IMG/VR virus record: IMGVR_UViG_3300046804_003463 | Span: 1 to 64,000 of that record | Direction: 5' to 3' (one strand) | Source: a virus | DNA: 64,000 nucleotides | Shown here: positions 1 to 64,000 of the stretch, in pieces | Layout of the letters: every line of letters starts with the position of its first letter | Position numbering within the stretch: the stretch's first letter is position 1 | Notes under the pieces: model-generated | The model's database searches: none | Seen by the model: only the letters and a program-made list of their open reading frames with translations | What the model was told of the DNA's origin: nothing | Program-made: the position numbers and the translations under genes

Positions 1-18
1 ACTAAAGACCGAAAAACT

Positions 19-100
19 TGGTGGGTTGAGTAGGGATCGAACCTACTTGCCGAAGCCACGGGTTTACAGCCCGCTGCCCTACCATTAGAGCATTCAACCC
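19..100 (-). tRNA. tRNA-Tyr (anticodon GTA)
   Basis: Cloverleaf read on the minus strand. The acceptor stem GGGTTGA/TCAACCC is perfect, the anticodon loop is CTGTAAA, the variable arm is slightly enlarged (GGCTTCGGC), discriminator A, and CCA is encoded at 19-21. It is the last gene of the tRNA cluster in transcription order. Confidence 0.95.
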
Positions 101-108
101 AATAACAC

Positions 109-184
109 TGGCAGGGAGTATAGGACTCGAACCTATGCATGTCGGAATCAAAATCCGATGCCTTACCAACTTGGCGAACTCCCA
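109..184 (-). tRNA. tRNA-Gln (anticodon TTG)
   Basis: The anticodon loop is TTTTGAT, discriminator G, and CCA is encoded. The first acceptor pair is an open U1-U72 mismatch. A weak 1-72 pair is a known glutaminyl-tRNA synthetase identity feature, so this looks tolerated rather than degenerate. D-arm and T-arm are intact. Confidence 0.93.
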
Positions 185-192
185 ACAATTAC

Positions 193-267
193 TGGCTGCT
201 CAGGTAGGGATCGAACCTACGACACACGGATTAACAGTCCGCTGATCTACCGCTGATCTACTGAGCA
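193..267 (-). tRNA. tRNA-Asn (anticodon GTT)
   Basis: Acceptor stem TGCTCAG/CTGAGCA is perfect, the anticodon loop is CTGTTAA, discriminator G, CCA encoded. The D-arm is built from two near-identical GATC halves. Confidence 0.95.
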
Positions 268-274
268 ACAAACT

Positions 275-352
275 TGGCGACATGTACGGGATTCGAACCC
301 GTGGTCTCCGCCGTGACAGGGCGGCGCATTAGGCCAACTATGCTAACATGCC
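275..352 (-). tRNA. tRNA-Asp (anticodon GTC)
   Basis: Acceptor stem GGCATGT/ACATGTC with one G-U pair, anticodon loop CTGTCAC, discriminator G, CCA encoded. Its first two bases are also the end of the long hairpin at 351-429. Confidence 0.94.
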
Positions 353-429
353 ATATTGAAGCACACTGGGACTCCATTGGAGTTAATTATCTTTGGAACA
401 ACCCTCAGAACCAATGTGCTTCAATATGG
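351..429 (-). other. long hairpin filling the tRNA-Lys/tRNA-Asp spacer
   Basis: Positions 351-365 and 415-429 are a perfect 15-bp inverted repeat. With one G-U wobble (in the minus-strand RNA) the stem grows to 19 bp (351-369 with 411-429), around a loop of about 41 nt. A small inner hairpin sits at 371-383. The arms touch the tRNAs exactly: the outer GG belongs to the first bases of tRNA-Asp and the other arm contains the CCA end of tRNA-Lys. It could be a processing signal or a small RNA; no known family was recognised. Confidence 0.8.
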
Positions 430-503
430 TAGGTGCGGTGGGATTCGAACCCACGACTCTCAGATTAAAAGTCTGATACTCTAACCAGCTGAGTTACACA
501 CCC
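427..503 (-). tRNA. tRNA-Lys (anticodon TTT)
   Basis: Acceptor stem GGGTGTG/CGCACCT with wobble pairs, anticodon loop CTTTTAA, discriminator A, CCA encoded at 427-429 inside the arm of the spacer hairpin. Confidence 0.94.
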
Positions 504-513
504 ATAATATAAT

Positions 514-588
514 TGGTACACCCAACCGGATTCGAACCGGTGTTACTGCCGTGAAAGGGCAATGTCCTGACCACTAGACGATGGGTGC
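514..588 (-). tRNA. tRNA-Glu (anticodon TTC)
   Basis: Acceptor stem GCACCCA/TGGGTGT, anticodon loop CTTTCAC, discriminator A, CCA encoded. It is the first tRNA downstream of the promoter at 631-659. Confidence 0.94.
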
Positions 589-630
589 ATCTCACAAATT
601 TTTTAAAGATCAATCAACTCAACAAAATCT

Positions 631-659
631 ATTATAGCGAAAATCCAAAATTCTGTCAA
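631..659 (-). promoter_or_regulatory. sigma-70-type promoter for the tRNA operon
   Basis: Minus strand reads TTGACA, 17-bp spacer ending TTCGC, then TATAAT. Both hexamers are perfect consensus. It lies 43 bp upstream of tRNA-Glu, in a non-coding stretch, and belongs to the early-promoter family described in the findings. Confidence 0.85.
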
Positions 660-695
660 CTACTTTTTTTACTGTTGTTTTTTTACAACACATTC

Positions 696-772
696 TGGTC
701 TGAGTGGAGAGGATCGAACTCCCGACCTCCTGCTCCCAAAGCAGGCATTCTACCAGGCTGAACTACACTCAG
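696..772 (-). tRNA. tRNA-Pro (anticodon TGG)
   Basis: Acceptor stem CTGAGTG/CACTCAG is perfect, the anticodon loop is TTTGGGA, discriminator A, CCA encoded. It lies between the terminator at 782-815 and the promoter at 631-659, so it is probably made by readthrough. Confidence 0.95.
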
Positions 773-781
773 ATATAAAAC

Positions 782-815
782 AAAAAACCCCGAAGCCTTT
801 TGGATTTCGGGGTTT
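782..815 (-). terminator. intrinsic terminator of the early gene block
   Basis: A 10-bp perfect stem (785-794 with 806-815, core ACCCCGAA/TTCGGGGT) is followed on the minus strand by a run of T at 782-787. It closes the early transcripts before the tRNA cluster. Confidence 0.9.
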
Positions 816-841
816 GTATACAGTTCGAACTAAACTACAAT

Positions 842-937
842 CTATACACAAACCTCCGATGCGGGCGCCCATGATCCATTATCGCTAAATGTGCGATACT
901 GTGGGCATTCCTTCGTAATGTGTATTAGTTTGTTCAT
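842..937 (-). CDS. possible 31-aa peptide
   Basis: A short open frame starts 5 bases after the stop of the upstream gene and ends just before the terminator. A weak GAG purine stretch precedes the ATG. It has two cysteines and no recognisable family; only position and packing support it. Confidence 0.35.
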   Translation of the reverse strand: MNKLIHITKECPQYRTFSDNGSWAPASEVCV

Positions 938-941
938 AACT

Positions 942-1340
942 CTATATATCCCTCTGAACGCCTCTAAAAGTCAATTCACTAATAAAAAGTTTTCGTATGC
1001 GTTCACTAATGTGAATTTGAGTTTCAAGTATAGCCTCAATGTGATCATTTGTCAAGTCTTTGAGTGGTACAAAAGTCAAAGGCTGACGACCACCTTTACC
1101 ACGGGTACCCCATTTGAATACTTCACGAATTAGGGCATACGGTGCATCATCATACACCGACAATTCCTCATACGGTGCATCATCATGTACATTTCGGCGC
1201 AGATAATCTAGACCACCATCGACCATGTATTCTTTGCCATTTGCATCAACATAGGTCACATAGTCGTGGCGATGCCTAGATTCAAGAATCGTACCGTCAG
1301 GTGTACGAATACGATTCGCTACGATTCTTGCTTCACTCAT
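942..1340 (-). CDS. conserved phage protein, 132 aa, unknown function
   Basis: The start is the ATG that overlaps the stop of the upstream gene (TGATG). The first half carries RTPDGTILESRHRHDYVTYV and a KEYMVDGGLDYLRRN block, which I recognise as a widespread hypothetical family of phage early regions. No catalytic motif is evident. It is the last substantial gene before the terminator. Confidence 0.85.
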   Translation of the reverse strand: MSEARIVANRIRTPDGTILESRHRHDYVTYVDANGKEYMVDGGLDYLRRNVHDDAPYEELSVYDDAPYALIREVFKWGTRGKGGRQPLTFVPLKDLTNDHIEAILETQIHISERIRKLFISELTFRGVQRDI

Positions 1341-1507
1341 CACTGTATACACCAACCTTCATCAATCAAGGCACGTGCGGCACGACCATACGAACCTTGC
1401 AAGTGCCACACCAGACCTGAATCAATCAACTCTTGAAAAAATTCAATTGTTTCATCAAAGTGCAACTCACCTGCTTCATAAGCAATCATTTTATCAATCT
1501 GATCCAT
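1340..1507 (-). CDS. conserved small phage protein, 55 aa
   Basis: The start is chosen at MDQIDKM because GGAGG lies 6 bases ahead; a longer frame would overlap the upstream gene. The sequence (IAYEAGELHFDETIEFFQELIDSG, here split: IAYEAGEL and FFQELIDSGLVWHLQGSYGR) matches a common acidic early phage family with unknown role. Confidence 0.85.
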   Translation of the reverse strand: MDQIDKMIAYEAGELHFDETIEFFQELIDSGLVWHLQGSYGRAARALIDEGWCIQ

Positions 1508-1508
1508 A

Positions 1509-1898
1509 TTACGCCTCCAAAGCATAGGGTTTGTTCCACTTACCGATATTTACATCAATGTACCAACCGACATTAAAGTAATCGGTTTGAATATCAGACT
1601 TATCCCAATTACCAGCATTCATTGCTGGAATCACTTCAGAGAGGAAGAAATACGCATCACCATTGAAATGACTTTTGTAGTGATAAGGATTCACCTGAAT
1701 ACCGAACTTCTCAGCATCGGCACGTGTTTCAGGGCTATCGCCATAATCACTGATAAAATCAATTTTACCAGACTTTACATTTAACACCAGTGTAGAATGA
1801 TTGCGAACCGCAAGGCTTGCTTTCACGCCGTACTTTTTGCAAATCGCTTTGATTTTAGGTGCCAACTTAGACTTCAATTCTTGAGATACATAAGCCAT
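1509..1898 (-). CDS. conserved phage protein, 129 aa
   Basis: Start MAYVSQELK follows a strong GGAGGTTTGTG leader; a longer frame adds seven residues but no ribosome site. The region KKYGVKASLAVRNHSTLVLN is typical of a hypothetical protein found in many tailed phages. It is the first gene after the promoter at 1932-1960. No enzymatic motif seen. Confidence 0.87.
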   Translation of the reverse strand: MAYVSQELKSKLAPKIKAICKKYGVKASLAVRNHSTLVLNVKSGKIDFISDYGDSPETRADAEKFGIQVNPYHYKSHFNGDAYFFLSEVIPAMNAGNWDKSDIQTDYFNVGWYIDVNIGKWNKPYALEA

Positions 1899-1931
1899 CA
1901 CAAACCTCCATGTAATCAATCAACATGTATA

Positions 1932-1960
1932 ATTATAGCGGTGGTACGGTACTTTGTCAA
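1932..1960 (-). promoter_or_regulatory. early sigma-70-type promoter P1
   Basis: TTGACA, 17-bp spacer ending ACCGC, TATAAT on the minus strand: a perfect consensus. It drives the genes from 1898 leftward. Confidence 0.88.
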
Positions 1961-2196
1961 CCATTTCTTTTTAGCAACTTTTCTATCTCAGTGTTGTCAA
2001 GTTGAAAATGTTGCACAATGTCGTCCCAAAAGTCTATTGCCAAATAATCTTCTGGTGTATTCTCACCCGTTTGATAGATTTGATATATTTCTGACAACAA
2101 TTGGAGTGCGTATCTTTCCTGGTGTGATTTGAAAACATCCACAAAAAATGAACCACCCGTTTGTTTAGCAATTTCAGTCAGCAGTTCTTGATTCAT
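1957..2196 (-). CDS. hypothetical protein, 79 aa
   Basis: AAGGAGCGTT precedes the ATG. The product is acidic and helical (ELLTEIAKQTGG, LLSEIYQIYQTGE). It overlaps the upstream phosphatase-like gene by 23 bases and its stop lies inside the P1 -35 box. Family not recognised. Confidence 0.75.
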   Translation of the reverse strand: MNQELLTEIAKQTGGSFFVDVFKSHQERYALQLLSEIYQIYQTGENTPEDYLAIDFWDDIVQHFQLDNTEIEKLLKRNG

Positions 2197-2545
2197 AACG
2201 CTCCTTGATTAACTCAATCAATTCTGGATTACGATACTCATAATTATCTGGAATCTGCAAATCAATGATAGGCTTGTCAAGCATCCACTCCATCATCTTG
2301 TTGCGAACCCATAATGCATGTTCAGTGTCAGCACATACGACCTCATCACACCACATCAGCAAATCTTCAGTAACAGGAATCAATGCGTAGCCCGCCGTGC
2401 CTGCCGACCGTGTATTGAAGTTATATGGTTCAGCCGATAACACATGCGCCATTGTAGGCGAACGGAGCATATTGGCAGAACAGACCGTCAATACTTTTTT
2501 ATAGTCGCCTTGAAATCTATTTGAATGTACACCATAACGTACCAT
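2174..2545 (-). CDS. low-molecular-weight protein tyrosine phosphatase-like protein
   Basis: The 123-aa frame starts at MVRYG behind GGAAGAGTA. It has the P-loop CSANMLRS at residues 22-29, that is the C-x5-R-S signature of the LMW-PTP fold, then RSAGTAG, a typical strand-turn of this family, and an IPDNYEY segment that could supply the general-acid Asp. The usual length is about 150 aa, so this is a short version as seen in other phages. The substrate is unknown: it could dephosphorylate host proteins or be a non-enzymatic relative. It sits among early genes and may serve host takeover. Confidence 0.72.
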   Translation of the reverse strand: MVRYGVHSNRFQGDYKKVLTVCSANMLRSPTMAHVLSAEPYNFNTRSAGTAGYALIPVTEDLLMWCDEVVCADTEHALWVRNKMMEWMLDKPIIDLQIPDNYEYRNPELIELIKERYESRTAD

Positions 2546-2555
2546 TACTCTTCCT

Positions 2556-2711
2556 TCAAAAAATAGATGACAGTGCAGCAGCACCGTTCATTGCTGAAAT
2601 AATCAGATAGACAAATGCCCAACCAGGTCGCCCTTCATCAGCGGCGACCGTAGACATATTCCAAAAAAGAAATACAAACAAAAATTGTAAAGCAAAAATA
2701 ATGATGCCCAT
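2556..2711 (-). CDS. small membrane protein, 51 aa
   Basis: MGIIIFALQFLFVFLFW forms one membrane helix and FVYLIISAMNGAAALSSIF a second. A GGAATGAC leader precedes the chosen ATG. Unknown role. Confidence 0.7.
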   Translation of the reverse strand: MGIIIFALQFLFVFLFWNMSTVAADEGRPGWAFVYLIISAMNGAAALSSIF

Positions 2712-2712
2712 G

Positions 2713-2958
2713 TCATTCCAATAATGTACGACTTTCACGATCCCAAAAAAACTGCACTGCCCGTTTAGCGGATTCTAAATTGATATACTGGCCAAGATGC
2801 TTTTCATCCTGAACCGTGAAAGTGTACTCACCTGTATACACCAGACCAATCCAAACTTCCTGGAGTGCAATCTTGCTTACTGTACCGACAATCTTACCAG
2901 TCAAGGTGTCATAATAATAGTATTTCTCAGAATACCGTTCCCAATCATATTCTTTCAT
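2713..2958 (-). CDS. hypothetical protein, 81 aa
   Basis: Soluble, aromatic-rich product (MKEYDWERYSEKYYYYDTL) with a GEYTFTVQDEKH beta-like stretch. It overlaps the upstream gene by 4 bases (ATGA). Family not recognised. Confidence 0.75.
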   Translation of the reverse strand: MKEYDWERYSEKYYYYDTLTGKIVGTVSKIALQEVWIGLVYTGEYTFTVQDEKHLGQYINLESAKRAVQFFWDRESRTLLE

Positions 2959-3119
2959 TGGCGAAACACCAGACTTTGCGTGATGGTATCAGTCACATTA
3001 CAAATGAAATAGGCCACATCTTCTCCATAGAGATTTTCCTCTATATTAACAAACTTCACTTCACTTGTCAAGTGTTCATTCCCACACTCACGACATTTCA
3101 CCACAAACGATTCATTCAT
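2955..3119 (-). CDS. small zinc-finger-like protein, 54 aa
   Basis: The start MNESF is coupled to the upstream stop (TAATGA). A CRECGNEH knuckle near the N-terminus and one further Cys (FICNV) suggest a partial metal site. Function unknown. Confidence 0.7.
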   Translation of the reverse strand: MNESFVVKCRECGNEHLTSEVKFVNIEENLYGEDVAYFICNVTDTITQSLVFRQ

Positions 3120-3436
3120 TAAGCAATACCTGTCCATTGTAGGCGATTCAGATAAGTGCCGGCATCATACACATTACCACGCACAAAGTTTTTCGCTGGT
3201 GCTTTCCATGAAGCCGCTTTCCAGATGTTACCCGTTTCTTTCTCTACGAACGAGTGTACCGAGCGGGAGCCACCAGCCGAGATTTTCACGACCTTTACGT
3301 ACTTAGACCCCGGCTCAAACTCAACACCGAACTGTCCGATGTCCGAGATACCGGCATCACCACACCATTTCACATAGTTCGCCACGATATTATCTTTGTA
3401 ACCAATCAGCGCAACAGCCAGATCATCTTTCACCAT
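3119..3436 (-). CDS. conserved phage protein, 105 aa
   Basis: The ATG at 3436 follows GGAGAAGAAC; a second ATG four codons earlier overlaps the previous stop (TAATG) and could also be used. The region KYVKVVKISAGGSRSVHSFV and KAASWKAPAKNFVRGNVYD is a common hypothetical in tailed phages, with no known function. Confidence 0.83.
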   Translation of the reverse strand: MVKDDLAVALIGYKDNIVANYVKWCGDAGISDIGQFGVEFEPGSKYVKVVKISAGGSRSVHSFVEKETGNIWKAASWKAPAKNFVRGNVYDAGTYLNRLQWTGIA

Positions 3437-3447
3437 GTTCTTCTCCA

Positions 3448-3645
3448 TTACAAAACAGTTTCACAGTATTTGTATTTCAACAACTTAGCCGTATCTTTAT
3501 CATACAACCAAGTCAGCGCACACCATACAGAATCCGAAACACTATAATACTCACGATACCGAGTATAAACTTCGGCAAACCAATTTTCATCATTCCGTGC
3601 GGCACAATAGTCTTGTGCCCGTTTCAAATACTCCATTTTGTTCAT
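3448..3645 (-). CDS. hypothetical protein, 65 aa
   Basis: Starts at an ATG overlapping the stop of the upstream gene (TGATG). Aromatic-rich helical protein with two cysteines. Family not recognised. Confidence 0.72.
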   Translation of the reverse strand: MNKMEYLKRAQDYCAARNDENWFAEVYTRYREYYSVSDSVWCALTWLYDKDTAKLLKYKYCETVL

Positions 3646-3965
3646 CACGCAAACTCCATTTCAAGTTCTTTCGGTGAATAAACAATGCAGCCATCCCACT
3701 CCAGCTGGCTACGCTCATACTCTGTCAGATAGTCATCCTCAACCAACTGTAGATCAACCACAGTCTCACGGAAGTAATCATTTGATACCTCAACTTGAGC
3801 CTTCACCTCTGCCAGAATCCGAGACATTTGCGATTTATCAACATTTCGCACCACGTACTCATCACCACCTTTAGGTTTGAAATATGCATCCTCACCGGTA
3901 CCAATCGTACCGTCCTCACGCCATGCATAATTCTCATAGACCTGTGTAGTAAATATTGCTTTCAT
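3645..3965 (-). CDS. hypothetical protein, 106 aa
   Basis: First gene after promoter P2, with GAGGTTGTC before the ATG. The N-terminus MKAIFTTQVYENYAW and a KPKGGDEYVVRNV segment look like a conserved phage accessory protein. No motif that gives a function. Confidence 0.8.
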   Translation of the reverse strand: MKAIFTTQVYENYAWREDGTIGTGEDAYFKPKGGDEYVVRNVDKSQMSRILAEVKAQVEVSNDYFRETVVDLQLVEDDYLTEYERSQLEWDGCIVYSPKELEMEFA

Positions 3966-3995
3966 GACAACCTCATCTCAATCTCAACAGAGTCC

Positions 3996-4024
3996 ATTAT
4001 AGCCGAGGCACCCCACTTTGTCAA
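3996..4024 (-). promoter_or_regulatory. early sigma-70-type promoter P2
   Basis: TTGACA, 17-bp spacer ending CTCGGC, TATAAT: perfect consensus, about 30 bp upstream of the ATG at 3965. The -35 box overlaps the stop codon of the small membrane gene at 4021. Confidence 0.87.
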
Positions 4025-4143
4025 CCATTCCTGCGATAATATTCCAGCCATCCATCGTTAGCAGAAAGATAACGGAGTAGCACAGTAATTGCTAGATTGA
4101 CAACCACAAAGATTAACAATATTGTAAGAATAGTGAATGTCAT
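4021..4143 (-). CDS. single-helix membrane peptide, 40 aa
   Basis: The ATG overlaps the upstream stop (ATGA). Residues 3-24 (FTILTILLIFVVVNLAITVLL) form one helix, followed by a short cytoplasmic tail with RR. It is one of many such peptides in the early region. Confidence 0.68.
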   Translation of the reverse strand: MTFTILTILLIFVVVNLAITVLLRYLSANDGWLEYYRRNG

Positions 4144-4319
4144 TCTTCCTCATCATCATAGTCTTCGCCATCATAAAAGAATTCATTCAACCGTGCCATA
4201 TCCGCTACATCATCTTCGGACATATACTTCAGACAAGCCATGATCACGGTGTCACGATCCAGCAGTCCATCTTCAACCAACTCCAGGACACGATTCGTTG
4301 CTTGACGGGTTTGATACAT
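4140..4319 (-). CDS. conserved small acidic phage protein, 59 aa
   Basis: GGAGGTATAGG precedes the ATG. MYQTRQATNRVLELVEDGLL and CLKYMSEDDVADMARLNEFF match a family frequently seen in phage early regions. The C-terminus is very acidic (DGEDYDDEEE). Unknown role. Confidence 0.8.
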   Translation of the reverse strand: MYQTRQATNRVLELVEDGLLDRDTVIMACLKYMSEDDVADMARLNEFFYDGEDYDDEEE

Positions 4320-4490
4320 CCTATACCTCCAAAAAAAATTTTTGTGCGATTCAGTGGCGGATTTGCGATTTCACTGGAGTTCGGCGTCAATAAGGTTTGC
4401 TTTGAAATAGCATGTTCCTTTGAGGAGGCTCATTGTCTAGACCGCTTATCGTTTTCACCATACACCACACCACACACTGCCCCCACTGCC

Positions 4491-4637
4491 CTATGCACCC
4501 TCAGGGCGCCCGTACATCTCCAGTATATTGTTCACTGTTAGCACTGCCACGCCCAAGTAATTAGCAATGAAGGGCACACTGCACCCAGCATCACTCATCT
4601 CCAGGATTTCAATTACCAAGTTCTTGTAATAGCCCAT
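4491..4637 (-). CDS. small helix-turn-helix-like protein, 48 aa
   Basis: Starts inside the 3' end of the previous gene (29-base overlap) behind GAGGAAATAA. The pattern LVIEILEMSDAG-CSVPFIANYLGVAVLTVNNIL reads like a minimal HTH with a hydrophobic recognition pattern. It could regulate DNA binding but no close family is recognised. Confidence 0.5.
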   Translation of the reverse strand: MGYYKNLVIEILEMSDAGCSVPFIANYLGVAVLTVNNILEMYGRPEGA

Positions 4638-4818
4638 TTATTTCCTCATCCTCATCATAGGGATTAATCTTCGGCGGCTTACGGGTGTTAGGATTTTCTC
4701 CGTACACCTTTACATCACCGTTACGCCCACCTGCCACCACAGTACGGGGTGCCATGTAGACTTCAAACTCCTGCACGGCCTCTGCTACTTCAGCCTCACT
4801 AAACAATGCTTTTTTCAT
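4609..4818 (-). CDS. hypothetical protein, 69 aa, paralogue of the next gene upstream
   Basis: The first 15 residues (MKKALFSEAEVAEAV) match those of the 4818-4994 product (MIKALFTDADVAEAT). The remainder diverges into an acidic, proline-rich tail. The start is coupled to the preceding stop (TAATG). Function unknown. Confidence 0.75.
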   Translation of the reverse strand: MKKALFSEAEVAEAVQEFEVYMAPRTVVAGGRNGDVKVYGENPNTRKPPKINPYDEDEEINGLLQELGN

Positions 4819-4994
4819 TATGCAAAGGCCTTCGTTGGGTAGCCAGCAGCAATACCACCAGAGCCCTTCACAAAGCCCTTAGAGGCCTTAGCACGGCATA
4901 CTGGCTTTTTGGCCTTACGGGGCTTACACACAGTGGCACCCATACCCTTGGTGGCCTCTGCTACATCAGCATCAGTGAATAGTGCTTTGATCAT
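4818..4994 (-). CDS. small basic protein, 58 aa
   Basis: GGAGTATGAT precedes the ATG. After an N-terminus shared with its neighbour, the chain becomes Lys/Arg-rich with two cysteines (VCKPRKAKKPVCRAKASKG), suggesting nucleic-acid binding. No named family. Confidence 0.68.
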   Translation of the reverse strand: MIKALFTDADVAEATKGMGATVCKPRKAKKPVCRAKASKGFVKGSGGIAAGYPTKAFA

Positions 4995-5004
4995 ATCATA
5001 CTCC

Positions 5005-5139
5005 TTACAGTTTCCAGGTTTTGATGGCCTCTGCTACATCACCCACGGCAATGTTCAGCAGAGCAGCAATACGCCACACAGGATAGCCAAGGTACTTCAA
5101 GGTGGCTATCTCATTAATCGTTTCACGGCGGATAATCAT
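5005..5139 (-). CDS. small helix-turn-helix-like protein, 44 aa
   Basis: Overlaps the upstream stop by 4 bases. The sequence INEIATLKYLGYPVWRIAAL followed by LNIAVGDVAEAI resembles a short sigma-like or Hin-type HTH (hydrophobic first helix, LGYPVWRIAALL turn). Could bind DNA; unproven. Confidence 0.55.
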   Translation of the reverse strand: MIIRRETINEIATLKYLGYPVWRIAALLNIAVGDVAEAIKTWKL

Positions 5140-5300
5140 AATGTCATTCCCTTTGCAAGATAAGCAATATAACCAGGGTTCTTGTTCAACATCACCACAG
5201 GCTCAATACCCAACACCACACCGGTCTTCACAAAGGCCTTTTCAGCATAGGCCACAGCGGCTCTCAAGGTCTTGAATTTTCTGCCATCACAGGTATACAT
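5136..5300 (-). CDS. hypothetical protein, 54 aa
   Basis: MYTCDGRKFKTLRAAVAYAE follows AAGGAGATTGTG and lies just downstream of promoter P3. The fold looks like a small helix-strand unit; family not recognised. Confidence 0.75.
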   Translation of the reverse strand: MYTCDGRKFKTLRAAVAYAEKAFVKTGVVLGIEPVVMLNKNPGYIAYLAKGMTL

Positions 5301-5330
5301 CACAATCTCCTTTTCAATCACCACACAGGC

Positions 5331-5359
5331 ATTATAGCAAGGTGCTGGGATTCTGTCAA
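5331..5359 (-). promoter_or_regulatory. early sigma-70-type promoter P3
   Basis: TTGACA, 17-bp spacer ending CTTGC, TATAAT, perfect consensus, followed by an AAGGAGATTGTGATG leader. Confidence 0.87.
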
Positions 5360-5374
5360 CCAGTTATTCGGCAA

Positions 5375-5494
5375 TTATGCTTTTCTATCCCTCAGTGCAT
5401 CATACAGAATATAGGCCATTGCAAAAGGTGTAATTGTCAGAAAAACAACCACCGCACCATCGGCCACGTACAAAAGCCAGTTCAGAAAATCCAT
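5375..5494 (-). CDS. single-helix membrane peptide, 39 aa
   Basis: Starts at the ATG overlapping the previous stop (TGATG). Residues 4-31 are hydrophobic (LNWLLYVADGAVVVFLTITP), with a basic tail LRDRKA inside the cell. Unknown role. Confidence 0.65.
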   Translation of the reverse strand: MDFLNWLLYVADGAVVVFLTITPFAMAYILYDALRDRKA

Positions 5495-5673
5495 CATGCC
5501 GCATCCTTCATTAGTCGGTAACCTTCGGCCACATTGAACAAATTAGCCCGCTGCCAGTCCCACAAATCAGTTACTTTATTGAAAACTGGACCGAACGGAT
5601 ACGCTTTCTTATCATTAATCAAATAGACCATCGTTTGCCAGCCACCAGGTACGCTTATACAAGTAATTTCCAT
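5494..5673 (-). CDS. hypothetical protein, 59 aa
   Basis: GGAGAGTAAA precedes MEITCISVPGGWQTMVYL. Contains an FGPVFNKVTDLWDWQRANLF segment, likely a small alpha/beta protein. Family not recognised. Confidence 0.75.
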   Translation of the reverse strand: MEITCISVPGGWQTMVYLINDKKAYPFGPVFNKVTDLWDWQRANLFNVAEGYRLMKDAA

Positions 5674-5674
5674 T

Positions 5675-5836
5675 TTACTCTCCAAACACCGCACCAATGG
5701 GACGGCTAGTAATTGCTAATTGATAAACACCAGGATTTGCTTTGATTATTCGGAGCATTGCTTTTTTGCTACCCTTTGCAGTTATCAAACCCGTTGCTTT
5801 ACAGTAAACAGAGTAGTAGGTATAGGCCGTTATCAT
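5675..5836 (-). CDS. hypothetical protein, 53 aa
   Basis: Begins MITAYTYYSVYCKATGLITA right after the stop of the 28-aa membrane peptide. Basic middle (KGSKKAMLRIIKANP). Family not recognised. Confidence 0.7.
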   Translation of the reverse strand: MITAYTYYSVYCKATGLITAKGSKKAMLRIIKANPGVYQLAITSRPIGAVFGE

Positions 5837-5840
5837 TTTA

Positions 5841-5927
5841 TCAACCCAGAGTAGTAACAGCACCAGGTGCAGCAGCCAGAACACCCCACACACCCACCAG
5901 ACCCGCTATTATCAGAATCGCAATCAT
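5841..5927 (-). CDS. 28-aa membrane peptide
   Basis: GGAGATTGAG precedes an ATG; the product MIAILIIAGLVGVWGVLAAA is almost entirely one hydrophobic helix. It is the first gene after promoter P4. The promoter, leader and ribosome site support a real micro-protein. Confidence 0.6.
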   Translation of the reverse strand: MIAILIIAGLVGVWGVLAAAPGAVTTLG

Positions 5928-5959
5928 CTCAATCTCCACAATCATCTCATCACGGTTAG

Positions 5960-5988
5960 ATTATGGCGGAAGTGCGGTAGATTGTCAA
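5960..5988 (-). promoter_or_regulatory. early sigma-70-type promoter P4
   Basis: TTGACA, 17-bp spacer ending TTCCGC, CATAAT. The roughly 200 bases upstream (5989-6186) hold no convincing gene, only GC-rich repeats (GGCGCCAGGGT/GGTGCCAGGGT) and short CACACTTTTTC-type repeats. Confidence 0.83.
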
Positions 5989-6186
5989 CCATTTTGTGGT
6001 TTTTTGTGGCTAGGGCGGGCGCCAGGGTGGGTGCCAGGGTACGGTGCGGTGTTGTCATTGTGCTACTAGGTGTAGTGTCGTGCAGTGCGAATATCGCAAC
6101 ATTTAGTATGCCGCTGCCGCACACGATTCCAGCACGCCATAAATAGTGCGTTTGCATCCCACTATTCTACACTTTTTCACACCTTT

Positions 6187-6441
6187 TCACACCAACATAT
6201 ACCGTTCCTGCTCTGGTAATGTCAATTGAGTTTGATTATACAATTCTATTTGCTTTTCTCTCAGCCAGTCATCATATACACCATCGTCAAATTCTTCTGG
6301 TGTCATACAATTATCAATTTCCAAATAGTAGATAAAACGGGTAAATGAGCCGGTCATTCCTGTGGGAATATCGTTCGGCTTGGCTACTTTTCGCAGGTCT
6401 TCAATTCTCTTCTCCAACTCAATTATAACTTCCGGTCTCAT
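6187..6441 (-). CDS. hypothetical protein, 84 aa
   Basis: GGAGACTAT precedes the ATG. N-terminal helix MRPEVIIELEKRIEDLRK, then an acidic segment TPEEFDDGVYDDWLREKQIE. Overlaps the upstream gene by 4 bases. Family not recognised. Confidence 0.75.
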   Translation of the reverse strand: MRPEVIIELEKRIEDLRKVAKPNDIPTGMTGSFTRFIYYLEIDNCMTPEEFDDGVYDDWLREKQIELYNQTQLTLPEQERYMLV

Positions 6442-6641
6442 ATAGTCTCCGTTATATCTTTATTCAGCAACTTAGCCCATCGCTTATGGAATTGTGCTAT
6501 ATCCGTCATCACCTTATGGGGGTGCTGTCCGTATATAAACGCTATCATGGCTAGTTCAGCGGCACCGTCACCATCTACTGTTATCATTTTAGCAGCCATC
6601 TCTATGGCGTCCTGATAGGTTTTGGTGCGGAATTTAGGCAT
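6438..6641 (-). CDS. hypothetical protein, 67 aa
   Basis: The start MPKFRTKTYQDAIEMAAK overlaps the previous stop (TGATG). All-helical prediction from heptad-like leucines and alanines; no known family. Confidence 0.72.
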   Translation of the reverse strand: MPKFRTKTYQDAIEMAAKMITVDGDGAAELAMIAFIYGQHPHKVMTDIAQFHKRWAKLLNKDITETI

Positions 6642-6799
6642 CAATACACCTCACGCTCATATATGTCAAACTCATCTATAGTACCGTCCTCTACTAGTTG
6701 CTCACCGTAGGCTAAGGCATTGTTATAGTCTCCAAATACACGTAGCACGGTATCACCCTCATATGGTATCACTTCAACGACAATAAAAACTTTGTTCAT
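6641..6799 (-). CDS. hypothetical protein, 52 aa
   Basis: MNKVFIVVEVIPYEGDTVLRVFGDYNNALAYGEQL (shown in part: MNKVFIVVEVIPYEG) follows GAGGAGTTATCAAA and promoter P5. The pattern of a strand, loop and YGE helix recalls small phage proteins; function unknown. Confidence 0.72.
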   Translation of the reverse strand: MNKVFIVVEVIPYEGDTVLRVFGDYNNALAYGEQLVEDGTIDEFDIYEREVY

Positions 6800-6836
6800 T
6801 TTGATAACTCCTCGTTTTCTCTCTCAGTATGGTGTA

Positions 6837-6865
6837 ATTATAGCCGGAGTGCAGGAGATTGTCAA
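6837..6865 (-). promoter_or_regulatory. early sigma-70-type promoter P5
   Basis: TTGACA, 17-bp spacer ending TCCGGC, TATAAT: perfect consensus in a short gap before the 52-aa gene. Confidence 0.87.
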
Positions 6866-6868
6866 CGG

Positions 6869-6955
6869 TTATTTTGTTGTCAATTTGAGTACAACATAGC
6901 GAATTATCAAACCGATAACAACACCGAAACAAAGGTAAAAAAGATCCATTATCAT
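6869..6955 (-). CDS. 28-aa membrane peptide
   Basis: The ATG overlaps the stop of the MazG-like gene. One helix (LFYLCFGVVIGLIIRYVV) with a short basic tail. A second ATG two codons in is also possible. Confidence 0.55.
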   Translation of the reverse strand: MIMDLFYLCFGVVIGLIIRYVVLKLTTK

Positions 6956-7200
6956 AATGGTATGTTACTCCAGGTCTTGAGCTTTTGGCGCTTATCTTTG
7001 GAGTGGAGCTGGATTCTTGTCTCATCTACCAGCTGGTGTTCAATGCACAGGTCAATCATACACTGTAGGTCACCTAGTTCTTGTTCTAGTCTTTTGATGT
7101 TATCTGAGTGGTGTCCAAAGCGGTGTATCTTTGAGGCTATCTGAATTACTTCAGCGGCTTCTTCCTGTAGTATCGTCAGAATCTCGGTCGTGGTGTTCAT
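6952..7200 (-). CDS. MazG-like nucleotide pyrophosphohydrolase-type protein, 82 aa
   Basis: The order LQEEAAEVIQIASKI-HRFG, then LEQELGDLQCMIDLC, is the EExxE plus ELGD helix pair of the all-alpha NTP pyrophosphatase superfamily, where these acids bind Mg. At 82 aa it is a minimal one-domain form. Likely role: hydrolysis of non-canonical or alarmone nucleotides during infection; the substrate is not visible from sequence. Confidence 0.72.
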   Translation of the reverse strand: MNTTTEILTILQEEAAEVIQIASKIHRFGHHSDNIKRLEQELGDLQCMIDLCIEHQLVDETRIQLHSKDKRQKLKTWSNIPL

Positions 7201-7370
7201 GGGCTATACTTTGCATCGGCAATGATCAATGCACCAAGGATAATCCATAGAATGCCCCATACAGGAAAGCCAAGGGCAAGGTCAGCAAGTCCGTTTAGTA
7301 CATTAATGCTACCGATTGTATAGCCGATAGGTCTACGGTACTTCATTATTTTTTCATACAATGTTTTCAT
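7197..7370 (-). CDS. membrane protein, 57 aa
   Basis: The stop overlaps the next ATG. A basic N-terminus (MKYRRP) is followed by two hydrophobic stretches, about residues 16-36 and 37-51 (FPVWGILWIILGALIIA). Unknown role. Confidence 0.65.
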   Translation of the reverse strand: MKTLYEKIMKYRRPIGYTIGSINVLNGLADLALGFPVWGILWIILGALIIADAKYSP

Positions 7371-7371
7371 A

Positions 7372-7728
7372 TTATGCTCCGTTGGGTGATCCGAACATCA
7401 TGCTTAGTACACTCGGTTCGGGTGTATTGTTTTGTCCATGCTTTGCTACCATGATGCCAAGGTCGACGACTCGTTGAAACTTGGCTTTGTCTTTACATGC
7501 GACCTGTAGTTGAAATAGTATATCGGCTATATCTGGTCGGTCTTTCCATGTACCAATACAGATACCGTTGGGATTGACTTGACCTTTGAATACATCACAG
7601 TGACCAACCCAACAGAAATTGGTGTCACGGTATCGGTCACTTTCTACACTTTTCAGTACAAAATCGTTAAACTCTTTTTTTGTACCGGCAATGACATATA
7701 ATACTGTCCACACGTAACGATACCTCAT
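7372..7728 (-). CDS. hypothetical protein, 118 aa, paralogue of 10758-10997
   Basis: LYVIAGTKKEFNDFV, a central CWVGHCDVFKG and ICIGTWKDRPDIADI align with LYVVAGNQEEYDDFV, VVSADVLRG and FYIGSYQERNDWPEI of the second copy 3 kb away. It is linked to its neighbours by ATGA overlaps. No function known. Confidence 0.78.
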   Translation of the reverse strand: MRYRYVWTVLYVIAGTKKEFNDFVLKSVESDRYRDTNFCWVGHCDVFKGQVNPNGICIGTWKDRPDIADILFQLQVACKDKAKFQRVVDLGIMVAKHGQNNTPEPSVLSMMFGSPNGA

Positions 7729-7907
7729 TTCGTTAGATCGTTATACATCCACTCATATTCACGGAGGCGATCAATTTCATTCGCTGCCTCTTCCAGCAGG
7801 TCGGCAATACGGTCGGGTTTGTTTTCTTGTACAGACTTGCGGTCGGGTATCTGGCGGCGTATCTCAGCCCGTTTTCGCAGTCGGTACACCAGGTCTTGGT
7901 CGTTCAT
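7725..7907 (-). CDS. hypothetical protein, 60 aa
   Basis: Charged helical protein (MNDQDLVYRLRKRAEIRRQ, then LLEEAANEIDRLREYEWMY), coiled-coil-like. The C-terminal ADLLEEAANEIDRLR pattern is common in phage early proteins. Unknown role. Confidence 0.75.
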   Translation of the reverse strand: MNDQDLVYRLRKRAEIRRQIPDRKSVQENKPDRIADLLEEAANEIDRLREYEWMYNDLTK

Positions 7908-8125
7908 TGGTTAACTCCGAAATGTTTTAGAATCTTATCAGCACAATAATGGCCATCCATCCCTTTGTCACCTAGTTCTTCACATATACCTAAGCATTCA
8001 TTGACAATCAACTCGGCGAACTTTTCTGTCCATAGTCGTTGCTTTTCTTCATATGATTCTTTGTAGTGTTCATTGCCCACATAAAAATCACAATGTTCAG
8101 CCAGTTCTCGGATTCGGTCATTCAT
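7904..8125 (-). CDS. conserved phage protein, 73 aa
   Basis: MNDRIRELAEHC followed by EKFAELIVNECLGICEELGD is a frequent architecture in tailed-phage early regions (a helical protein with FAELIV-ECL). Function unknown. Confidence 0.8.
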   Translation of the reverse strand: MNDRIRELAEHCDFYVGNEHYKESYEEKQRLWTEKFAELIVNECLGICEELGDKGMDGHYCADKILKHFGVNQ

Positions 8126-8134
8126 TTTATATAC

Positions 8135-8305
8135 TCAGTTCTTATCTACTGGCACACCAATGATTGTACACTGTACATTGCGTGGCAGTGTTTTTTCACA
8201 CTCGGTTAGTGCTTTTCTTTCAGCAGATTTTCCAGTGTCATAGCCCAGAAGACCGCCTATAAACAAAGCAAAAATTACAACAAAAAGTCCAAATACATTT
8301 TCCAT
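8135..8305 (-). CDS. membrane-anchored small protein, 56 aa
   Basis: AAGGAGTGA precedes two adjacent ATGs. Residues 4-24 form one helix, followed by a tail with two cysteines (LTECEKTLPRNVQCTI), arranged like a periplasmic disulfide micro-domain. Unknown role. Confidence 0.65.
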   Translation of the reverse strand: MENVFGLFVVIFALFIGGLLGYDTGKSAERKALTECEKTLPRNVQCTIIGVPVDKN

Positions 8306-8574
8306 CATTCACTCCTTGGTAAATTATATTGTCGGGTATACTGGCTCGTCACTGAGCCGTGGATTGGTGGTGCTTCATATTGTACATTAGATTCTACGGG
8401 CAAATCAAATGCCGCCCGTATGATTTTTTTGTCGGCTTGTGAACCGCATAGTTGGGCGCAGTGTTCAGCCACTCGTTTGACCAGTTCTTCAATTAGCACA
8501 ATTTGCTTGGTGTTGGTCAGGTATGCCATATCAATGCCGACCTCATCACAGTATTTTTGAGTATTCTTATTCAT
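8305..8574 (-). CDS. hypothetical protein, 89 aa
   Basis: Start MNKNTQKYCDEVG is coupled to the stop of the 27-aa peptide (ATGA); a longer frame exists but would overlap it completely. Middle helix IVLIEELVKRVAEHCAQLC. Family not recognised. Confidence 0.7.
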   Translation of the reverse strand: MNKNTQKYCDEVGIDMAYLTNTKQIVLIEELVKRVAEHCAQLCGSQADKKIIRAAFDLPVESNVQYEAPPIHGSVTSQYTRQYNLPRSE

Positions 8575-8654
8575 AGCGGTGTCTTGTGAAATAGGTACAG
8601 ACATATGCAAATCGCCAGCATAAAGCCGGCGTACCAGAAGTGGTCAAATTTCAT
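8571..8654 (-). CDS. 27-aa membrane peptide
   Basis: MKFDHFWYAGFMLAICICLY is one hydrophobic helix; the stop overlaps the next ATG. No clear ribosome site. Confidence 0.45.
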   Translation of the reverse strand: MKFDHFWYAGFMLAICICLYLFHKTPL

Positions 8655-8676
8655 TTTTTGAGCATTTTTGACTGGT

Positions 8677-8871
8677 TTAATTCAATTTCAATGCTCTGGC
8701 AGCAGATTTATTTGCTTCAGAGAATGCATAGTCATTGGACAGGCTATTGTAGCCGTCATAGAATTTCCACTCACCGTTGACCAGTCGTTCTACCTTTACA
8801 TCATACAGTACATCAAACGGACTGCCATCATGCACAATCCGCACGGTACCAAAATCTTTCGCAATATACAT
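8677..8871 (-). CDS. hypothetical protein, 64 aa
   Basis: Beta-rich small protein (GTVRIVHDGSPFDVLYDVKV), ending in an ANKSAARALKLN helix. Overlaps the upstream gene by one base. Not recognised. Confidence 0.7.
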   Translation of the reverse strand: MYIAKDFGTVRIVHDGSPFDVLYDVKVERLVNGEWKFYDGYNSLSNDYAFSEANKSAARALKLN

Positions 8872-9077
8872 TATAAAACCCCCGCTATCTCTTTTGCATC
8901 AAGAATAATTGACTCACGTACCGCACCAAATACTTTGATTGGTCGGCTAAGTGTAACATGATGGGACATACCACCACCGTATTTTACACGACTCAGGTAC
9001 ACAGTGCCCGATACGGGATACTCACCCATATACATACCGACGATACGCTTACCGTCAAGAAAAGATTCACCGATCAT
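8871..9077 (-). CDS. hypothetical protein, 68 aa
   Basis: Beta-rich (SGTVYLSRVKYGGGMSHHVT); ATGA overlap with its upstream gene. Family not recognised. Confidence 0.7.
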   Translation of the reverse strand: MIGESFLDGKRIVGMYMGEYPVSGTVYLSRVKYGGGMSHHVTLSRPIKVFGAVRESIILDAKEIAGVL

Positions 9078-9253
9078 ACAGCCTCCACAGGAGCAAACAT
9101 TTTAGCACCCTCACGCATAAAGTTTTTCAACTCACGGCGCACCTCAGAAGGAAACTCGTCCTCATATTCTAAAATAAAAGCAATTGCCTCAAGGGTTTTG
9201 TACCCACGTGCAATCCGAATAGATTCAACTTCAGCCATTAGATTCTTAAACAT
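9074..9253 (-). CDS. hypothetical protein, 59 aa
   Basis: First gene after promoter P6. GGAGATGTCAA sets the start at MFKNLMAEVESIRIARGYK. Mostly helical, acidic. Not recognised. Confidence 0.74.
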   Translation of the reverse strand: MFKNLMAEVESIRIARGYKTLEAIAFILEYEDEFPSEVRRELKNFMREGAKMFAPVEAV

Positions 9254-9285
9254 TTGACATCTCCAAATCAACTCATCACAGTGTT

Positions 9286-9314
9286 ATTATGGCGGAAAGT
9301 CAGGGGTTTGTCAA
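9286..9314 (-). promoter_or_regulatory. early sigma-70-type promoter P6
   Basis: TTGACA, 17-bp spacer ending TTTCCGC, CATAAT, with a leader GTGATGAGTTGATTTGGAG very like that after P4. Confidence 0.84.
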
Positions 9315-9553
9315 GGGCTATTATTTGTTTCTAGATTGATAATTGATTTCTTTTTGATACAGACAAAGGAACCTTGCTTTTCTTGAAACAAGATACCGTT
9401 GCGATTTTGACAAGCCTCTTCGGCAGCCTGGAATTGGCTACGGACTACATTGTAACCCGTAATTGCTACCAGTACACAAAAGGCATAAAAGGAATACAGT
9501 ACGACATATTCCCAATTAATTCTCTGTAATAGGAGGTTGATTCTCGTTTTCAT
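9311..9553 (-). CDS. membrane protein with periplasmic tail, 80 aa
   Basis: One helix at about residues 15-36 (YVVLYSFYAFCVLVAITGY), then an alpha-helical tail with two cysteines (EEACQNRNG, SFVCIKKK). It overlaps the upstream membrane gene by 38 bases. Together the pair may form a membrane complex. Confidence 0.65.
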   Translation of the reverse strand: MKTRINLLLQRINWEYVVLYSFYAFCVLVAITGYNVVRSQFQAAEEACQNRNGILFQEKQGSFVCIKKKSIINLETNNSP

Positions 9554-9785
9554 TTCCACTCACGCAAACATCACCAATAAAAATATAAACATTTGAATCT
9601 ATAGACTTTTGTGCATACAATTGATTATTATAGCACAGATATGGATCTTTGTATCGTTGCGCTGCATAGTATACCACATAACCTATGCCAGCTAAAATCA
9701 TCAGTATTGGAATGTACTTGATATACTTGACCAGTTCAGGCATCATGCCTAACAACTTGGGCAGTATTTCCAACAACTGTTTCAC
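9516..9785 (-). CDS. membrane protein, 89 aa
   Basis: An amphipathic N-terminus (LLEILPKLLGMMPELVKYI) is followed by a helix at about 24-41 and a tail with a Cys pair (YLCYNNQ, GDVCVSG). Unknown function. Confidence 0.67.
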   Translation of the reverse strand: MKQLLEILPKLLGMMPELVKYIKYIPILMILAGIGYVVYYAAQRYKDPYLCYNNQLYAQKSIDSNVYIFIGDVCVSGNENENQPPITEN

Positions 9786-10000
9786 TTCACTTTACCTTTG
9801 TTCTTTACGGCTTCTGATAGCATACCTCTGATTACCAGCAATACACGATTTTTTTCTCTTTCGGTCAAATGTCTAACCAACATAAGTTTATCGTCATAAG
9901 ATTTTGCATTGTCTAGGAATTCTTGTGGTACTGCTAGTTTTTTCTTTTTGGGTTTGAACTTTTTGAGTTTTTCTTTTGGGTCTTCTGTATCGTTAGACAT
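9782..10000 (-). CDS. basic hypothetical protein, 72 aa
   Basis: Lys-rich N-terminus (KEKLKKFKPKKKKLAVPQEF) then LTEREKNRVLLVIRGMLSEA. ATGA overlap with the next gene. Not recognised. Confidence 0.7.
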   Translation of the reverse strand: MSNDTEDPKEKLKKFKPKKKKLAVPQEFLDNAKSYDDKLMLVRHLTEREKNRVLLVIRGMLSEAVKNKGKVK

Positions 10001-10039
10001 GATGGCCTTGATTGGATTATCACCGAATCATGCCACTAT

Positions 10040-10279
10040 TTATTCTATACAGTCTTTCATCTCACGCCAATAGTTTCGCTCTGCCCAATGCACAATACAC
10101 CAATCTTCAATGCATTGCTCTGAAGTAAGTTTTTCATCAGGTTGCCCACTGTCAACCATTTTTAAAAACCAGTGGAACCAGTATTGGTCTAGAATCTCTT
10201 TTTCTGATAATGTTTCCCAATGATTATATTCATGACCTGATTCTGTTACATCGGGATAAACGATGGTGTAGTATTTCAT
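10040..10279 (-). CDS. conserved phage protein, 79 aa
   Basis: Starts MKYYTIVYPDVTESG at an ATG overlapping the previous stop. The WFHWFLKMV and CIEDWCIVHWAE motifs match a widespread phage early hypothetical rich in Trp and Cys. No function known. Confidence 0.83.
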   Translation of the reverse strand: MKYYTIVYPDVTESGHEYNHWETLSEKEILDQYWFHWFLKMVDSGQPDEKLTSEQCIEDWCIVHWAERNYWREMKDCIE

Positions 10280-10509
10280 CAAATGCTTTCGGGTACAGTA
10301 ACTACAAAACCTGGCTTTGTTACCCACAGTTTACCATATCTACCACATAATCCATTACGATCAGGACCACCTAGTCGCATACTACGACAGGTTTCCCTTG
10401 AATGCTCACCGTAGATAGGGTCATCATATTTCAAGGCTTCTGGATGTAAGCAAAAAGCCTCTTTGTCAGAGGCTTCTTCAAAAAATTTACAATCTTTACA
10501 TAGTTTCAT
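10279..10509 (-). CDS. cysteine-rich conserved phage protein, 76 aa
   Basis: The pattern CKDCKFF, FCLHPEA, TCRSMR and GLCGRYGKLW gives six cysteines that probably bind zinc. This is a familiar phage hypothetical family. Operon-linked by one-base overlaps. Confidence 0.83.
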   Translation of the reverse strand: MKLCKDCKFFEEASDKEAFCLHPEALKYDDPIYGEHSRETCRSMRLGGPDRNGLCGRYGKLWVTKPGFVVTVPESI

Positions 10510-10697
10510 TACATTTCGCCATAAGCAATCGCATCAAGGTCATACGAATGAGCCGCATACATCATCGCCTCATGTTCAGCAAATAATGCGTCCAACATAG
10601 CCTCACATTCATCATCAACATAATCAGTCAAAGTAGCCTCAGCAATTTCCATTGCTAATTCGTTAATCATATCTTCATCAACAGCAGGACCAGCCAT
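10509..10697 (-). CDS. acidic small protein, 62 aa
   Basis: GGAGGTTGTG sets the start at MAGPAVDEDM just after promoter P7. Very acidic helical product (VDDECEAMLDALFAEHEAMM); could mimic DNA charge, but that is speculation. Confidence 0.73.
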   Translation of the reverse strand: MAGPAVDEDMINELAMEIAEATLTDYVDDECEAMLDALFAEHEAMMYAAHSYDLDAIAYGEM

Positions 10698-10727
10698 CAC
10701 AACCTCCATATCAACTCAAGAAATAAT

Positions 10728-10756
10728 AGTATATCAGCAATTACAAACTTTGTCAA
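10728..10756 (-). promoter_or_regulatory. early sigma-70-type promoter P7
   Basis: TTGACA, 17-bp spacer, TATACT, followed by the GGAGGTTGTGATG leader. Confidence 0.82.
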
Positions 10757-10757
10757 G

Positions 10758-10997
10758 TCAGCCACCTTTGGCTTTTATCGTTTTGATAACGGTATCAATC
10801 TCAGGCCAGTCGTTGCGTTCTTGATAACTACCAATGTAGAACCCACGAATAGCATCCAACCCACGCAAAACATCGGCGCTGACAACATACCGAAAATCAT
10901 AATCATGACCTCTCATTCGTTTACGAATTACAAAATCGTCGTATTCTTCCTGATTGCCCGCCACGACATATAGCGGACCAAGTTTAGTCTTCTGCAT
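10758..10997 (-). CDS. hypothetical protein, 79 aa, paralogue of 7372-7728
   Basis: Starts MQKTKLGPLYVVAGNQEEY inside the end of the upstream gene. Shares the LYV-AG-E--DFV and GFYIGSYQERNDWP blocks with its larger paralogue. Function unknown. Confidence 0.77.
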   Translation of the reverse strand: MQKTKLGPLYVVAGNQEEYDDFVIRKRMRGHDYDFRYVVSADVLRGLDAIRGFYIGSYQERNDWPEIDTVIKTIKAKGG

Positions 10998-11211
10998 CCA
11001 TTTTCTCAAAGATTAACATCTTAGCGATATTGATATATTGACGGGCACGATTTTTGTCGTTAAACTCAATCAATTCTTGTGCATCAGACAAATATGATGC
11101 AATCACCATACCAATGCCAGACATTTTAAATGTAAGCGAATCTTCAATCATTTCAAGAATTTCTGCCTTAGGTGAACCATAGGCTTGCATTTCCCATTCA
11201 AGTTTATTCAT
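10984..11211 (-). CDS. hypothetical protein, 75 aa
   Basis: Start MNKLEWEMQAYGSPKAEIL overlaps the previous stop. Helical, with a hydrophobic centre FKMSGIGMVIASYLSDAQ. Not recognised. Confidence 0.72.
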   Translation of the reverse strand: MNKLEWEMQAYGSPKAEILEMIEDSLTFKMSGIGMVIASYLSDAQELIEFNDKNRARQYINIAKMLIFEKMDAED

Positions 11212-11405
11212 CACACACCCTCCAGTGCTTCGTAGACATATTCTTTCACTGCGGTATCAGTCGCTTCACCGAAACCATCTACAGTGGCAATATCAAACAG
11301 AATATCTAAAACTTCATCAAATGACCAACCAAGTTCTTTTGCAGCAATTACAATCCCGTCAATCACACGATTGCCGTTATCTGTAAACATACCATAATGT
11401 TTCAT
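11211..11405 (-). CDS. hypothetical protein, 64 aa
   Basis: GGAGATTGTG sets the start at MKHYGMFTDNGNRVIDGIV. Helical acidic protein. Not recognised. Confidence 0.73.
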   Translation of the reverse strand: MKHYGMFTDNGNRVIDGIVIAAKELGWSFDEVLDILFDIATVDGFGEATDTAVKEYVYEALEGV

Positions 11406-11416
11406 CACAATCTCCA

Positions 11417-11701
11417 TCATTTAAAAACAATCAACGCCAACAGTATGCTGTTAAAGAAGAAACCAACAGCGTTACTAATTATGTATAACTTATCGTTCCT
11501 ACCCAATGCACGAACCAGAAACAGAAACAAACCGCCCCAGACCATCAACACCATGCTCAATGGTGGCAACTTATCGCTGTAACCGAGAATCACACCCAAA
11601 CTAGTTGGCAGAGTAGCAGCATGAATCATAACCATACCGACCCAGCCACAAGCCTCACTCAAATCAAACTTAACTGCTTTCTTAACCATTTCGTAACTCA
11701 C
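11417..11701 (-). CDS. membrane protein, 94 aa
   Basis: Three hydrophobic segments: about 20-38, 45-62 and 74-93. The first codon is GTG; an ATG four codons later is an alternative start. First gene after promoter P8. Unknown role. Confidence 0.7.
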   Translation of the reverse strand: MSYEMVKKAVKFDLSEACGWVGMVMIHAATLPTSLGVILGYSDKLPPLSMVLMVWGGLFLFLVRALGRNDKLYIISNAVGFFFNSILLALIVFK

Positions 11702-11718
11702 TTTCTCATCACATGGTT

Positions 11719-11747
11719 AGTATGGCGGAAAGCGGTCAGATTGTCAA
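11719..11747 (-). promoter_or_regulatory. early sigma-70-type promoter P8
   Basis: TTGACA, 17-bp spacer ending TTTCCGC, CATACT. The spacer and leader (GTGATGAG) resemble P4 and P6. Confidence 0.8.
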
Positions 11748-11823
11748 GCGTTTTATCTGCTAGGAGCCTGTCTTTTGCGCCAAAGTGATTTCTTTTTGAT
11801 AACTTTTGTGTCAACCGGTGTTG

Positions 11824-12174
11824 TCATCCTTGCATCTTTCTTATCAATTTTACATCGGAATCGGGGGTCACGTAGATTCTTGCACGAATGATAACTTCAT
11901 CTTTCGCATAATCTTGCTGTTTTGTAAACTCTATACACTTGTTGTCCATGATTTCACGTACTATCAATGAAATCAATCGATTTTTCAACTCAAGGTCATC
12001 CATTTGCTCGGCTTCATACGGTGACATTGATAATGAGGCTGTCAGCATTTTGCCTTGAATAATATAATCAATTGAATTTATTGGTGGTATTGTAGTGTTG
12101 GTGCTTATAGGAATACTGGACGGTATTGTTGACATGTTTTGAATAATGCTATCATAACCATGTAATGTACTCAT
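11824..12174 (-). CDS. hypothetical protein, 116 aa
   Basis: GGAGATATT precedes the ATG. A Ser/Thr/Ile-rich N-terminus (STIPSSIPISTNTTIPP) is followed by an alpha/beta half (LKNRLISLIVREIMDN, DEVIIRARIYVTPDSDVK) resembling small phage virion or accessory proteins. Function unknown. Confidence 0.75.
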   Translation of the reverse strand: MSTLHGYDSIIQNMSTIPSSIPISTNTTIPPINSIDYIIQGKMLTASLSMSPYEAEQMDDLELKNRLISLIVREIMDNKCIEFTKQQDYAKDEVIIRARIYVTPDSDVKLIRKMQG

Positions 12175-12193
12175 AATATCTCCATAGTAAATT

Positions 12194-12268
12194 TGGCACG
12201 GCTAGCAGGAATCGAACCCACATTCGTTCTTTAGAAGAGAACTGTATTATCCATTATACGATAGCCGC
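12194..12268 (-). tRNA. tRNA-Arg (anticodon TCT)
   Basis: Acceptor stem GCGGCTA/TAGCCGT, anticodon loop CTTCTAA, discriminator G, CCA encoded. It lies alone between protein genes, 12 kb from the tRNA cluster. It reads AGA, a codon that AT-rich phages use more than many hosts do. Confidence 0.94.
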
Positions 12269-12457
12269 TTAATAATTTTTCAGAAAAACGCACCTTGGGC
12301 TTACACGATAACCATTCATATGCCACTGTTCTTTTACACGGTCACGTTCTTTGTAGCATTGCTCAAGGCTAGATTGTGGTGCCTGTATCACACCTTTGCT
12401 TTGCACCAATGAAGTATTAGGTTGTATCATGTACAGGCTAATAAACAAAATCCACAT
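12269..12457 (-). CDS. small membrane/exported protein, 62 aa
   Basis: Hydrophobic N-terminus MWILFISLYMI, then a helical mature part with two cysteines 24 residues apart (LEQCYKERD, SPRCVFLK). It looks like a diverged relative of the 18711-18896 product, which has MWLMILIAV, QQCEQTLQ and GKCVRK. Overlaps the upstream gene by one base. Confidence 0.68.
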   Translation of the reverse strand: MWILFISLYMIQPNTSLVQSKGVIQAPQSSLEQCYKERDRVKEQWHMNGYRVSPRCVFLKNY

Positions 12458-13167
12458 TAGTAACCACCCGATAAATTTTCTGGTCGTGGTTCTGTACGCT
12501 GTGGTGCAGAATCGTCTTGCTCTTTCAAATGTAAGCCAGTCAAACTATGCTCATCACCAACATAACCTTTTAAGAATGTATTGATAGCGATACTTACTCT
12601 GGTATCACTACTCGTTGTTTGTTCTACCATATGTGTCAGATATGATGGAAAGATAACAACATCACCTGTGCCCACAGAAAACCACCATGATGATGAATTA
12701 TATGTGTTGAAGTTTTCTGTAGGCAACTCTATGCGATTATACCCCTCTTTGTAAAATGTGATGCGATCTTTTTCACGCTCTGTGCTAATGTAAATGCATC
12801 CAGATAGCCAACTATTCGGATGTGCATGTCTATGGTGATACTGTCCAGGTTTTGTGTAATTCATCCACGACTGCGTAATATAAGTTTCTACTGGATATTT
12901 TGGTGCATATACTGCTCTCATGAAATAATCCAGATGATACTGGTAGTATTGCTTTATTTCTTTCATTGTCGGATGTTCTAACACATAGCGATCAGAACTC
13001 GTTGTGTTACCAGAGTTTTGTGTCGTAGATTCGGCAGTTTTTTCAAAGAATTTTTTCTCCTCTTTGGTCCATTCACGATGAAACCTTGCAAATAGAATTG
13101 GTGTAGGAAATAACCCTTGAATTGTTGGATCCGGTATAATACTAATTGTGTTATTTTTCTTGCTCAT
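12457..13167 (-). CDS. 2OG-Fe(II) oxygenase-like protein, 236 aa
   Basis: Start MSKKNNTISIIP; longer ATGs upstream lack a reason. IQGLFPTPILFARF, then QYHHRHAHPNSWLSGCIYI and FPSYLTHMVEQTTSSDTRVS form the double-stranded beta-helix pattern of a phage/bacterial 2OG-Fe(II) oxygenase family, with His-x-His as the first metal pair, His of LTHMV as the distal ligand and Arg of TRVS as the 2OG anchor. T4-like aquatic phages often carry several such oxygenases; the substrate is unknown. Confidence 0.8.
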   Translation of the reverse strand: MSKKNNTISIIPDPTIQGLFPTPILFARFHREWTKEEKKFFEKTAESTTQNSGNTTSSDRYVLEHPTMKEIKQYYQYHLDYFMRAVYAPKYPVETYITQSWMNYTKPGQYHHRHAHPNSWLSGCIYISTEREKDRITFYKEGYNRIELPTENFNTYNSSSWWFSVGTGDVVIFPSYLTHMVEQTTSSDTRVSIAINTFLKGYVGDEHSLTGLHLKEQDDSAPQRTEPRPENLSGGY

Positions 13168-13312
13168 TTTCATCCCTATCAATATCTAACCACAAATAAC
13201 GTGCAGTGTCATCAATCACTCGTTGTGACCACATCTCTTCATTTTCTAGTACAGGCACATCATATTCTGGTGCCATCCAAGGCTTATTTGTATTTGCTTT
13301 CAAAGTATTCAT
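13151..13312 (-). CDS. hypothetical protein, 53 aa
   Basis: Overlaps the upstream gene by 29 bases and the oxygenase gene by 17. Acidic and Trp-rich (KPWMAPEYDVPVLENEEMW). An in-frame ATG at 13276 is an alternative start without overlap. Confidence 0.5.
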   Translation of the reverse strand: MNTLKANTNKPWMAPEYDVPVLENEEMWSQRVIDDTARYLWLDIDRDENEQEK

Positions 13313-13502
13313 TTACTTTATATTTTGCTTCTTCCATTGATTCTGCTATAACTTTTACCCATGCTATACCACCGGCAATTTCCATGTCAAATGGCACAGG
13401 ACCATTAAACTCAAACTCTTCGGGTATATTGATTTGTACTTCATATTCTTCAAGATTGCGTATGCGATTCATCACCGCATCAAACTCGGCTCGTCGTGTC
13501 AT
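13284..13502 (-). CDS. hypothetical protein, 72 aa
   Basis: Start chosen at MTRRAEFDAVM, seven bases after AGGAGA. Contains a beta segment YEVQINIPEEFEFNGPVP and a C-terminal WVKVIAESMEEAKYKV helix. Has its own promoter inside the preceding gene. Confidence 0.72.
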   Translation of the reverse strand: MTRRAEFDAVMNRIRNLEEYEVQINIPEEFEFNGPVPFDMEIAGGIAWVKVIAESMEEAKYKVNEYFESKYK

Positions 13503-14370
13503 AGTCATCTCCTATCACTCCATTGTACACGACTCGTTTCACAGTGTCAACTCTGTGAGCAGAATTTCGTGCGCCCATCACAACAATTACCTCATGATAA
13601 TCTTTTTCACCATTAACTTTGTGTACTAATATTGCCACGCAAAAGCCGGCAGGATTTGTGAAGCCTGTTTTACTTATTTGAACACCCTCTACTTGTGACA
13701 ATATAGCGTTGTTTGTATTATGTAGAACTAAAACTCTATTCTTTCTTTTACCTGGCGTTTCAATCGTCGTAATCTTTTTGGTAGAAATGTTTCGTATTTC
13801 TGGATAATTTGCCGCTTCAACAACCATCTGTGTTACATCACTGGCTGTGCTTACATTATATTTACTCAAGCCGGAAGGATCATCAAAACTTGTGTTGTAC
13901 ATGTCTAGCATCAATGCTTTTGAATTCATGTGATCCATAAAACGTCTACGACCACCGGGATAATCTGCCGCTAATGTTTCTGCTGCTGCATTGTCACTCT
14001 TGATTAGTAGCATATGAAACAATTCACCACGGGTATACTCAAGGCGTGGCATTTTACTGCCTGCATTTTTACTGAGTACAAGTTTACGATTCATATCACG
14101 ATCATAGTCTAATGCAACCATAGCAGTCATGAGTTTGGTCATACTTGCCAATGCACGGACTTCATCAATGTTTTGTGCCCTTGTAATTGTGCCCTCAGTA
14201 ATATTTGTGACCATTACCGATACAGTGCTATAAGTTTGCACTGTCTGCTGCTTTGCTTTCTTTTTCTTTTTAACTTTGTGTTTAGACTTGGCATCTGCGG
14301 TTGTTATCGTCAGAAAAAATAAAACAAAAAATGTTACAAGCCACTGTGTGAGTGTAAGTTTCTTATTCAT
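13480..14370 (-). CDS. penicillin-binding-type D-Ala-D-Ala carboxypeptidase/endopeptidase
   Basis: The 296-aa chain has an N-terminal signal peptide ending about TTADA, a Lys-rich linker, then the three active-site motifs of serine PBPs in order: SMTK at 76-79 (nucleophile Ser76), SDN at 125-127 and KTG at 234-236. The YTRGELFHMLLIKSDNAAAE and DPSGLS segments match peptidase family S11 (DacA/PbpG). It should act in the periplasm on peptidoglycan stem peptides or cross-links. It overlaps a 30-aa membrane peptide by 4 bases. A phage PBP is unusual; it might edit the wall before lysis or block superinfection. Confidence 0.88.
   Translation of the reverse strand: MNKKLTLTQWLVTFFVLFFLTITTADAKSKHKVKKKKKAKQQTVQTYSTVSVMVTNITEGTITRAQNIDEVRALASMTKLMTAMVALDYDRDMNRKLVLSKNAGSKMPRLEYTRGELFHMLLIKSDNAAAETLAADYPGGRRRFMDHMNSKALMLDMYNTSFDDPSGLSKYNVSTASDVTQMVVEAANYPEIRNISTKKITTIETPGKRKNRVLVLHNTNNAILSQVEGVQISKTGFTNPAGFCVAILVHKVNGEKDYHEVIVVMGARNSAHRVDTVKRVVYNGVIGDDYDTTSRV
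13522..13550 (-). promoter_or_regulatory. internal sigma-70-type promoter
   Basis: TTGACA, 17 bp, TACAAT, inside the 3' end of the PBP gene and about 20 bp upstream of the 72-aa gene. Confidence 0.68.
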
Positions 14371-14459
14371 TTAGTGATTAGAAAAAAAATAAATGGTGAA
14401 ATCATCACCATAAAGAATACAACGATGTAGAATAGTAGATACCTGAACATTGAGTTCAT
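14367..14459 (-). CDS. 30-aa membrane peptide
   Basis: MNSMFRYLLFYIVVFFMVMI is one helix continuing to FIFFLITK. AGGAGAGGGCG precedes the ATG, and the stop overlaps the PBP start (ATGA), so the peptide is probably translationally coupled to it and could assist its membrane insertion. Confidence 0.65.
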   Translation of the reverse strand: MNSMFRYLLFYIVVFFMVMISPFIFFLITK

Positions 14460-14477
14460 CGCCCTCTCCTTGGGCGA
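14459..14477 (-). promoter_or_regulatory. hairpin presenting the ribosome site in its loop
   Basis: A 6-bp GC-rich stem TCGCCC/GGGCGA closes a 7-nt loop that contains the AGGAGA ribosome site of the 30-aa peptide; the last stem base is the A of its ATG. Likely to tune translation of the peptide/PBP pair. Confidence 0.6.
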
Positions 14478-14482
14478 CAAAC

Positions 14483-14725
14483 TTATTTCAGTTTATCACC
14501 CACTTGTTTGATTGTGTTTTCATAGCCTTCACAAAGTTCCATGTAATATTGAACCTCATTCCACGCATGTAACAATTGAAATTTTGCCTCATATAATGTA
14601 TTCGTCAGTGCTTTATATTTGTCTCTAGGACCATTCTCAATAAGTGTTATCAAAATGTCAAGTTTATCGATGATTGTAACATCACCACCAACATCATCAT
14701 CAAAACTATCCGGATCGTCTGTCAT
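14483..14725 (-). CDS. hypothetical protein, 80 aa
   Basis: Acidic N-terminus (MTDDPDSFDDDVGGD) then two helices with LDILITLIENG and AKFQLLHAWNEVQYYM. Start overlaps the upstream stop (ATGA). Not recognised. Confidence 0.75.
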   Translation of the reverse strand: MTDDPDSFDDDVGGDVTIIDKLDILITLIENGPRDKYKALTNTLYEAKFQLLHAWNEVQYYMELCEGYENTIKQVGDKLK

Positions 14726-14892
14726 TTTTCGCCTTTTTCAAGCAGATTAATTGCATCTTTTGTAAATCTTATTTCTTTATTAAGTGTATCACGAATTTCA
14801 TACAAATCAAGTAATCTTGCCCGCAAACGATTTAGTTCCACGTTTTCATCCGTGGTCTTTTGTTTGGGTGTAAATGTATATATCTCAGCCAT
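14722..14892 (-). CDS. coiled-coil-like protein, 56 aa
   Basis: MAEIYTFTPKQKTTDE then VELNRLRARLLDLYEIRD, a heptad pattern. No clear ribosome site; the nearest promoter-like element (14899-14927) would make the message nearly leaderless. Confidence 0.62.
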   Translation of the reverse strand: MAEIYTFTPKQKTTDENVELNRLRARLLDLYEIRDTLNKEIRFTKDAINLLEKGEK

Positions 14893-14898
14893 GAAAAG

Positions 14899-14927
14899 AG
14901 TTTATCATCATTGAGAATATTTGTCAA
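14899..14927 (-). promoter_or_regulatory. weak sigma-70-like promoter
   Basis: TTGACA, 17 bp, TAAACT. The predicted start of transcription falls on or next to the ATG at 14892, so it is either leaderless or spurious. Confidence 0.4.
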
Positions 14928-15064
14928 TCGTTTGCATCATTTTCATCCATCAATGCCCACATGAATAGAAAACCTGCCATCGCTATTAATATGGCAAACA
15001 TATCACCCATTTGCATACCCATTACGATTAAAAACAGAAACAATAAAAATATGAATATTTTCAT
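14924..15064 (-). CDS. membrane peptide, 46 aa
   Basis: The ATG immediately follows the upstream stop (TAAATG) with GAGAGGTGG ahead. Two short hydrophobic stretches (IFIFLLFLFLIVMG and MFAILIAMAGFLFMWAL). Unknown role. Confidence 0.65.
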   Translation of the reverse strand: MKIFIFLLFLFLIVMGMQMGDMFAILIAMAGFLFMWALMDENDAND

Positions 15065-15379
15065 TTACCACCTCTCTGCACGTTGCCATGTGTCATCGTA
15101 ATCAGCGGCGTAATCGGTGACATCTGGAATGTTGACTGCAAAATCCTCTATGTCAGGCATGTGTATCTCTTCACCTTTTCTGTGTGCCGAAAGATATTTG
15201 CCTGCTTTTGCACGTGTTGCTGCACCTTCAGGTGTTTGATGATACTCTAATAGTTTTTTTGACCGTATCGCCTTGTCTTCTTCAGAATGTACACGAACAT
15301 TACCACAAGACATGGAACAATATGGTCCACGTTTCTTGTGTGTTACTCCACATCTAGGACAGGTTTTTTCGGCGGGCAT
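15065..15379 (-). CDS. zinc-finger protein, 104 aa
   Basis: CPRCGVTHKKRGPYCSMSC is a four-cysteine zinc knuckle at residues 7-25, followed by a basic helix (AIRSKKLLEYHQTPEGAATR) and an acidic tail with VNIPDVTDYAADYDD. Probably nucleic-acid binding; such proteins are frequent in T4-like aquatic phages. Confidence 0.72.
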   Translation of the reverse strand: MPAEKTCPRCGVTHKKRGPYCSMSCGNVRVHSEEDKAIRSKKLLEYHQTPEGAATRAKAGKYLSAHRKGEEIHMPDIEDFAVNIPDVTDYAADYDDTWQRAERW

Positions 15380-15977
15380 TTTCTTCTAGTGTTTTCTCTA
15401 TGTATTCACATAGCCAATGACCTAAAATCAAATGACCTTCTTGTATGCGTGGTGTTGACGTTGATGGTATGGCAATGTAATAATCTGAGTAGTCATGCAT
15501 CCATCTTGTTTTCATACCAGTAAATGCAACATTGACTAGACCATTCATGTGGCCAAATTTCATTGCTTCAAGAATGTTTTCTGATAAACCTGAGGTTGAA
15601 AGATAGATTGCTACATCACCAGGATTTGAAAGTGCTTGTAGTTGTCTTGAAAAGATATGCTTGAAACCCAAATCATTACCAATTGCAGTGAGAATTGAGG
15701 TGTCAGTGTTCAAAGCAATAGCGGCATATGCATCACTCTGTAAATTGAAATAAGAAACTAATTCACCAGCAAGATGTTGTGCTTCTGCTGCTGAACCACC
15801 ATTGCCCATGAAAAATATTTTTTTATTGTTCAACAAGGCACTCACACATGCCTGTGCAGCAATTTTAGTTTCTTCTAATGGATTTGGTATTGGATGTGAA
15901 GCAAACTCTAATGGTGCATCCGCCAACAAAGAATCAATCACCGCTCTGGTGTCTTTCAAAGACTCATATATGTTCAT
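15354..15977 (-). CDS. gmhA: phosphoheptose isomerase (sedoheptulose-7-phosphate isomerase)
   Basis: The 207-aa SIS-domain protein begins with an N-terminal helix pair and has FFMGNGGSAAEAQHLAGELV, the hallmark phosphosugar-binding loop of GmhA, then IGNDLGFKHIFSRQL and IYLSTSGLSENILEAM. It should convert sedoheptulose 7-phosphate to D-glycero-D-manno-heptose 7-phosphate, the first step of the LPS inner-core heptose pathway, in the cytosol. No other heptose genes are nearby, so it would boost or bypass the host step. GAGGTCGTT precedes the ATG. Confidence 0.9.
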   Translation of the reverse strand: MNIYESLKDTRAVIDSLLADAPLEFASHPIPNPLEETKIAAQACVSALLNNKKIFFMGNGGSAAEAQHLAGELVSYFNLQSDAYAAIALNTDTSILTAIGNDLGFKHIFSRQLQALSNPGDVAIYLSTSGLSENILEAMKFGHMNGLVNVAFTGMKTRWMHDYSDYYIAIPSTSTPRIQEGHLILGHWLCEYIEKTLEENARRKNLS

Positions 15978-15985
15978 AACGACCT

Positions 15986-16255
15986 CTATGCTGATTGAAA
16001 AATATCCTGCGCCCTACATGTGGTAATGAAATTGATGAATGCTACTGCTTCACTTTCATCTTCATAATATCGTAGTATTGTTTGACCTGTGTACTTTGAA
16101 ATAATCATGAGTAAGATATAGTGGTCACGGTAGGTGGAAAACTTTATCCACCAACCGTTTCTGACCACTGGTTGCCAAAACTTCGTCTTACCTTCTATAT
16201 CAAGCCTTAGTTTCTTTGATTTCGGATTTGATGATTTTTTTTGCATCTTCTGCAA
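15986..16255 (-). CDS. hypothetical protein, 89 aa
   Basis: Basic N-terminus (MQKMQKKSSNPKSKK), then a beta-rich part (WQPVVRNGWWIKFSTYRDHY). Overlaps the upstream gene by 56 bases. Family not recognised. Confidence 0.6.
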   Translation of the reverse strand: MQKMQKKSSNPKSKKLRLDIEGKTKFWQPVVRNGWWIKFSTYRDHYILLMIISKYTGQTILRYYEDESEAVAFINFITTCRAQDIFQSA

Positions 16256-16451
16256 TGTTCTTATTCAGATTTACTACTTTCTTTGTATATGTAGTAAAAG
16301 TGTTTTCTGTAACACTGTCAAAATAGGCAATGGTGTGATCAACTAAAACTTTGTTGAAATCAATTGTTTTGATTGTTGCTTCTTCAGCCTTGCGCTGAAT
16401 ATCATTCCATGAGTAGAAAGTTGGAAATTGAGGTGCTTGTGTGAAAAACAT
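16200..16451 (-). CDS. helical, phasin-like small protein, 83 aa
   Basis: After an aromatic start (FFTQAPQFPTFYSWNDIQ) it is one long amphipathic helix (KAEEATIKTIDFNKVLVDH, then TKKVVNLNKNIAEDAKKI), reminiscent of phasins. The resemblance is weak and there is no polyhydroxyalkanoate context, so the function stays open. Confidence 0.65.
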   Translation of the reverse strand: MFFTQAPQFPTFYSWNDIQRKAEEATIKTIDFNKVLVDHTIAYFDSVTENTFTTYTKKVVNLNKNIAEDAKKIIKSEIKETKA

Positions 16452-16500
16452 AATTATCTCCTGTAAAAGTTAGACAGCCCACTTAGGCACTGTCATACCA

Positions 16501-16920
16501 TTATATAGTATTTTTATGATGCAGTGCAATAGATTTCAGGTGATCTTTGCGTATCTTCGCCGTGACCCAATCGTTATAGTAATTCTCACTCAGCAAGGCA
16601 TGGCGTGACATTATCTCATACGTTTCAAAATACGCACATTCAGATTTGCTTTTACACAAATGAAGAATTATTCTTCGGTAGTTACTTTCTCCGGTTGCTG
16701 CAACTTCCCTTTTGAGTGTGTCGTTGGAACCGTAATAGGTTTCCCAATCGGAAGGTTTTCGGATCTTTTTTTTCTTGCCGTTGATTTGTCTTGTGCCAGC
16801 CTGCGTAAAGTATTTGCGTCCAATATATTTTCTTCCTGTAGTGAGATTTTCTATTAGGTACACAAAGCCAAACGATGTGCCGTCATACTCATACGGCACA
16901 CCATCATAATACCATGTCAT
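16501..16920 (-). CDS. GIY-YIG-like endonuclease, 139 aa
   Basis: GFVYLIENLTTGRKYIGRK matches the Seg-type GIY-YIG pattern (strand, loop, YIG with Arg), followed by DWETYYGSNDTLK and an EVAATGESNYRRIIL helix. Such single-domain proteins in T4-like phages are homing or free-standing nucleases. The catalytic Glu would be in FETYEIMSR. Start overlaps the previous stop (ATGA). Confidence 0.75.
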   Translation of the reverse strand: MTWYYDGVPYEYDGTSFGFVYLIENLTTGRKYIGRKYFTQAGTRQINGKKKKIRKPSDWETYYGSNDTLKREVAATGESNYRRIILHLCKSKSECAYFETYEIMSRHALLSENYYNDWVTAKIRKDHLKSIALHHKNTI

Positions 16921-17093
16921 AGTGGTTCTTCATCATCATCGTCATGAAGGTCCTCATCATCAAAACTTTCATCGTCAAGTATTAAATATTCTCCGCAAAA
17001 CGGACAATGTGTTGGGTCTGATTCTGTGTGCATCTCATTGTAAGAGATGGCAAATTCAGAGCCACATGCTGTGCATTCATGTTGTATTCTCAT
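16917..17093 (-). CDS. small zinc-ribbon protein, 58 aa
   Basis: HECTACGSEF and CPFCGEYL give a CxxC...CxxC ribbon; the C-terminus is very acidic (DDEDLHDDDDEEPL). Lies between the secreted nuclease and the GIY-YIG gene. Confidence 0.72.
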   Translation of the reverse strand: MRIQHECTACGSEFAISYNEMHTESDPTHCPFCGEYLILDDESFDDEDLHDDDDEEPL

Positions 17094-17095
17094 AA

Positions 17096-17530
17096 TTAAT
17101 TACACCAAGATTGTTTTGCCTCACCAAAATATTCACGTGCAAGGCCATTTTGAATTAACATTGAACGAAGACTTTGACCGTCTAGAACGATGTCTCCCAA
17201 TACACGACCACCAAATTTATCCCAGTCATAGAGTATCACTTGACGCTTAGATGATTTAGCAACTGCATTGGTTGTAAATTTTGTTGCCAATTTTCCTCTT
17301 TCATCCTCCTGTGGACATTTAGCACGAAAGCCTTTTTCTGGTGTATCTACACCATAAATGCGAACAGCAAGTTCAGGCTTCAGTGGTGCAGGTAAAAATG
17401 GCGCTGCAATCACTACAGTGTCACCGTCATTTACACGGACAATTTGTGCATCATACATCACGCCTTGTGGTGCTTTTTGTGCCAATGCCAGTGACGGCAA
17501 TAGCATAATCATTAACAGCAATTTTTTCAT
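17096..17530 (-). CDS. secreted staphylococcal-nuclease-like protein
   Basis: A signal peptide (MKKLLLMIMLLPSLALAQ) is followed by an SNase fold: NDGDTVV at 34-40 (Asp35/Asp37, calcium site), RIYGVDTPE at 57-65 (Arg57, Asp62, Thr63, Glu65) and GRVLGDI with Arg109. Catalytic residues are all present. It should cut DNA or RNA in the periplasm or outside, possibly attacking competing phage DNA or scavenging nucleotides and phosphate. Overlaps the upstream secreted gene by 4 bases. Confidence 0.88.
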   Translation of the reverse strand: MKKLLLMIMLLPSLALAQKAPQGVMYDAQIVRVNDGDTVVIAAPFLPAPLKPELAVRIYGVDTPEKGFRAKCPQEDERGKLATKFTTNAVAKSSKRQVILYDWDKFGGRVLGDIVLDGQSLRSMLIQNGLAREYFGEAKQSWCN

Positions 17531-17982
17531 ATTGATTCCTTACAAACGAGATTGAGAATATCAAAGCGTGTGGTGTGCGGCACATTCAAACTAACGATGT
17601 TTGAATTGACTTCATATGAGTTGCGAAAAACTACTTTATTATTTGCATCAACATACAAATCCATAAGCATCATGAGTTGTTTTCTACCACAGTGCAATGA
17701 ACCAAATACATACAATGCACTCACAGGAACATCTACGCCATAAAATTCTTGTGGAACATGATATGGCACATATGCGTGAAAACTAACAATTTCTTGTTTA
17801 GCGCCGACTGTGCTTTTCTCAATGTATATATCATAACCATCGGACTGAGTTACAAAATGCCAGTCGTTTTGATTGTGGATGATTTTATCATCGTTTGTGA
17901 AGTTAAGCCGGTATTCCGACTCTTCTGCATTTACCGAAAAGGCTAAAAGTGCTGCAATGACAAAAGAAAATAGGTGCTTCAT
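17527..17982 (-). CDS. secreted protein, surface-adhesin E-like, 151 aa
   Basis: The start is MKHLFSFVIAALLAFSVNA, a clear signal peptide preceded by GGGGGGATCCC; a longer frame adds only six residues. The mature part has DWHFVTQSDGYDIYIEKSTV and one Cys pair (SLHCGRKQ, NLVCKES), a pattern like the adhesin-E family of Gram-negative bacteria. It may be a periplasmic or surface modifier. A CTAAATA motif lies just upstream. Confidence 0.65.
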   Translation of the reverse strand: MKHLFSFVIAALLAFSVNAEESEYRLNFTNDDKIIHNQNDWHFVTQSDGYDIYIEKSTVGAKQEIVSFHAYVPYHVPQEFYGVDVPVSALYVFGSLHCGRKQLMMLMDLYVDANNKVVFRNSYEVNSNIVSLNVPHTTRFDILNLVCKESI

Positions 17983-18001
17983 GGGATCCCCCCGAAACAC
18001 C

Positions 18002-18008
18002 TATTTAG
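18002..18008 (-). promoter_or_regulatory. late-promoter-like CTAAATA
   Basis: Minus strand TCTAAATAGG, about 20 bp upstream of the adhesin-E-like gene, in a 34-bp gap. Similar to the CTAAATA late motif of cyano-T4-like phages and the T4 TATAAATA. Confidence 0.5.
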
Positions 18009-18016
18009 AACACAAA

Positions 18017-18727
18017 TCAACTCCAGTATTTACTGTTGTCCAATTTATCCCAATACTTTTGATTATTACGATTTATGAAGTTTTTGATCAAATACCAACC
18101 CATACCAAAGTACCCCATTTTCTTGAATCTACGGGAATCTTGACCAAAATAATGATTTAGTATTTTAAACTTTTTAGGTTCATACATTCTTGAAAGGAAA
18201 TAATCTTCAGATGTAGAAAACCTTTCATTGAAGCCCCCAAACGCATCAAACTTACTCTTACGGGTTAGCATGAAGGCACCCACAGCAAACGGAGAAAAAT
18301 GTTTCAAAATTTGATTGATTTTATTGAAAATAAAAAACCCAAGTTCCGCTTTCCAATCATCTTCGTAACATCTAATATTTGCTCCAATCAAATCTAAATC
18401 GTTCTGTTCAATCTCAAAAACAGCATCACGAATCATATAATTATCAAAAAATATCACATCAGCATCTATGAACAAAATATATGGTGTGGTGACTAATTTT
18501 GCGGCATTGTTTCGTGCCACAGCAACAGGACCACCATCAATGATTTCAATATTCAGAAAAGCACGATTGTTTCTAATTACATCTCTGGTGTTGTCAGTTG
18601 AACAGTCAGCAATAATAATTCTAGTGTCACCTATCTTCTGTTGACGTAAAGAATTAAGCAAATGATTTATGTAATTTTCTTCATTTTTGCTTGGAATAAC
18701 AATTGTGATTTTATCGCTTAGTTTCAT
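18017..18727 (-). CDS. family-2 glycosyltransferase
   Basis: The 236-aa cytosolic protein opens with TIVIPSKNEENYINHLLNSL and IIIADCSTDNTRDV, then VARNNAAK and the metal/nucleotide motif FIDADVIF, and later GAFMLTRKSKFDAFGGFNER and SEDYFLSRMY with the catalytic ED. This is a complete GT-A/GT2 catalytic domain with no C-terminal membrane helix. It follows plcP; in bacteria that make glycolipids under phosphate starvation, a glycosyltransferase next to PlcP transfers sugar to diacylglycerol. That role is an inference; LPS or virion glycosylation is possible. Confidence 0.85.
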   Translation of the reverse strand: MKLSDKITIVIPSKNEENYINHLLNSLRQQKIGDTRIIIADCSTDNTRDVIRNNRAFLNIEIIDGGPVAVARNNAAKLVTTPYILFIDADVIFFDNYMIRDAVFEIEQNDLDLIGANIRCYEDDWKAELGFFIFNKINQILKHFSPFAVGAFMLTRKSKFDAFGGFNERFSTSEDYFLSRMYEPKKFKILNHYFGQDSRRFKKMGYFGMGWYLIKNFINRNNQKYWDKLDNSKYWS

Positions 18728-18896
18728 CTTTCCTCACGCACTTTCCCTCAATCTTAAAATTGTCAAACTTTAACCAATACGTCATAGACTGTAAAGTTTG
18801 TTCACATTGTTGTTGTGTATCAAATTGTAGATTTATTCTTCCCGGTATGTCGTTTGAATTGTTCAGATGTACCGCTATCAATATCATCAACCACAT
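18711..18896 (-). CDS. small exported-type protein, 61 aa
   Basis: Its start lies inside the plcP 3' end (77-base overlap) and its end overlaps the glycosyltransferase start. A short hydrophobic N-terminus (MWLMILIAV) is followed by QQQCEQTLQ and GKCVRK. It resembles the 12269-12457 product in length and cysteine spacing. The overlap keeps confidence low. Confidence 0.45.
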   Translation of the reverse strand: MWLMILIAVHLNNSNDIPGRINLQFDTQQQCEQTLQSMTYWLKFDNFKIEGKCVRKDETKR

Positions 18897-19647
18897 TATC
18901 GCTCTCCTGTGTCCATGTGATTATTTCCCATCTACCATCATGGTGTTCAACAAGTGCTGTCATTGATTCTACCCAGTCACCGTCATTCATATACATTACA
19001 CCATCAATTTTTTTTATTTCTGCTTGATGTATATGACCACAAATCACACCGTCAAATCCTTTTTTCTTACAATATGCCGCTAAATTACTTTCAAATTGAA
19101 ATATGAAATCAACTGCTTTTTTTACCTTGCGCTTAAGGAAACGACTAAGACTAAAATAACCAACACCCATTCTATGGAGGATCCAATTGAATTTACTATT
19201 GAAAGATAAAATGGTGTCATACGCTTTGTCTCCTAGTATTGCTAGCCACGGAGCAAGTCTAGTAATACCGTCAAAAAAGTCTCCGTGAATAACAAGATAG
19301 TGTTTACCATCAGCACCAATGTGTTCTATTTGATTATGCATTTCAATCATACCAAAATTTAAATTATATTGTAAATATGGTCTAAGAAATTCATCATGAT
19401 TACCTAACACATATACCACTCTTGTATTTCTTTTTGCGTGTCCTAATATACGTCTTACCACATTTGTGTGACTTTGTTTCCAGCGCCATTTATTTTGTTT
19501 TATTTTCCAAGCATCAATTATATCACCAACAAGATAAAGTGTTTCACACGAATTATTTTTGAGAAAATTGTTTAGTGCTTCAGCCTTACAATCTTTCGTT
19601 CCAAGGTGAACGTCTGAAATGAAAATACTACGATATTTTTTGTCCAT
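18820..19647 (-). CDS. plcP: PlcP-type phospholipase C (calcineurin-like metallophosphoesterase)
   Basis: The 275-aa protein has all five metallophosphoesterase motifs: ISDVHLGT (Asp12, His14), GDIIDAW (Asp42), GNHDEF (Asn83, His84), IHGDFFD (His121) and CGHIHQ (His205, His207). The SDVHLGTKDCKAEAL start and NDGDWVESMTALVEHHDG end match the PlcP family, which cleaves phosphatidylglycerol/ethanolamine headgroups in phosphate-starved bacteria, better than LpxH, which has DLHL and GNRD. It should act at the inner membrane, releasing phospho-headgroup and leaving diacylglycerol for the neighbouring glycosyltransferase. An LpxH-like activity cannot be excluded. Confidence 0.82.
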   Translation of the reverse strand: MDKKYRSIFISDVHLGTKDCKAEALNNFLKNNSCETLYLVGDIIDAWKIKQNKWRWKQSHTNVVRRILGHAKRNTRVVYVLGNHDEFLRPYLQYNLNFGMIEMHNQIEHIGADGKHYLVIHGDFFDGITRLAPWLAILGDKAYDTILSFNSKFNWILHRMGVGYFSLSRFLKRKVKKAVDFIFQFESNLAAYCKKKGFDGVICGHIHQAEIKKIDGVMYMNDGDWVESMTALVEHHDGRWEIITWTQESDNVVDDIDSGTSEQFKRHTGKNKSTI

Positions 19648-19708
19648 TGAAATACTGGTTACGGGTCCAGTGTCACCTGATAGTTGTGACCGATTTTTTT
19701 ATTTTGTT

Positions 19709-21115
19709 TTAGAAGTTCAACTGGCTTCTGAACATGACTGCTTGATCACCTTTTACACGACTGCCCGATGCACCAACTAATTGATCAAACTTTGTATCAA
19801 CATAATTTACCATAAAACGTAGATTGTCGGTAGCAAACCATGTGATGCCATATGTCATAGCAGTAGCACGATTTGATTTGCCAGCCGCTACTACGATAGG
19901 ACTTGCATCAAACTCACTCATACGTACACCAACTTGCCATGCACCACGGCCACCTTTGTCTAAAGAATTGTTAGGTTTAATTGCACCAAACACACCGTCT
20001 TTATAATTGTATGATTCACCAGTAATATTATAAGTTGCTAAAACATAATACCCTTTAATTTCTTGATTTACACCAACAGCAGGATCATAAACGAATTCAA
20101 ATTGTTCACCTTGTATTTTAAAGGCATTATATGCTATTGCTGCTTCAAGACCTTGGCGTGTTCTAGTTGTCAAACCACTTAGAGCAGGGCCGGTAAACCA
20201 AGCATTTTGAGACCTTGATTCTGTTCTTGCACTTGATGGTGTAACTCCACCTTTAATTTCACCTGTACTATATGCAGCACCCAAATGTGCGACATATGCT
20301 TTGCTGCCAGTGAGTTCAGCAATGTTTGTGGTTACACGACCAATGTAATCAAGACTATCTGCTACGACATCTTTGTTACCACGACCACGACTGACTGCGG
20401 CTGCATAGGTCAATCCTGTTGTCGGCACACCATGAATCATAAAGCCTGTTTCTTTTGCAGGAATAAATTCACCTTCAACTTGACCAATCAGACTACGTTC
20501 CATCATATCAATATTGTTGGAACTTTGTAGTTGCTCTAAACTAAATGGCATTTTGAACAAACCAAACTGAAATTGCATTTCAGGATTGGCTGCATAGTTT
20601 ACCCATCCTACATCTAAATTTGTTGTTGATGATGCTGCGCCAACATCATTACCAAAATTACCCACAAATTCATATTTGAAGTCTTTAGCAAACTGTCCAC
20701 GAACACCAAATCTAGCACGACGAACTTCTGCTAAGTTTTGATACGAATCCGTGGTTTGACCGACAGCATAATTCGGTGAGTAGTGTCGATAGTCCATATG
20801 TAATCGACCTGTAAATTGTGCTGTGTTGTTTCCATCTTTGCTTTTGAGTCCAATTCCATTTTCGGTGACTGAACCATCATTTGCTCTGGCTTGTCTCCAC
20901 TTGTTGTTGTCGCTAACATCTTTGTCAATTCTTTGCTCGGCAAATTTTTTGTTTTCTTCTCTTTCTTCATATGCTTTGAGTTTTGTTTCATATTCTTGTT
21001 GAGTGATTACATTCTTCTCTCTTAGAATGTTCAATGTTTCTTTATACTCATCAGCATATGCAGGAATTGCCGCTGCTAGTGCAATTACGATAGAAAGTTT
21101 TTTAAATAGTTTCAT
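19709..21115 (-). CDS. OprP/OprO-type phosphate-selective porin
   Basis: The 468-aa chain has a signal peptide (MKLFKKLSIVIALAAAIPAYA), a short coiled-coil start (LNILREKNVITQQEYETKL) typical of this porin family, then a 16-strand-type barrel: FTGRLHMDYRHYSP, RARFGVRGQFAKDFKYEF, FQFGLFKMPFSLEQLQ, LEAAIAYNAFKIQGEQFEF and a final strand AVMFRSQLNF ending in Phe, the outer-membrane assembly signal. Length and ends are complete. It should sit as a trimer in the outer membrane and pass phosphate or polyphosphate. It follows pstS by 9 bp. Selectivity is inferred from the family. Confidence 0.86.
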   Translation of the reverse strand: MKLFKKLSIVIALAAAIPAYADEYKETLNILREKNVITQQEYETKLKAYEEREENKKFAEQRIDKDVSDNNKWRQARANDGSVTENGIGLKSKDGNNTAQFTGRLHMDYRHYSPNYAVGQTTDSYQNLAEVRRARFGVRGQFAKDFKYEFVGNFGNDVGAASSTTNLDVGWVNYAANPEMQFQFGLFKMPFSLEQLQSSNNIDMMERSLIGQVEGEFIPAKETGFMIHGVPTTGLTYAAAVSRGRGNKDVVADSLDYIGRVTTNIAELTGSKAYVAHLGAAYSTGEIKGGVTPSSARTESRSQNAWFTGPALSGLTTRTRQGLEAAIAYNAFKIQGEQFEFVYDPAVGVNQEIKGYYVLATYNITGESYNYKDGVFGAIKPNNSLDKGGRGAWQVGVRMSEFDASPIVVAAGKSNRATAMTYGITWFATDNLRFMVNYVDTKFDQLVGASGSRVKGDQAVMFRSQLNF

Positions 21116-21124
21116 GATTTATCC

Positions 21125-22147
21125 TTATTTCCAAATTGAGTTACCGTCAGGACCTTTTAGATCCTTGCGCCAGTTGTCTTGTACAAGTTTAACCACATCG
21201 GCAGGCATATGAACATACTCTAATTCTTCACTCATTTTGCCACCGTTTTTGTAAGACCAGTCAAAGAACTTGAGAACTGCACGGCCTGTCAATGCATCTG
21301 CTTGTTGCTTGTGCATCAAAATAAAACTTGCGCCTGTTGCTGGCCATGCATCTTTACCTGTTTGCCATGTCAGCAATAGATACATGCCTGGTGCATTTGC
21401 CCAATCTGCATTTGCTGCCGCTGTTTTGAATGTAGAATCATCAGGTAATACAAAGTTACCATCACGATTCTTTAGTGACGCATAAGGAATCTTATTGCGT
21501 TTTGCATATGCATATTCAACATAACCAAATGCACCTTTCAGTCTTTGTACTTGTGCTGCTACACCCTCATTACCTTTACCACCTACACCTGTTGGCCATT
21601 TTACTGCTGTGCCTTCACCGACTACTTTTGCAAATTCAGGATTTGCTTTACCAAGAAAGTTTGTCCAGATGAATGTGGTGCCTGAACCATCTGCACGATG
21701 AATAACTGTGATTGGTATTGCAGGTAGATTTATACCAGGATTCAAATCGGTGATTGCTTTGTCATTCCACTTTGTAATTTTACCAAGATGAATGTTTGCG
21801 ACTACATCTGGTGTCAGTTTCAGTTTGCCTGACTCAATGCCATCAAGGTTGAATACTGGTACTACACCACCGATGATTGCTGGAAACTGCATTAGACCTT
21901 CTTTGTCTAATTCCTCTTTCTTCAATGGCATATCAGATGCGCCAAAATCAACTGTCTTGGCTTTGATTTGACGAATGCCACCACCCGAACCGATTGATTG
22001 ATAGTTTAGACCAATGCCAGTTTGTGCTTTATATGCTTCAGCCCACTTTGCATAGATTGGAAATGGAAAAGTCGCACCGGCTCCAGTAAATTCTGCTGCT
22101 GATGCGACTCCTGTGAATAGCAATAATGATAGTAAAAACTTCTTCAT
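21125..22147 (-). CDS. pstS: periplasmic phosphate-binding protein PstS
   Basis: A signal peptide (MKKFLLSLLLFTGVASA) precedes EFTGAGATFPFPIYAKWAEA, YQSIGSGGGIRQI, DFGASDMPL and HRADGSGTTFIWTNFL, the phosphate-binding segments of PstS. Length 340 aa is normal. It hands phosphate to the host PstCAB transporter. Phage PstS genes are known in cyanophages; here it heads a porin/PlcP block. AAAGGAGATAAT precedes the ATG, and the leader upstream has two competing hairpins. Confidence 0.95.
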   Translation of the reverse strand: MKKFLLSLLLFTGVASAAEFTGAGATFPFPIYAKWAEAYKAQTGIGLNYQSIGSGGGIRQIKAKTVDFGASDMPLKKEELDKEGLMQFPAIIGGVVPVFNLDGIESGKLKLTPDVVANIHLGKITKWNDKAITDLNPGINLPAIPITVIHRADGSGTTFIWTNFLGKANPEFAKVVGEGTAVKWPTGVGGKGNEGVAAQVQRLKGAFGYVEYAYAKRNKIPYASLKNRDGNFVLPDDSTFKTAAANADWANAPGMYLLLTWQTGKDAWPATGASFILMHKQQADALTGRAVLKFFDWSYKNGGKMSEELEYVHMPADVVKLVQDNWRKDLKGPDGNSIWK

Positions 22148-22164
22148 ATTATCTCCTTTGAGTT

Positions 22165-22248
22165 AGACTACTAAAATAGTTCTGTGTAACGGATCCGTCA
22201 CAATTTAGAATTTTTTTTAATAGTCTGACCGCCGAAGACAATCAGACT
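22165..22248 (-). promoter_or_regulatory. structured leader upstream of pstS
   Basis: Two mutually exclusive stems can form in the minus-strand RNA. Stem A uses 22222-22248 (AGTCTGA/TCAGACT with a TTCG loop). Stem B pairs 22215-22226 with 22165-22176 (12 bp, one wobble), enclosing a palindrome ACGGATCCGT at 22189-22198. Both compete for the AGACT at 22222-22226. This resembles an attenuator or RNA switch; no known riboswitch class matched. Confidence 0.55.
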
Positions 22249-22251
22249 TTA

Positions 22252-22258
22252 TATTTAG
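22252..22258 (-). promoter_or_regulatory. late-promoter-like CTAAATA
   Basis: Minus strand ACTAAATATAAAG directly after the nrdB stop, about 105 bp upstream of the pstS start; transcription would begin inside stem A of the leader. Confidence 0.45.
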
Positions 22259-22260
22259 TA

Positions 22261-23253
22261 TTACGCTGCTTTACCCCAAACAGTTTCCCAATTGCCTGTC
22301 AATGCACCTTTTGAATAATCTGTTGCACGATTCTCAAAAAAGTTTGTGTGTGTTGGTGCATTGATCATCTCTTCAACCCATGGAAGCGGATTCTTTTTAA
22401 CCTTGAATACACCCTTGAGACCCAGACTAATGAGGCGACGATCAGCAATGTAGCGTATGTAAAGTTTAACGTCATCAGCAGATAGACCAGACATGTCACC
22501 CATATTAAAAGCAAGATCAATAAACTTATCTTCAAGTTCAACCATTTTTTCAGCAATAGTATAAATTTTTGATTTAAGGTCGTCATTCCATATCTGCTTA
22601 TTTTCTTCAATATAGGTTCGGAATAATTTAATCATAGACTCAGCGTGTTGTGTTTCATCCACGATTGACCAAGTAATAATCTGACCCATGCCTCTCATTT
22701 TACCTTGGCGTGGGAAGTTAAGTAGCATGATAAAGGAACTGAATAGTTGCATCCCTTCGGTGAAAGCAGAGAATACTGCAATATGAGCAGCAGTAGAAGC
22801 CCTATCGCCATTCTGTGTGCTAATACCAAGAATATAATCGTGTTTTGAACGCATTTCGTCATATTCCATAAACTCCGTGTATGTGGTGTCTGGCATACCA
22901 AGTGTTTCAATTAGATGTGAGTATGCTGCGATGTGTAATGCTTCACGTGCTGCAAAACCTAACAGCATCATTCTTACTTCAGGTTGAGGGAAATAAGGTA
23001 GGTAATTATTAACATAGCCACCCGCAACATCAATGTCACCCTGAGTAAAAAATCTGAATATATGAGTAAGAAAATTCTTTTCGTCTTTCGTAAGTTTATT
23101 CTTCCAATCCTTAACATCTTCAAGCATTGGAACTTCCGTGTGAAGCCAGTGACTCTGTTCATGTTTGAGCCAACTTTCGTATGCCCAAGGATATGCAAAT
23201 GGTTTGAATGATGTTCTTTCGTCTGTTAGTTTTGTATCTTGCTTTTTAATCAT
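22261..23253 (-). CDS. nrdB: class I ribonucleotide reductase, small subunit
   Basis: The 330-aa NrdB has the di-iron helices with FFTQGDIDVAGGYVN, REALHIAAYSHLIETLG and IVDETQHAESMIKLF; it ends ETVWGKAA. The radical Tyr would sit in the AAYSHLIE region. It pairs with nrdA 2 kb upstream, separated by thioredoxin and six small genes, and makes dNTPs for the phage polymerase. Confidence 0.95.
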   Translation of the reverse strand: MIKKQDTKLTDERTSFKPFAYPWAYESWLKHEQSHWLHTEVPMLEDVKDWKNKLTKDEKNFLTHIFRFFTQGDIDVAGGYVNNYLPYFPQPEVRMMLLGFAAREALHIAAYSHLIETLGMPDTTYTEFMEYDEMRSKHDYILGISTQNGDRASTAAHIAVFSAFTEGMQLFSSFIMLLNFPRQGKMRGMGQIITWSIVDETQHAESMIKLFRTYIEENKQIWNDDLKSKIYTIAEKMVELEDKFIDLAFNMGDMSGLSADDVKLYIRYIADRRLISLGLKGVFKVKKNPLPWVEEMINAPTHTNFFENRATDYSKGALTGNWETVWGKAA

Positions 23254-23491
23254 TGATGAATGCCTCTAGTTCTTGTTTTGTCTTATTACCTACTAATCTT
23301 TTTGTTGCCATGTTATCTTCCATCATCACCAATGTTGGTACACCACGAATACCAAATTCTGCTGCTATTTCTGGTTGTGCGTCAATGTCAATTACTTCAA
23401 TTGGCACATTTGTTTGTACATCTTCTAGTGTCTTTGCTAACATCTTACATGGACCACACCATGATGCTGTAAATCTAACGACCTTTTTCAT
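23246..23491 (-). CDS. thioredoxin-like protein
   Basis: The 81-aa protein carries the WCGPCK active site in TASWCGPCKMLAKTL and the cis-Pro loop GVPTLVMM. It is a minimal thioredoxin, likely the electron donor for the NrdAB reductase; it overlaps nrdB by 8 bases. Confidence 0.92.
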   Translation of the reverse strand: MKKVVRFTASWCGPCKMLAKTLEDVQTNVPIEVIDIDAQPEIAAEFGIRGVPTLVMMEDNMATKRLVGNKTKQELEAFIND

Positions 23492-23625
23492 TTGCCTTGA
23501 CCTCTATATTTTTTATGTGAACGCTTTTCATGTTTATTCATTGATGCTGTTTTCTTTTGACCGCCTTGTTTTGTGCGTTTGTGTACTGTTTTGTGTTTGT
23601 TCACGTTAGGTGCTTTAACTGACAT
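23488..23625 (-). CDS. very basic peptide, 45 aa
   Basis: GGAGAAATT precedes the ATG. About 40 percent Lys, Arg and His (NVNKHKTVHKRTKQGGQKK, KRSHKKYRG). Overlaps the thioredoxin start by 4 bases. Probably binds nucleic acid. Confidence 0.68.
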   Translation of the reverse strand: MSVKAPNVNKHKTVHKRTKQGGQKKTASMNKHEKRSHKKYRGQGK

Positions 23626-23633
23626 AATTTCTC

Positions 23634-24266
23634 CTATTCATACATTACTGTTTCAGTGTCACCCAAAGACCATTTGGGATTTTGTTCTACAACATACTTC
23701 TTGGTACAAACTTTAAAATCTGGAAACTTTAGTTCTTTTGGATTACTTGCTGCGTCTAAAAACAAACAACGATTATTTGGCTGTGCTGCATACTGACCGT
23801 TGTATAATTCAATGAAATTGAAACTCTTATGATCTTCTGGCCATTCAGCATAACTTGTATCTATAATATTTAAATCTGGTGCCGAATGGTCTACAGTAAA
23901 CAAATAGTTGCCTTCGTAGAACTGTTTGTCTTTGGCATAAAACTTGCATGTAAGATTACGCACAAATGCTTTTTGTATCACAGTGAAATCATAACTGAAA
24001 CAATCCCAAATTTGCAATGTGTCTAAAGGTAAAAAAGTTTTTGGGAGATTATCCGTTCTGCTAACAAAAGCATGTAATGGTAGTTTATCGTAAAGTGCGC
24101 CATAGTTTGGTAAATATGCCTCTATTCTGAATGCTTGACTTCTGATGCTTTTGATTGTAACCCAGATACATGGCTCATACTCACCATGACCTTTCTCAAA
24201 ATCATACAGAAACTCCTTGCGTATGTAACAATGTACAGGTGGCAGATTTGCTACTAAATGTGCCAT
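23634..24266 (-). CDS. conserved phage protein, 210 aa, unknown function
   Basis: A beta-rich protein with EPCIWVTIKSIRSQAFRIEA and HSAPDLNIIDTSYAEWPEDH, rich in Tyr and Phe. I recognise it as a hypothetical found near nucleotide-metabolism genes in aquatic T4-like phages, without known function. Overlaps the membrane gene upstream by 13 bases. Confidence 0.8.
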   Translation of the reverse strand: MAHLVANLPPVHCYIRKEFLYDFEKGHGEYEPCIWVTIKSIRSQAFRIEAYLPNYGALYDKLPLHAFVSRTDNLPKTFLPLDTLQIWDCFSYDFTVIQKAFVRNLTCKFYAKDKQFYEGNYLFTVDHSAPDLNIIDTSYAEWPEDHKSFNFIELYNGQYAAQPNNRCLFLDAASNPKELKFPDFKVCTKKYVVEQNPKWSLGDTETVMYE

Positions 24267-24508
24267 TTTTTCTCATGTAAATGAAATTTCATGCCAACAT
24301 ATGTTCCTGCAAATGCACCAAGAACTGCTGGTATGATCATCATGTTGTCGTTTGTGTAGTTGATGATTGCTACACCACCTAAAAATGTAATTGCTGATGC
24401 CCAAATACTTGATGCCATTGGTCTATCGTTTTGTACTGATTTAAGTAACTGTGTATAAACAATGTCTGTAACAAACATACAAACAAATGTAAAAATATAT
24501 GCCCACAT
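24254..24508 (-). CDS. membrane protein with three helices, 84 aa
   Basis: Hydrophobic segments at about 2-20, 35-51 and 57-74 (MWAYIFTFVCMFVTDIVY, IWASAITFLGGVAIINY, MMIIPAVLGAFAGTYVG), ending in a His-rich tail. Resembles small bacterial inner-membrane proteins of unknown role. Confidence 0.72.
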   Translation of the reverse strand: MWAYIFTFVCMFVTDIVYTQLLKSVQNDRPMASSIWASAITFLGGVAIINYTNDNMMIIPAVLGAFAGTYVGMKFHLHEKKWHI

Positions 24509-24636
24509 TATTTTTTCTCTTCGACTTTCTTTTCTACTGGTGGTGGCTCAGGTGGCCAGATTTGTTCTTTGATATAATTGGCTCCGAACCAGCCCCATGC
24601 TGAAAAGAAACCCCACATCATAATTTCAAGTATCAT
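24508..24636 (-). CDS. small membrane-associated protein, 42 aa
   Basis: GGAGAAGTAAC precedes the ATG; the stop overlaps the next ATG (TAATG). N-terminal half is hydrophobic (MILEIMMWGFFSAWGWFGA), C-terminal half is WPPEPPPVEKKVEEKK. Confidence 0.65.
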   Translation of the reverse strand: MILEIMMWGFFSAWGWFGANYIKEQIWPPEPPPVEKKVEEKK

Positions 24637-24637
24637 G

Positions 24638-25279
24638 TTACTTCTCCAATAATCTATTCACAAACTCTCTCAAAAGTTTATGATGTCTCCCTTGATGCCA
24701 ATGTTTATGTAGATATGGTTTACTGTACCAATACTCTTCTGCTTCTAAGTGTGGACCAATTAGTCCTATTTTGTTTTGTATGACTGCTGCTGGATCACCG
24801 TTGCTGTATCTGGCAATTGTTTCGAACTTTGATTCATCTCCGATAAATGCAGGTCCATCGTAAAAGAAGAACCTGTCTGTATTGCCTTGCCAGTCACATT
24901 CAACTGCTTTGGAATAATATCGTTTAGTACAGGTATTTGGTCGTCGTATGTATTGTTTGGCTTCAATGCCATCCACAATGTCCAAAAAATTGTGGTCAGC
25001 CCAATAAGCACCCATGCAAATACCGAGAAATCTACCACCATTCTTAATGTATTGTCTGACACCAGATTCATGATATTTAAACATATGGTCATAGGTGTCA
25101 GCATCGCCAATGCCACCAGGAAAGCAAACAATATCCACATCGTTAAAGTAGTCGTCTTCAATTTCATGTTTGGTAAAAAGTTTGTAGTTATAGTTAGCAC
25201 CTAGTGCTTTGATTACACCATTACATGATTGTACAGAACACCTTGGGTGCTGTACAAAAAGAGCAATTGTACAACTCAT
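24638..25279 (-). CDS. class I glutamine-amidotransferase-like protein (BPL_N type)
   Basis: The 213-aa chain has VCFPGGIGDADTY, the nucleophile elbow GRFLGICMGAYWA (Cys88) and GPHLEAEEYW (His177, Glu179), the catalytic triad pattern. The fold is closest to the N-terminal amidase-like domain of biotin-protein-ligase family proteins. Substrate unknown. Sits between nrdA and nrdB genes, so a nucleotide link is possible. Confidence 0.78.
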   Translation of the reverse strand: MSCTIALFVQHPRCSVQSCNGVIKALGANYNYKLFTKHEIEDDYFNDVDIVCFPGGIGDADTYDHMFKYHESGVRQYIKNGGRFLGICMGAYWADHNFLDIVDGIEAKQYIRRPNTCTKRYYSKAVECDWQGNTDRFFFYDGPAFIGDESKFETIARYSNGDPAAVIQNKIGLIGPHLEAEEYWYSKPYLHKHWHQGRHHKLLREFVNRLLEK

Positions 25280-25398
25280 TTTTCTTCTTTTTTATTCTCC
25301 TGCTCTTTTTTCTTTGGTTGTTGAACAGGAGTTTTTTCCTTGTAAGTTGGCCTTTTTGGATGCGGCTTTTGTTTTTTTGGATTTAGTTCGAATGACAT
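25276..25398 (-). CDS. basic proline-rich peptide, 40 aa
   Basis: The ATG follows the nrdA stop directly; the stop overlaps the next ATG. MSFELNPKKQKPHPKRPTYK is strongly basic and disordered-looking. Confidence 0.62.
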   Translation of the reverse strand: MSFELNPKKQKPHPKRPTYKEKTPVQQPKKKEQENKKEEK

Positions 25399-27192
25399 TT
25401 AGCCCTCACATGCTAAACAGACCTCCTCGGTAGCCAGTTGCTTCAAATCAATTTCTTGAATGATTTCTCGTTCAATCTTTTTGGATACTTTGTCAGCCTT
25501 TGCTAGTTTTTCTGAACGACAGTAGTACAATGTTTTAAGTCCTTGCTTCCATGCTTGAAAGTGTACTGCATGAAGGTATTTAACATTTACATCAGGTCTA
25601 AAAAAGAGGTTAATGGATTGCGCCTGGTCAATGTAATGCTGTCTGTCAGCGGCGTGGTCCACAACCCATCTTTGGTCAATTTCCATACCAGTTTTGTAGA
25701 CATCTTTGGTGTAGTCATCCAGGAAATCCAAGTGCTGGACGGAACCGTCGTTTGCAATGATACTTGACCAGATTTCTTGATAATCCAATTTGCTGTCTGC
25801 ATTACATTTCTCCTGAATAATTTTATCTAGAAATTTATTCTTGTTTAGAAAAGCGCCTGAAAGAGTGTCTTGTCTATAAGCATTAGCACGGTAAGGCTCA
25901 ACGGAGGGACTAGTATTGCCCATAATAATGGAAGATGAAGCATTAGGAGCAATGGCAAGCATATGGCTAAACCTTTTACCTGTACCAACAGCATCAGGAG
26001 CCTCACCTCTTTCTTTTCCGAGTTCGTAATTTGCATCATCTAATCTCTCACGAATATGTTTGAATACTTGATTGTTCAGTGACTTTGCTACTGCTGATTC
26101 GAACGCCACATTTTTCTTCTGTAGAAGAGCATGATAGCCAAGAGCCCCCACGCCAATGCTGCGCTCTTGTTGAGCAGAGAACCTGGCTCTGTGTATAGCA
26201 TCAGGAGCATTGTCAATAAAATACTGAAGTACATTATCAAGCATTTCCGCCACGTCCCGCAGAAAAAGTTTATCATTTTTCCAATCATCATAATACTCCA
26301 AGTTTACAGACGAAAGACAGCAAACTGCTGTGCGTTGTTTATCTGTAGGTAAAATAATTTCACTGCAAAGATTTGATTGTTTGATGCTCAGGCCTTTTTC
26401 TTTCTGAAACTCTGGCATCAAACGATTTGATGTGTCAATGAAATGAATGTATGGTTCACCAGTGAGCATACGTGTTTCAAGTATGCGTTGCCACAATTCA
26501 CGTGCCGATATTTTATCTTTGACTTCACCTGAGTGTGGGTCTTTGAGTTCCCATGTATCATCAGCATCATGGTCAAGCATACATTTTTCAATCAGTTGCA
26601 TAAAGTCATCGGTGATGTTGATGCCATGATGCAGATTTAGTGTACGCAGATTAGGATCACCAGTTGGCTTTCTCATCTCTAAGAAATTGATAATATCAGG
26701 ATGAGAAATGTCAAGATAAGCAGCATAAGAGCCACGCCTTGTACGACCTTGTCTATATGCCAATGAAGATGCATCGTAAGTACGTAAGTGAGGCATAATA
26801 CCAACGGACTTATCGTCAGCAGAACGAATTCCCAAGCCGATTCCAACACCACCTCCCAACATTGATAACCAATTTACTTCCGAAAGAGTATTGACCAAAC
26901 CTTCCGCTGAATCATCCAAATAGGGTAGAAAACAACTGATAGGCAGACCACGCTTACTGCGGCCAAAAGATAAGATAGGAGTAGAATAAGAAAGCCAGTG
27001 CTTACTAGAATAATCGTAAAGCCTTTGAGCATGATCAGGATTGGATGCAAAGGCTGCGGATACGAATGCGAATCTTTCTTGTGGGCTTGTTTCGTCCTCA
27101 CGCATGTACGATTCTCTAAGTCTTTTAATTCCGAGTTCATCAAATAAGTTATCCCTTGTATAGTCTATTGTAATGCTGCTCTTATCTACCAT
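25399..27192 (-). CDS. nrdA: class I ribonucleotide reductase, large subunit
   Basis: The 597-aa NrdA lacks the N-terminal ATP-cone of about 90 residues found in host enzymes, so it cannot be switched off by dATP in the usual way. It retains SYSTPILSFGRSKRGLPISCF (here split: SYSTPILSF and LPISCFLPY), MLGGGVGIGLG, KQSNLCSEIILPT with the catalytic Cys/Glu, NTSPSVEPYRANAY and the C-terminal shuttle CLACEG. It works with NrdB and the thioredoxin encoded next to it. Confidence 0.95.
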   Translation of the reverse strand: MVDKSSITIDYTRDNLFDELGIKRLRESYMREDETSPQERFAFVSAAFASNPDHAQRLYDYSSKHWLSYSTPILSFGRSKRGLPISCFLPYLDDSAEGLVNTLSEVNWLSMLGGGVGIGLGIRSADDKSVGIMPHLRTYDASSLAYRQGRTRRGSYAAYLDISHPDIINFLEMRKPTGDPNLRTLNLHHGINITDDFMQLIEKCMLDHDADDTWELKDPHSGEVKDKISARELWQRILETRMLTGEPYIHFIDTSNRLMPEFQKEKGLSIKQSNLCSEIILPTDKQRTAVCCLSSVNLEYYDDWKNDKLFLRDVAEMLDNVLQYFIDNAPDAIHRARFSAQQERSIGVGALGYHALLQKKNVAFESAVAKSLNNQVFKHIRERLDDANYELGKERGEAPDAVGTGKRFSHMLAIAPNASSSIIMGNTSPSVEPYRANAYRQDTLSGAFLNKNKFLDKIIQEKCNADSKLDYQEIWSSIIANDGSVQHLDFLDDYTKDVYKTGMEIDQRWVVDHAADRQHYIDQAQSINLFFRPDVNVKYLHAVHFQAWKQGLKTLYYCRSEKLAKADKVSKKIEREIIQEIDLKQLATEEVCLACEG

Positions 27193-27205
27193 TTCTTCTC
27201 CATTG

Positions 27206-27859
27206 TTATTTTTCTAGTGCTGCCACTACATTTGGAAATTTATATTCAATAATTTCCCAACATGCTTTTGCTACATTCATATGTTCTTTTTGTGTGCCAT
27301 TTTCCATACGCAACTGACAGTAGTGGATCCAACTACGTAATGTACCATTCATGTACATACGTGACTGTGTGTTGCCTTCTGGTAATACTACACGTGCTTG
27401 TTCTTTTGCAATACCATTTGCTATCGCCCAATCATATGCTGCTTTTGCTTCAGCAATTAGATTGACTTGCTTAACTTTCCATTCCGACTGTAATTCATTA
27501 TCGTCAGTCTCAATAGAGTTTTGACGATTCTTTGTGTCTTGTAATCTTGCTTCACGTAGTTCAAAACCTAAATCTTTTGTTGGATCAGCATATCTTTGGC
27601 TGAACTCTTGAAAAGAAAAACTACGATGTCGCAAGATTTGTCTTGCAATGTCTCTTGTAGTGTTTATTTCCATAACGACATTGACCATTTCAAATGGTGA
27701 CCAATGTTGATTTTTGATAAGATAACGAATCAATTTTGCAGGGTCACTGTTCATTCCCTGATTGCTTGGATTTGATACACGTGCCATATGCACAATCAAA
27801 TCTTCAGCAGAACTGTAACCATTTAATGGTAACGTTATACCAACTAACTTCACATTCAT
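27206..27859 (-). CDS. thyX: flavin-dependent thymidylate synthase
   Basis: The ThyX motif RHRSFSFQEFSQRYA starts at residue 77 (RHR-x7-S). ARVVLPEGNTQSRMYMNGTL and SWIHYCQLR complete the active site. Start set at MNVKLVGITLP behind GGAAGAAATT. It makes dTMP with FAD and methylene-tetrahydrofolate, complementing NrdAB. Confidence 0.94.
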   Translation of the reverse strand: MNVKLVGITLPLNGYSSAEDLIVHMARVSNPSNQGMNSDPAKLIRYLIKNQHWSPFEMVNVVMEINTTRDIARQILRHRSFSFQEFSQRYADPTKDLGFELREARLQDTKNRQNSIETDDNELQSEWKVKQVNLIAEAKAAYDWAIANGIAKEQARVVLPEGNTQSRMYMNGTLRSWIHYCQLRMENGTQKEHMNVAKACWEIIEYKFPNVVAALEK

Positions 27860-28905
27860 AATTTCTTCCAAAAAGTAAATTTGGCTATAGCCTCAAGTCC
27901 ATAAAATGTATTACTATCTATGATTTCCTGAATTTCGCCTGTTGAAAAACCGTTCAGCACCATCTCATTTATATCTTTACCTTCAATGTTATCAGGCCAA
28001 ATTACAACATTATGATTTGATTTGATAGCATCCTCAATCAATTTACACACTTCTTTATTTCTTGGTTCATTATCAAATACCAAGGTAATTTTTTCTGCAT
28101 GAATATTTTTCACTGTTAAAGATAAATTAGCATCACCCGATGCTACACAATTATTCAGAAACAAACTATCTAGTGGACCTTCTACAAGATAAACACGTTT
28201 CTTTAAATCAACTCTGTCCATACCAAAGACAAGTTTACTTGTTGATTCATCTGTTCTCAATGTAACATAGCGTAGTGTGCGGTCGCTTGTCTCTAAAGCA
28301 CGACCAGACACAGCAATTAGTTCGTTCTGGTAATTAAAATATGGTATAACTAGCCTAGCGTCTTCAACTAGTTTCTTATCGTGATTTGGTATAAGCGCAT
28401 CACAAAATGCTTTGTAGTTTGAAGTGAACAACAACTTATCATAATGTTCTTCAGGTATTAAACGATTCTCAGCGTATGTTAGACAAAAATGTCCACTTGG
28501 TAAGTTACTGAGCCATTCCCCATGTTCAAATATGCTGCGCTTTTTGATGTGACCAAATTTGGGTGGGTTGGTGACGATTCGTGGTGAAAACTCACTCTTT
28601 CTGTGATACGTGTTGGCAGTTCCGGTTGTGCCCGACTTGTACTTTTCGAGTACATATTCTCCATGTAAGGATGGGTCGATGTGCTTGAGGAAATTGGCGA
28701 CATTTGTTCCTACTCCACAGTTATGACAGCGATAGAATAAATCATTGCCCTTGGCAAAAATATAACCACGGGCTTTGATTTTGTTAGTTTTGGAATCTCC
28801 ACAATACGGGCAAGAGAAGTTCCACAGATTGTCACCCTTCTGCTTGAAATTACGCAAGCGTGAAGAGGTCAATCTCACATATTTTGTATCAATATAAAGA
28901 GCCAT
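27856..28905 (-). CDS. 61: T4-like DNA primase
   Basis: The 349-aa gp61 has an N-terminal zinc ribbon (Cys32, Cys35, Cys60, Cys63 in SCPYCGDSKTNK and YRCHNCGVG), a RALETSDRTLRYVT region and the Toprim core VYLVEGPLDSLFLNN with ITLVFDNEPRNKE. It makes RNA primers with helicase gp41. Overlaps thyX by 4 bases. A promoter with TTGATT and TATAAT lies just upstream. Confidence 0.93.
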   Translation of the reverse strand: MALYIDTKYVRLTSSRLRNFKQKGDNLWNFSCPYCGDSKTNKIKARGYIFAKGNDLFYRCHNCGVGTNVANFLKHIDPSLHGEYVLEKYKSGTTGTANTYHRKSEFSPRIVTNPPKFGHIKKRSIFEHGEWLSNLPSGHFCLTYAENRLIPEEHYDKLLFTSNYKAFCDALIPNHDKKLVEDARLVIPYFNYQNELIAVSGRALETSDRTLRYVTLRTDESTSKLVFGMDRVDLKKRVYLVEGPLDSLFLNNCVASGDANLSLTVKNIHAEKITLVFDNEPRNKEVCKLIEDAIKSNHNVVIWPDNIEGKDINEMVLNGFSTGEIQEIIDSNTFYGLEAIAKFTFWKKL

Positions 28906-28911
28906 ACATTC

Positions 28912-28940
28912 ATTATAACACTACTGCTCAAGAAAATCAA
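28912..28940 (-). promoter_or_regulatory. sigma-70-type promoter for primase
   Basis: TTGATT, 17 bp, TATAAT, in a 35-bp gap directly upstream of the primase gene; the leader is very short. Confidence 0.6.
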
Positions 28941-29369
28941 TCAATTAAAAAACTTTGCCAGGTATTCGAATTTTACGTTAGAAATAATCCATGCGACAAC
29001 CACAACGCCGCCGGCGACCATCCACTTCCACTGCATCAAAGACTTTAGGTCATCGTCTTCTTTTTGATTGTGTTCGGTGATATGGTCACGCAACGATTTG
29101 ATTTCATCCATGATTCTACGTTCTGTCAGTTCAATCTTATCGGATAGATTTCTGTCTGTGGTAGTAATCCTCGAATGAAGTTCCTTAATATCGCTAACGG
29201 TATCTTCTTTGCGTTTGTCCATGTCTTTGTAAATTTGGTTGACCACCGATGAATTGTTATCTGAGAGTTTCTCGATAACACGATCCATCTTTTCACAAAG
29301 GTCAACAAGTGTGTTGACTTTCTCTTTGAGAACGCCAACTTCCACTTTGAGTGCTACATCTCCGTCCAT
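28941..29369 (-). CDS. coiled-coil protein with C-terminal membrane helix, 142 aa
   Basis: Residues 8-105 are heptad-like (VEVGVLKEKVNTLVDLCEK, then LSDKIELTERRIMDEIKSL), residues about 113-131 are a membrane helix (MVAGGVVVVAWIISNVKF). The design recalls XhlA-type haemolysin/holin helper proteins. First gene of the lysis region. Confidence 0.72.
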   Translation of the reverse strand: MDGDVALKVEVGVLKEKVNTLVDLCEKMDRVIEKLSDNNSSVVNQIYKDMDKRKEDTVSDIKELHSRITTTDRNLSDKIELTERRIMDEIKSLRDHITEHNQKEDDDLKSLMQWKWMVAGGVVVVAWIISNVKFEYLAKFFN

Positions 29370-29372
29370 TGC

Positions 29373-29570
29373 TTACTTCTTATCAGGTATCGCTGTACCT
29401 TCCAGTTTTTTGTGGACTTTGATAGTCTTGCAGACTTCTTTTTCTTTTTTAGTTTTGTTATCAAACTCTTTGACACACACTTTCTTTTCTTCAGCAGCAA
29501 AAGCGCCTTTGCTTAGTGGTACGAAAAGCAGAGCCAAAATCATGGATAAGAATGCAATTTCTTTTTTCAT
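29373..29570 (-). CDS. small secreted protein, 65 aa
   Basis: Signal peptide MKKEIAFLSMILALLFVPLS ending about AFAAE; mature part is Lys-rich with two cysteines (KKVCVKEFDN, KEVCKTIKV) that could form a disulfide. Overlaps the upstream holin-like gene by 4 bases. Confidence 0.72.
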   Translation of the reverse strand: MKKEIAFLSMILALLFVPLSKGAFAAEEKKVCVKEFDNKTKKEKEVCKTIKVHKKLEGTAIPDKK

Positions 29571-29794
29571 TTTTCTTCCTTCGAAACAAATTTTTCGGTT
29601 GCGGTAAATCCCAATCCACCAAGCACAACATACATTATAACATCAAGTGTCTGAGGATTCAATTTCTTTTCAAAAAACAATTCGGCAATAAAACCAGTAG
29701 CAAGCAAAAGGAACGCCAAAAAGGTAATGAACCTTTTGCTGCTAGGCTGTTGCTCACCTTCAGCGGTGAGCATTTGTATCATAAATTTTTTCAC
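29567..29794 (-). CDS. holin-like membrane protein, 75 aa
   Basis: Two helices (FITFLAFLLLATGFIAELFF and LDVIMYVVLGGLGFTATEKF) with SSKRF before the first. This pattern is common in lysis regions of aquatic T4-like phages. Likely holin or antiholin. Confidence 0.7.
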   Translation of the reverse strand: MKKFMIQMLTAEGEQQPSSKRFITFLAFLLLATGFIAELFFEKKLNPQTLDVIMYVVLGGLGFTATEKFVSKEEK

Positions 29795-30273
29795 AGTTCT
29801 GGATGTGGTGGCTGTGCTGGTGCTTCTTTACCACCAAAACCTGTTGCCACTGTTGGTGCAAATGATGCAAATGCATCAAATCCAGCAGACATACCCATTG
29901 GTGCTGCAAACCCAGCCATGCTCGTTGGTGAACTAAAGCCCACTGAACTTACTGGAGCTGGTGGTGGAGATGGTGGAGGTGGCTTGTTTGCTGCTTCAAG
30001 TGCCTTTGCTCTCAACTCTTTATCATCACCTGCTAACATAATACCCGACAATGTACCAGTCAAGAATGTAGCAATTGGAATAATCAATTCAAAAAACTTA
30101 TTGTCAACAGGACTCATGCCGTTCATTGGCTGAGTAACAAAAATCAAACTATACAGAACAACAAAAACAATACCAAATAGTGTTAGACCTAAAACGATAC
30201 CAATGAAAAACTTCAGTCGTGCGTTTAGTTCTTCAGTGGTGTATCTTTCTCCTGACCATAATTCGTTAATCAT
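29791..30273 (-). CDS. membrane protein with proline/alanine-rich tail, 160 aa
   Basis: GGAGAATGCAA sets the start at MINELWSGERYTTEELNAR. Two membrane helices at about 22-48 and 64-83, then NKPPPPSPPPAPVSSVG and a Gly/Phe/Met-rich tail. Placed between the holin-like gene and the lipoprotein; a lysis or envelope role is likely. Confidence 0.7.
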   Translation of the reverse strand: MINELWSGERYTTEELNARLKFFIGIVLGLTLFGIVFVVLYSLIFVTQPMNGMSPVDNKFFELIIPIATFLTGTLSGIMLAGDDKELRAKALEAANKPPPPSPPPAPVSSVGFSSPTSMAGFAAPMGMSAGFDAFASFAPTVATGFGGKEAPAQPPHPEL

Positions 30274-30494
30274 TTGCATTCTCCTTTACTTGGAACTTGT
30301 AGCATTGGTTGTGAAGGTTGACCGACTTTATTTTTTTCGTAATGTGTCAAATCTTCTGGACAAGTTCCGTTTGCGCTACAGTATGGTTTTTTACATTGTT
30401 TCTGTTCCCAATTTTCTGGGTCTTGACATGGATAACGATATCTTTCTTCACAAGCAACCAGTAATGGTAACAATAGAAGGACTAGATATTTCAT
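30270..30494 (-). CDS. lipoprotein, 74 aa
   Basis: Lipobox LLVAC after MKYLVLLLLPLLVAC; mature part has four more cysteines (YPCQDPE, KQCKKPYC, NGTCPED). Probably an envelope lipoprotein of the lysis module. Confidence 0.78.
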   Translation of the reverse strand: MKYLVLLLLPLLVACEERYRYPCQDPENWEQKQCKKPYCSANGTCPEDLTHYEKNKVGQPSQPMLQVPSKGECK

Positions 30495-31111
30495 CAGTGT
30501 ACTCCTAGAACATGAAGTGCATGTTCATAATGTTTCTTGCGGTCTTCAAGTCCTATGGTGCCACCATTAATTCTCTTAGTCATGGTCAGAATATCACCTT
30601 TATCTGCCCATTGATTCAGTTTGTTTGTTTCCCAAAACCAACATGCAGATTGTGCAGCGCCTTCAAATGTTTGTGTATATTCTGCTGCTTCTTCAGGAGA
30701 TATTTCTAATGAAGCGGCAAACCAAGTATAGTTTGTTTTGCCAGTCAGTTGAATCAGTCCACGGCCACGGTATTTGTAGCCGTCACCAGATGCTTCGTTG
30801 CCATTACCCATACGGTCGGCGTAAATACGATTAGCAATTTTCTCTGGTTTCTTTTCATATGCTTTTGCAGTTGCCATATCTGGAAAATACTTTCCAAATA
30901 TTTTCATCAGACTTTCTGCTTTGTAGTTCAAGTTCTCTGTGAGAAAAACAAAACCACCAGACTCATGTGAGCATTGTGCAATAAACGATGCAATACGCTG
31001 TGGCGTATTGATTTCATAATCTGGAAGTAATTGGCTTAATGCTTTGTGCCACTGATCAATATATGGGTTTTTTGGTAGTAATTGTTTTAATTGTTCTTTT
31101 GTGAGTTCCAT
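30494..31111 (-). CDS. GH19 (chitinase-like) endolysin
   Basis: The 205-aa catalytic domain has SFIAQCSHESGGFVFLTENL with the catalytic Glu in HES, YADRMGNGNEASGDGYKYRG and YRGRGLIQLTGKTNY. GH19 endolysins cut peptidoglycan glycan. No cell-wall-binding domain or signal peptide is visible, so release needs a holin. Forms the core of the lysis cassette. Confidence 0.93.
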   Translation of the reverse strand: MELTKEQLKQLLPKNPYIDQWHKALSQLLPDYEINTPQRIASFIAQCSHESGGFVFLTENLNYKAESLMKIFGKYFPDMATAKAYEKKPEKIANRIYADRMGNGNEASGDGYKYRGRGLIQLTGKTNYTWFAASLEISPEEAAEYTQTFEGAAQSACWFWETNKLNQWADKGDILTMTKRINGGTIGLEDRKKHYEHALHVLGVH

Positions 31112-31126
31112 GTGTATCCTCAGGTA

Positions 31127-31387
31127 TTATTTTACGGAATCAAAAATCTCCTTTTGTAATCTATACCATTCTATCCACATGTCAACTTTGTCACTACACT
31201 TATGATACTCCATGTAGTTGTCAGATACGACCGTAATCACATCACTCAGTTTGGTCGTGTCTTCTTTTAGTTGTGTCAGTGGCGGGCAAGGTTTTCCTAG
31301 TGATTCTGGCATTTCAGGAAACTTACGAGCCACTGGCACGGTAGTGCTACAGCCAGACAGCAATAAGACTATAAGTAATTTTTTCAT
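31127..31387 (-). CDS. o-spanin (Rz1-like outer-membrane lipoprotein)
   Basis: Lipobox LLLSGC after MKKLLIVLLLSG; the mature region has FPEMPESLGKPCPPLTQLKE and YHKCSDKVDMWIEWY, as seen in spanin partners of T4-like aquatic phages. Overlaps the i-spanin gene by 4 bases. Confidence 0.83.
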   Translation of the reverse strand: MKKLLIVLLLSGCSTTVPVARKFPEMPESLGKPCPPLTQLKEDTTKLSDVITVVSDNYMEYHKCSDKVDMWIEWYRLQKEIFDSVK

Positions 31388-31821
31388 GGCTTCTTGGCTG
31401 CTTCGTTCAAAATACTTACTACGTTGGGATCAAGTTCACACTTCGCATCAATAACTTTTTCCACTTCCTTAATCTTTTGGACAATAATCTCTCGTTTTTC
31501 AACGACTCTCTTTGTTCTCTCTCTGATTTGCGTTTCAATAACAACATTTGTCTGCTGTGATTTCGCTTCTGCATCTTTCACTTTCTCCTCTAGTTCAGCC
31601 ACTCGTTGACGCCATTCTTGCTCTACGCTATAGCCTCCTTTCCAATATATACCGACACAGAGCAGTGCTATGGAAACATATTTGATTATGTTCGCATAGT
31701 TGCTAATGAATAATAGTCTGCTACCTATGAAACCTAAGATGGTGCCTATGACACCACAAACTAAAACTGTATTAATAATGAATAGAAGAAAACCAGAGGG
31801 CAAAAAACTAAGAAGCCACAT
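31384..31821 (-). CDS. i-spanin (Rz-like inner-membrane protein)
   Basis: Membrane helices in about residues 8-55 are followed by GGYSVEQEWRQRVAELEEKV and a long coiled coil to KREIIVQKIKEVEKVI. With the lipoprotein it should form the complex that fuses the two membranes at lysis. Confidence 0.83.
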   Translation of the reverse strand: MWLLSFLPSGFLLFIINTVLVCGVIGTILGFIGSRLLFISNYANIIKYVSIALLCVGIYWKGGYSVEQEWRQRVAELEEKVKDAEAKSQQTNVVIETQIRERTKRVVEKREIIVQKIKEVEKVIDAKCELDPNVVSILNEAAKKP

Positions 31822-32041
31822 TTGATTTTCTCTTTAGGAATGAAATGAATGTCGCAGTCTTGCGTTTCTTGACACCAGGTTCACCCTGTGGTCCTACACC
31901 AAGTCCGGCAATAGCACCACCGCCGACTGCGTTTGCTGGTGCGCCCATAGCACCAGCATCTTCTTTGAGTGGTTTACAGACTTTATCGGTGCTACACCAA
32001 TAATAACCTGCACCACATTCTTTTTTGAATTCGTTAGACAT
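31808..32041 (-). CDS. small glycine-rich protein, 77 aa
   Basis: Start MSNEFKKECGAGYYWCS is chosen; the longer frame overlaps the upstream structural gene. Three cysteines (ECGAG, WCSTDKVCKP), then a Gly-rich GLGVGPQGEPG and basic tail. Probably a virion-associated accessory. Confidence 0.68.
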   Translation of the reverse strand: MSNEFKKECGAGYYWCSTDKVCKPLKEDAGAMGAPANAVGGGAIAGLGVGPQGEPGVKKRKTATFISFLKRKSNVAS

Positions 32042-32057
32042 AGTTTTATTTATGTTA

Positions 32058-32774
32058 TTAGTACCCTGTTCCACCAACATTATAGCCAGTATATACAGTC
32101 CAATTTGTGCCTGTGCTATCTCCAACCATAACATAACTTTGATTGGCAGTTACACCACGATTTGATGGTCCCAAATCACCGCCTGTGAGTTTTGCTGTAG
32201 AACTGTACAAACCGGAAATGACACCAACATTATTATTACCTCTTGCTTGTACACCAACCAACAATTCAATCCAAGGACTGCCACCAGTCAGACTTGGGTT
32301 AAAAAATGTTAATTCATACACCATGTTGGGGCTGCCCGGTGTGCCAGTTGTTGATGATGTTCCTTCCCAACGCAACCTCTTATAGTCTGTACCCGAAGTA
32401 AAACTTGAAACTCTTTGCCATGAATTATCTGCGGCGGCAAAAAATATTTTATTGAGAGCAGGTGAAGATGCACTTAGACCATTGAATTGATTTGAGCCTG
32501 AACCGAATGTTACATAGTAATTTGAGTTTGGAAAAAAACTAGTATAACCAGTATTATTGTATGTCCATGTAAATGGTAAAGTCACATTTGTATTTGCATC
32601 ATCACCAGTTGATGAAATGATAGATGTCCAACCAGATGCGGGAAATGGACTTTGTGCGCCAGCACCCAGAACGGGCGCCTTTGTGCCAGTGTTTAATGTA
32701 TAAACACCACTAACTGGTATCTGTGAATCAACGTAGATTCCACCAGTGATTGTGATGCCAGGTCCGATTATCAT
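32058..32774 (-). CDS. probable virion surface protein, 238 aa
   Basis: Ser/Thr/Gly/Asn-rich beta protein opening MIIGPGITITGGIYVDSQ, with TYNNTGYTSFFPNSNYYVTF. Low charge and repeat-like beta strands suggest a head fibre or tail-fibre-associated protein. No enzymatic motif. Confidence 0.7.
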   Translation of the reverse strand: MIIGPGITITGGIYVDSQIPVSGVYTLNTGTKAPVLGAGAQSPFPASGWTSIISSTGDDANTNVTLPFTWTYNNTGYTSFFPNSNYYVTFGSGSNQFNGLSASSPALNKIFFAAADNSWQRVSSFTSGTDYKRLRWEGTSSTTGTPGSPNMVYELTFFNPSLTGGSPWIELLVGVQARGNNNVGVISGLYSSTAKLTGGDLGPSNRGVTANQSYVMVGDSTGTNWTVYTGYNVGGTGY

Positions 32775-33163
32775 TTTAGATTTCTGAGAACTTCTGCGAC
32801 ATTCATATCAATCGGTATTTCTGATGATATGATGTCTGTGCCGTTGATGCCACGAACTCTTTCGGGCATGAGATTCAAAAATATCAAATATGTTTTGAGA
32901 ATACTATAATCACTTTTGTTGGTGTGATAAAACATTATTCTCGTCGATACTTCAGGACCAAAAATATTGTACAAAACAACAATGTGATTGAGTATCAGTC
33001 GCTCACGCATTTCACCATGTTTAGAGTAACGTCTGAATAATCGTTTGAGATAATTTAATCGCTTCATGTCCTCAGTGAACTCACTCATGATGCAATTAGG
33101 CCTATCATAAGCCTTTGCAGCATATAACATAATATTTTCTTCAGTCAGATTCTCAAACGACAT
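32771..33163 (-). CDS. conserved phage protein, 130 aa
   Basis: ENIMLYAAKAYDRPNCIMSE, LKRLFRRYSKHGEMRERLIL and LKTYLIFLNLMPERVRGI define a helical family that I recognise in cyano- and pelagi-T4-like phages, next to virion genes. Function unknown. Confidence 0.82.
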   Translation of the reverse strand: MSFENLTEENIMLYAAKAYDRPNCIMSEFTEDMKRLNYLKRLFRRYSKHGEMRERLILNHIVVLYNIFGPEVSTRIMFYHTNKSDYSILKTYLIFLNLMPERVRGINGTDIISSEIPIDMNVAEVLRNLK

Positions 33164-33170
33164 AATAAAT

Positions 33171-33192
33171 GCGGCTGACCGAAGCCAGCCGC
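33171..33192 (-). terminator. strong TTCG hairpin between virion genes
   Basis: A 9-bp stem (GCGGCTGGC pairing with GTCAGCCGC) closes a C(TTCG)G tetraloop. It lies in the gap after the 33201-33779 gene. The following bases (ATTTATT) are only weakly T-rich, so it may be a terminator or an RNA-stabilising 3' end. Confidence 0.7.
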
Positions 33193-33200
33193 CAATTCAA

Positions 33201-33779
33201 TCAAGAGTCAGGTGCAATAGCGTCATCAGATGCGTCACCAGTCATTGAACCCATTGCTACTAGAGTTTCAAATGTGGTGCGACCATTGCGTCCACCCATT
33301 GTAAAGGTGAATGCAGTGTTTCCAAATGTGTTCGCTGTTGGTGTACCAGTATACAGACCAGCATTTGAAACTGAGATGCTAGAAATTCTACCAGTAGCAG
33401 CAGTCGTTACGCTGACTTGTGCAGAGGTGTTATTTGTACCACCACCAGACAATACCAGTGTATATGTGCAGGCCGATGCTGCTGGACCTACAGCGCCAGT
33501 GTTTGCTGTAACTGACACAACAGGACCAGAACCTTTTGTACGAGCTACCCAACCAGCATGTGTTGGTTGACCGTCAGTGATAAGTGGCTCTTCTGTCGTA
33601 TCTATACCGAATACACCAAACTCTACATTTGTGCGGGTTGCACTCATGTATGTGTTACCAAATACTGATGAAGTTTCCGAATTAGCTATACTTTCACCAG
33701 TGGTTGATACATCGTAGCCTGTTAGACCCGAAAAGTTTGGAGCATTGTTAGATGCGTCTACATTTCCCCAAAGTGGCAT
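33201..33779 (-). CDS. probable virion structural protein, 192 aa
   Basis: MPLWGNVDASNNAPNFSGL and ATRTNVEFGVFGIDTTEE open a Gly/Thr/Ala-rich beta protein with THAGWVARTKGSGPV. The MPLWGN start is typical of a major virion accessory protein in cyano-T4-like phages. Confidence 0.78.
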   Translation of the reverse strand: MPLWGNVDASNNAPNFSGLTGYDVSTTGESIANSETSSVFGNTYMSATRTNVEFGVFGIDTTEEPLITDGQPTHAGWVARTKGSGPVVSVTANTGAVGPAASACTYTLVLSGGGTNNTSAQVSVTTAATGRISSISVSNAGLYTGTPTANTFGNTAFTFTMGGRNGRTTFETLVAMGSMTGDASDDAIAPDS

Positions 33780-33810
33780 GTTTTTCTCCTATAAATCTTT
33801 GATTGTTTAT

Positions 33811-35301
33811 TTATGTTTTCTGCATATCGCTAGACAATTCGGGGTCTTTTTGAAACTTGTCCGATGCCTCTTCTTGTTCTTGCTTTTTTCCTTTTGCAGC
33901 ATCTCTTACGATTTGTGCTTTACGGGATAGAGTTCTTGCTGCTGCACTTGGCTCGTCAACGGCTTCACTTACAGTCTTCCAGCCACCCCCCTTTGACTTG
34001 TACCACTTTGATGCCCAACCGTTGGCATATGCAGAAGGATACACATCAAACTTTTGTTTTGCTAGTGCTTTTGCTTTAGACCACAATGCAGGATTGGTCG
34101 GAGCATTCTTCTCTTCAAGATACTCAATCTCTTCGTTGACATGACCATACTTCTTTTTGTACCAATCAGGCATGCCATTCTTTTTTCTCCAATGTCTTAC
34201 AGTCGCAGAATCATTTGCTTGGTCACGATACTTGTTTTCTGCTGTTGTGTTATGACTCTTCATTGCTTCTGCTGCTTCATGTGCATCTTTGGCAATGTGA
34301 ACTAACGCTTCATTAGATTTCTTATGATACTCATGACCTTCTAGTGGATGACGCTGTGATGGACGGCCTTCTGTCAGTTCAACTTCTTCTTTGTTGTATT
34401 TCTTTTTCAAATACTTGTCAACCTTGCGTTCATATTCACCTTTTGGTTTCTTTGCAACAGGAGTACCATGTGGAGAAGGAACATATCGCTTAACTTCTTC
34501 TTTCATACCCTTAGGCTTGATACCTTTTTTCTTCATGTTGATAGCAATTGCTGCCTGTTGTGCAGGATTTGCTGCTTCGCTCAATTCACCACGCAGATAG
34601 TTTGCCGCTGTAGAAATATAATCTTCAGCCAATGTAATCTTTGATTGTACCCATTCAGGAAGATTTGTGTTATCATCCATCATGTCAATCAAATCTTGTG
34701 CATTGAACATTAACGAACGAAGTTGTGACATTGCCATATCGCCTTCGTAATCGTATTCACGTGGGTCTTTTGCTTCTTTCATATGTTCCTCGTTTACTCT
34801 AGGTGATGCTTGAGTGAAAGATTGAAATGGTTTTTTTGAAGGTCCAGAAACATGTCTGCCTTTTTTGAACAATTCATATGAAATTCTTCCAGTTTGAATT
34901 TGTTCATTCACTTCTGTCTCTTCAGAAACTCTTGATGCTTTCATGATACCACGAATCAATGGTGCTTTGAGTTGTTTATGTCTTGGCACAGAAATGTTTT
35001 CTTTTGACTTAGGATGGCCGTATACATCATGACCACCAGAAGTTCTCTTCAGTGACCAACCAGATTTTTTCAGATGAGCATGTACATCACGTGTCTTCAT
35101 GCTTGACTCTGGCATCTCATCAAGTTGTTCAACTGATTCAACTTTATATTTCTTTTTGATTTCGGCCTGCTTTGCAAGTCTTTCTCTGTCATCAGAAATG
35201 CTGTAAGAATGACCTAGTTCTTTGTAATAGTCGGGATGTGGTAGTCCCGACTTCTTACGCAGAGCCATTTGTCGTTGATGTAGTTTATCGGCGACTGACA
35301 T
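33811..35301 (-). CDS. large virion/internal-head-type protein with HicA-like domain, 496 aa
   Basis: Residues 67-126 read as a HicA-type mRNA-interferase fold: MKTRDVHAHLKKSGWSLKRT, then GGHDVYGHP (His91) and SVPRHKQLKAPLIRGIMK. The rest is low-complexity, charged and repeats short KEEVE/VEQLDE-like motifs (residues 55-61, 311-317 area). A C-terminal KALAKQKFDVYPSAYANGWA block is common in marine phage head proteins. Probably a packaged internal protein; toxin activity of the HicA part is unproven. Confidence 0.72.
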   Translation of the reverse strand: MSVADKLHQRQMALRKKSGLPHPDYYKELGHSYSISDDRERLAKQAEIKKKYKVESVEQLDEMPESSMKTRDVHAHLKKSGWSLKRTSGGHDVYGHPKSKENISVPRHKQLKAPLIRGIMKASRVSEETEVNEQIQTGRISYELFKKGRHVSGPSKKPFQSFTQASPRVNEEHMKEAKDPREYDYEGDMAMSQLRSLMFNAQDLIDMMDDNTNLPEWVQSKITLAEDYISTAANYLRGELSEAANPAQQAAIAINMKKKGIKPKGMKEEVKRYVPSPHGTPVAKKPKGEYERKVDKYLKKKYNKEEVELTEGRPSQRHPLEGHEYHKKSNEALVHIAKDAHEAAEAMKSHNTTAENKYRDQANDSATVRHWRKKNGMPDWYKKKYGHVNEEIEYLEEKNAPTNPALWSKAKALAKQKFDVYPSAYANGWASKWYKSKGGGWKTVSEAVDEPSAAARTLSRKAQIVRDAAKGKKQEQEEASDKFQKDPELSSDMQKT

Positions 35302-35303
35302 GA

Positions 35304-36326
35304 CTAGTCTTTCTTAGCCATTTTGGTTGCGGTGGCATACATTACCGACTTTGCACGTTCACCGTAACGCTGTTTGAAACCAGAAAGTTTTTTCTTCATA
35401 CCCATTACATAATCTTCTTTCTTCTTTGCTTCACCTTTTGTCAGTTCACGCTCATCAATTTGCTCAACTGATTCTGGCATTGTCTTTACACCGACAGTTT
35501 TACCAGCAGCAATTTTTGGTTGTTTCTTCTTAGCTTCAAAACTTGCTTTTTGGTCTTCATATTCTTTTGTCCACTCGTCATTTGTTGGCTCTTCAACGAT
35601 GGTTTCAACAAAGCCATTTACCTTGTCGGCATCAAGCACTTCAATTTTTGTACCGTCAATGTCCATCTCTTCAGTTTCAATTGGTGCTAGAACTTTCAGA
35701 CCATGCTCATTGTACAGTTCAAGCATTTCTGTAAATGATGCTGACTCATTGACACGTGTTGAACGCTTGTAGTTTTGACGGGCACCATAACCACCTTTTT
35801 TCTTTGGTGTATCATCTTCATCATCGTCATCTTTGTAGTCACGCTTATGTACAAGACCTGTTGCTGTCTTTGTGACTGAACCTGTTGCTGTCTTACCAGC
35901 ATCCATGCGCTTCTTAGCATCTGCTACAGTTGGAAATGCTTCGTTCAGTTGCTCTTGTTCTGATGCTTCAACTTCTTCATTCTTTTTACCATAGTAATCA
36001 TCTTTGTACATGCGTGATGTTGCCTTACGCAGACCTTTTGTGCGGTTTTTTGTCTTGTCTGCAATTGCTTTGCTTACATATGAACCAAGTGCTTTTCTAC
36101 CTGCTGGTGTATCACCAACTTCGTCTAATTGTTCAACTTCTTCTTTCTTCAGCACACCACGACCAACCAACACATCTTTGTGTGTAATCTTATCTTTTGG
36201 ATGTGCTAGTGCTGCCAAAGATTTCTCTTTGTCGGTTTTTGGTGTTGAACCATGACTTGTTTCTGCCATGATTTTTGCTGCTGCTTCTGCGACACCTTTC
36301 AGTGCCTTGTCATGAAAAATTGACAT
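35304..36326 (-). CDS. internal-head-type acidic/basic protein, 340 aa
   Basis: Low-complexity protein with EEVEQLDEVGDTPAGRKALG, EQEQLNEAFP and ESVEQIDERELTKGEAKK, plus KGYGARQNYKRSTR. These E-rich linkers resemble sites cut by T4-type prohead protease. Ends in KQRYGERAKSVMYATATKM. Probably a head interior or scaffold-associated protein. No enzyme motif. Confidence 0.72.
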   Translation of the reverse strand: MSIFHDKALKGVAEAAAKIMAETSHGSTPKTDKEKSLAALAHPKDKITHKDVLVGRGVLKKEEVEQLDEVGDTPAGRKALGSYVSKAIADKTKNRTKGLRKATSRMYKDDYYGKKNEEVEASEQEQLNEAFPTVADAKKRMDAGKTATGSVTKTATGLVHKRDYKDDDDEDDTPKKKGGYGARQNYKRSTRVNESASFTEMLELYNEHGLKVLAPIETEEMDIDGTKIEVLDADKVNGFVETIVEEPTNDEWTKEYEDQKASFEAKKKQPKIAAGKTVGVKTMPESVEQIDERELTKGEAKKKEDYVMGMKKKLSGFKQRYGERAKSVMYATATKMAKKD

Positions 36327-36350
36327 TGTAGTTCTCCTGATTTAGTTTTG

Positions 36351-37661
36351 TTATCTTGTAATCTCTTCCCAATCCATTGATGCATAGATGTCTGAACCGT
36401 TTAGGGTAGCAGAAGCACATAATGTTAATTCGTATGGAGTGTTGGTGAAACTGTCTCTTTCTAATTGAAATTTGAATAATGCTTCTTTAAGAATATCAAC
36501 TGGTGCTGCACTAATTGTTGCACCAGTAAAACCTGATGCTAATACACGACCGCCAGTCATTGTACCGCCATCAATTTTGTATTCAACAGAAGAATTATCT
36601 CCCGCACTTACCCAAGTTCCACCTCCAGTGGTGTTGGCGCCTGCTCTTACTTGCCAATTATAAACTGAGTTATTCGTAATACCCAATATTGATAGTGCAG
36701 TAAGAATTACGATTGCATCTAAACGATTTGCTTTTAATCTTAGTGAAATAACTGGATAATATGTTCCAGGCGTTGGTAAATCAATAGGTGATCCAATTGC
36801 TGTTTGAATGGCTTGTTGAGAGCCATACAATTCATACCCACCTTCAGAAATGACTGTCGAACATATTTGCTTCATTGTTGAGTTACTTGCGGTAACTCCA
36901 GTATTCTTGATTTCATATCTTAATGGCAAAGAGGCCGTTGTCATGTAAGGTGTTAAATTTTTATTATCATTATGAAATATATGTGCGATTGTCATTTTAC
37001 CATCAACAACAAAACCACAACGAACATCACCAACACCTAACCATTCAACGTCCATCCAAAGAATGTTTGTTTTACTTACGTCAAGTCCACCAGTGTGTTC
37101 TGCACCACCACTTTGTGATGAATAACCCGTACCGTCAAACTTATCTACATTCCAATCTGATTGTGCAACTCTTGTTTCTGTAACTGTGCTTGATGTGTTT
37201 GTTCTCAATACGAAATAATTTGTTGTACCATCATTCTCAAGATAAATGCCATTACTTTGACCAAAATATCCTACTCTTTGACGAACATTTGCTTTTGGTT
37301 CGTTCATAGCAAATGTTGACATAATCAACAAAGATTTACCTGGTTGATAAGACATAACTTTTGTCGTTTCTCTGGCAACTTCAGCATTTGCGGTTGTGCC
37401 AACAGTCATATTAATTGTACTTTGGTTTTCAACAAAAGTGTATGAACTATTACTTGCTGTGTTTGATGTTACCCACAGTCCATTATCAGAAAAACGATGT
37501 GTGCTTTCAAACAAAGTAACAGGATTTACGATACGCAAACGGCCAAACGCATCTGTCAAAGTGCCAGACGGTGAAAGACGATCAGACATCATATTCACTT
37601 CATAACGAGTGAATACTTGTCCTGAATCTATCTTATGTAAGTCCGTTCTAAATTGTGCCAT
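36351..37661 (-). CDS. virion structural protein, 436 aa
   Basis: SPSGTLTDAFGRLRIVNPVT and LFESTHRFSDNGLWV are signatures of a structural protein found in many marine phages, followed by a beta-rich body ending LCASATLNGSDIYASMDWEE. Probably a head-fibre or tail-associated protein. Confidence 0.85.
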   Translation of the reverse strand: MAQFRTDLHKIDSGQVFTRYEVNMMSDRLSPSGTLTDAFGRLRIVNPVTLFESTHRFSDNGLWVTSNTASNSSYTFVENQSTINMTVGTTANAEVARETTKVMSYQPGKSLLIMSTFAMNEPKANVRQRVGYFGQSNGIYLENDGTTNYFVLRTNTSSTVTETRVAQSDWNVDKFDGTGYSSQSGGAEHTGGLDVSKTNILWMDVEWLGVGDVRCGFVVDGKMTIAHIFHNDNKNLTPYMTTASLPLRYEIKNTGVTASNSTMKQICSTVISEGGYELYGSQQAIQTAIGSPIDLPTPGTYYPVISLRLKANRLDAIVILTALSILGITNNSVYNWQVRAGANTTGGGTWVSAGDNSSVEYKIDGGTMTGGRVLASGFTGATISAAPVDILKEALFKFQLERDSFTNTPYELTLCASATLNGSDIYASMDWEEITR

Positions 37662-37664
37662 AAA

Positions 37665-37682
37665 TTAGCAGTTCCACTTTCT
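37665..37682. repeat. direct repeat, left copy
   Basis: An 18-bp sequence matching 37909-37926 at 17 of 18 positions. It encodes a vestigial RKWNC-stop just after the small gene at 37682-37909. Confidence 0.7.
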
Positions 37683-37909
37683 TATTTTGGCTTTAACTCC
37701 GGATATTTTTTATGCATTTCTTCCCTTGATAGTTCATGCATATCTTTCCACATTTTTGCTTCTTTTTTAGTTTTTGTGGTTCTAATATGACGGCCATTTT
37801 CATCATGCACATTATATTCAACATCGGCTGTTGTTCTGCCACGATAACTTTCTTTCTTAGTTATTGTTGCTTTCTTTTCTTCAACTATGAAAGACTTAAA
37901 TGTTTTCAT
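37682..37909 (-). CDS. small capsid-targeting-type protein, 75 aa
   Basis: Start MKTFKSFIVEEKKATITKK is coupled to the preceding stop (TAATG). Its N-terminus resembles T4 internal-protein targeting peptides. The rest is charged (KTKKEAKMWKDMHELSREEM). It is bracketed by the 18-bp repeats. Confidence 0.72.
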   Translation of the reverse strand: MKTFKSFIVEEKKATITKKESYRGRTTADVEYNVHDENGRHIRTTKTKKEAKMWKDMHELSREEMHKKYPELKPK

Positions 37910-37926
37910 TAGCAATTCCACTTTCT
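37909..37926. repeat. direct repeat, right copy
   Basis: Overlaps the end of the 37909-38625 gene, encoding its RKWNC-stop terminus. Its other copy is at 37665-37682. Confidence 0.7.
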
Positions 37927-38625
37927 CAGTGCTTTATTAATACGTGAATCTGGATCACGTGCTGTCTTTGCTGATGTCAGTCTACGCTTCATGCCGCCCA
38001 TTCTTGCACAGAATGATTTGCGACGATTTGCTGCTTTAGAACCAGGTTTCAGTTTGCTTGGCTTTGTTGTCACAGCCATTGACAGTTTTGAACCTGGATT
38101 CTCACGACGATATGATTCAATACCTTTACGATTCAAACCACCAGACTCAGACTTACCTTCTTTACGCTGCCATGCTGCAACTTCTTCTAACTGTTCTAAT
38201 TGTTCATCTGTCAGCGGACCATCGTCTGCTTCATAGTTCTCTTTTTTCACTTTCATCATCTTTGGCTTTGTGAACACAGGATTATCCGCACCACCAGCAT
38301 CACCTTCTCTCTCCTCTACAAATTTTTTCAGCTTTTTATAATAATCTGATTTTTCACCGATATGCTTCAATGCAATTTTTCTAGCAACATGTTTTTCATC
38401 AGTATGTTCCATTTCAACTTTAGTGCCATGTGCTACCAAATCTTGAATATCTGAAATAGACATTTTATATTTTTTTGCTAAATCATCTTCAGAAGGAACT
38501 GATTTATCAAGTTCAACTTCTTCTTTTACACATGAGCCTGGTGAATATGGTTTTTTACCAGGTACTGGTCTATGACCTGGCCAACAACGACCAGCTTCAT
38601 CTAAGAATGCGCTAAACGATTTCAT
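37909..38625 (-). CDS. virion-associated protein with DUF6321-like C-terminus, 238 aa
   Basis: MKSFSAFLDEAGRCWPGHRP resembles the targeting-type N-terminus of its neighbours. The C-terminus (KSFCARMGGMKRRLTSAKTA, DPDSRINKALRKWNC) is a frequent domain in large aquatic phages, rich in Arg and Lys. DLEQLEEV-type acidic linkers lie in the middle. Function unknown. Confidence 0.78.
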   Translation of the reverse strand: MKSFSAFLDEAGRCWPGHRPVPGKKPYSPGSCVKEEVELDKSVPSEDDLAKKYKMSISDIQDLVAHGTKVEMEHTDEKHVARKIALKHIGEKSDYYKKLKKFVEEREGDAGGADNPVFTKPKMMKVKKENYEADDGPLTDEQLEQLEEVAAWQRKEGKSESGGLNRKGIESYRRENPGSKLSMAVTTKPSKLKPGSKAANRRKSFCARMGGMKRRLTSAKTARDPDSRINKALRKWNC

Positions 38626-41147
38626 ATGTAATTTCTCTTTTTAAATGTTGTAAGTGAGATACCTTTTTTCTTCAGTTCGTCTTCTTTTTGATCACCAATT
38701 GATGCTGTAGTCGTGTCGCCTGTAAGTTCATTGATATTTTTAGGCACAACTTGTGTTGCTTTACCTTTTTTGCTTAATTTTTCACCCATGTCTCTAGCAG
38801 GAGATTCACCAGCACCCGCCATTGAAATGCCTGGCTCTATACCTTTGTCTATTGACTCTTGAATTTTTTTCTGCCAATTTTCTTTGATGGTTGAGATGGT
38901 GATGGTTCTTCTATCTTCACTTCTTCCTTCGGCAACGGGCTTGTCAAGGGCTGGTCGTTCTTTTCTTCCAACACTGGCTCTAACTTTTCCAAGTTCTTTG
39001 GCTGTTGGGGTGAAACTATTTTGTCCATAAACTGCTTCAATCGCAGAATTATCAGGTGAATGTACTTCATACAAATCCTCTTTTAGTTTTACAACATATC
39101 TCTTGCCTACTTTTGCTACTGTGCCACCTTTTTGGTGTGCTTCTTTTGCTGCTGAACCACGAATAAAAAACAATCGTGTCTTGCCATTCTTGTCTGTCAA
39201 TAGTTTTTGTTTCTTCGTTTCTTCACTAATCTTGCCTTTGCCAAAATTTGATACATTGATTGGATCACCTTTACGTTCTGGGTTAGGATCGTGTTTTCTT
39301 TTTGCACGAACAGCAGCAGCACGTTCTTTCTTTGACAACGCTGCACGTTTTTCATTTGACATGCATTTTGGTTTTGGTTCACCTGGCTCTCTTGCACAAG
39401 GACCAATTGCTTCACCCTTACTATTGATGCGTTTCCAACCACCTTCGGGATCAGTTTTGCTGAACCATTTACGCAGGTCTTCTTTAATCATGCCTCTTCC
39501 TAGTGTAAGTAGATTAAATGCACCAGGATCAGACATCGTATTCACTTCCTCTTCTTCTACCATGTCTTCTTCATCTGACTTGAGCAAACGAAGTGTGCGT
39601 GTGACTTCTTCTACAGTATCTCCTGTTACTGATACTGTGACTGCTTCATTCATCTTAGCCATTTTGCTTTGATGTGTTTCAACAGTCTTTGCAATCTTTT
39701 CTACTGGCACTAGACTACCATGCACTGAACGATGTGTGACTTTACCATCTTTACCATAACGACCAAAGCCATAATACTCAAGACCCATTGTGTTCATATC
39801 ATCATGTGTGCCGGCATCTTTATGTGGTTTCGTGTCGGTACGAATTGGTGCTGTATCTTTTTTACCTAACTCTGTAGCAATCCAACCTTTTGCTGAATCA
39901 TTCTTTGGTGGTTTACCAACAAACTTTTGTATGTTCTTGAAAATGCCGTCTAGTTCTTTTGTCTTTGCTTCTACAACTTCTGGTGGTGCAGAACGCAAAT
40001 CTTCTGAGTTATCAAACTCAACATAATTGTCACGGAATAGTTTACCAAACATTGGTCGTGCCGCTTGTACAGAATCCCATTTTTCTTTACGAATGTCTTC
40101 TGGTACTGTACGACCACCACGTTGACCACGTTCAATATTTCTCTCTTTTGATACTTCGTCGGCTGTGTTGACCATAATCATGGATGTTTCATATCCTAAC
40201 TTCTCAAGCATGTCTTTGATTTTGGCATACTTTTCTGGGTCATCACCTGTACCATTGATGATAAGACCATTACGACCATGAAGTGCAAGACGTTGACGCA
40301 ACTCTGTAACATTCTTTGCACGTTTGCGAACTGCATTTCTTTGCGCTTCTTCATTGTCTGGCATTTTCTTATCAAGACCTTCTTTGTCCATCAGATACTC
40401 AAGTGCTTTGTCTGAATTGATTTCAGTCAGACCATGACCATCAAGTGTCTTACTCAACACATAATCTTTACCTGAGCCAGGACCACCACCAAGAAACACT
40501 GCTTTGAAAATACCTTTGTCGTGAACACCTTCACGAATGATTTCTTCGTGCAATCTCATACCTTTACGTACATCATTGAACATTTGTTTGACATGTGCAT
40601 GAGACATTGATGATGGTGCGCCCTTCTTGAATGAATCAAGGTCACCACTCTTTGCATGTTCACGCATCTTTGAAGCAGAAATGCCAGTTACACCTTCAGC
40701 ATCAGGATCACGTTCACCCGCTGAGTGTACTTTGATTGATTTGAAATTGAAACGGGCACCTTCATGTGTGCCATTATACTTGTGAAGCAATCTGTGATAT
40801 TCTTCTGTACGATCAGAGCCACCAACCATGTGTAGATGAGTTACACCTTTCTTATGCAATGCTTCTGCATGGTCAAAGAATGTTGGCTTGTCTTTAGATG
40901 CTGCTGTGAAGTTCGTGCCAGGAAATGCACGTTTAGCATGTTTGACTTTTTGATCTGCTGTAAGGGGATTTTTCTTAGAGTCCTGTGAATGTGACAAGAC
41001 GATGTGATGAGAACCGCCGACAGAATCGGCAATATCTTTGACTTTGTTGACTAGTTTTTCGTGACCGTTTGTGATAGGATTCATGCGACCAAATGCTAGG
41101 ACGGCATGTTTCTCTTTCTGTTCACGTAGAAAATCTCTAAATTTCAT
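38622..41147 (-). CDS. nucleotidyltransferase/P-loop kinase fusion, virion-associated, 841 aa
   Basis: The N-terminus MKFRDFLREQKEKH has the targeting-type motif. Residues 14-165 form a nucleotidyltransferase: GRMNPITNGHEKLV (HxGH-type) and GISASKMR at 155-162. Residues 215-390 are a kinase with Walker A GGPGSGKD at 221-228 and EINSDKALEY, zeta-toxin-like. The rest (about 430-841) is low-complexity with KWFSKTDPEGGWKRINSKGE, as in other phage head proteins. The order recalls NadR (NMN adenylyltransferase plus ribosylnicotinamide kinase), but the substrate cannot be read. Expressed late (two CTAAATA motifs upstream). Confidence 0.8.
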   Translation of the reverse strand: MKFRDFLREQKEKHAVLAFGRMNPITNGHEKLVNKVKDIADSVGGSHHIVLSHSQDSKKNPLTADQKVKHAKRAFPGTNFTAASKDKPTFFDHAEALHKKGVTHLHMVGGSDRTEEYHRLLHKYNGTHEGARFNFKSIKVHSAGERDPDAEGVTGISASKMREHAKSGDLDSFKKGAPSSMSHAHVKQMFNDVRKGMRLHEEIIREGVHDKGIFKAVFLGGGPGSGKDYVLSKTLDGHGLTEINSDKALEYLMDKEGLDKKMPDNEEAQRNAVRKRAKNVTELRQRLALHGRNGLIINGTGDDPEKYAKIKDMLEKLGYETSMIMVNTADEVSKERNIERGQRGGRTVPEDIRKEKWDSVQAARPMFGKLFRDNYVEFDNSEDLRSAPPEVVEAKTKELDGIFKNIQKFVGKPPKNDSAKGWIATELGKKDTAPIRTDTKPHKDAGTHDDMNTMGLEYYGFGRYGKDGKVTHRSVHGSLVPVEKIAKTVETHQSKMAKMNEAVTVSVTGDTVEEVTRTLRLLKSDEEDMVEEEEVNTMSDPGAFNLLTLGRGMIKEDLRKWFSKTDPEGGWKRINSKGEAIGPCAREPGEPKPKCMSNEKRAALSKKERAAAVRAKRKHDPNPERKGDPINVSNFGKGKISEETKKQKLLTDKNGKTRLFFIRGSAAKEAHQKGGTVAKVGKRYVVKLKEDLYEVHSPDNSAIEAVYGQNSFTPTAKELGKVRASVGRKERPALDKPVAEGRSEDRRTITISTIKENWQKKIQESIDKGIEPGISMAGAGESPARDMGEKLSKKGKATQVVPKNINELTGDTTTASIGDQKEDELKKKGISLTTFKKRNYI

Positions 41148-41178
41148 ATCCCCCTACCTCTGCGGCAGTTGTTTACAT

Positions 41179-41192
41179 TATTTAGTATTTAG
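41179..41192 (-). promoter_or_regulatory. tandem late-promoter-like motifs CTAAATA CTAAATA
   Basis: Two adjacent copies of CTAAATA on the minus strand, 32-45 bp upstream of the 841-aa gene, whose ribosome site is GGTAGGGGGAT. A tandem late element is a good candidate for strong late expression. Confidence 0.6.
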
Positions 41193-41896
41193 TAGATTTC
41201 CGTTGCTCCTGTGCTGGCCATGACACCTTGACAGTGTATTTTATCTAGTTCCACAAGACGGTCAGGTTCAATGTTGAAGAAATGTGCATGTTCTGTGTCA
41301 ACACCGGCATCTTGAACTACACCAATGTTTCTTCTACAGACGATAGAGTAATCATCAATAAGACTTGGGCAAAATGAGAATAAACGAGTAATCAACAAAT
41401 CAGTAAATGTTTCTGCAACTTCACCTCTCATCCAAGTTGGCATTCTTTTCTTAAACACATACCTACCAAAGTGGTCATGCTCTGCTATGTCAAATTCATC
41501 ATGAAGTATGGTTCTTGCAGAAAACTTGTACACTCTACGAACAGAATGCATCAGACGTTTCATCTCAGGTGCTTGTTTCAGAAGCATCATCATTTTTAGC
41601 ATCAACACATTTTCTGCTTCACTTTTGCGGGCAACAGCAGCAAACTGTGCTATGTCTTTATCACCAGAAAAGTCAGCAATCAAATCAACAAGACCACTCA
41701 TGCTGTCATACTTTTCTTTTTCTACTGCCTCTGGTGAACCATCTGCTAAAATAACAATCGCATCAGGACATTTCTTTCTGAGTGATACAAGACCTTCAAT
41801 CGTTTGTTGTAATCTATCTTCACGACTGAGTACACCCATGTTTGGATTAAGAGCAGATGTTACAATGAATAGCTGAAGTGAAGGAATCAATGACAT
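41189..41896 (-). CDS. conserved phage protein, 235 aa
   Basis: Resembles a nucleotide-binding alpha/beta protein: LFIVTSALNPNMGVLSREDR and IVILADGSPEAVEKEKYD, with a C-terminal CQGVMASTGATEIY. This family appears next to sugar-modification genes in marine T4-like phages; it may be a glycosyltransferase relative. Overlaps the SDR gene by 10 bases. Confidence 0.7.
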   Translation of the reverse strand: MSLIPSLQLFIVTSALNPNMGVLSREDRLQQTIEGLVSLRKKCPDAIVILADGSPEAVEKEKYDSMSGLVDLIADFSGDKDIAQFAAVARKSEAENVLMLKMMMLLKQAPEMKRLMHSVRRVYKFSARTILHDEFDIAEHDHFGRYVFKKRMPTWMRGEVAETFTDLLITRLFSFCPSLIDDYSIVCRRNIGVVQDAGVDTEHAHFFNIEPDRLVELDKIHCQGVMASTGATEIY

Positions 41897-42561
41897 TCGT
41901 ACTCCGAAAATAATTTAATTGTTTTATATGTCGCTTTTGATTTCAATACATGAAGAATCGTGTCAGTAATTTCTTTTGTATCTAACAACTTGTCTTTATT
42001 CGGATGACCATCTTGCATCGGTGTATTAATGCCACCAGGATGAATACTTGTCACACGAATTTCATCCATTTGTGTATAAATCTCTTTACCAAGAACATCA
42101 GCAAAAGCAGTAATAGCGTGTTTAGACGCTGAATAAACTGCTTCCCATTCCAGTGGCATAAGACCTGATACAGAATTGATGAAGAAAATATCACTATGTT
42201 TATTCATCCACTTGTATGCTTCTTTTGTTACATACATCGTGCCTTTGACATTCAAATCAATGATTCTGTCTATTGACTCAAATGAAAAATCATCTCTGAA
42301 TAAACCCCATTGATATACGCCAGCATTGTTTACAAGAACATCAATGTGTGTACCAATTCTTTTGAATGCTTCTTCAACTTGTTTTGATTTCGTGATGTCA
42401 CATTCTATCCATTGAAATGTGTCGGGAAAGGCAAAAAGGTTGATAGATGGCTTTGTGCGTGAAAGACCATATACAAAGTAACCTTCATCAATCAGTCTGT
42501 CTGCTATATCATAACCAAGACCATAACTACAACCTGTCACCACAGCCACTTTACGCATCAT
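41887..42561 (-). CDS. short-chain dehydrogenase/reductase
   Basis: Classical SDR with TGCSYGLGYDIADRL (TGxxxGxG), VLVNNAGVY, INSVSGLM (catalytic Ser) and YSASKHAITAF (Tyr/Lys), about 224 aa. It would oxidise or reduce a sugar or cyclitol hydroxyl with NAD(P). Coupled to the cyclase gene by a 4-base overlap. Confidence 0.88.
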   Translation of the reverse strand: MMRKVAVVTGCSYGLGYDIADRLIDEGYFVYGLSRTKPSINLFAFPDTFQWIECDITKSKQVEEAFKRIGTHIDVLVNNAGVYQWGLFRDDFSFESIDRIIDLNVKGTMYVTKEAYKWMNKHSDIFFINSVSGLMPLEWEAVYSASKHAITAFADVLGKEIYTQMDEIRVTSIHPGGINTPMQDGHPNKDKLLDTKEITDTILHVLKSKATYKTIKLFSEYECH

Positions 42562-43694
42562 ATCTCCTCAAAAACATCAATCGCTAATTTCATTTCATCT
42601 TCTGTAATGTCATTTACAATCTTATAGTTGCCAATAGCAATAGGTAATGGCGCATACTGATTACCATTACGATGCTTTGTTGCATCACGTAGGCTCTCTA
42701 ACAATAACTTCATGTTGGTAAAGTCTTTGTGAAATGTTTTGAGTTTTAGTCTCTTTGCGACACCAAATATTCGTTTGAGTTGAACAGTATCAATGTAGCC
42801 ACGAATGAATGAAATACATGAACTGTATAAACAATCCAATGCTACTGCTTCACCATGTAGCAATTCAGGTATATTAGTCATTTCAATGACAGGACTGAAT
42901 GTGTGTCCAAAATCTACACACCGATCTAATCGTTTTTCCCACAGATTAGGTCCAAGTTCTGCAATCATGTCTGTGATAGCAAGATTGATGACACGAACTG
43001 GTACGGCACCATACTGAAACTTTTCATCAATCAGTATTTCTGCATTCTCTTCTAGTAGATGAAAGAGTTCTGGTGATTTGATGACAGCAAGTTTGAATAT
43101 CTCTGCAATGCCATTGATGATTTCTCGTTCACTCTGTGTACGAATAAATTTCTTGTCAATGTATGTCGCAAGTGGTGGGTAGTACGCACCAATACGATTG
43201 CGTCTGCCTAGATGATTGACACCAACTTTAGAACCTACAGAAGCGTCAACGATGGCAAGAAGTGTTGTGGGAATTTTAACGTATGGAATTCCACGGCGGT
43301 ATATGCTACAAGCAAAGCCAACAATATCCAGCAGAACACCTCCGCCAATAGCGATAATCGGTTCACGGCGTAACACTCCATTCTGTTCAAAAAAGTCTAA
43401 GATACGATCTACATTCTTCCAGTTTTTATTTTCTTCTTTGCAGTCTACACAAAGTATTTTGCAACTCAACTTGACCGCACCAAAGTATGTTGCAATGTTA
43501 TCTTTGTACAAATCATGTACTTCAGAATCAATAACAATGATTCTGCGATCACTATTCGTAATGTTTACAATGTCTTGATTACTTGGGCTGAAGATGTCAG
43601 CAGAGTATGTAAGTTTGAATTCTACTGGTAGTTCTGTTTTGACTGACCAAGTTCGTTTGAACTTGTCATAATCCATCATAAAGTCTAAACTCAT
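42558..43694 (-). CDS. sugar-phosphate cyclase (EEVS/dehydroquinate-synthase superfamily)
   Basis: The 378-aa enzyme has the NAD/zinc core: IAIGGGVLLDIVGFACSIYR, YVKIPTTLLAIVDASVGSKV and GVNHLGRRNRIGAYYPP, then AEIFKLAVIKSPELF and RCVDFGHTFSPVIEM, LLHGEAVALD. The DFGHTFSPxIEM plus LGRRNRIGAYYPP pattern looks closer to 2-epi-5-epi-valiolone synthase and related cyclitol cyclases than to AroB. The substrate (sedoheptulose 7-phosphate versus DAHP) cannot be proved from sequence. Works with the SDR, kinase and NTase next to it. Confidence 0.82.
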   Translation of the reverse strand: MSLDFMMDYDKFKRTWSVKTELPVEFKLTYSADIFSPSNQDIVNITNSDRRIIVIDSEVHDLYKDNIATYFGAVKLSCKILCVDCKEENKNWKNVDRILDFFEQNGVLRREPIIAIGGGVLLDIVGFACSIYRRGIPYVKIPTTLLAIVDASVGSKVGVNHLGRRNRIGAYYPPLATYIDKKFIRTQSEREIINGIAEIFKLAVIKSPELFHLLEENAEILIDEKFQYGAVPVRVINLAITDMIAELGPNLWEKRLDRCVDFGHTFSPVIEMTNIPELLHGEAVALDCLYSSCISFIRGYIDTVQLKRIFGVAKRLKLKTFHKDFTNMKLLLESLRDATKHRNGNQYAPLPIAIGNYKIVNDITEDEMKLAIDVFEEI

Positions 43695-44644
43695 TTCATC
43701 GCCTTACTAAACAATTTACATGCATGAACATAAAAATATTTTGCTTTGTCAATATCACCTGCCAGCAATTTGAAGGGCAGCATACGAATGAACTGTGATG
43801 CTTCAAGTATATCTATGAGTTTCATTTTATCTTCTGGTAACTCAGAGATGAAGTGTTTGTTGAATGTATCAAAGTTATTCGTGTCATCGTTTGGATTAGA
43901 TAAATTAATTCCTTTCACATGAACATTGTGGTCATTGATAAGACCATAATAACTGCGTGAACACTGAAGCACTTGTGCGTAGTCAAGGTATTTGGTATTC
44001 CACATACTCTCTTCATACACATCAATGAAAACTACACGGTCTTCTTCAAATGAGTACATGATATTCTCAAGTGTTGGATTACCATGTATATTACACTCAT
44101 CATCGTTCTTTAATTCGGAAAAGTATTCTTTCAGAACATGAAGATAACCACCCACACCTGTAACAACTTCACCATTGAAATGATATGTGCCATAATAAAA
44201 GAAATCTTCAAACTCTTTTATCTTGATAGCATCTTCAATTTTCTGTTGTATTTCTTCAATAAAATAAAGTTTTGGTGCGCCAGCAATAGGTTCTTTTCTG
44301 ATTGAGTGAAGTGTATTCAGTCCTTTCCAGACTGCTTGACTTATTTTGAAGATTTGTTCTTCACTTAGTATGTCTTTGCTAAGAATGCTTTTGATGTCAT
44401 GAAAGCCCTCTAGATATTCTAAATCAAACCATGCTTCAACGCTAGTAGAATCAACATTTACAACTTTGGGAAATAGATTAGGATATAGTGTATTGTATTG
44501 CTGTAGTTTCATTAACTGAGAATACCAACGCATGAAACCATATTCACGATTTCCTACACGTGAAATTTCCTTGCGTACAATTTTCTCATCTGGTAACCAA
44601 TAAGTTCTACTTAATGAGCCACCCTTCAATGATATAGTTTTCAT
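43691..44644 (-). CDS. APH-like small-molecule kinase, 317 aa
   Basis: The phosphotransferase loop is CNIHGNPTLENIMYSFEEDR, with a following VVFIDVYE that supplies the metal-binding Asp: this is the HxxxxxN...D pattern of aminoglycoside phosphotransferase and sugar-kinase folds, with an N instead of D after HG. N-terminal lobe begins SLKGGSLSRTYWLPDEKIVR. Probably phosphorylates a sugar or cyclitol. Confidence 0.72.
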   Translation of the reverse strand: MKTISLKGGSLSRTYWLPDEKIVRKEISRVGNREYGFMRWYSQLMKLQQYNTLYPNLFPKVVNVDSTSVEAWFDLEYLEGFHDIKSILSKDILSEEQIFKISQAVWKGLNTLHSIRKEPIAGAPKLYFIEEIQQKIEDAIKIKEFEDFFYYGTYHFNGEVVTGVGGYLHVLKEYFSELKNDDECNIHGNPTLENIMYSFEEDRVVFIDVYEESMWNTKYLDYAQVLQCSRSYYGLINDHNVHVKGINLSNPNDDTNNFDTFNKHFISELPEDKMKLIDILEASQFIRMLPFKLLAGDIDKAKYFYVHACKLFSKAMK

Positions 44645-45363
44645 TTTGCACCTAGTGTTTGCCTTGCTATCTCAATGCCGTATTCTTGTGGACTACCTAG
44701 CACAATTGTCTCTTGACTACCACCAAGAGGATTCATGAATACTTGTTTATTGGATTGTATCATACTTTGTATCACATCTGCAATATACAATTCACCATCT
44801 TTTTCGGCTAACTTGTTGTAATATTCTAAGTAAAGGTGTCCAGTTAGAAAACCATAGAAGCCTGATGACGCATACGGTGAGATTTGTTTCTTTTCTACGA
44901 TTTCAATTACCGTGTTTTCATATGCACGAACATAAGAATACTTTGGTGAATTACCCACGAACACATCAATGTACGCATCATGCTTTGCGGTCAAGTCATC
45001 AGCAATAAAATCTATACGACGACCTTTGATGATCGTATCTGCGTTATGTACAAATGTTGGTAAATGTTTGTTGTTTAGTTGTTCAATACCAATTGCCGCT
45101 GTGTGTGCTTGACCTTTTGTATCACCAATATACAAAATATTGCTGTCGTTCCAACCTAGTGGCTTGATTGCTTCAACAAGTTGTTCTTTGAAATAGATGT
45201 CTCTTTTGTTGGCGACAAGAATAAGTTGATTGACCCAACCAATGTTTTTCAAAATGTCATATATGATTGTCTTATCATTCCAAGGCAAAAGATATTTTGG
45301 TATGTCAAAGCCGACATCATGAAAACGGGTGTTATAACCCGCCATACAGATTATCAGATTCAT
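44641..45363 (-). CDS. sugar nucleotidyltransferase
   Basis: Start MNLIICMAGYNTRFHDVGFD, coupled to the upstream stop. It matches RmlA/GlmU-type NTases: loss of the classic G-x-G-T-R but GYNTRF plus PKYLLPWNDKTIIYDIL. KGQAHTAAIGIE and FVHNADTIIKG follow. It should activate the phosphorylated sugar as an NDP derivative. Confidence 0.83.
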   Translation of the reverse strand: MNLIICMAGYNTRFHDVGFDIPKYLLPWNDKTIIYDILKNIGWVNQLILVANKRDIYFKEQLVEAIKPLGWNDSNILYIGDTKGQAHTAAIGIEQLNNKHLPTFVHNADTIIKGRRIDFIADDLTAKHDAYIDVFVGNSPKYSYVRAYENTVIEIVEKKQISPYASSGFYGFLTGHLYLEYYNKLAEKDGELYIADVIQSMIQSNKQVFMNPLGGSQETIVLGSPQEYGIEIARQTLGAK

Positions 45364-46073
45364 TTCAGCCATTCTTCCATATCATTTCGTAGCAGTGAAT
45401 GCCATGTGCTGTTGTACTCACCTGGTGAAAACGGATGATTGACATCACAATACACAAGATTCTCACCAACAAGATTGTTTCTCTTCCAGTTGGCACTCAT
45501 AAAATCTTCCATCATGTATTGTACACCAGAATTGTAGAACTCATCAATGTGATTGTAAGCATCAGCATACTTGTCCATGTTTTCGGATGATGAGAACGCA
45601 AACTGATCGTTGCCAAAGTCACGTTCTGGTGTCATGCGACAGTTTGGTATATACAACTTACTGTTGTCTAGTTCTTCAAATGGTATGCGAACATTAATAG
45701 CAAAGTCAAATCGTGAACGAATGACCCAATCAAACTTTGTTTCAAAGTATTTTTCATACTCATACTTTGTTTTCATACACTCTCTGATTGCATACAACTG
45801 AGCATATGTTGACATGCGACCATCTTTAACTTTCCAGTTTGGTGATGGTGGTGGAGTATTCGTGTACTTTGACAAATCAACTGTGGGATTTGGTGATGTC
45901 TTAAAGCTGTATGCATTGTATGTTGAAGAAATCTTTTGCATTTGTTCAGCAGGCATTTCCCAAGAATGCAGAAATACAGTAACATCATTACCTTTGATGA
46001 TGTTCTCGTAATGATATGCATAGCCTTTTTCCCACATTCTTGGTTGGCCAGAAATACATAGTGCTATTCTCAT
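45360..46073 (-). CDS. glycosyltransferase-like protein, 237 aa
   Basis: Begins MRIALCISGQPRMWEKGYA; contains DVTVFLHSWEMPAEQMQKI, FDWVIRSRFDFAINV (DxD-like) and PERDFGNDQFAFSSSENM. It belongs to a glycosyltransferase-like family found in phage surface-sugar clusters. Acceptor unknown. Confidence 0.75.
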   Translation of the reverse strand: MRIALCISGQPRMWEKGYAYHYENIIKGNDVTVFLHSWEMPAEQMQKISSTYNAYSFKTSPNPTVDLSKYTNTPPPSPNWKVKDGRMSTYAQLYAIRECMKTKYEYEKYFETKFDWVIRSRFDFAINVRIPFEELDNSKLYIPNCRMTPERDFGNDQFAFSSSENMDKYADAYNHIDEFYNSGVQYMMEDFMSANWKRNNLVGENLVYCDVNHPFSPGEYNSTWHSLLRNDMEEWLK

Positions 46074-46750
46074 AGTTCTCTTCCTACATTTGCTTTGTTG
46101 TCTGTGATGCCAAATGGCTTTAGTTGTTCCTTTTCCATCACAACCATACTATTGTAAAATGAAACAGAATACAGATTGTGATATACATCTAATGCTTCTT
46201 GTGAAATTGGTGAACCTTGAAAGTGTTGCTGATTGACAATATCAGTTGCTCGTTTACAATGTTCTGTGAATGTACCAGCACCACGAAACACACCACCCCA
46301 TGGCTGTGGCCAATAACTTGTGTGAGTGTCTTCACAAATGTAAACACCACCTTCTTTGATATGTGGAAAAACTTTATTGAGTGTGGTGATTTGATGATTC
46401 ATTACATGTGAACCATCGTCAATTACAATGTCAAACTTGTCTTGTGTTTTGAGAAATTCATCCCAAAACTCTGGATCACTTTGGTCACCCATCACAATAT
46501 TGACATCACCATCATACTCATACTTCAAACATTCTTCATTGATGTCAATAGCAACAACTGATGTATCAGAACCAAAGTATTTCAACCACATCTCAATTGA
46601 GCCACCACCCAACACACCAATTTCAAGTATGCGTGGTGCTTTGTGAGTAAATTTACTCAGATGTCTTTCATATACATCAAAATAACCTGACCATTTGGTA
46701 GAACCTTTTTCAAGTTCCCAAAATAATTCTTTGATTCTATTTGTCGTCAT
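46070..46750 (-). CDS. class I SAM-dependent methyltransferase, 226 aa
   Basis: Start MTTNRIKELFWELEKG. ILEIGVLGGGSIEMWLKYFG is the SAM-binding glycine motif, then VVAIDINEE, FDIVIDDGSHVMNHQITTL and GGVYICEDTHTSYWP. This is the Methyltransf_24 type common with sugar and antibiotic clusters. It probably methylates a sugar hydroxyl or the glycan. Confidence 0.82.
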   Translation of the reverse strand: MTTNRIKELFWELEKGSTKWSGYFDVYERHLSKFTHKAPRILEIGVLGGGSIEMWLKYFGSDTSVVAIDINEECLKYEYDGDVNIVMGDQSDPEFWDEFLKTQDKFDIVIDDGSHVMNHQITTLNKVFPHIKEGGVYICEDTHTSYWPQPWGGVFRGAGTFTEHCKRATDIVNQQHFQGSPISQEALDVYHNLYSVSFYNSMVVMEKEQLKPFGITDNKANVGREL

Positions 46751-47579
46751 ATTTCGCCTCAATCACTTTACGCCATTCTGGCACACGATCATACTGATGT
46801 ACAATAGTATACTCTATTCCTGTTGAAGTTACAACCTTGTCACCTTCTAGTTTCGGTGATGGTTCTAATAGATGTGGTCTAAACTGTTCAATCTTACTTG
46901 GATCAGCAGTTGTACCTAATTGACATGCCCAACCTTCTTCTGATTTCATGTACATTGATGTTTTCACATATGGATGTCTAGAAACCATCACATTGAATAC
47001 CGCTTGATCAACAATTGGTATTGGGCGATTGATACAGTTCAAAAATAATTGCAATGTTAAATCTCTCATTGCATGTCCACGGCCGGCAAGAACACCTACA
47101 TTGAAAATTGTATTGTTCTTGAAATCATCATAGATGCCTTGACCATAACATTGTGTAATATTTTCACGACCCCATGGCTCATCTTTATATTTCATACTTT
47201 CAGAAGAAAACACTAAGTCTTCTTGTGCAGAAAGATTCTCTTCTAACCATGTAACAGGATTTTTTTGAAAGATAACATCTCGTACATCAGTGGTAATCAC
47301 ATAACGATAGTCGTTGCTTTTGAGCAGTTTGTAAATATGAACAAATCGTTCAACATGCACCATCAGTTGTGATTGATAAGTTAGATTACCTTCACCGTCT
47401 TGATTGAATGCAATGATTGAGAAACCTGCTTCAGTTACCTTTTTTACGGTATCTTTGTCGCAGTTCATGAGAATCAGAACTTTGTCACCCTCAAAGCCTG
47501 ATTGATTGATTGAATTAATCCAATACTTTAGTTTTGCCCAATCATAATTTGTTGAGCAACCCACGATCAAATCCTTCAT
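46737..47579 (-). CDS. glycosyltransferase-like protein, 280 aa
   Basis: MKDLIVGCSTNYDWAKLKYW, YRYVITTDVRDVIFQKNP (DxD with a following Asp) and NNTIFNVGVLAGRGHAMRDL are typical of a GT-A family in T4-like phages. VDQAVFNVMVSRHPY supplies the acceptor side. Overlaps the methyltransferase by 14 bases. Confidence 0.8.
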   Translation of the reverse strand: MKDLIVGCSTNYDWAKLKYWINSINQSGFEGDKVLILMNCDKDTVKKVTEAGFSIIAFNQDGEGNLTYQSQLMVHVERFVHIYKLLKSNDYRYVITTDVRDVIFQKNPVTWLEENLSAQEDLVFSSESMKYKDEPWGRENITQCYGQGIYDDFKNNTIFNVGVLAGRGHAMRDLTLQLFLNCINRPIPIVDQAVFNVMVSRHPYVKTSMYMKSEEGWACQLGTTADPSKIEQFRPHLLEPSPKLEGDKVVTSTGIEYTIVHQYDRVPEWRKVIEAKYDDK

Positions 47580-47594
47580 AATATCTCCAATAAT

Positions 47595-47780
47595 TTATTT
47601 TATGTCTGTTGTTGCCCAGTTCGTTGTGTATTTTTTGTATTGTTGTTGACTCTGACCAGGCGTGTCATCAAGATATTTAGCAGTGAGTTCTGGTCTGCCC
47701 CACTCACCACCACCTGCTTTAGACACAAACTCTTGTCTGCTATCTTTATTTGCCTTGAGATAATCTTTGAATGTTTTCAT
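47595..47780 (-). CDS. small capsid-targeting-type protein, 61 aa
   Basis: Start [19 protein letters not shown] overlaps the HesB-like gene stop (ATGA). The first residues match the targeting-type motif seen in five proteins here. Remainder Gly/Lys-rich. Confidence 0.7.
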
Positions 47781-48100
47781 ATCGTGAATGAAGAACCGCA
47801 ACCACAAGTAGCAGTTACGTTTGGATTTTTGATTGTAAATGAAGCGCCCATCAAATCTTCTTTATAATCAATCTCGGCTTCATTCATATATTGTAAACTT
47901 ATAGTATCTATGACAACGCCAACACCATCTCTTTCGAATGTCATATCATCTTCATTTGGTGGGTATTCTTCTAACGTAAACCCATATTGAAAACCCGAAC
48001 ACCCACCACCTTGTACAAACACACGAAGTTTCAATGAAGGATCTTCTTCAGCAATAATTGTCTTGATTTTTCTCACAGCAGAATCAGATATAGTTATCAT
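47777..48100 (-). CDS. HesB/IscA-type iron-sulfur carrier
   Basis: The 107-aa A-type carrier has [11 protein letters not shown] (Cys34) and the C-terminal ATCGCGSSF (Cys99, Cys101), the three cluster-binding cysteines, and normal length. Such proteins deliver Fe-S clusters to target enzymes. Phage copies occur in cyano- and pelagiphages; here it may serve the phage's own metalloenzymes. Overlaps both neighbours by 4 bases. Confidence 0.93.
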
Positions 48101-48222
48101 TCAGATTTATTCCCTTTAACAATACCCATTACTTTTGCTTGTAAATTTTTTGCAAACTGTGGTTGTGGAAAATTCCAACCAATAAATGCACCCAATAACA
48201 ACCAGAAAAGTGTTTCTAACAT
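48097..48222 (-). CDS. small membrane protein, 41 aa
   Basis: GGAGACTCAT precedes the [23 protein letters not shown] is one helix, tail basic ([14 protein letters not shown]). Stop overlaps the HesB-like start. Confidence 0.68.
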
Positions 48223-48232
48223 ATGAGTCTCC

Positions 48233-48505
48233 TTATCCTCTTGTGAGTGTCAGTATTTTTTGCATTTGTTTCTCAATGATAGGACCACGATTAGGCCAAT
48301 GAATGTATGGCTGACTTGCGGTCTTGTATAGATTCGTCAGAAATGGCATGATAATCTTTTCCACTTGTTGAAGTCTTGCTTTATACTCTTCAACGGTTTC
48401 ATCTTTCTCAGCAATGACTGCTTGGTACTCAACTTCATCTACTGTGCTGAAGCCAAAATCATCATCTGCATACTCTGCTAAAATTTTATTGATATCGTAT
48501 TCCAT
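48233..48505 (-). CDS. helical protein, 90 aa
   Basis: Start MEYDINKILAEYADDDFGFS overlaps the upstream stop (TAATG). Acidic N-terminus, then YKARLQQVEKIIMPFLTNLY. A hypothetical in T4-like phages; function unknown. Confidence 0.77.
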   Translation of the reverse strand: MEYDINKILAEYADDDFGFSTVDEVEYQAVIAEKDETVEEYKARLQQVEKIIMPFLTNLYKTASQPYIHWPNRGPIIEKQMQKILTLTRG

Positions 48506-49728
48506 TACTTGTCCCATGCTTTCTGTGCGTTAAAGTTTTGTCTGCTGAACTCTAGTCTGTCTACTAGTTTCAATGCTTTACCAACATGATCTACAGCAAC
48601 AAAACCCTCTGGTGCTGTGATACGAAAACCATCATCAGTGCGAACAAATGTACCAATGCTCTTGATAGTTTCCAACTTACGAATAATCATCAACTTGGCA
48701 TCAACAATCAAATTCATCAAGTCAAATATTGATTTTAGTTGAATGGCATTTGAACGATAGAAACGCATCACTTCATTCTTTTCTTTGATACGTTTTTGTT
48801 TTGTATCTTCTTTCTTTGCTGCAAGAATTTCTTTGTTCAATTTTGCTTCAACATAATTCATCAATTCTTGTGTATGAATTCTTGTGTCTGCAATCTTTTT
48901 ACCTTCACGAACTTTTGTATTGTTGAATGTTTTGATTTGTGTAAGAAAAACATCCGATGCAGCAATACGATTCAATGTCAATGCGGGTATTGAATTGAAA
49001 ACTCTGCCTGCATTTGAAAGAATAGATGTAATTGCTGCCGTTTCTTCTTCAGTAAATGTAACTGAACCTGACGCATCAGTAAACGAAGCATCACGAAACC
49101 AAACATCTTTTGTTGGCTTCAAATGTCCAATGTCAATGTTGTATGATGCTTTCATTGTCTCTAATGTTTTACCAGAGTATGATGTATGAAACACAACACC
49201 AATCTGTGCAGCCATCATTGTCTGTGCTAACTTTGATTTTGTTGGCACAGCATATACGATTGTGTTTGGTTGAAATATAATGTATTCTTCACCATCAATA
49301 GTTTCTTTTTTGATGTCGCCCTTACTGAACATCATATCACCTTGCAGTACACCTTTGATACCCAATTTAGGTAAGAATGCAAGTGCAAGTTTTAGTTTCT
49401 GATTCAGTCCACCACCAGGATGATTTGCATCAATATCTTCATCAGTATAATTCAATTTTGCATTTTTTGCAAACACTGATTTAGTGCCAACGAAAAAATT
49501 ACCGTTCTCTGGATTTGTACCAGCAAAGATAGCAGGTGCGCCATCCCATTTTGTGGTTACATTTATTTTTGAACCTGTATGACCGGCAAGCATATTACGC
49601 AATGAACGAAGAAAATCTATTGCTTCACGTGCGCCTGATACACCACCGTTTAGTACGTTGTCTTCAAGATGCTCAAGATGAACATTCTTGCCTTCTTTAC
49701 TTTCTTTGAGATATTCCATGAATTTCAT
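48505..49728 (-). CDS. ligase/nucleotidyltransferase-like protein, 407 aa
   Basis: MKFMEYLKESKEGKN has the targeting-type N-terminus. TTKWDGAPAIFAG holds K60-x-D-G, the adenylylation motif of DNA/RNA ligases; FVGTKSVFAKN, KGVLQGDMMF, YIIFQPNTIVYAV and GVVFHTSYSG could be further superfamily motifs. The C-terminal half is helical (LKSIFDLMNLIVDAKLMII). A nucleic-acid ligase or an NTase on another substrate is possible. Preceded by a nuclease-like gene with a late promoter. Confidence 0.68.
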   Translation of the reverse strand: MKFMEYLKESKEGKNVHLEHLEDNVLNGGVSGAREAIDFLRSLRNMLAGHTGSKINVTTKWDGAPAIFAGTNPENGNFFVGTKSVFAKNAKLNYTDEDIDANHPGGGLNQKLKLALAFLPKLGIKGVLQGDMMFSKGDIKKETIDGEEYIIFQPNTIVYAVPTKSKLAQTMMAAQIGVVFHTSYSGKTLETMKASYNIDIGHLKPTKDVWFRDASFTDASGSVTFTEEETAAITSILSNAGRVFNSIPALTLNRIAASDVFLTQIKTFNNTKVREGKKIADTRIHTQELMNYVEAKLNKEILAAKKEDTKQKRIKEKNEVMRFYRSNAIQLKSIFDLMNLIVDAKLMIIRKLETIKSIGTFVRTDDGFRITAPEGFVAVDHVGKALKLVDRLEFSRQNFNAQKAWDK

Positions 49729-50453
49729 TTTGACATACTTAGAAATGGGTTTTCTTTTTTTGTTCCTGGTGCCACAGAAAATTTACTATTAGGCATTTTT
49801 TTGATTTTTATTTCCGCTTGTACTTCATAAAATTCTGAACGGGTAGCAACACGAACTTTGAAATCACCTGATCCACTCAAAACTGGAATGCCTTTTATTT
49901 TGAGTGGATTCTTTTTTGATATCATATAAAAATCATCACCTGCCTGCATGTAGTAAGCCGGCTCCGCTTTACCAATTGTATAGTGTTCTGTTACGACATC
50001 ACCAAGATTATAATTTTCTTCATTAGCAATATAACGATTGACACTTGGTTGATCAAAAAATGCTTTCATTACACTCAAAGGCACTGCACCTTCCTCTTTG
50101 AGTCCACTTTTTGTAGTTGGTATCTTGATTACTTTTTCGGGTATGCCAGAAAACTTTGCAATATCCTTGATAAACTTTTTGGCTTGTGCAGACTTATTCA
50201 AAATATCTACGGTGTGTTTGGCAGCAGGAGTTTTATAAGTCGTATGCCACTTACCTTTCTCATAATAAACACGTGGATTGGAAAGATTATCTGTGTGAGA
50301 CATTTTTACCTCTATCCACACTTTCATGCGATTGTACTCCATCAATACATCAGAATACTCTGTGCTAACTTTCGGCCTTTTTGCTGTAACTCCAGGAATC
50401 TTATTGATATTTTTGGCGACATCATTTTCAAATTTGTCGGAGGCTGCACTCAT
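49725..50453 (-). CDS. PD-(D/E)XK nuclease-like protein, 242 aa
   Basis: N-terminal SDVLMEYNRMKVWIEVKMSH carries D and E-x-K, the catalytic pattern, after a Lys-rich helix; FSGIPEKVIKIPTTKSGLKE and AEPAYYMQAGDDFYMISKKN follow. It may be an endonuclease. It overlaps the ligase-like gene by 4 bases and is preceded by TATAAATA. Confidence 0.6.
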   Translation of the reverse strand: MSAASDKFENDVAKNINKIPGVTAKRPKVSTEYSDVLMEYNRMKVWIEVKMSHTDNLSNPRVYYEKGKWHTTYKTPAAKHTVDILNKSAQAKKFIKDIAKFSGIPEKVIKIPTTKSGLKEEGAVPLSVMKAFFDQPSVNRYIANEENYNLGDVVTEHYTIGKAEPAYYMQAGDDFYMISKKNPLKIKGIPVLSGSGDFKVRVATRSEFYEVQAEIKIKKMPNSKFSVAPGTKKENPFLSMSK

Positions 50454-50480
50454 TAAACATCCTTTCAGTTGTTATTAGAG

Positions 50481-50488
50481 TATTTATA
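50481..50488 (-). promoter_or_regulatory. T4-type late promoter TATAAATA
   Basis: Minus strand GGTATAAATACTC, an exact T4 late -10 motif, about 28 bp upstream of the nuclease-like gene and overlapping the end of gp41. Confidence 0.72.
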
Positions 50489-51890
50489 CCTTGAAGCCTC
50501 CGAACTTATTCTTCATTCCTGACTGTCTTTCACGGTCACCGAAACTATTCAGAGGTTTGTCATCAACTTGACCAGAATCAACAAGGTCTTCTTGTGCTGA
50601 CTGTTCTACATCATACAGTTTCATTTTGGCTCTGTCAATACCAATAACAAACCTTTTGAAATAACCAGGATCATTGTAACGATTCTTTAGTTGCTTAATT
50701 AATATCTGATTCAATTGTTGCAACTCTTCGGTACTTATCAAAGCGAACATAAAGTCAGCGGTCGCTGGTAGGCCAAAGGACTCTGAAGTGTCCTCAAGAC
50801 CAGGATCGCTGGAGGTGAAGCCAGAACGAGTTGTCTGCGTAGCCGATACTATTGGAACATCAAACTCAACCGCTAGACCTCTAAGCTCTTCCGCAATAGC
50901 CTTAACATAAGAATAACTATTTACATTAGCACCAGGTTTGATTCTGGCACTTGCACAAATGTTAAGATAGTCAATGAAGATGATGTCAGGTTTGAAACTT
51001 TTCTTTAGTTGCAATTCATTTAACAAAGCACGGAAGTGCAATGCTGATGCTGCTGCTGTTGGATACTCTTTGATGATAAGTTTGCCTTGTGTCTTGACTT
51101 TGAGTGCAGAAAACTTACGATCATAATCTTGCTTTGAAATAGAATTTAAGTCTGCAATATCAATATTCAATAGATTCGCATCAATACGTTCAGCAATTCT
51201 TTCTTCGGCCATTTCCATTGTGATATACAACACATTCAGGCCTTGTGATAAACATGAACCAGCCACATGACACATGAACAATGATTTACCAACGCCTGTG
51301 CCAGCAAGTGCAATGTTCAGTGTTTTCTTTGGCAGACCACCTTTGGTAATTTTATTGAACAAATCAAGGTCAAATGGTATTTTTGTTTCATGACGATGAT
51401 AGAACTCAAAACGGTTGTCGGAATCATCAATATAGTCGTGACCAACGGACCTGTCAAATGATACACCAAGTGCATCACTTAACAACTTTGGTATCATGCC
51501 TTTATCTTCTTTGTTAGCCTTATCATCAAGAATATTAACAGACTTCATGATGGCATTGTAGATTGCTTTATCTTGACAAAACTTCTCTGTTTGTTTGATT
51601 AGCCATTCTGTATCTGTTGGGTCATCTTTATCTGCATTTATTTCACGAATCATCTCAACTGATTTTCTGACCTGATCTTCAGTTAGTTTGCGTGATTCAG
51701 TGAAATTAATTACAAGAGATTCGTAGGTAGGAAGATGTTTAAATTGGTGAATGTGTTCATCAATTTCGTTGAACACAATTTTTTCGGTGCTGTCAGTGAA
51801 GTATTCTGTTTTTATGAAAGGTAAAATCTTTCTTGCATAATCTTCATTGTAAATTAAGTTCTTCAGTATCGTAGTTTCTAGTCTTTTCAT
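50484..51890 (-). CDS. 41: T4-like replicative DNA helicase gp41
   Basis: Start MKRLETTILKNLIYNEDYAR behind GGAAAAACCGA. N-terminal helical domain, then DnaB-type ATPase with Walker A ALAGTGVGKSLFMCHVAG (196-203), PDIIFIDYLNICASARIKPG (Walker B) and RSGFTSSDPGLEDTSESFGL. Works with primase gp61 as the primosome. 468 aa. Confidence 0.95.
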   Translation of the reverse strand: MKRLETTILKNLIYNEDYARKILPFIKTEYFTDSTEKIVFNEIDEHIHQFKHLPTYESLVINFTESRKLTEDQVRKSVEMIREINADKDDPTDTEWLIKQTEKFCQDKAIYNAIMKSVNILDDKANKEDKGMIPKLLSDALGVSFDRSVGHDYIDDSDNRFEFYHRHETKIPFDLDLFNKITKGGLPKKTLNIALAGTGVGKSLFMCHVAGSCLSQGLNVLYITMEMAEERIAERIDANLLNIDIADLNSISKQDYDRKFSALKVKTQGKLIIKEYPTAAASALHFRALLNELQLKKSFKPDIIFIDYLNICASARIKPGANVNSYSYVKAIAEELRGLAVEFDVPIVSATQTTRSGFTSSDPGLEDTSESFGLPATADFMFALISTEELQQLNQILIKQLKNRYNDPGYFKRFVIGIDRAKMKLYDVEQSAQEDLVDSGQVDDKPLNSFGDRERQSGMKNKFGGFKV

Positions 51891-52215
51891 TCGGTTTTTC
51901 CAAAAGTATTTCTGTGAGTATATCACCAATCATTGTAACAAACTCTTCATCATTTTGCAAGTCATTCATATCAAATGATGAGGAGTTGATGATTGTGTAA
52001 TCAAACGAAAGTCGGGCAAAGTCGCCTTCTTCTACAATCTTTGCTTTGCCATATTGATAAACAACACCAGCATACTTACCTTTGAGTATGCCGATGTTTG
52101 TTATGACATCATCTTCTTCAGATGATAGAAAATGGAAGTCTTCGTCAATCTGATACTTCGGCTTCTTCTTCCAAGGATACAGTTTCGCCCATAATGCTAC
52201 TATAAGTGATTTCAT
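51844..52215 (-). CDS. hypothetical protein, 123 aa
   Basis: GGAAGAAAT precedes the ATG; the gene overlaps uvsX by 71 and gp41 by 47 bases. Basic start (MKSLIVALWAKLYPWKKKP), then an acidic body. Found between uvsX and gp41 in related phages, role unknown. Confidence 0.72.
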   Translation of the reverse strand: MKSLIVALWAKLYPWKKKPKYQIDEDFHFLSSEEDDVITNIGILKGKYAGVVYQYGKAKIVEEGDFARLSFDYTIINSSSFDMNDLQNDEEFVTMIGDILTEILLEKPNEKTRNYDTEELNLQ

Positions 52216-53206
52216 ATTTCTTCCTTACAAACTCCTTGAACCTTTCATCAGCAAGAATATCCTTCCAAAATTCTTCTGTTTGTGTTTCTGCAAATCTCTT
52301 TTTGTCTAACACTTCACCAGTTTCTTGGTCAACTTTGGCATACCAGCCATTACTTGGCTTCACAACGAAATTACCTTCGATAGCGATATCCAATAAGCCA
52401 GACCACTTGTTAATACCACCATCAAAAGATACAGTAACAGGTATTTTAGATTTTTCACGGACATATCTACTTTTCTCTACGTTGATGATGAAGTTGTAGC
52501 CAACGATTTCTGAACCATCTTTGTCTTGTTGACGACCAAGAATCCAAATTGTATCGGCTGAGTAATAAGAGCCTGTGCCACCACCAACGATGTCTTTCGG
52601 AAACATACCAATCTCTTTGTATGTGTGATTAACAACGACCATTGGTATATCTTTGATCGTTAGATGTGGTGTGACCATACGAAACAAAGACTTCATCTGC
52701 TTTGCTCGGCTCATGTCAGCAACAGATTTACCTTCAATTGAATCTTCAACTTCTTTCTTTGATGCCAAATTACCAATTGAATCTAACACAATAATTACTT
52801 TGTCAGTCTTCTCAATGTTTTGTAGTTGATTCATGATGTCATGTTTCAACTGTTCAACATCAGTAATTGGTGTGTGCAACACACGTTCAGTATCTATACC
52901 AAAGGCATCAAAGTAACTTTGTGGTGTGCCAAATTCTGAATCATAAAATAATACAACGGCATCATCATATTTGTTCATGTAAGATTTTGCCATGAGTAAA
53001 GCAAATGCCGTCTTGAAGTGTTTTGATGGACCGGCAAACATCGTAAGACCAGGTGTCAAGCCACCATCTAAATCACCCGAAAGTGCCACATTGACAATAG
53101 GCACATCAGTTTGAATCATGTCTTTTTCCGTAAAGAACTTTGATTTAGAAAGCACCGATGTCTCTTTGATCGTTGATGATTTCTTTAGTTTGTCAAGTAC
53201 GCTCAT
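52145..53206 (-). CDS. uvsX: T4-like recombinase UvsX
   Basis: RecA-fold with Walker A GPSKHFKT at 59-66, Walker B VIIVLDSIGNLASKKEVED, LFYDSEFGTPQ and MVVVNHTYKEIGMFPKDIVG. C-terminus acidic (MGETVSLEEEAEVSD). Drives strand exchange and recombination-dependent replication. Confidence 0.94.
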   Translation of the reverse strand: MSVLDKLKKSSTIKETSVLSKSKFFTEKDMIQTDVPIVNVALSGDLDGGLTPGLTMFAGPSKHFKTAFALLMAKSYMNKYDDAVVLFYDSEFGTPQSYFDAFGIDTERVLHTPITDVEQLKHDIMNQLQNIEKTDKVIIVLDSIGNLASKKEVEDSIEGKSVADMSRAKQMKSLFRMVTPHLTIKDIPMVVVNHTYKEIGMFPKDIVGGGTGSYYSADTIWILGRQQDKDGSEIVGYNFIINVEKSRYVREKSKIPVTVSFDGGINKWSGLLDIAIEGNFVVKPSNGWYAKVDQETGEVLDKKRFAETQTEEFWKDILADERFKEFVRKKYEITYSSIMGETVSLEEEAEVSD

Positions 53207-54104
53207 TCATATCTCCAATGTCTGCAATTTTATCTTTTGGTATCACCGTATGTTTATCATCTACAAAGAATGATTCTAATGTACGTGATGGTGTGCTGTC
53301 AAGTTTTTTCTTCTTTACAACCTTTTTGATTGGCTCTATTTCACCTTTATCTTCTCTGATTCTACGATATGTTTGATTTGCCGCTATCAATAATAGCACA
53401 GCAAGTGGGTCAAACACAATGATAATGACAAAGATAACTAGGCGAACTGCTTTGTCAATCAAGTCCCTATCTTGTGTGCCATAAACTACTTCGGCAACAT
53501 ATTTTATAGGCCCCAAATCCGATTCAGCCTTTTTAACTTCCAAGGATAAAGGGAGCTTTTCCTCTGTGAGTGTCTGTATCTCTTTTTGAAGCCTCTTAGT
53601 CTCAGCAATGATTCTCTCACGGTCTTTCTGTTGGGCTTTGCGGATCTGGTTCGCCCGTTCGGCACCCTTTTCGTCTTTTGACCTGCCCATAACTTGATCG
53701 ACAGCCTCATCATACTGACTAAGGTTCTTGTTGTTCCTCTCAATCTGCGATTGAATAACTTTGATCTTTTCATCATAGATTTCTACCTTTGCTGCTTGTG
53801 GTGCTATTGTGCTTGAATGTTCAATGTGTGCTTTTGACAAATAACCAAAAATACCCATTGATGTAATACCCATCAACAACACAACTGCAATGAGAAAATA
53901 AAGTTTGAGTGCAGAGAATGTTGTTTTCCAATGATTATATACCCACGATACAGTTACCAGTTTTGCTGCTTCAAGCACAGAACCCATGAGAATAATAGGC
54001 CAGTATGAACCTGGAAATATCTGTGCAAGTCCAATCACCGAGTAATATGCAGCAATACCCGATAAGGCAATAGCAGTCAAAAATGGCAGTATTACATGTA
54101 TCAC
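53193..54104 (-). CDS. membrane coiled-coil protein with clamp-binding-like motif, 303 aa
   Basis: Three N-terminal helices (about 4-29, 36-54, 66-89), a charged coiled coil at 105-195, a fourth helix at 219-243, then a Lys-rich cytoplasmic tail. Residues 275-280 (TLESFF) repeat the last residues of gp43 next door (RYTLESFFT). It overlaps gp43 by 4 bases. It could tether the replisome to the membrane. Confidence 0.78.
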   Translation of the reverse strand: MIHVILPFLTAIALSGIAAYYSVIGLAQIFPGSYWPIILMGSVLEAAKLVTVSWVYNHWKTTFSALKLYFLIAVVLLMGITSMGIFGYLSKAHIEHSSTIAPQAAKVEIYDEKIKVIQSQIERNNKNLSQYDEAVDQVMGRSKDEKGAERANQIRKAQQKDRERIIAETKRLQKEIQTLTEEKLPLSLEVKKAESDLGPIKYVAEVVYGTQDRDLIDKAVRLVIFVIIIVFDPLAVLLLIAANQTYRRIREDKGEIEPIKKVVKKKKLDSTPSRTLESFFVDDKHTVIPKDKIADIGDMNERT

Positions 54105-56629
54105 GTGAAGAAACTTTCAAGTGTGTATCGCTTCTCTGTCTTCCAACCAATACAATCAAGAATCAATTTGATCGGTTCAAGAAAAGTTTTTTCAAACTGT
54201 GTTTCATAATCAATATATTCTTGCAGACCAAACTCTTTTGGTAGTCTTGTTGGAAAAGAAACAACTGTATCTCTAAACGGGTTTGGTGTTTTAAGATAGG
54301 TGAATTTCAACTTTTCACCTTCTTGTATCAAAGGATACTTAGTCAACAAGTTGTGCTGTTTAAGGAAATGATTATACAGTATTGCACCCTTCACATGTAT
54401 TGGAGTGCCTTTCTTGTATATTGTAGTAGAATCAGCATACTCTTTCAAGCCATTACAACCACGTGGAAAAGAAATATCTTCAACAGGTAACTTACGAAAC
54501 TCTTCTCTAAAGTCGGCAATGAATTGATGCACCGTTTCTTCGTCGGTGTTTACGACCAAATCAACCAGCTTGTACATCTTGGCTCTTACGGCGGTAGGTG
54601 TTGATGACTTGACCATCTCAAGACCCATAACTTTGAGTTTGGGTTTTGCATATTGTACACCTTCGTTATTGTACACATTCAGAATATAACGTTTCTTTGC
54701 TGTCCAAATACCTTTGTCGGACAAGCCTTCACGTTTCATTTGCATTTTCTGGTCGTATGCGTGAACATATTCAGCAAGACTCTGATAACTTTCATCAATA
54801 TATGGTTGAATCTTCTCTTCACAGATTTTGTCCATGAAGGTGATAACTTTCTCAGCCGATGACTTCTGTTTATAGACAGAATCAACCAATGGACCAAGAT
54901 TGAGATAGATCGAATCTGTATCTGAAGCAATAACATAGTCTTTATCAGTTTTTAATAATTTGTTTAGATATTCGTTGAGTTTGTTTTCAATCCAACGAAT
55001 TGACAATTGACCTGCTTGTGTAACAGCAAGTGCTTGCCTCAAATCATAGAACCGAAAATACTGTGAACCCATCGCACCATAAGCAGAGTTCAAAGAGACT
55101 TTCTTAGCCAACTGTAGATTGTTATATCTTGCAATTAACTTTTCAATTTCTTTTTTCTTTGCTGCATCTTTTTCATCTTCATAATCTTGTTGCTGCTTCA
55201 ACATCAACTTCTTGAATTTCTTGCGGTCTTCATACATCTCAATCATCATTGCTGGCAGAAAGCCTTGTTTGTCTGTACGAAAGAATTGACCGTTAGGTGT
55301 GATAGTTACATTGCTCATCACACTTGTGTCAATTTCTCTCTCAAGCAAACTTTCTACTGATGCCTGTGTTGAAAGACGGCGCATGTCATCTGTATAATCT
55401 TCTTTCTCAACCAAAGTTTCGGGTGAGATATTGTATTGCATAATCAAATGCGGATACAGACTGTTCAAGTCAAACGATGCAACCCAATTGTGTAAGCCAA
55501 TTTGTGGTTCTTTGACATATGCACCTTCAAATGCTTCACTCTTCTTTGCAACACGGCGTGGTGGCACAACAATCTTTTTTTCTAGTAGATAGTTGTAGAT
55601 TAGTGCATCCCACATTCTTGTTTGTGCAAACACATCATCATAGTTACACTTTGTGTCATATGCCAGAGTAAGTGCAAGTTCAATTAGTTTTAGTTTGTCT
55701 TCTAACTTCAGAATCAGGTGTACATCTTTGATGTTATACTCAATAAACTTCTGATGGTCAAGTTTATAAAGTTGATGTAGATTATCATATTCATCATACG
55801 ATAGTTTGCTTTCACCAAGTTCTACACTTGCAATTGTATCAAGACGATAGTTCTCGGCGTTTTTACCACCTGGCGCATACCATTGATACAGTTCAAGATA
55901 GTCAAGAACAGAAATGCCAATCAAATCATAAACAGTTTGTTCTTTGCCTTTGAACATGGTCTTTCTTTCTGAATAGACTGACCATGGCGACAACTTATTT
56001 ACTGCATCATCCCCAAATAAACGTTTAAACCGATTGACAAGGTAAGGAACATCAAAGAACTTGATATTCCAACCAGTAACAACGTCAGGCCAATTACTTG
56101 ACCAGTCAGCAATAAACCGTTCACACAGATCGATTTCATCTTCACAACGAATGTATGTTTCTTCACCTTTTACCTCATAATCACCACAACCATAAACTGT
56201 AGTACCGCCGTTCAATTGATGAATAGCGATTGCTGTAATAGGCTCAGTGGCCTTGTATGGATCGGGAAATCCATTTTCTGAACCGACCTCAATGTCTATG
56301 AATACGACAGAGAGATGAGAAATATCCCAATCAATAATGCCTCTAAAATTGTCAGCAATGAAGGCGTATTCATAGCGTGTATTGCCGTAGATTTTAAAGT
56401 TTGCAATGTCTTCATAACGTTTGACAAAATCACGTGCCTCCCGAATGGTATCAAAAGTCATAGGTTCCAATGGCTCATTGAACAATGAACGCCACTGAGA
56501 TGGTTTGTTAGATTGCACAAACAAAGACGGAGAGTATTTGACTTTGCTCTTTACTCTCCGCCCATTGTTTACTCCACGAAAAAGAATGTTATTGCCGTGG
56601 ACACAAACATTTGTATAATATTTTGACAT
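54101..56629 (-). CDS. 43: B-family DNA polymerase gp43
   Basis: 842 aa with exonuclease motif FIDIEVGSENGFP (Asp112, Glu114), polymerase motif A FDLNSLYPHLIMQYN (about 387-400), motif B KKVSLNSAYGAMGSQYF (509-524) and motif C ASDTDSIYLNLG (Asp570-Asp572). The C-terminus RYTLESFFT resembles a sliding-clamp-binding peptide. Complete phage replicase, overlapping neighbours by 1 and 4 bases. Confidence 0.97.
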   Translation of the reverse strand: MSKYYTNVCVHGNNILFRGVNNGRRVKSKVKYSPSLFVQSNKPSQWRSLFNEPLEPMTFDTIREARDFVKRYEDIANFKIYGNTRYEYAFIADNFRGIIDWDISHLSVVFIDIEVGSENGFPDPYKATEPITAIAIHQLNGGTTVYGCGDYEVKGEETYIRCEDEIDLCERFIADWSSNWPDVVTGWNIKFFDVPYLVNRFKRLFGDDAVNKLSPWSVYSERKTMFKGKEQTVYDLIGISVLDYLELYQWYAPGGKNAENYRLDTIASVELGESKLSYDEYDNLHQLYKLDHQKFIEYNIKDVHLILKLEDKLKLIELALTLAYDTKCNYDDVFAQTRMWDALIYNYLLEKKIVVPPRRVAKKSEAFEGAYVKEPQIGLHNWVASFDLNSLYPHLIMQYNISPETLVEKEDYTDDMRRLSTQASVESLLEREIDTSVMSNVTITPNGQFFRTDKQGFLPAMMIEMYEDRKKFKKLMLKQQQDYEDEKDAAKKKEIEKLIARYNNLQLAKKVSLNSAYGAMGSQYFRFYDLRQALAVTQAGQLSIRWIENKLNEYLNKLLKTDKDYVIASDTDSIYLNLGPLVDSVYKQKSSAEKVITFMDKICEEKIQPYIDESYQSLAEYVHAYDQKMQMKREGLSDKGIWTAKKRYILNVYNNEGVQYAKPKLKVMGLEMVKSSTPTAVRAKMYKLVDLVVNTDEETVHQFIADFREEFRKLPVEDISFPRGCNGLKEYADSTTIYKKGTPIHVKGAILYNHFLKQHNLLTKYPLIQEGEKLKFTYLKTPNPFRDTVVSFPTRLPKEFGLQEYIDYETQFEKTFLEPIKLILDCIGWKTEKRYTLESFFT

Positions 56630-56934
56630 TAAAGTTTAAGACCTGGTGGCGCTATCTCAATGCGACTGAACATTTTTCTGTATTGAGATAGTAAATCGGT
56701 CACAGGCGTATTGACTGTTAAAATATCATCATACTTGAATTTGATGCCTTTGTCAAACTCTTCAACATAAGCAAGATATGGTGCAAAACCAACACCACCA
56801 GGATCATTTGCAGCACGTGGTGGCACAGCAATGACTTGCATAGGATTTTTTACTACAATATCGTCACCTTGTTCAGTGACTTCACCAATAATTGTTTGAT
56901 GTGTTTTAAATGTAATACAAACTATTTCACTCAT
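56629..56934 (-). CDS. Sm-like small protein, 101 aa
   Basis: Beta-rich start EIVCITFKTHQTIIGEVTEQ and DIVVKNPMQVIAV resembles Sm/Lsm beta strands; C-terminal helix LSQYRKMFSRIEIA. Next to gp43. Possibly RNA-binding, unproven. Confidence 0.65.
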   Translation of the reverse strand: MSEIVCITFKTHQTIIGEVTEQGDDIVVKNPMQVIAVPPRAANDPGGVGFAPYLAYVEEFDKGIKFKYDDILTVNTPVTDLLSQYRKMFSRIEIAPPGLKL

Positions 56935-57161
56935 ACTGTTACCTTTGTAGATGGTTCATAAACATCAAGTGTTACCCACTTTTTTGGAAATAACATTTCA
57001 CGGCCAACAAAGTCGGCAATGTCATATGTTGGGTCATCAACAAGACCAATTAATTCAACCTTGTCATCAAACTCACGCATTACAAGATCATACTTGTATG
57101 CTTTAGGAAGTTTAGTGTTTGTTTCAGCCAGTTGTTTAGCCACTTTTGTAATATTACTCAT
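56931..57161 (-). CDS. hypothetical protein, 76 aa
   Basis: A helical N-terminus (ITKVAKQLAETNTKLPKAYK) and beta C-terminal half. Overlaps the Sm-like gene by 4 bases. Not recognised. Confidence 0.72.
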   Translation of the reverse strand: MSNITKVAKQLAETNTKLPKAYKYDLVMREFDDKVELIGLVDDPTYDIADFVGREMLFPKKWVTLDVYEPSTKVTV

Positions 57162-57164
57162 AAC

Positions 57165-57659
57165 TTACTCCTTACATTGAATAACTTTAACATCACATTT
57201 TTTCAAAAATTCAATACCCGATTCACTTCTGTAGGTTTCTTTGAAATAGACCTCCTTGATTCCTGACTGATATATCATTTTAGCACATTCCAAGCACGGT
57301 GCGTGGGTAATAAACATTGTTGCCCCTTCACTTGAGTTTGTTGACCGAGAAACTTTCGCAAGACAGTTTGATTCGGCATGAAGCACTTCTGGCTTAGAGT
57401 GCAATTTTGACCATCCATGTGCAGTTTCAGTATAACCATTATGCAACATGAATTTGTCACTTTGCTGACATTCGGATTTTAACACATATTCAAGTTCTTC
57501 ACAATTGTTGTCCCAACCAGATGGCATACCATTGTAACCAATACCAATAATAGTATTGTCTTTGACGATTACACAACCTACCTGTAATCTTTTTGCTGTA
57601 GAAAGTTCAGCATAAACACTTGCCGCTTTCATATGGGCTTTTATGTATTTTTCTTTCAT
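57165..57659 (-). CDS. dCMP deaminase-like protein
   Basis: Start MKEKYIKAHMKAASVYAELS; a longer frame adds eleven residues. The zinc-binding site is HAESN (His, catalytic Glu) with CLECAKMIYQ downstream of HAPCLEC. RLQVGCVIVKDNTIIGIGYN is the beta core. It makes dUMP for ThyX, linking to NrdAB. Confidence 0.86.
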   Translation of the reverse strand: MKEKYIKAHMKAASVYAELSTAKRLQVGCVIVKDNTIIGIGYNGMPSGWDNNCEELEYVLKSECQQSDKFMLHNGYTETAHGWSKLHSKPEVLHAESNCLAKVSRSTNSSEGATMFITHAPCLECAKMIYQSGIKEVYFKETYRSESGIEFLKKCDVKVIQCKE

Positions 57660-57711
57660 AATAAGTAAGCACTCACTTGCATACAAGGGCACTACGAAAA
57701 AATCATCCTGG

Positions 57712-58527
57712 TTATTCCAGAATGATAAGTGGTACCCTAGCTACGTTTACGCCGTTAGCGTGTAAAAAGAATGGAAGAAATCTTTCGCCTAAAAATCCTG
57801 GATAACGCCAAGGTAAAGGCTCAGATGTTGTCTGTTGTGTTGGATATACAGCGATTGTATTTTGCCACACGTATTCTAATAATTCGAATAACTCAGATGC
57901 GTACTTTCTGAATAATTGTTTACGCATGACATAGCATGTCTCAAAACTTGCACCATGCTCATCCCACCACTGCATACTGTCTCTGTAGTCTGGCAATAAT
58001 TTTTCAATACCCTCTAAAAACAGATTCAGGTATTCCGGTGGTTGTGAATGTAAGTATTGTGTACGAACAGAATAAGGCAGTGGCGTAATTGGATTTGTGA
58101 TTGCATCATGTGTTTCAAGCAGTTTCAGTGCTGCTGCTTTCTGTTCGTCAGAAGCCATGTAATCAGCACTTTCTTTTGTTGGTGGCATTGCTGCTTTTAG
58201 CACATTTCTGTCTAAGTCACCTTTAAAGTCAAGATAGCGACGATATGTTGTACAACCGATGAAGTCAGCACGTGCGTGTTTCCACAAGTAATATTCAGAT
58301 GCTTGTTGACCTAACGCACGAAGAAAATCATCTTCACTGCGTGTGCCATAATAATGACGATACTCATACACACTCTTATGATGAGATGTGTTTATCCAAT
58401 TACCTGGTCCCGGTGGATGCCAACCATATGGTGCATGACTACCAGCATACGCAGCCTTCAACCAAGACGATTCGTGATTAAAAGGAAAGTCCTTATGAAA
58501 ATGACTTACCATTAGTAGATCAGTCAT
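57712..58527 (-). CDS. DUF4422-type glycosyltransferase, 271 aa
   Basis: The start MTDLLMVSHFHKDFPFNH follows a purine-rich region. FIGCTTYRRYLDF and YPGFLGERFLPFFLHANG are signature elements of the DUF4422 capsule/O-antigen glycosyltransferase family. Translation is coupled to the 54-aa gene before it. Confidence 0.82.
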   Translation of the reverse strand: MTDLLMVSHFHKDFPFNHESSWLKAAYAGSHAPYGWHPPGPGNWINTSHHKSVYEYRHYYGTRSEDDFLRALGQQASEYYLWKHARADFIGCTTYRRYLDFKGDLDRNVLKAAMPPTKESADYMASDEQKAAALKLLETHDAITNPITPLPYSVRTQYLHSQPPEYLNLFLEGIEKLLPDYRDSMQWWDEHGASFETCYVMRKQLFRKYASELFELLEYVWQNTIAVYPTQQTTSEPLPWRYPGFLGERFLPFFLHANGVNVARVPLIILE

Positions 58528-58684
58528 CTTGTGTCTCTTCTTTTCTCTTCTTCTTGAACTCAATACGTGGTGCAATGATTGCTTGAATCATCTCACGTTT
58601 GTAGTCAAATTTATGTTCACCTTTAAGACTTGACAGTAAAATCTTCAAGTCTTTTTTCATTTTAAAATTTTGATTGGGTTTCAT
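58520..58684 (-). CDS. small basic protein, 54 aa
   Basis: Its ATG overlaps the stop of the oxygenase gene (TAATG) and its stop overlaps the DUF4422 gene by 8 bases. MKPNQNFKMKKDLKILLSSL, ends FKKKRKEETQDD. Helical and basic; probably a small chaperone-like or nucleic-acid-binding protein. Confidence 0.66.
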   Translation of the reverse strand: MKPNQNFKMKKDLKILLSSLKGEHKFDYKREMIQAIIAPRIEFKKKRKEETQDD

Positions 58685-59262
58685 TACCATGTCCAAGAAA
58701 CGTATGAGTATCGTGTGCCTTTCGTCACTAAGTCAACTCTGTGTGGATAAAGAAAGTTTGATGGGAAAATCATAATCTCACCTGCCTTCAAAGTTATGGG
58801 TGTATCTTGCCAAAACACCAGATCACCACCCTCATAGCCACCATTTAAACCACCAAGAATAGTGAGTGTTGGTATACCTTTGCGCTGACCATCAAACATT
58901 GAATGAATGTGATCGCAATGAAGTTTCATGTTTGTGTTTTCACGATATCGATTAAAACGAACTTCTGTGTAACCTTGCCAAGTGGCATACCAATCGCAAC
59001 CCCATTCCGCAAGTTCTTGGTGATATCTTTGTAGACCATCCCAAATTCTTTGCATAATGTATTCTTTGTGTTTTACATTTGACCATGTAACGGCAAGTTC
59101 GTGTTCATACGAATGATTGGAATTGTTATGATAATCATAAAATTGATGTGTTTGAAACTGACCCTCTACTAGTTCTAGTTCGTCAACAGTCTCTTGGCAC
59201 ACTTCTGGTGTGAGCCAATCGGAATAGATTTTGAGGTATGATCGTAAGTCTTTGTTCATCAT
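58684..59262 (-). CDS. 2OG-Fe(II) oxygenase, 192 aa
   Basis: The start is the ATG at 59262 or the adjacent one at 59259, after AAGGATAC. MKLHCDHIHSMFDGQRKG contains the HxD...; LYPHRVDLVTKGTRYSYVSW the distal His and Arg. Prolyl-4-hydroxylase-like double-stranded beta helix with GGYEGGDLVFWQ. Many T4-like aquatic phages carry such enzymes. Confidence 0.86.
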   Translation of the reverse strand: MMNKDLRSYLKIYSDWLTPEVCQETVDELELVEGQFQTHQFYDYHNNSNHSYEHELAVTWSNVKHKEYIMQRIWDGLQRYHQELAEWGCDWYATWQGYTEVRFNRYRENTNMKLHCDHIHSMFDGQRKGIPTLTILGGLNGGYEGGDLVFWQDTPITLKAGEIMIFPSNFLYPHRVDLVTKGTRYSYVSWTW

Positions 59263-59295
59263 GTATCCTTCAAAGTGGGGCTTGCGCCCCACTCA

Positions 59296-59775
59296 TTACG
59301 CAGCCTTCTTTTCTTCTTGTAGAAGTTGAGGCTGGAATGTTTTGAGTTCATTACCAATCTCAATCTTACGTGGTTTCTTATGCTCTGGAATGATGTTCTC
59401 AAGTCCAATGCGTAGAATGCCATCTTTGTATTCTGCACCTTTTACTTCAATGGTGTCAGCAATAGTGATTGACTTAGTGAAAGAACGTGTACCAATACCA
59501 CGATGTAGATATTCCAAGTTTGGTGTTCCTTCAACCTTTTCACCTTTGATAGTCAATGTATTTTCTTGTACCTGAATATCAATTTCATCTTTACTGAAAC
59601 CAGCAACAGCAAGTTCTACCGCATACTTATTATCATCTATTTTGATGATGTTATGTGGCGGAAAGTTATTTACTGGTTTAGTTTCATTCAGAATTGATTC
59701 TACATCACGAATAAAGTTTTCAAAGCCAAGTGTCTGATGAAACAATGGTCCAAAAGCAATACGTCCTACTGTCAT
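59296..59775 (-). CDS. small heat-shock protein (Hsp20/IbpA-like)
   Basis: Start MTVGRIAFGPLFHQTLGFEN follows AAAAAGGAGAAAACT. The alpha-crystallin core runs from YAVELAVAGFSKDEIDIQVQ to GILRIGLENIIPEH, including the GILRIGL closing motif. About 159 aa. Phage sHsps are known from cyanophages and probably protect virion assembly. Confidence 0.9.
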   Translation of the reverse strand: MTVGRIAFGPLFHQTLGFENFIRDVESILNETKPVNNFPPHNIIKIDDNKYAVELAVAGFSKDEIDIQVQENTLTIKGEKVEGTPNLEYLHRGIGTRSFTKSITIADTIEVKGAEYKDGILRIGLENIIPEHKKPRKIEIGNELKTFQPQLLQEEKKAA

Positions 59776-59821
59776 AGTTTTCTCCTTTTTAAGCAAGTTA
59801 AATTACGTGACCCCGAAGGCA

Positions 59822-60010
59822 TCACGACTTACTTGCAACCACAAATGCTGTGCGGTTGACAAGATAAGTTCTTTGTGGATTACTTTGACTAAAGACTTTA
59901 ATAAACTCGTTACTACCTTCTTTAATCACGTTGTCGTAATCCCTAGTATACACTTCTTCTTTAGTGTATTTATTTATTAGTTTGATCGGATTGTTTTTCA
60001 CTTTGCTCAT
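59822..60010 (-). CDS. hypothetical protein, 62 aa
   Basis: Basic and beta-like (MSKVKNNPIKLINKYTKEEV). Between RegA and the heat-shock gene. Not recognised. Confidence 0.7.
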   Translation of the reverse strand: MSKVKNNPIKLINKYTKEEVYTRDYDNVIKEGSNEFIKVFSQSNPQRTYLVNRTAFVVASKS

Positions 60011-60023
60011 GATGACTCACCAT

Positions 60024-60425
60024 TTATTCTTTCTTCTTTTTACCGATATTATATTTGGCAACTAATTCCCAGTCATCTTTCTCTTTGAAAGATATAATTT
60101 TAATTTGATGAATTGGTGCCATGTTGTTTTCAATTATATCATAGTTCACAACTTTAATCAAGCCCCACTCTTCAAGTAAATTGGCAATAGCGTTACGTCT
60201 TTGTATATCGTTTTCGGTAATCGTTGATGGTTTACCGTCTAATGCAAATAACTCTTTGAAATGTACAATGTAATATTTGCCTTGCTTGTGCAATATGTGG
60301 CAAGACTGATACAATACTCTTTCTTTTCTTGATGATACACCAATCCTTGTTAGTGTCTCTCGTACTTTTAGAAAGTCATCCTCTTCTACAAGAACAACTT
60401 CAACAAACTTAGATATATCCACCAT
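60024..60425 (-). CDS. regA: translational repressor RegA
   Basis: 133-aa RegA with EVVLVEEDDFLKVRETLTRIG and CHILHKQGKYYIVHFKELF, ENDIQRRNAIANLLEEWGL. Binds early mRNA ribosome sites to repress translation. Sits after gp62, as in T4. Confidence 0.92.
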   Translation of the reverse strand: MVDISKFVEVVLVEEDDFLKVRETLTRIGVSSRKERVLYQSCHILHKQGKYYIVHFKELFALDGKPSTITENDIQRRNAIANLLEEWGLIKVVNYDIIENNMAPIHQIKIISFKEKDDWELVAKYNIGKKKKE

Positions 60426-60426
60426 G

Positions 60427-60813
60427 TCATTTCCTTAACCCACCCGTTAGGGTTTCTTCTTTTAGTTTTTGGATTTGTTCTTTGCTTAGTATTCGCAAAG
60501 CCTCACGTGCTTTGGAATCGGACAGGCCATAGACCAGTTTGACACATTCCAAATCATCGTTTTTTTCAGACTTAGCCCACTTCGCAAATGGTCTTTTCAT
60601 AGACCTGACAGTATTTAGTAAATAGTCAAATTGTAGCTTCTTTTCAAGGTAGTGCCTACTATTCATCTCGTTTGCAAAGGCTAGACAGTCTTTGTGCTGA
60701 GACAAGGCTCGGTTGACCAGAAAAGGATTGTAGTCCTTCTCAGTCAGGTCATCTACAATAAGTTGTTTCTTGGTTTGTAGAATAGCTGTGGCGTAGTCAA
60801 ATGGATTGCTCAT
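60427..60813 (-). CDS. 62: clamp loader small subunit gp62
   Basis: 128 aa starting MSNPFDYATAILQTKKQLI, LVNRALSQHKDCLAFANEMN and KLVYGLSDSKAREALRILSK, the gp62 pattern. It complexes with gp44 to load gp45. A nuclease-like gene is inserted between it and gp44. Confidence 0.92.
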   Translation of the reverse strand: MSNPFDYATAILQTKKQLIVDDLTEKDYNPFLVNRALSQHKDCLAFANEMNSRHYLEKKLQFDYLLNTVRSMKRPFAKWAKSEKNDDLECVKLVYGLSDSKAREALRILSKEQIQKLKEETLTGGLRK

Positions 60814-61274
60814 TTTTTATAACTTGAATCTGCATATTTCATAAGTTCGTGAATTTCTTCCTGAGTCAACTTCTTGACCGCTATCAATGATTCTTGCTCA
60901 ATTGGAATCACTACCATCTTATGACCGAACTTCGTTGTGTATCTTTCACTCTCAACGAATGTTTTAGGATTAGCACTGAAAATCCAACCACCCCATTTGT
61001 ATTTTGGATTTATCAAAGGGGGTATAGAAACAAAATACAGTTCATCAACATTACGACATTTTCTCAACTGTGTTTCTCTAAAAGTGAAAGCATTTTTTAC
61101 CACAAAAGGTTGTTCTGTTTTAACCTCTATATGTTTACCATCAACAATCATATCTTTTGTGTGATCGAAATGATCAATAGATTCCTGAACTTTGTGTCCT
61201 AAACTATTTAAATAGTTCACAACAATCTTTTCACCTATTCTACCTAATATGTCAATTCGTTGTTCGTGTTTCAT
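60810..61274 (-). CDS. PD-(D/E)XK nuclease-like protein, 154 aa
   Basis: GRIGEKIVVNYLNSLGHKVQ, then DHTKDMIVDGKHIEVKTEQ provides D...E-x-K, the catalytic pattern of PD-(D/E)XK nucleases. It sits between the HNH gene and gp62, overlapping both. Confidence 0.62.
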   Translation of the reverse strand: MKHEQRIDILGRIGEKIVVNYLNSLGHKVQESIDHFDHTKDMIVDGKHIEVKTEQPFVVKNAFTFRETQLRKCRNVDELYFVSIPPLINPKYKWGGWIFSANPKTFVESERYTTKFGHKMVVIPIEQESLIAVKKLTQEEIHELMKYADSSYKK

Positions 61275-61671
61275 GTTTTTCCAAATATTTCACAAGTTTC
61301 ATAACACCATCCAGATTATCTCCGGCTCTTGCTAAAGCAGAATTACAGTCGTGACAAATCCAACCCCTAAACTGACCAGTTTTGTGATCATGATCCAAAA
61401 AGAGTCCTATTGGTTTTCTATTTTTAGTTTGTTCAAGTGTGCATTTACCACAACACTCACAAACATTTGGTCTTGCTCTAACGTATTTTTTTAAATTGGC
61501 TCTAACTTTTATTTGTTTACTAACACAAACTTTGCAACGATTATCACGCTTATCATAATTTGTTAACAATGATGCAAATTCAATTAAAGGTTTTTCAACT
61601 TTGCAGTATATACATGGTTTAGTTTCAACCAATTGAGGCTGTTCACCTAAAAACTGAGATAAATTACCCAT
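61252..61671 (-). CDS. HNH (endonuclease VII-like) nuclease
   Basis: Zinc-finger scaffold: PCIYCKVEKP, RCKVCVSKQ, VCECCGKC; then IGLFLDHDHKTGQFRGWICH with HDH and DCNSALARAGDNLDGVMKLV, as in gp49-like recombination endonuclease VII domains. Located between gp44 and gp62, the same place where T4-like genomes often harbour mobile endonucleases. Confidence 0.83.
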   Translation of the reverse strand: MGNLSQFLGEQPQLVETKPCIYCKVEKPLIEFASLLTNYDKRDNRCKVCVSKQIKVRANLKKYVRARPNVCECCGKCTLEQTKNRKPIGLFLDHDHKTGQFRGWICHDCNSALARAGDNLDGVMKLVKYLEKHETRTTN

Positions 61672-61672
61672 A

Positions 61673-62602
61673 TCATTTGAATTCCACGTTGGCCATAATT
61701 TCTGTCAGACAAGCAACAAGATTGATTTCATGATCAGCAACGAATGCCTGCTTATACTGATAGTCAGCAAGAATTAGCACTGCCTGTGGTATACTCTGAG
61801 GCTTTGCAATGTCATACAAAGCATCATAGAGTTTGCGAAAGAATGTCGTGTTATCAATTTCCGACGTTGCTGCCCATTTACGGACGGATGTAAAGTCTTT
61901 TTCTTTCAGATGTTTGACAATCTGTGTTAGAGAAATATCACCAATCTGAGAGAGTATGCCTACATCAATCTTGCCGAGTTTGGAATAGCGTTGAAGTTCA
62001 TTAATAACACGACGAAAATCTGGAAAGTGTTTCTTGACTACTTCAGCGATTACCTTTTCATCAAATTCAACTTTCTCTGTGTCTAGTATGTGTGTGATGC
62101 GTTTGAAGAAGGCAGAAGCCATCTTTTGTTTTTCACCATTCTTCAAACCAAATTCAATCACCGCACAACGACTGTGTAGTGGGTCAATGATTTTGTTTTT
62201 GTAGTTACAAGTGAAAATGAAAGAACAGTTTGCAGCAAACTCTTCAATAGCGTTACGCAGAATTGCTTGTGCGTTTGGTGTTAGATAGTCTGCTTCATCT
62301 AGAATGACGACCTTTCGGCCGCCAGATAGAGAAATAGATGATGCATAGTTTTTAATTTTGACACGAATCGTATCAACACCGTTCTCATCAGAACCATTGA
62401 TTATCATGTAGTCGCAACCGATTTCGTTGCACATGGCCTTGGCGATTGTAGTCTTGCCCACGCCCGCTCCACCAGCCAGAAGGAGATTTGGTATCTCCTT
62501 CTGATTCACGTATTCTTGAAATGTTGCCTTCAAGCGTTCTGGTAAAATACAATCTTCCACTGTTCGTGGCCGATACTTTTCTGTCCACAGAAGATGTTCC
62601 AT
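61673..62602 (-). CDS. 44: clamp loader large subunit gp44
   Basis: 309-aa AAA+ ATPase with Walker A GGAGVGKTTIAKA (44-51), Walker B VVILDEADYLT (102-105) and arginine finger PLHSRCAVIEF. Loads the sliding clamp gp45 with gp62. AAAGGTTACC precedes the ATG. Confidence 0.96.
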   Translation of the reverse strand: MEHLLWTEKYRPRTVEDCILPERLKATFQEYVNQKEIPNLLLAGGAGVGKTTIAKAMCNEIGCDYMIINGSDENGVDTIRVKIKNYASSISLSGGRKVVILDEADYLTPNAQAILRNAIEEFAANCSFIFTCNYKNKIIDPLHSRCAVIEFGLKNGEKQKMASAFFKRITHILDTEKVEFDEKVIAEVVKKHFPDFRRVINELQRYSKLGKIDVGILSQIGDISLTQIVKHLKEKDFTSVRKWAATSEIDNTTFFRKLYDALYDIAKPQSIPQAVLILADYQYKQAFVADHEINLVACLTEIMANVEFK

Positions 62603-62635
62603 GGTAACCTTTCACAAAAATCATAATGTAGTAAT

Positions 62636-62664
62636 ATTATATCAGTCAGCGTTCAATGCTGCAA
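62636..62664 (-). promoter_or_regulatory. possible promoter upstream of gp44
   Basis: Minus strand TTGCAG, 17 bp, TATAAT, about 34 bp before the gp44 ATG. Less certain than the early promoters because the -35 differs from consensus. Confidence 0.5.
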
Positions 62665-62851
62665 GAACTTCCAGATAATTTTCTTTTACATGCCAATCAA
62701 TGCCGTTGATACCATAGATAACAGTTTTGCCTTCCTGTTCTGGAATAGTTTTTACTGGCTCAAACACGGATGCAATTGCCTCTTTATTAATGGCGATAGA
62801 TTCACCATCAAAAGCAGGTGATGCATTCGTAAAAACAACGAACTTACCCAT
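62642..62851 (-). CDS. hypothetical protein, 69 aa
   Basis: Between gp45 and gp44 in several T4-like genomes; MGKFVVFTNASPAFDGESIA and NGIDWHVKENYLEVLAAL. Looks like a strand-helix domain. Unknown. Confidence 0.78.
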   Translation of the reverse strand: MGKFVVFTNASPAFDGESIAINKEAIASVFEPVKTIPEQEGKTVIYGINGIDWHVKENYLEVLAALNAD

Positions 62852-62853
62852 GA

Positions 62854-63534
62854 TTAACCTTTCTCATATTTTGAACCAGCTTCAGTTGCAATCCAATACT
62901 GAATGTTCATTGATTTGTGTTTGAAATGTGCAATACCTTTTGAAGATATTGTAACTGCATAAGCACCAGAAAGCATCTTCAAGTTTTCGGTTTTGAAGAG
63001 CATTTTGTATTTGTTACCATTACTCTTTGAAACTTCCAAAGACTCGGTGTGTGCTGCATCATTCTGTGAATCAAATGCAGTCACAGAGATTTTACTTCCA
63101 TCAGATTCAACGGCAATGTGTGGTGAAGACAGAACATTGGCTGCACGTAGAATCCAATCAAAGTCTTCAGCACTCAAATCAAACTTGATTTCTGGATTGT
63201 CCAGTTCCAGATTTTTGTCTGGTGCTGCAACAATCATGCTAGTGGCACAAAAACGATATTTGATTTTGCTACGACCTTGCAAACCAGAGATGAGTACATT
63301 TGCCTCATCAAAGTCAATGACCGGCTCTTCTTTGTGAAGAGAAAGAACGGACAAAAAGTTGTTTAGATCATATACACCAAACTCTTTTGGAATCTCTTCA
63401 GAGACAACAGCCTCGGCAAGAATATTCTTGTGTGTAGAGATGGTACGAATTGTTTTACCTGGTTTGAAAACAATGCCTTGATTGATACTAGCAAAGTTTT
63501 TCAACACAGACAAAGTTTCATTTGAAAGTTTCAT
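62854..63534 (-). CDS. 45: DNA sliding clamp gp45
   Basis: 226-aa trimer-forming clamp: NFASINQGIVFKPGKTIRTI, YDLNNFLSVLSLHKEEPVID and DFDWILRAANVLSSPHIAVE define gp45. It tethers gp43 and, in T4, activates late transcription. Strongly conserved neighbours confirm. Confidence 0.95.
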   Translation of the reverse strand: MKLSNETLSVLKNFASINQGIVFKPGKTIRTISTHKNILAEAVVSEEIPKEFGVYDLNNFLSVLSLHKEEPVIDFDEANVLISGLQGRSKIKYRFCATSMIVAAPDKNLELDNPEIKFDLSAEDFDWILRAANVLSSPHIAVESDGSKISVTAFDSQNDAAHTESLEVSKSNGNKYKMLFKTENLKMLSGAYAVTISSKGIAHFKHKSMNIQYWIATEAGSKYEKG

Positions 63535-63537
63535 AAT

Positions 63538-63807
63538 TTATTTCCTCGTCAAATCATGGTTGTGTAAGGCCATTATAGCATAATGTACAACTTTCATCAA
63601 GTCATCACGATTGTAGCCGTTCTTTTTGCCGTATCGTTGTGCGTATTTGATGATGTTACCAATAAAGAATCCTTCACCATGCCCACAATCAATGATGAAT
63701 TCTGAAGTTTGGAATTTGTTTAGTGAGTAGTGTTGACCGTATGTCTTATCAACGTATTCTTTTATGTCTTTAAGAATACGGTCTTCACTGTACTTGTAAT
63801 CTATCAC
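63538..63807 (-). CDS. DUF3310-type protein, 89 aa
   Basis: HYSLNKFQTSEFIIDCGHGE and IIKYAQRYGKKNGYNRDDLM, KVVHYAIMALHNH match the DUF3310 family (T7 gp1.7-like nucleotide kinase relatives). Located upstream of gp45. Confidence 0.8.
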   Translation of the reverse strand: MIDYKYSEDRILKDIKEYVDKTYGQHYSLNKFQTSEFIIDCGHGEGFFIGNIIKYAQRYGKKNGYNRDDLMKVVHYAIMALHNHDLTRK

Positions 63808-63998
63808 AGTCTACCAGTATACTGAGCAACGGCGGGCATGTTGCCAGTAAATGCGTATGTACCAATATGCTGTGTCTTCATCCAAGGACATAACCAAACT
63901 TGTCCACCAATCTTGCGCCACATCTGACAGAACATGTAATCTTCTGATAGATAACGTTCAGAGCCTCCACCAACACAAGAATCGGCTGTGTCAATCAC
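63804..63998 (-). CDS. C-terminal part of a glycosyltransferase-like protein (runs off the window)
   Basis: The visible 64 residues include YLSEDYMFCQMWRKIGGQVW and LCPWMKTQHIGTYAFTG, like the C-terminus of phage GT-A glycosyltransferases (ED motif, IGTYAF). The true start is beyond position 64000. Stop at 63804 overlaps the next ATG (ATGA). Confidence 0.7.
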   Translation of the reverse strand: MIDTADSCVGGGSERYLSEDYMFCQMWRKIGGQVWLCPWMKTQHIGTYAFTGNMPAVAQYTGRL

Positions 63999-64000
63999 CG

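Follow-up and report, generated by a model that had tools for sequence, protein, structure and literature searches.

T4-like phages are already known to start infection from strong early promoters, with which they seize the RNA polymerase of the host. The early promoters of T4 are described as out-competing those of the host (PMC2988021). In T4-like phages these promoters carry G at -33, T or C at -12, G or C at -36 and an A-rich stretch from -40 to -44; they are placed before novel ORFs and tRNA genes, and other T4-like phages share these departures from T4 itself (PMC1524935). A G at -14 forms part of the TGn extended -10 element, which spans positions -15 to -13 (PMC2988021). A further described system is that of the PeSL (promoter early stem-loop) cassettes (Arbiol 2010 and Comeau 2014, as cited in PMC4503421).

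We analysed bases 1-64000 (hereafter the window) of the 77,032-bp IMG/VR record IMGVR_UViG_3300046804_003463 (also coded G000). With a probability of about 0.92, nine elements on its minus strand are early sigma70 promoters ("uber-promoters") of an uncultured T4-like myophage with a probable freshwater betaproteobacterial host. In this reading they belong to the class described above and carry the T4-type early promoter into a lineage that is uncultured and whose host is probably betaproteobacterial. Like the phages of the RB49, RB43 and Aeh1 types (PMC1524935; T4 review PMC2988021), the window phage has many near-consensus sigma70 promoters, associated with small novel ORFs and tRNA genes. 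It also shares with them the bases named above at -33, -12 and -36, the A-rich stretch from -44 to -40 and the presence of additional conserved positions beyond the hexamers. Unlike them, it always uses a spacer of exactly 17 bp, its G at -14 mostly follows C at -15 and so does not form TGn, a TACCG box is present in part of the clade, the leader core is specific to the lineage, and the probable host belongs to another group.

The phage and its probable host

The DNA polymerase of the record is T4-like over its full length and reaches 52-53% to T4-like marine cyanophages, its best matches; the primase and helicase also belong to T4-type families. Judged by these genes, the record represents part of the genome of a T4-like myophage that is uncultured. 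A close relative, G001 (IMGVR_UViG_3300032116_000035, 133 kb), has a polymerase 92% identical to it. A near-identity search against phage records gave a tRNA-Gln as the sole match. Further, the T4-type late promoter TATAAATA was found once in the whole record, compared with approximately 6 matches expected from base composition. It would therefore seem to be avoided, or late promoters, if any, have another form.

The record encodes a PstS-like protein, a phosphate-selective porin, ribonucleotide reductase and an S11 peptidase. The PstS-like protein was 76% identical to a protein from a freshwater Noviherbaspirillum-like genome. Because its best matches came from Oxalobacteraceae and other Burkholderiales, the host is likely a freshwater betaproteobacterium of Burkholderiales/Oxalobacteraceae, a placement based on this one metabolic gene. 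We took PstS as the host marker since a pattern scan of bacterial genomes gave no relative of the porin (PF07396; 19709-21115, minus strand), which adjoins the PstS-like gene and had no match in phage records. Beyond the window the record carries an AAA ATPase assigned to porphyrin biosynthesis together with a protein of a peptidase family, which we take to be CobS/CobT-like, and a DruA-domain protein (PF14236, Druantia defence; record 68798-70129, minus strand, L208:8799-10130). Two products encoded on the minus strand of the window were also recorded: a 496-aa protein with weak matches to a PHROG 'toxin' family (33811-35301) and an 841-aa protein in which cytidylyltransferase and zeta-toxin/AAA kinase-like domains are fused (38622-41147).

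Structure and conservation of the elements

The first-pass annotation had listed nine minus-strand elements with TTGACA, 17 bp and a -10 hexamer of four related forms. All nine coordinates were correct, each being the low end of a -35/-10 element, and TTGACA, the 17-bp spacing and YATAMT were exact in every case (Table 1). The -10 hexamer was TATAAT in five elements, CATAAT in two, and TATACT and CATACT in one each, so that 10-12 of the 12 bases of the sigma70 consensus were matched per element. We counted 10 matches to TTGACA-N17-YATAMT on the minus strand of positions 1-12000, compared with a mean of 0.006 and a maximum of 1 in 1000 dinucleotide shuffles. Over the whole window, the minus strand lacked the pattern at every other spacing from 12 to 23; on the plus strand, spacing 17 gave no match and spacing 13 gave one. 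Past the end of the window, the record has four more matches, between 65 and 69 kb. The series was confined to one strand in relatives as well (19 forward and 0 reverse in G001; 13 and 0 in G005).

Table 1. Promoter-like elements of the window
Element	Position	Strand	Context
Early promoter (candidate), TTGACA-17-CATACT	11719..11747	minus	start codon 11689
Early promoter (candidate), TTGACA-17-TATACT	10728..10756	minus	start codon 10697
Early promoter (candidate), TTGACA-17-CATAAT	9286..9314	minus	start codon 9253
Early promoter (candidate), TTGACA-17-TATAAT	6837..6865	minus	start codon 6799
Early promoter (candidate), TTGACA-17-CATAAT, TACCG box, GTGATGAG leader	5960..5988	minus	start codon ~5927
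Early promoter (candidate), TTGACA-17-TATAAT, TGC extended -10	5331..5359	minus	start codon 5300
Early promoter (candidate), TTGACA-17-TATAAT	3996..4024	minus	start codon 3965
Early promoter (candidate), TTGACA-17-TATAAT, TACCG box	1932..1960	minus	start codon 1898
Early promoter (candidate), TTGACA-17-TATAAT	631..659	minus	before tRNA-Glu to tRNA-Tyr array (588-19)
Tenth pattern match	1027..1055	minus	inside ORF 942-1340; without leader; codons kept in G001
TTGACA-17-TACAAT	13522..13550	minus	3' end of S11 peptidase gene, 14 nt before next start region

The elements precede novel ORFs and tRNA genes in the correct orientation. In eight of the nine the start codon lies 29-37 nt beyond the -10 hexamer, and the ninth (631) leads into the tRNA-Glu of the array. 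At 9286, 3996 and 1932 the upstream ORF terminates on the TGA within TTGACA. The spacer had been said to end usually in CGC or CGGC. We observed G at -14 in 9/9 and C at -13 in 8/9, so the ending is better written NGC, with CGC or GGC as its usual form; TGn proper was present in two elements only (10728 and 5331). Across 68 non-redundant elements of the clade there was an A-rich stretch from -44 to -40 and C or G at -36. The A-rich, UP-like region was significant over this clade set only and not on the nine alone. The same 68 elements had a pyrimidine at -1 in 66 cases and a purine at +1 in 49.

Two leader sequences had been described as shared by the elements, and both held in part. The first, GTGATGAG, was exact behind three promoters (11719, 9286 and 5960), while the rest carried TGTTGAG, TCTTGAG, TGTTGAT, TGGTGAT or TACTGAG. 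The second, GGAGxTTGTGATG, is a Shine-Dalgarno sequence with its start codon; it was exact at 10728 and 5331 and one base longer at 1932, and 631 had no such start. Since the leader core is present also after the tRNA promoter (631), it is not a ribosome signal alone, which weakens the view of the leader as purely a ribosome-binding signal. A ribozyme or a known RNA family was considered too, and an Rfam search of positions 1-15000 gave tRNAs only. The leader motif TGWTGAG was found in more than 119 stretches of IMG/VR; this is a raw count, and its spacing peaks come partly from a few repeated lineages. Directly behind the 5960 promoter lies an ORF for a hydrophobic peptide of approximately 28 aa (start MIAILIIAGLVG; 5841-5927, minus strand), and promoters like 5960 precede a similar small ORF or peptide start in G001, L219 and L228.

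Many consensus promoters with 17-bp spacing per contig and a leader common within the phage were likewise present in the IMG/VR phages L092, L146, L168, L401 and L402, which differ from the window phage in their leader and spacer sequences. Environmental phages with many TTGACA-17-TATAAT promoters and a leader of their own, e.g. ACACACTTACACACACTAAGGAGC, include L177, L120, L132 and L199 besides L092, L146 and L168.

We then compared orthologous regions, aligned from the gene behind each promoter so that the motif itself was not required. The relatives were found via a neighbouring gene, and the values refer to this sample rather than to a random one. Pooled identity to the window phage was 89% for the -35 hexamer and 79% for the -10 hexamer, with lower values of 59% for the spacer and 64% for the upstream sequence; the leader, at 74%, equalled nearby coding sequence. 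The hexamers and leader are thus kept across relatives, and the spacer drifts. At least 14 of 15 distinct relatives had the 11719 promoter together with the gene behind it, and at 9286 TTGACA and NATAAT were kept in 8/8 relatives with the same gene pair. A 631-type promoter precedes a tRNA array in G001 too, and several promoter positions are old and common to the window phage and its relatives. The 10728 promoter was conserved in the near clade and absent from more distant relatives, in which the two genes overlap or leave almost no gap. The promoter was therefore gained or lost in one piece, along with the intergenic space.

Alternative readings of the repeated units

There is next to no likelihood that the nine are chance or coding matches to the consensus. 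Such a reading stands for two intragenic matches (1027-1055 and 13522-13550), which lie in genes and follow the codons that relatives keep. The former is probably coding and was not counted as a promoter; given its place within an ORF and its lack of a leader, the first-pass annotation was probably right to omit it. The latter, likewise absent from the first-pass list and lost in L252, is ambiguous and may be coding. For the nine, the reading is refuted by the excess over shuffled sequence, the fixed spacing, the strand bias, the placement before start codons and the conservation. Another reading keeps the elements as promoters and differs in their origin and spread: they would be mobile, PeSL-like cassettes, promoter-plus-leader units that are duplicated and shuffled with genes by recombination. 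The nine do have traits in common with PeSL cassettes as these are outlined in PMC4503421, namely strong sigma70 early promoters, repeated units within a hypervariable stretch of small genes, and isolated cases of promoter-bounded gene gain or loss. Two loci look like such cases: at 3996 the single promoter of the window phage corresponds in G001 to two TTGACAAAG promoters with an additional gene between them, and in L219 a gene is inserted just upstream of a 9286-type promoter. Moreover, spacer and leader are shared beyond shuffle expectation among those promoters of a genome whose flanks are unrelated. Spacer similarity of flank-independent promoters was 0.44 within a genome and 0.36 between genomes (shuffled, 0.27), and L252 contains approximately ten near-identical promoter-plus-leader units close to TTGACACGTTTACCGTTTATTGATATAATCTGTTCATTGGTTAATTAATAGGGG. 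This sharing, together with the L252 units, fits duplication or homogenisation. Much of the within-genome excess comes from L252, however; it is small in the window phage, whose promoters resemble one another little in the leader (0.32). Nor are the genes that follow the promoters paralogous; the entire region gave one weak pair. Breakpoints of gene order were not enriched at promoters overall (p = 0.06 by junction type), so that promoter-linked gene shuffling found no overall support, and when G001 and L228 were viewed pairwise, junctions at promoters were better conserved than the rest. Further, no hairpin with a T-tract was present at any of the nine (5988 had z -2.4 and no T-tract), whereas a PeSL cassette has an adjoining stem-loop terminator; among the promoters of this record, such a hairpin is present at 65053 and 66326 alone, outside the window. 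Without that stem-loop, the nine do not qualify as PeSL cassettes in the sense of the literature. We consider the mobile-cassette reading rather unlikely. An alignment had been proposed as a check for whole-cassette duplication including flanking codons; in the window phage, similarity stopped at the promoter plus leader and was confined to approximately -44 to +24. The first-pass idea of duplicated cassettes spreading along the early region is thus partly supported, by the excess sharing and the L252 units, and not in respect of active spreading in the window phage, given the unrelated genes, the old positions and the breakpoints. The promoter family may have arisen by duplication long ago.

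A separate possibility concerns the spacer. A TACCG/ACCG box at approximately -25 to -21 was present in 21 of 58 flank-independent clade promoters, compared with 0.8 in shuffled sequence, and in three of the nine window promoters (11719, 5960 and 1932). In IMG/VR, CTTGACA-N4-TACCG-N8-TATAMT occurred in 99 stretches compared with 53 for a composition-matched control, approximately two-fold, in counts that include close relatives and are not independent; it recurred within contigs such as L401, L402 and L406. The box could stem from contact of RNA polymerase with the spacer, from a phage regulator or from common descent. If box and leader formed the binding site of a phage regulator, the early promoters could be switched as a set. 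The excess of the box, its repetition within contigs and the leader core behind the tRNA promoter agree with this, but two-thirds of the window promoters have no box, and polymerase contact or common descent explains it equally well; we regard such a regulator site as very improbable. A broader proposal, also improbable in our judgement, is that the TACCG box and the leader core at the start site make up an undescribed accessory element of early promoters, read by a phage factor or a specific polymerase contact and evolving in concert genome-wide. Box and leader offer a lead on what, besides the hexamers, lets a phage promoter win polymerase or be shut off later.

Probable capture of host polymerase, and composite terminator-promoters

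The reading of the nine as early sigma70 promoters that hijack host RNA polymerase, proposed in the first-pass annotation, is well supported by their position, orientation, consensus quality, conservation and start context. It is backed further by the match to the published class of T4-like early promoters and by the rarity of such sequences in candidate hosts: perfect TTGACA-17-TATAAT occurred 0-2 times per genome in eight candidate-host relatives (3-6.3 Mb), compared with 5 times in 12 kb of the phage. This rarity supports, without proving, out-competition of host promoters. We infer promoter activity, host identity and selection for polymerase capture as the force that keeps the consensus, and, by analogy with T4-like phages, early timing.

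Each element would act as a near-ideal sigma70 promoter (TTGACA, 17 bp, -14 G, YATAMT), followed by a leader of approximately 25-30 nt with a Shine-Dalgarno sequence or, in one case, by a tRNA array. At entry, the promoters would recruit unmodified host RNA polymerase against weaker host promoters, and the recruited polymerase would transcribe small, fast-evolving early genes. Because there is no terminator between them, the promoters would act in series. The elements would also form a collection of natural sigma70 promoters of very high strength.

Outside the window, the minus strand of the record carries two composite terminator-promoters, at approximately 65025-65062 and at 66297-66335 (L208 ~5026-5063 and 6298-6336). 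Each has a perfect 10-bp hairpin with TTGACA in its loop (GAGAGAGTGTTGACACACTCTCTCTTTTTTTATATAAT; TCCACCACTTGACAAAGTGGTGGAATTTCTTTATAAT). They fit the PeSL description, as published and cited above, better than the nine do, and such an arrangement would be a compact way to end one transcript and start the next. G001 and G005 retain the second composite, with an altered base pair.

Follow-up and report, generated by a model that had tools for sequence, protein, structure and literature searches.

What would a phage gain from a gene for a phospholipase-like metallophosphoesterase that lies beside a gene for a glycosyltransferase? The question is raised by a locus in IMG/VR record IMGVR_UViG_3300046804_003463 (77,032 bases), of which positions 1-64,000 were analysed here and are referred to as the window. 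The record is viral, since it encodes gp43 DNA polymerase, a clamp loader, UvsX, a helicase of DnaB type and a structural protein of the virion, as well as SbcC/SbcD-like nuclease subunits; it is that of a T4-like phage.

Organization of the locus

A reading made from the sequence alone had recognized here a pair of genes, encoding a PlcP-type metallophosphoesterase and a glycosyltransferase of family GT2, and had inferred that during infection the phage could mine the phosphate of the host membrane while keeping this membrane intact. Both open reading frames lie where they had been placed, adjacent and in the same direction on the minus strand (Table 1), and the pair is real. What had been missed is its surroundings, namely the upstream genes pstS and a porin, a gene for a 61-aa protein and an RNA element. 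The order of the cassette, which runs in one direction on the minus strand, is pstS–porin–plcP–small ORF–GT2. Because there is a likely terminator after nrdB, pstS is probably the first gene of a separate transcription unit; this terminator was predicted by eye only.

Table 1. Features of the phosphate and lipid cassette in the window.
Feature	Position	Strand	Basis
plcP: predicted PlcP-type metallophospholipase C, lineage A of viral PlcP, 275 aa	18820..19647	-	identity, tree, motifs
GT2 glycosyltransferase, 236 aa	18017..18727	-	Pfam, invariant residues, GT-A model
Gene for 61-aa protein, in another frame, overlapping the plcP 3' end	18711..18896	-	sequence conservation
Covarying RNA element with two hairpins, separated by 1 base from the plcP start codon	19649..19697	-	model R1, covariation
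Phosphate-selective-type outer membrane porin (Porin_O_P)	19709..21115	-	PF07396 8e-44
PstS periplasmic phosphate-binding protein	21125..22147	-	NCBIfam PRK10918 421.9 bits (cutoff 339); phrog_5385 1.7e-62
Palindromic site TTGTGACGGATCCGTTACA, upstream of pstS	22185..22203	.	read from sequence; kept in close relatives of the window
Likely intrinsic terminator downstream of nrdB (a hairpin followed by a homopolymer run)	22211..22249	-	by eye from sequence

Identity of the metallophosphoesterase

Relatives of the metallophosphoesterase are publicly annotated as UDP-2,3-diacylglucosamine diphosphatase, and there is remote homology to LpxH structures. If database annotation were followed, the protein would be LpxH and would alter lipid A synthesis. 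This is contradicted by the tree, by sequence identity, by the motifs and by the scores against family cut-offs. The references were a PlcP from Sinorhizobium meliloti (L335, a locus beside AHL synthase and LuxR genes in public record CP090106.1), which we take to be SMc00171 from its sinI/sinR neighbourhood, a Pseudomonas aeruginosa plasmid copy of PA3219 (L336, recognized by its neighbours cyaB and a GT4), Escherichia coli lpxH, and true LpxH from bacteria that also have a PlcP-like gene. In an IQ-TREE phylogeny, the check that the sequence-only reading had proposed, a split with support of 100/100 divides all LpxH from all phage and PlcP proteins, so that the window protein groups with PlcP and apart from LpxH. 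The viral proteins form two PlcP lineages in the tree, A (that of the window) and B (Mosig-like).

The window protein, which has a Metallophos domain (Pfam, 1.5e-12), is 53.7% identical over 246 aa to the PA3219 ortholog of P. aeruginosa and 46.2% identical over 260 aa to the S. meliloti PlcP ortholog, but only 21.7% identical over 120 aa to E. coli LpxH. By comparison, the identity between PA3219 and the other two proven PlcPs is 46-47% (PMC8528852). The metal-binding motifs DxH, GD, GNHD, HGD and GHxH are all present and correspond to invariant alignment columns. The phage proteins have GNHD in place of the GNRD of LpxH, and those of lineages A and B share YMNDGDWVES, a motif that has no counterpart in LpxH. 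The motifs listed previously (SDVHLGT, GDIID, GNHDEF, HGDFFD, GHIHQ, NDGDWVES) are all found, although NDGDWVES, taken for the ending of the protein, occupies residues 221-228 of 275. Scores were far below the LpxH equivalog cut-offs (45.6 versus 134 bits, and 34 versus 190.35 bits). Of 12 bacterial genomes searched, 11 have a true LpxH that scores above the cut-off, and in at least 6 of these it is accompanied by a PlcP-like paralog that scores below. Membership of LpxH is ruled out on these grounds, leaving that reading the barest of chances, and by sequence comparison the assignment to PlcP-type phospholipase C can be made with very little doubt. dN/dS is 0.09-0.14 for plcP and 0.05-0.09 for the neighbouring GT2 gene.

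Two of the reference records are unusual. The S. meliloti record (3.7 Mb) is named pSymB, but the presence of AHL synthase and LuxR genes, which are probably sinI/sinR, makes it probable that this is the chromosome under a wrong label. The P. aeruginosa plasmid, pPALO11, carries an apparent chromosomal stretch that includes the plcP–GT4 pair and cyaB.

The glycosyltransferase and its slot after plcP

The GT2 protein matches Glycos_transf_2 (PF00535, 3.9e-21), with invariant alignment positions in DxD (D88, D90), SED (173-175) and the QDSRR region (Q196, D197, R199, R200). Its predicted structure is of GT-A type (pLDDT 91) and best matches TarS/TarP and chondroitin polymerase, the matches being mostly polymer and wall glycosyltransferases. 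The acceptor is not revealed by this model, and no solved or characterized GT2 relative shows use of diacylglycerol.

According to the sequence-only reading, this would be the linked glycosyltransferase that makes glycolipids in phosphate-starved bacteria. A glycosyltransferase does adjoin plcP, but Agt, the proven bacterial partner, belongs to GT4, making the GT2 a substitute. Agt1 and its SAR11 homolog are proven diacylglycerol glycosyltransferases of this family (PMC8528852, PMC8231724). That the window enzyme might be Agt itself was considered and rejected, given its GT2 family and GT-A type model as against the GT4 family, GT-B fold and His-Asp dyad of Agt.

Neighbour clustering was carried out on 204 viral plcP loci, no two of them identical. 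Directly after plcP, 94 of these have a GT2 of the window type and 76 a GT4 of ~336 aa, while both together occur at none (0/204); the remainder are truncated (19/204) or have neither glycosyltransferase in the slot (15/204). Fisher's test for this exclusion gives p 2e-29, which can serve as a guide only, since the loci are related and the counts not independent. The GT2 occupies the slot in both plcP lineages, A and B. All 76 phage GT4s match the PA3218 (Agt1) ortholog with 35-43% identity across 317 aa or more. Every one (76/76) has the catalytic His, and the acidic position is occupied by Asp in 53 and by Glu in the other 23; only 9 have both UDP-sugar motifs in exactly the published form. 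The GT4s of the sister phages are thus Agt-type as far as homology can tell. The nearest cellular plcP genes commonly lie directly before an Agt-type GT4 (27 loci, by Pfam), as does the P. aeruginosa ortholog. On this comparison some phages carry plcP–agt itself, and the window carries a version with a GT2 in the place of agt. When a single GT4 of a sister phage was used as query, only 8 close relatives were recovered.

A scan seeded with the GT2 found relatives in 516 viral stretches. In the GT2-seeded set plcP is directly upstream at every locus that has upstream DNA; the exceptions without plcP (L371, L376, L377, L388) all start at a contig end. The pairing of plcP and GT2 is far from chance. 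Relatives of the GT2 were found in 9 of 399 proteobacterial genomes, with 26-31% identity, and in the search for a cellular source none of the cellular loci examined adjoins plcP.

We regard a functional pairing of PlcP with the GT2 as highly probable. It is inferred that the GT2 may glycosylate the diacylglycerol released by PlcP because its slot is exchanged with an Agt-type GT4, which is the best evidence available; neither acceptor nor donor has been shown.

Distant cellular relatives of the GT2 (L431-L435, L437) adjoin DedA-like proteins, and the one checked with Pfam has VTT and LssY_C domains. These neighbours are a possible lead to the acceptor of the wider GT2 family.

Phosphate genes and Pho-box-like sites

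Of the 204 viral loci, 35 have pstS and 25 the porin gene no more than 3.5 kb from plcP. A match to PstS was found in only 90 of 50,697 phage records, mostly cyanophages.

The classical form of the Pho box is the direct repeat TGTMAY-N5-TGTMAY. This pattern, which was fixed after some sites had been seen, was sought up to 160 bp upstream of plcP. It is present before plcP at 51 of 198 loci; 1.4 would be expected from its density in the same loci, and shuffles gave a mean of 0.1 and a maximum of 1. A TAAATA starts 11 or 21-22 bp downstream of all 52 plcP boxes, a spacing close to the layout of PhoB-activated promoters. The repeat also precedes pstS in 20 of 33 cases, and 77 of the 89 Pho-box-like sites in 1.8 Mb (both strands) precede plcP or pstS. 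No strict Pho box was found in the window's own subclade, and a search of the window for the CTGTCAT consensus gave no enrichment (8 matches versus 10.8 expected). Upstream of pstS in the window, the palindrome listed in Table 1 reads on the plus strand as a Pho-box-like repeat with one mismatch. The gap between pstS and plcP in Pelagibacter phage Mosig has no TGTMAY box, and an 11-bp-spaced TTAACA repeat is present there.

The cassettes of many relatives appear to be under the control of host PhoB, although both PhoB binding and induction at low phosphate are inferences from promoter sequences. In cyanophages, host PhoB is known to bind phage promoters or act on phage genes, but Pho boxes predicted in phages cannot be relied on entirely (PMC10976474). 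The adjoining pstS and porin genes, the exchange of GT2 and GT4 and the Pho-box-like promoters of relatives tie the gene pair to phosphate economy more strongly than had been claimed.

The small protein and the RNA element

The 61-aa protein has a short hydrophobic N-terminus and two conserved cysteines, and the C-terminal part encoded beyond the plcP stop codon is conserved in ~60 distinct sequences. Its gene is present at 81 of the 204 viral plcP loci and was not detected beside cellular plcP in the loci fetched (L243-L322). Structure prediction was too weak for a conclusion (pLDDT 67, pTM 0.40). The protein might be an accessory to PlcP or its membrane anchor.

Model R1 of the RNA element finds a single copy in the window (61.7 bits, E 1.9e-16), which was itself part of the training set. 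Its covariation score is 0.476 versus 0.175 when shuffled, changes on both sides of the stems number 69 versus 19.6 in shuffles, and 96% of the alignment cells in the stems are paired. The element occurs at most once per locus and in 43 of 95 sources searched, among them L007:9631-9680, L051:4910-4959 and L068:7204-7253. Elsewhere it lies 3' of glycosyltransferase or phosphate (pst) genes, often directly before a terminator-like hairpin. No Rfam family matches it. The sole Rfam match in the window, SNORD50 inside nrdB, is below the gathering score (33.1 bits versus 42) and was taken as chance.

Proposed role and alternatives

We propose that the locus is a phage-borne cassette for phosphate scavenging and membrane lipid remodelling, and put the probability of this at roughly 0.76. 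PlcP would cleave the phosphate headgroups off host phospholipids, leaving diacylglycerol, to which the GT2, or the Agt-type GT4 in related phages, would add a sugar from a nucleotide sugar. The resulting glycolipid, which has no phosphorus, would keep the host membrane intact. PstS and the porin would raise phosphate uptake, and in phosphate-poor water the phosphate freed and imported would be used to synthesize phage DNA. Membership of the PlcP family, the order of the genes, the exchange of GT2 and GT4 and the Pho-box-like sites of relatives are computed results. Conversion of phospholipid to diacylglycerol, the acceptor and donor of the GT2, PhoB control and the benefit to the phage are inferred, and no experiment bears on them. 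The earlier idea of phosphate mining from a membrane that stays intact thus gains support from the linkage to phosphate genes, whereas its biochemistry and any gain for the phage during infection are still inferred. That phosphate supply is the main benefit seems likely, if held with less assurance than the proposal as a whole. A bolder extension, to which we would give even odds, is that phages of many aquatic bacteria routinely turn host phospholipid into glycolipid with a three-gene module that has the host's phosphate-starvation regulator as its switch; this module would be phage-evolved and would comprise PlcP, a small partner protein and a new family of GT2 that glycosylates diacylglycerol. 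In that case virion DNA would draw directly on the phosphorus of the membrane.

PlcP could be a lipid enzyme and the GT2 merely co-transcribed with it, acting on another acceptor such as LPS, polyprenyl phosphate or a wall glycan. The structural matches to polymer and wall enzymes would fit, as would the ~30% identical cellular relatives beside DedA-like VTT/LssY genes, and phage GT2s are commonly modifiers of O-antigen. Against this, the GT2 holds the exact slot of the Agt homolog of sister phages, never together with it and in lineages A and B alike, and it always follows plcP in the GT2-seeded set; an unrelated acceptor is unlikely. A little less likely still is that the membrane is remodelled mainly for protection, with glycolipids altering surface or charge and blocking superinfection or membrane-active agents. 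Phage glycosyltransferase genes are often surface-modifying, and lipid renovation in P. aeruginosa alters antimicrobial-peptide resistance and membrane proteins, with effects on phages through the surface proposed (PMC8528852, PMC9804370). The physically linked genes for PstS and a phosphate porin, together with the Pho-box-like promoters, nevertheless point to phosphate stress as the trigger.

It is also conceivable, but very improbable, that PlcP aids lysis, late breakdown of phospholipid weakening the membrane and the glycosyltransferase being incidental or only delaying the damage. A phospholipase could destabilize a membrane, and the TAAATA near start codons might belong to a promoter of late type, which is weak evidence; the constant pairing with a glycolipid-type enzyme and with phosphate-uptake genes speaks for phosphate scavenging and remodelling instead of lysis.

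Relation to known systems

In lakes and oceans the production of phages is limited to a large extent by phosphorus, and the phage phosphate genes described so far are mostly for uptake. Should the proposed role be correct, membrane phospholipid would be a second, internal source of phosphorus, and the lipid make-up of infected cells would be changed, for which natural waters could be examined.

The closest known counterpart is the PlcP–Agt operon of Proteobacteria (S. meliloti, Phaeobacter MED193, P. aeruginosa PA3219-PA3218, SAR11 HTCC7211). The two have in common the phospholipase family, the order of plcP and then a glycosyltransferase, and a phosphate-starvation setting, with Pho-box-like upstream sites in many relatives; many phages even carry the Agt-type GT4 itself. 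The window cassette differs in being carried by a phage, in having a GT2 for the GT4, in the added 61-aa overlapping gene and RNA element, and in the adjoining pstS and porin genes. The GT2/GT4 exchange provides a ready comparison for finding the product of the GT2.

The phosphate genes of cyanophages (pstS, phoA) under host PhoBR are likewise a phage-borne means of phosphate acquisition, with PstS and apparent PhoB control (PMC10976474). Those systems import phosphate or cleave external esters, whereas the window cassette would target membrane phospholipid and rebuild it as glycolipid. Two virome papers place viral lpxH in lipopolysaccharide synthesis (PMC10653327, PMC9611531). The 'lpxH' of such lists may in part be the same genes under an LPS name, although the sequences were not compared; if so, and if our proposal holds, viral 'lpxH' counted as lipopolysaccharide synthesis may often represent phosphate-recycling genes.

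No phage system of this kind had been known to the sequence-only reading, and we likewise found no description of a phage-borne PlcP cassette, nor a match for plcP with 'auxiliary metabolic gene', in the literature searched. Papers that join plcP, lipid remodelling and phage concern host-encoded PlcP, as far as their accessible text goes, and the available part of a 2022 review of lipid renovation and phages contains no phage-borne PlcP. The novelty of the cassette is provisional, because preprints and most subscription journals were outside the scope of the search.

Distribution of plcP among viruses

A scan of IMG/VR found relatives of the window PlcP in 271 viral stretches, and a scan with the PlcP of pelagiphage Mosig found 109. 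Cultured carriers of plcP are Pelagibacter phage Mosig and cyanophage S-SRM01, neither of which has a glycosyltransferase beside it; in Mosig, plcP and a gene with the annotation phosphate ABC transporter are divergently oriented. Contigs with plcP or the GT2 reach 356,312 bases (L071, plcP) and 524,565 bases (L387, plcP with GT2), and these two viral contigs are apparent jumbo phages.

The sequence from a bacterial genome that is nearest to lineage A PlcP is on a Methylotenera MAG contig of 669,623 bases (L271). Here plcP lies amid dense, small, same-strand ORFs that resemble phage DNA, and the contig may represent a phage of very large size that was binned into a bacterial genome.

The window also includes a BPL_N gene (biotin-protein-ligase N-terminal, amidotransferase-like; 24638-25279, minus strand), relatives of which are near plcP in 33 viral loci. 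Other unusual passengers, both on the minus strand, are genes for a D-Ala-D-Ala carboxypeptidase (Peptidase_S11, 13480-14370) and a GmhA-like sugar isomerase (15354-15977).
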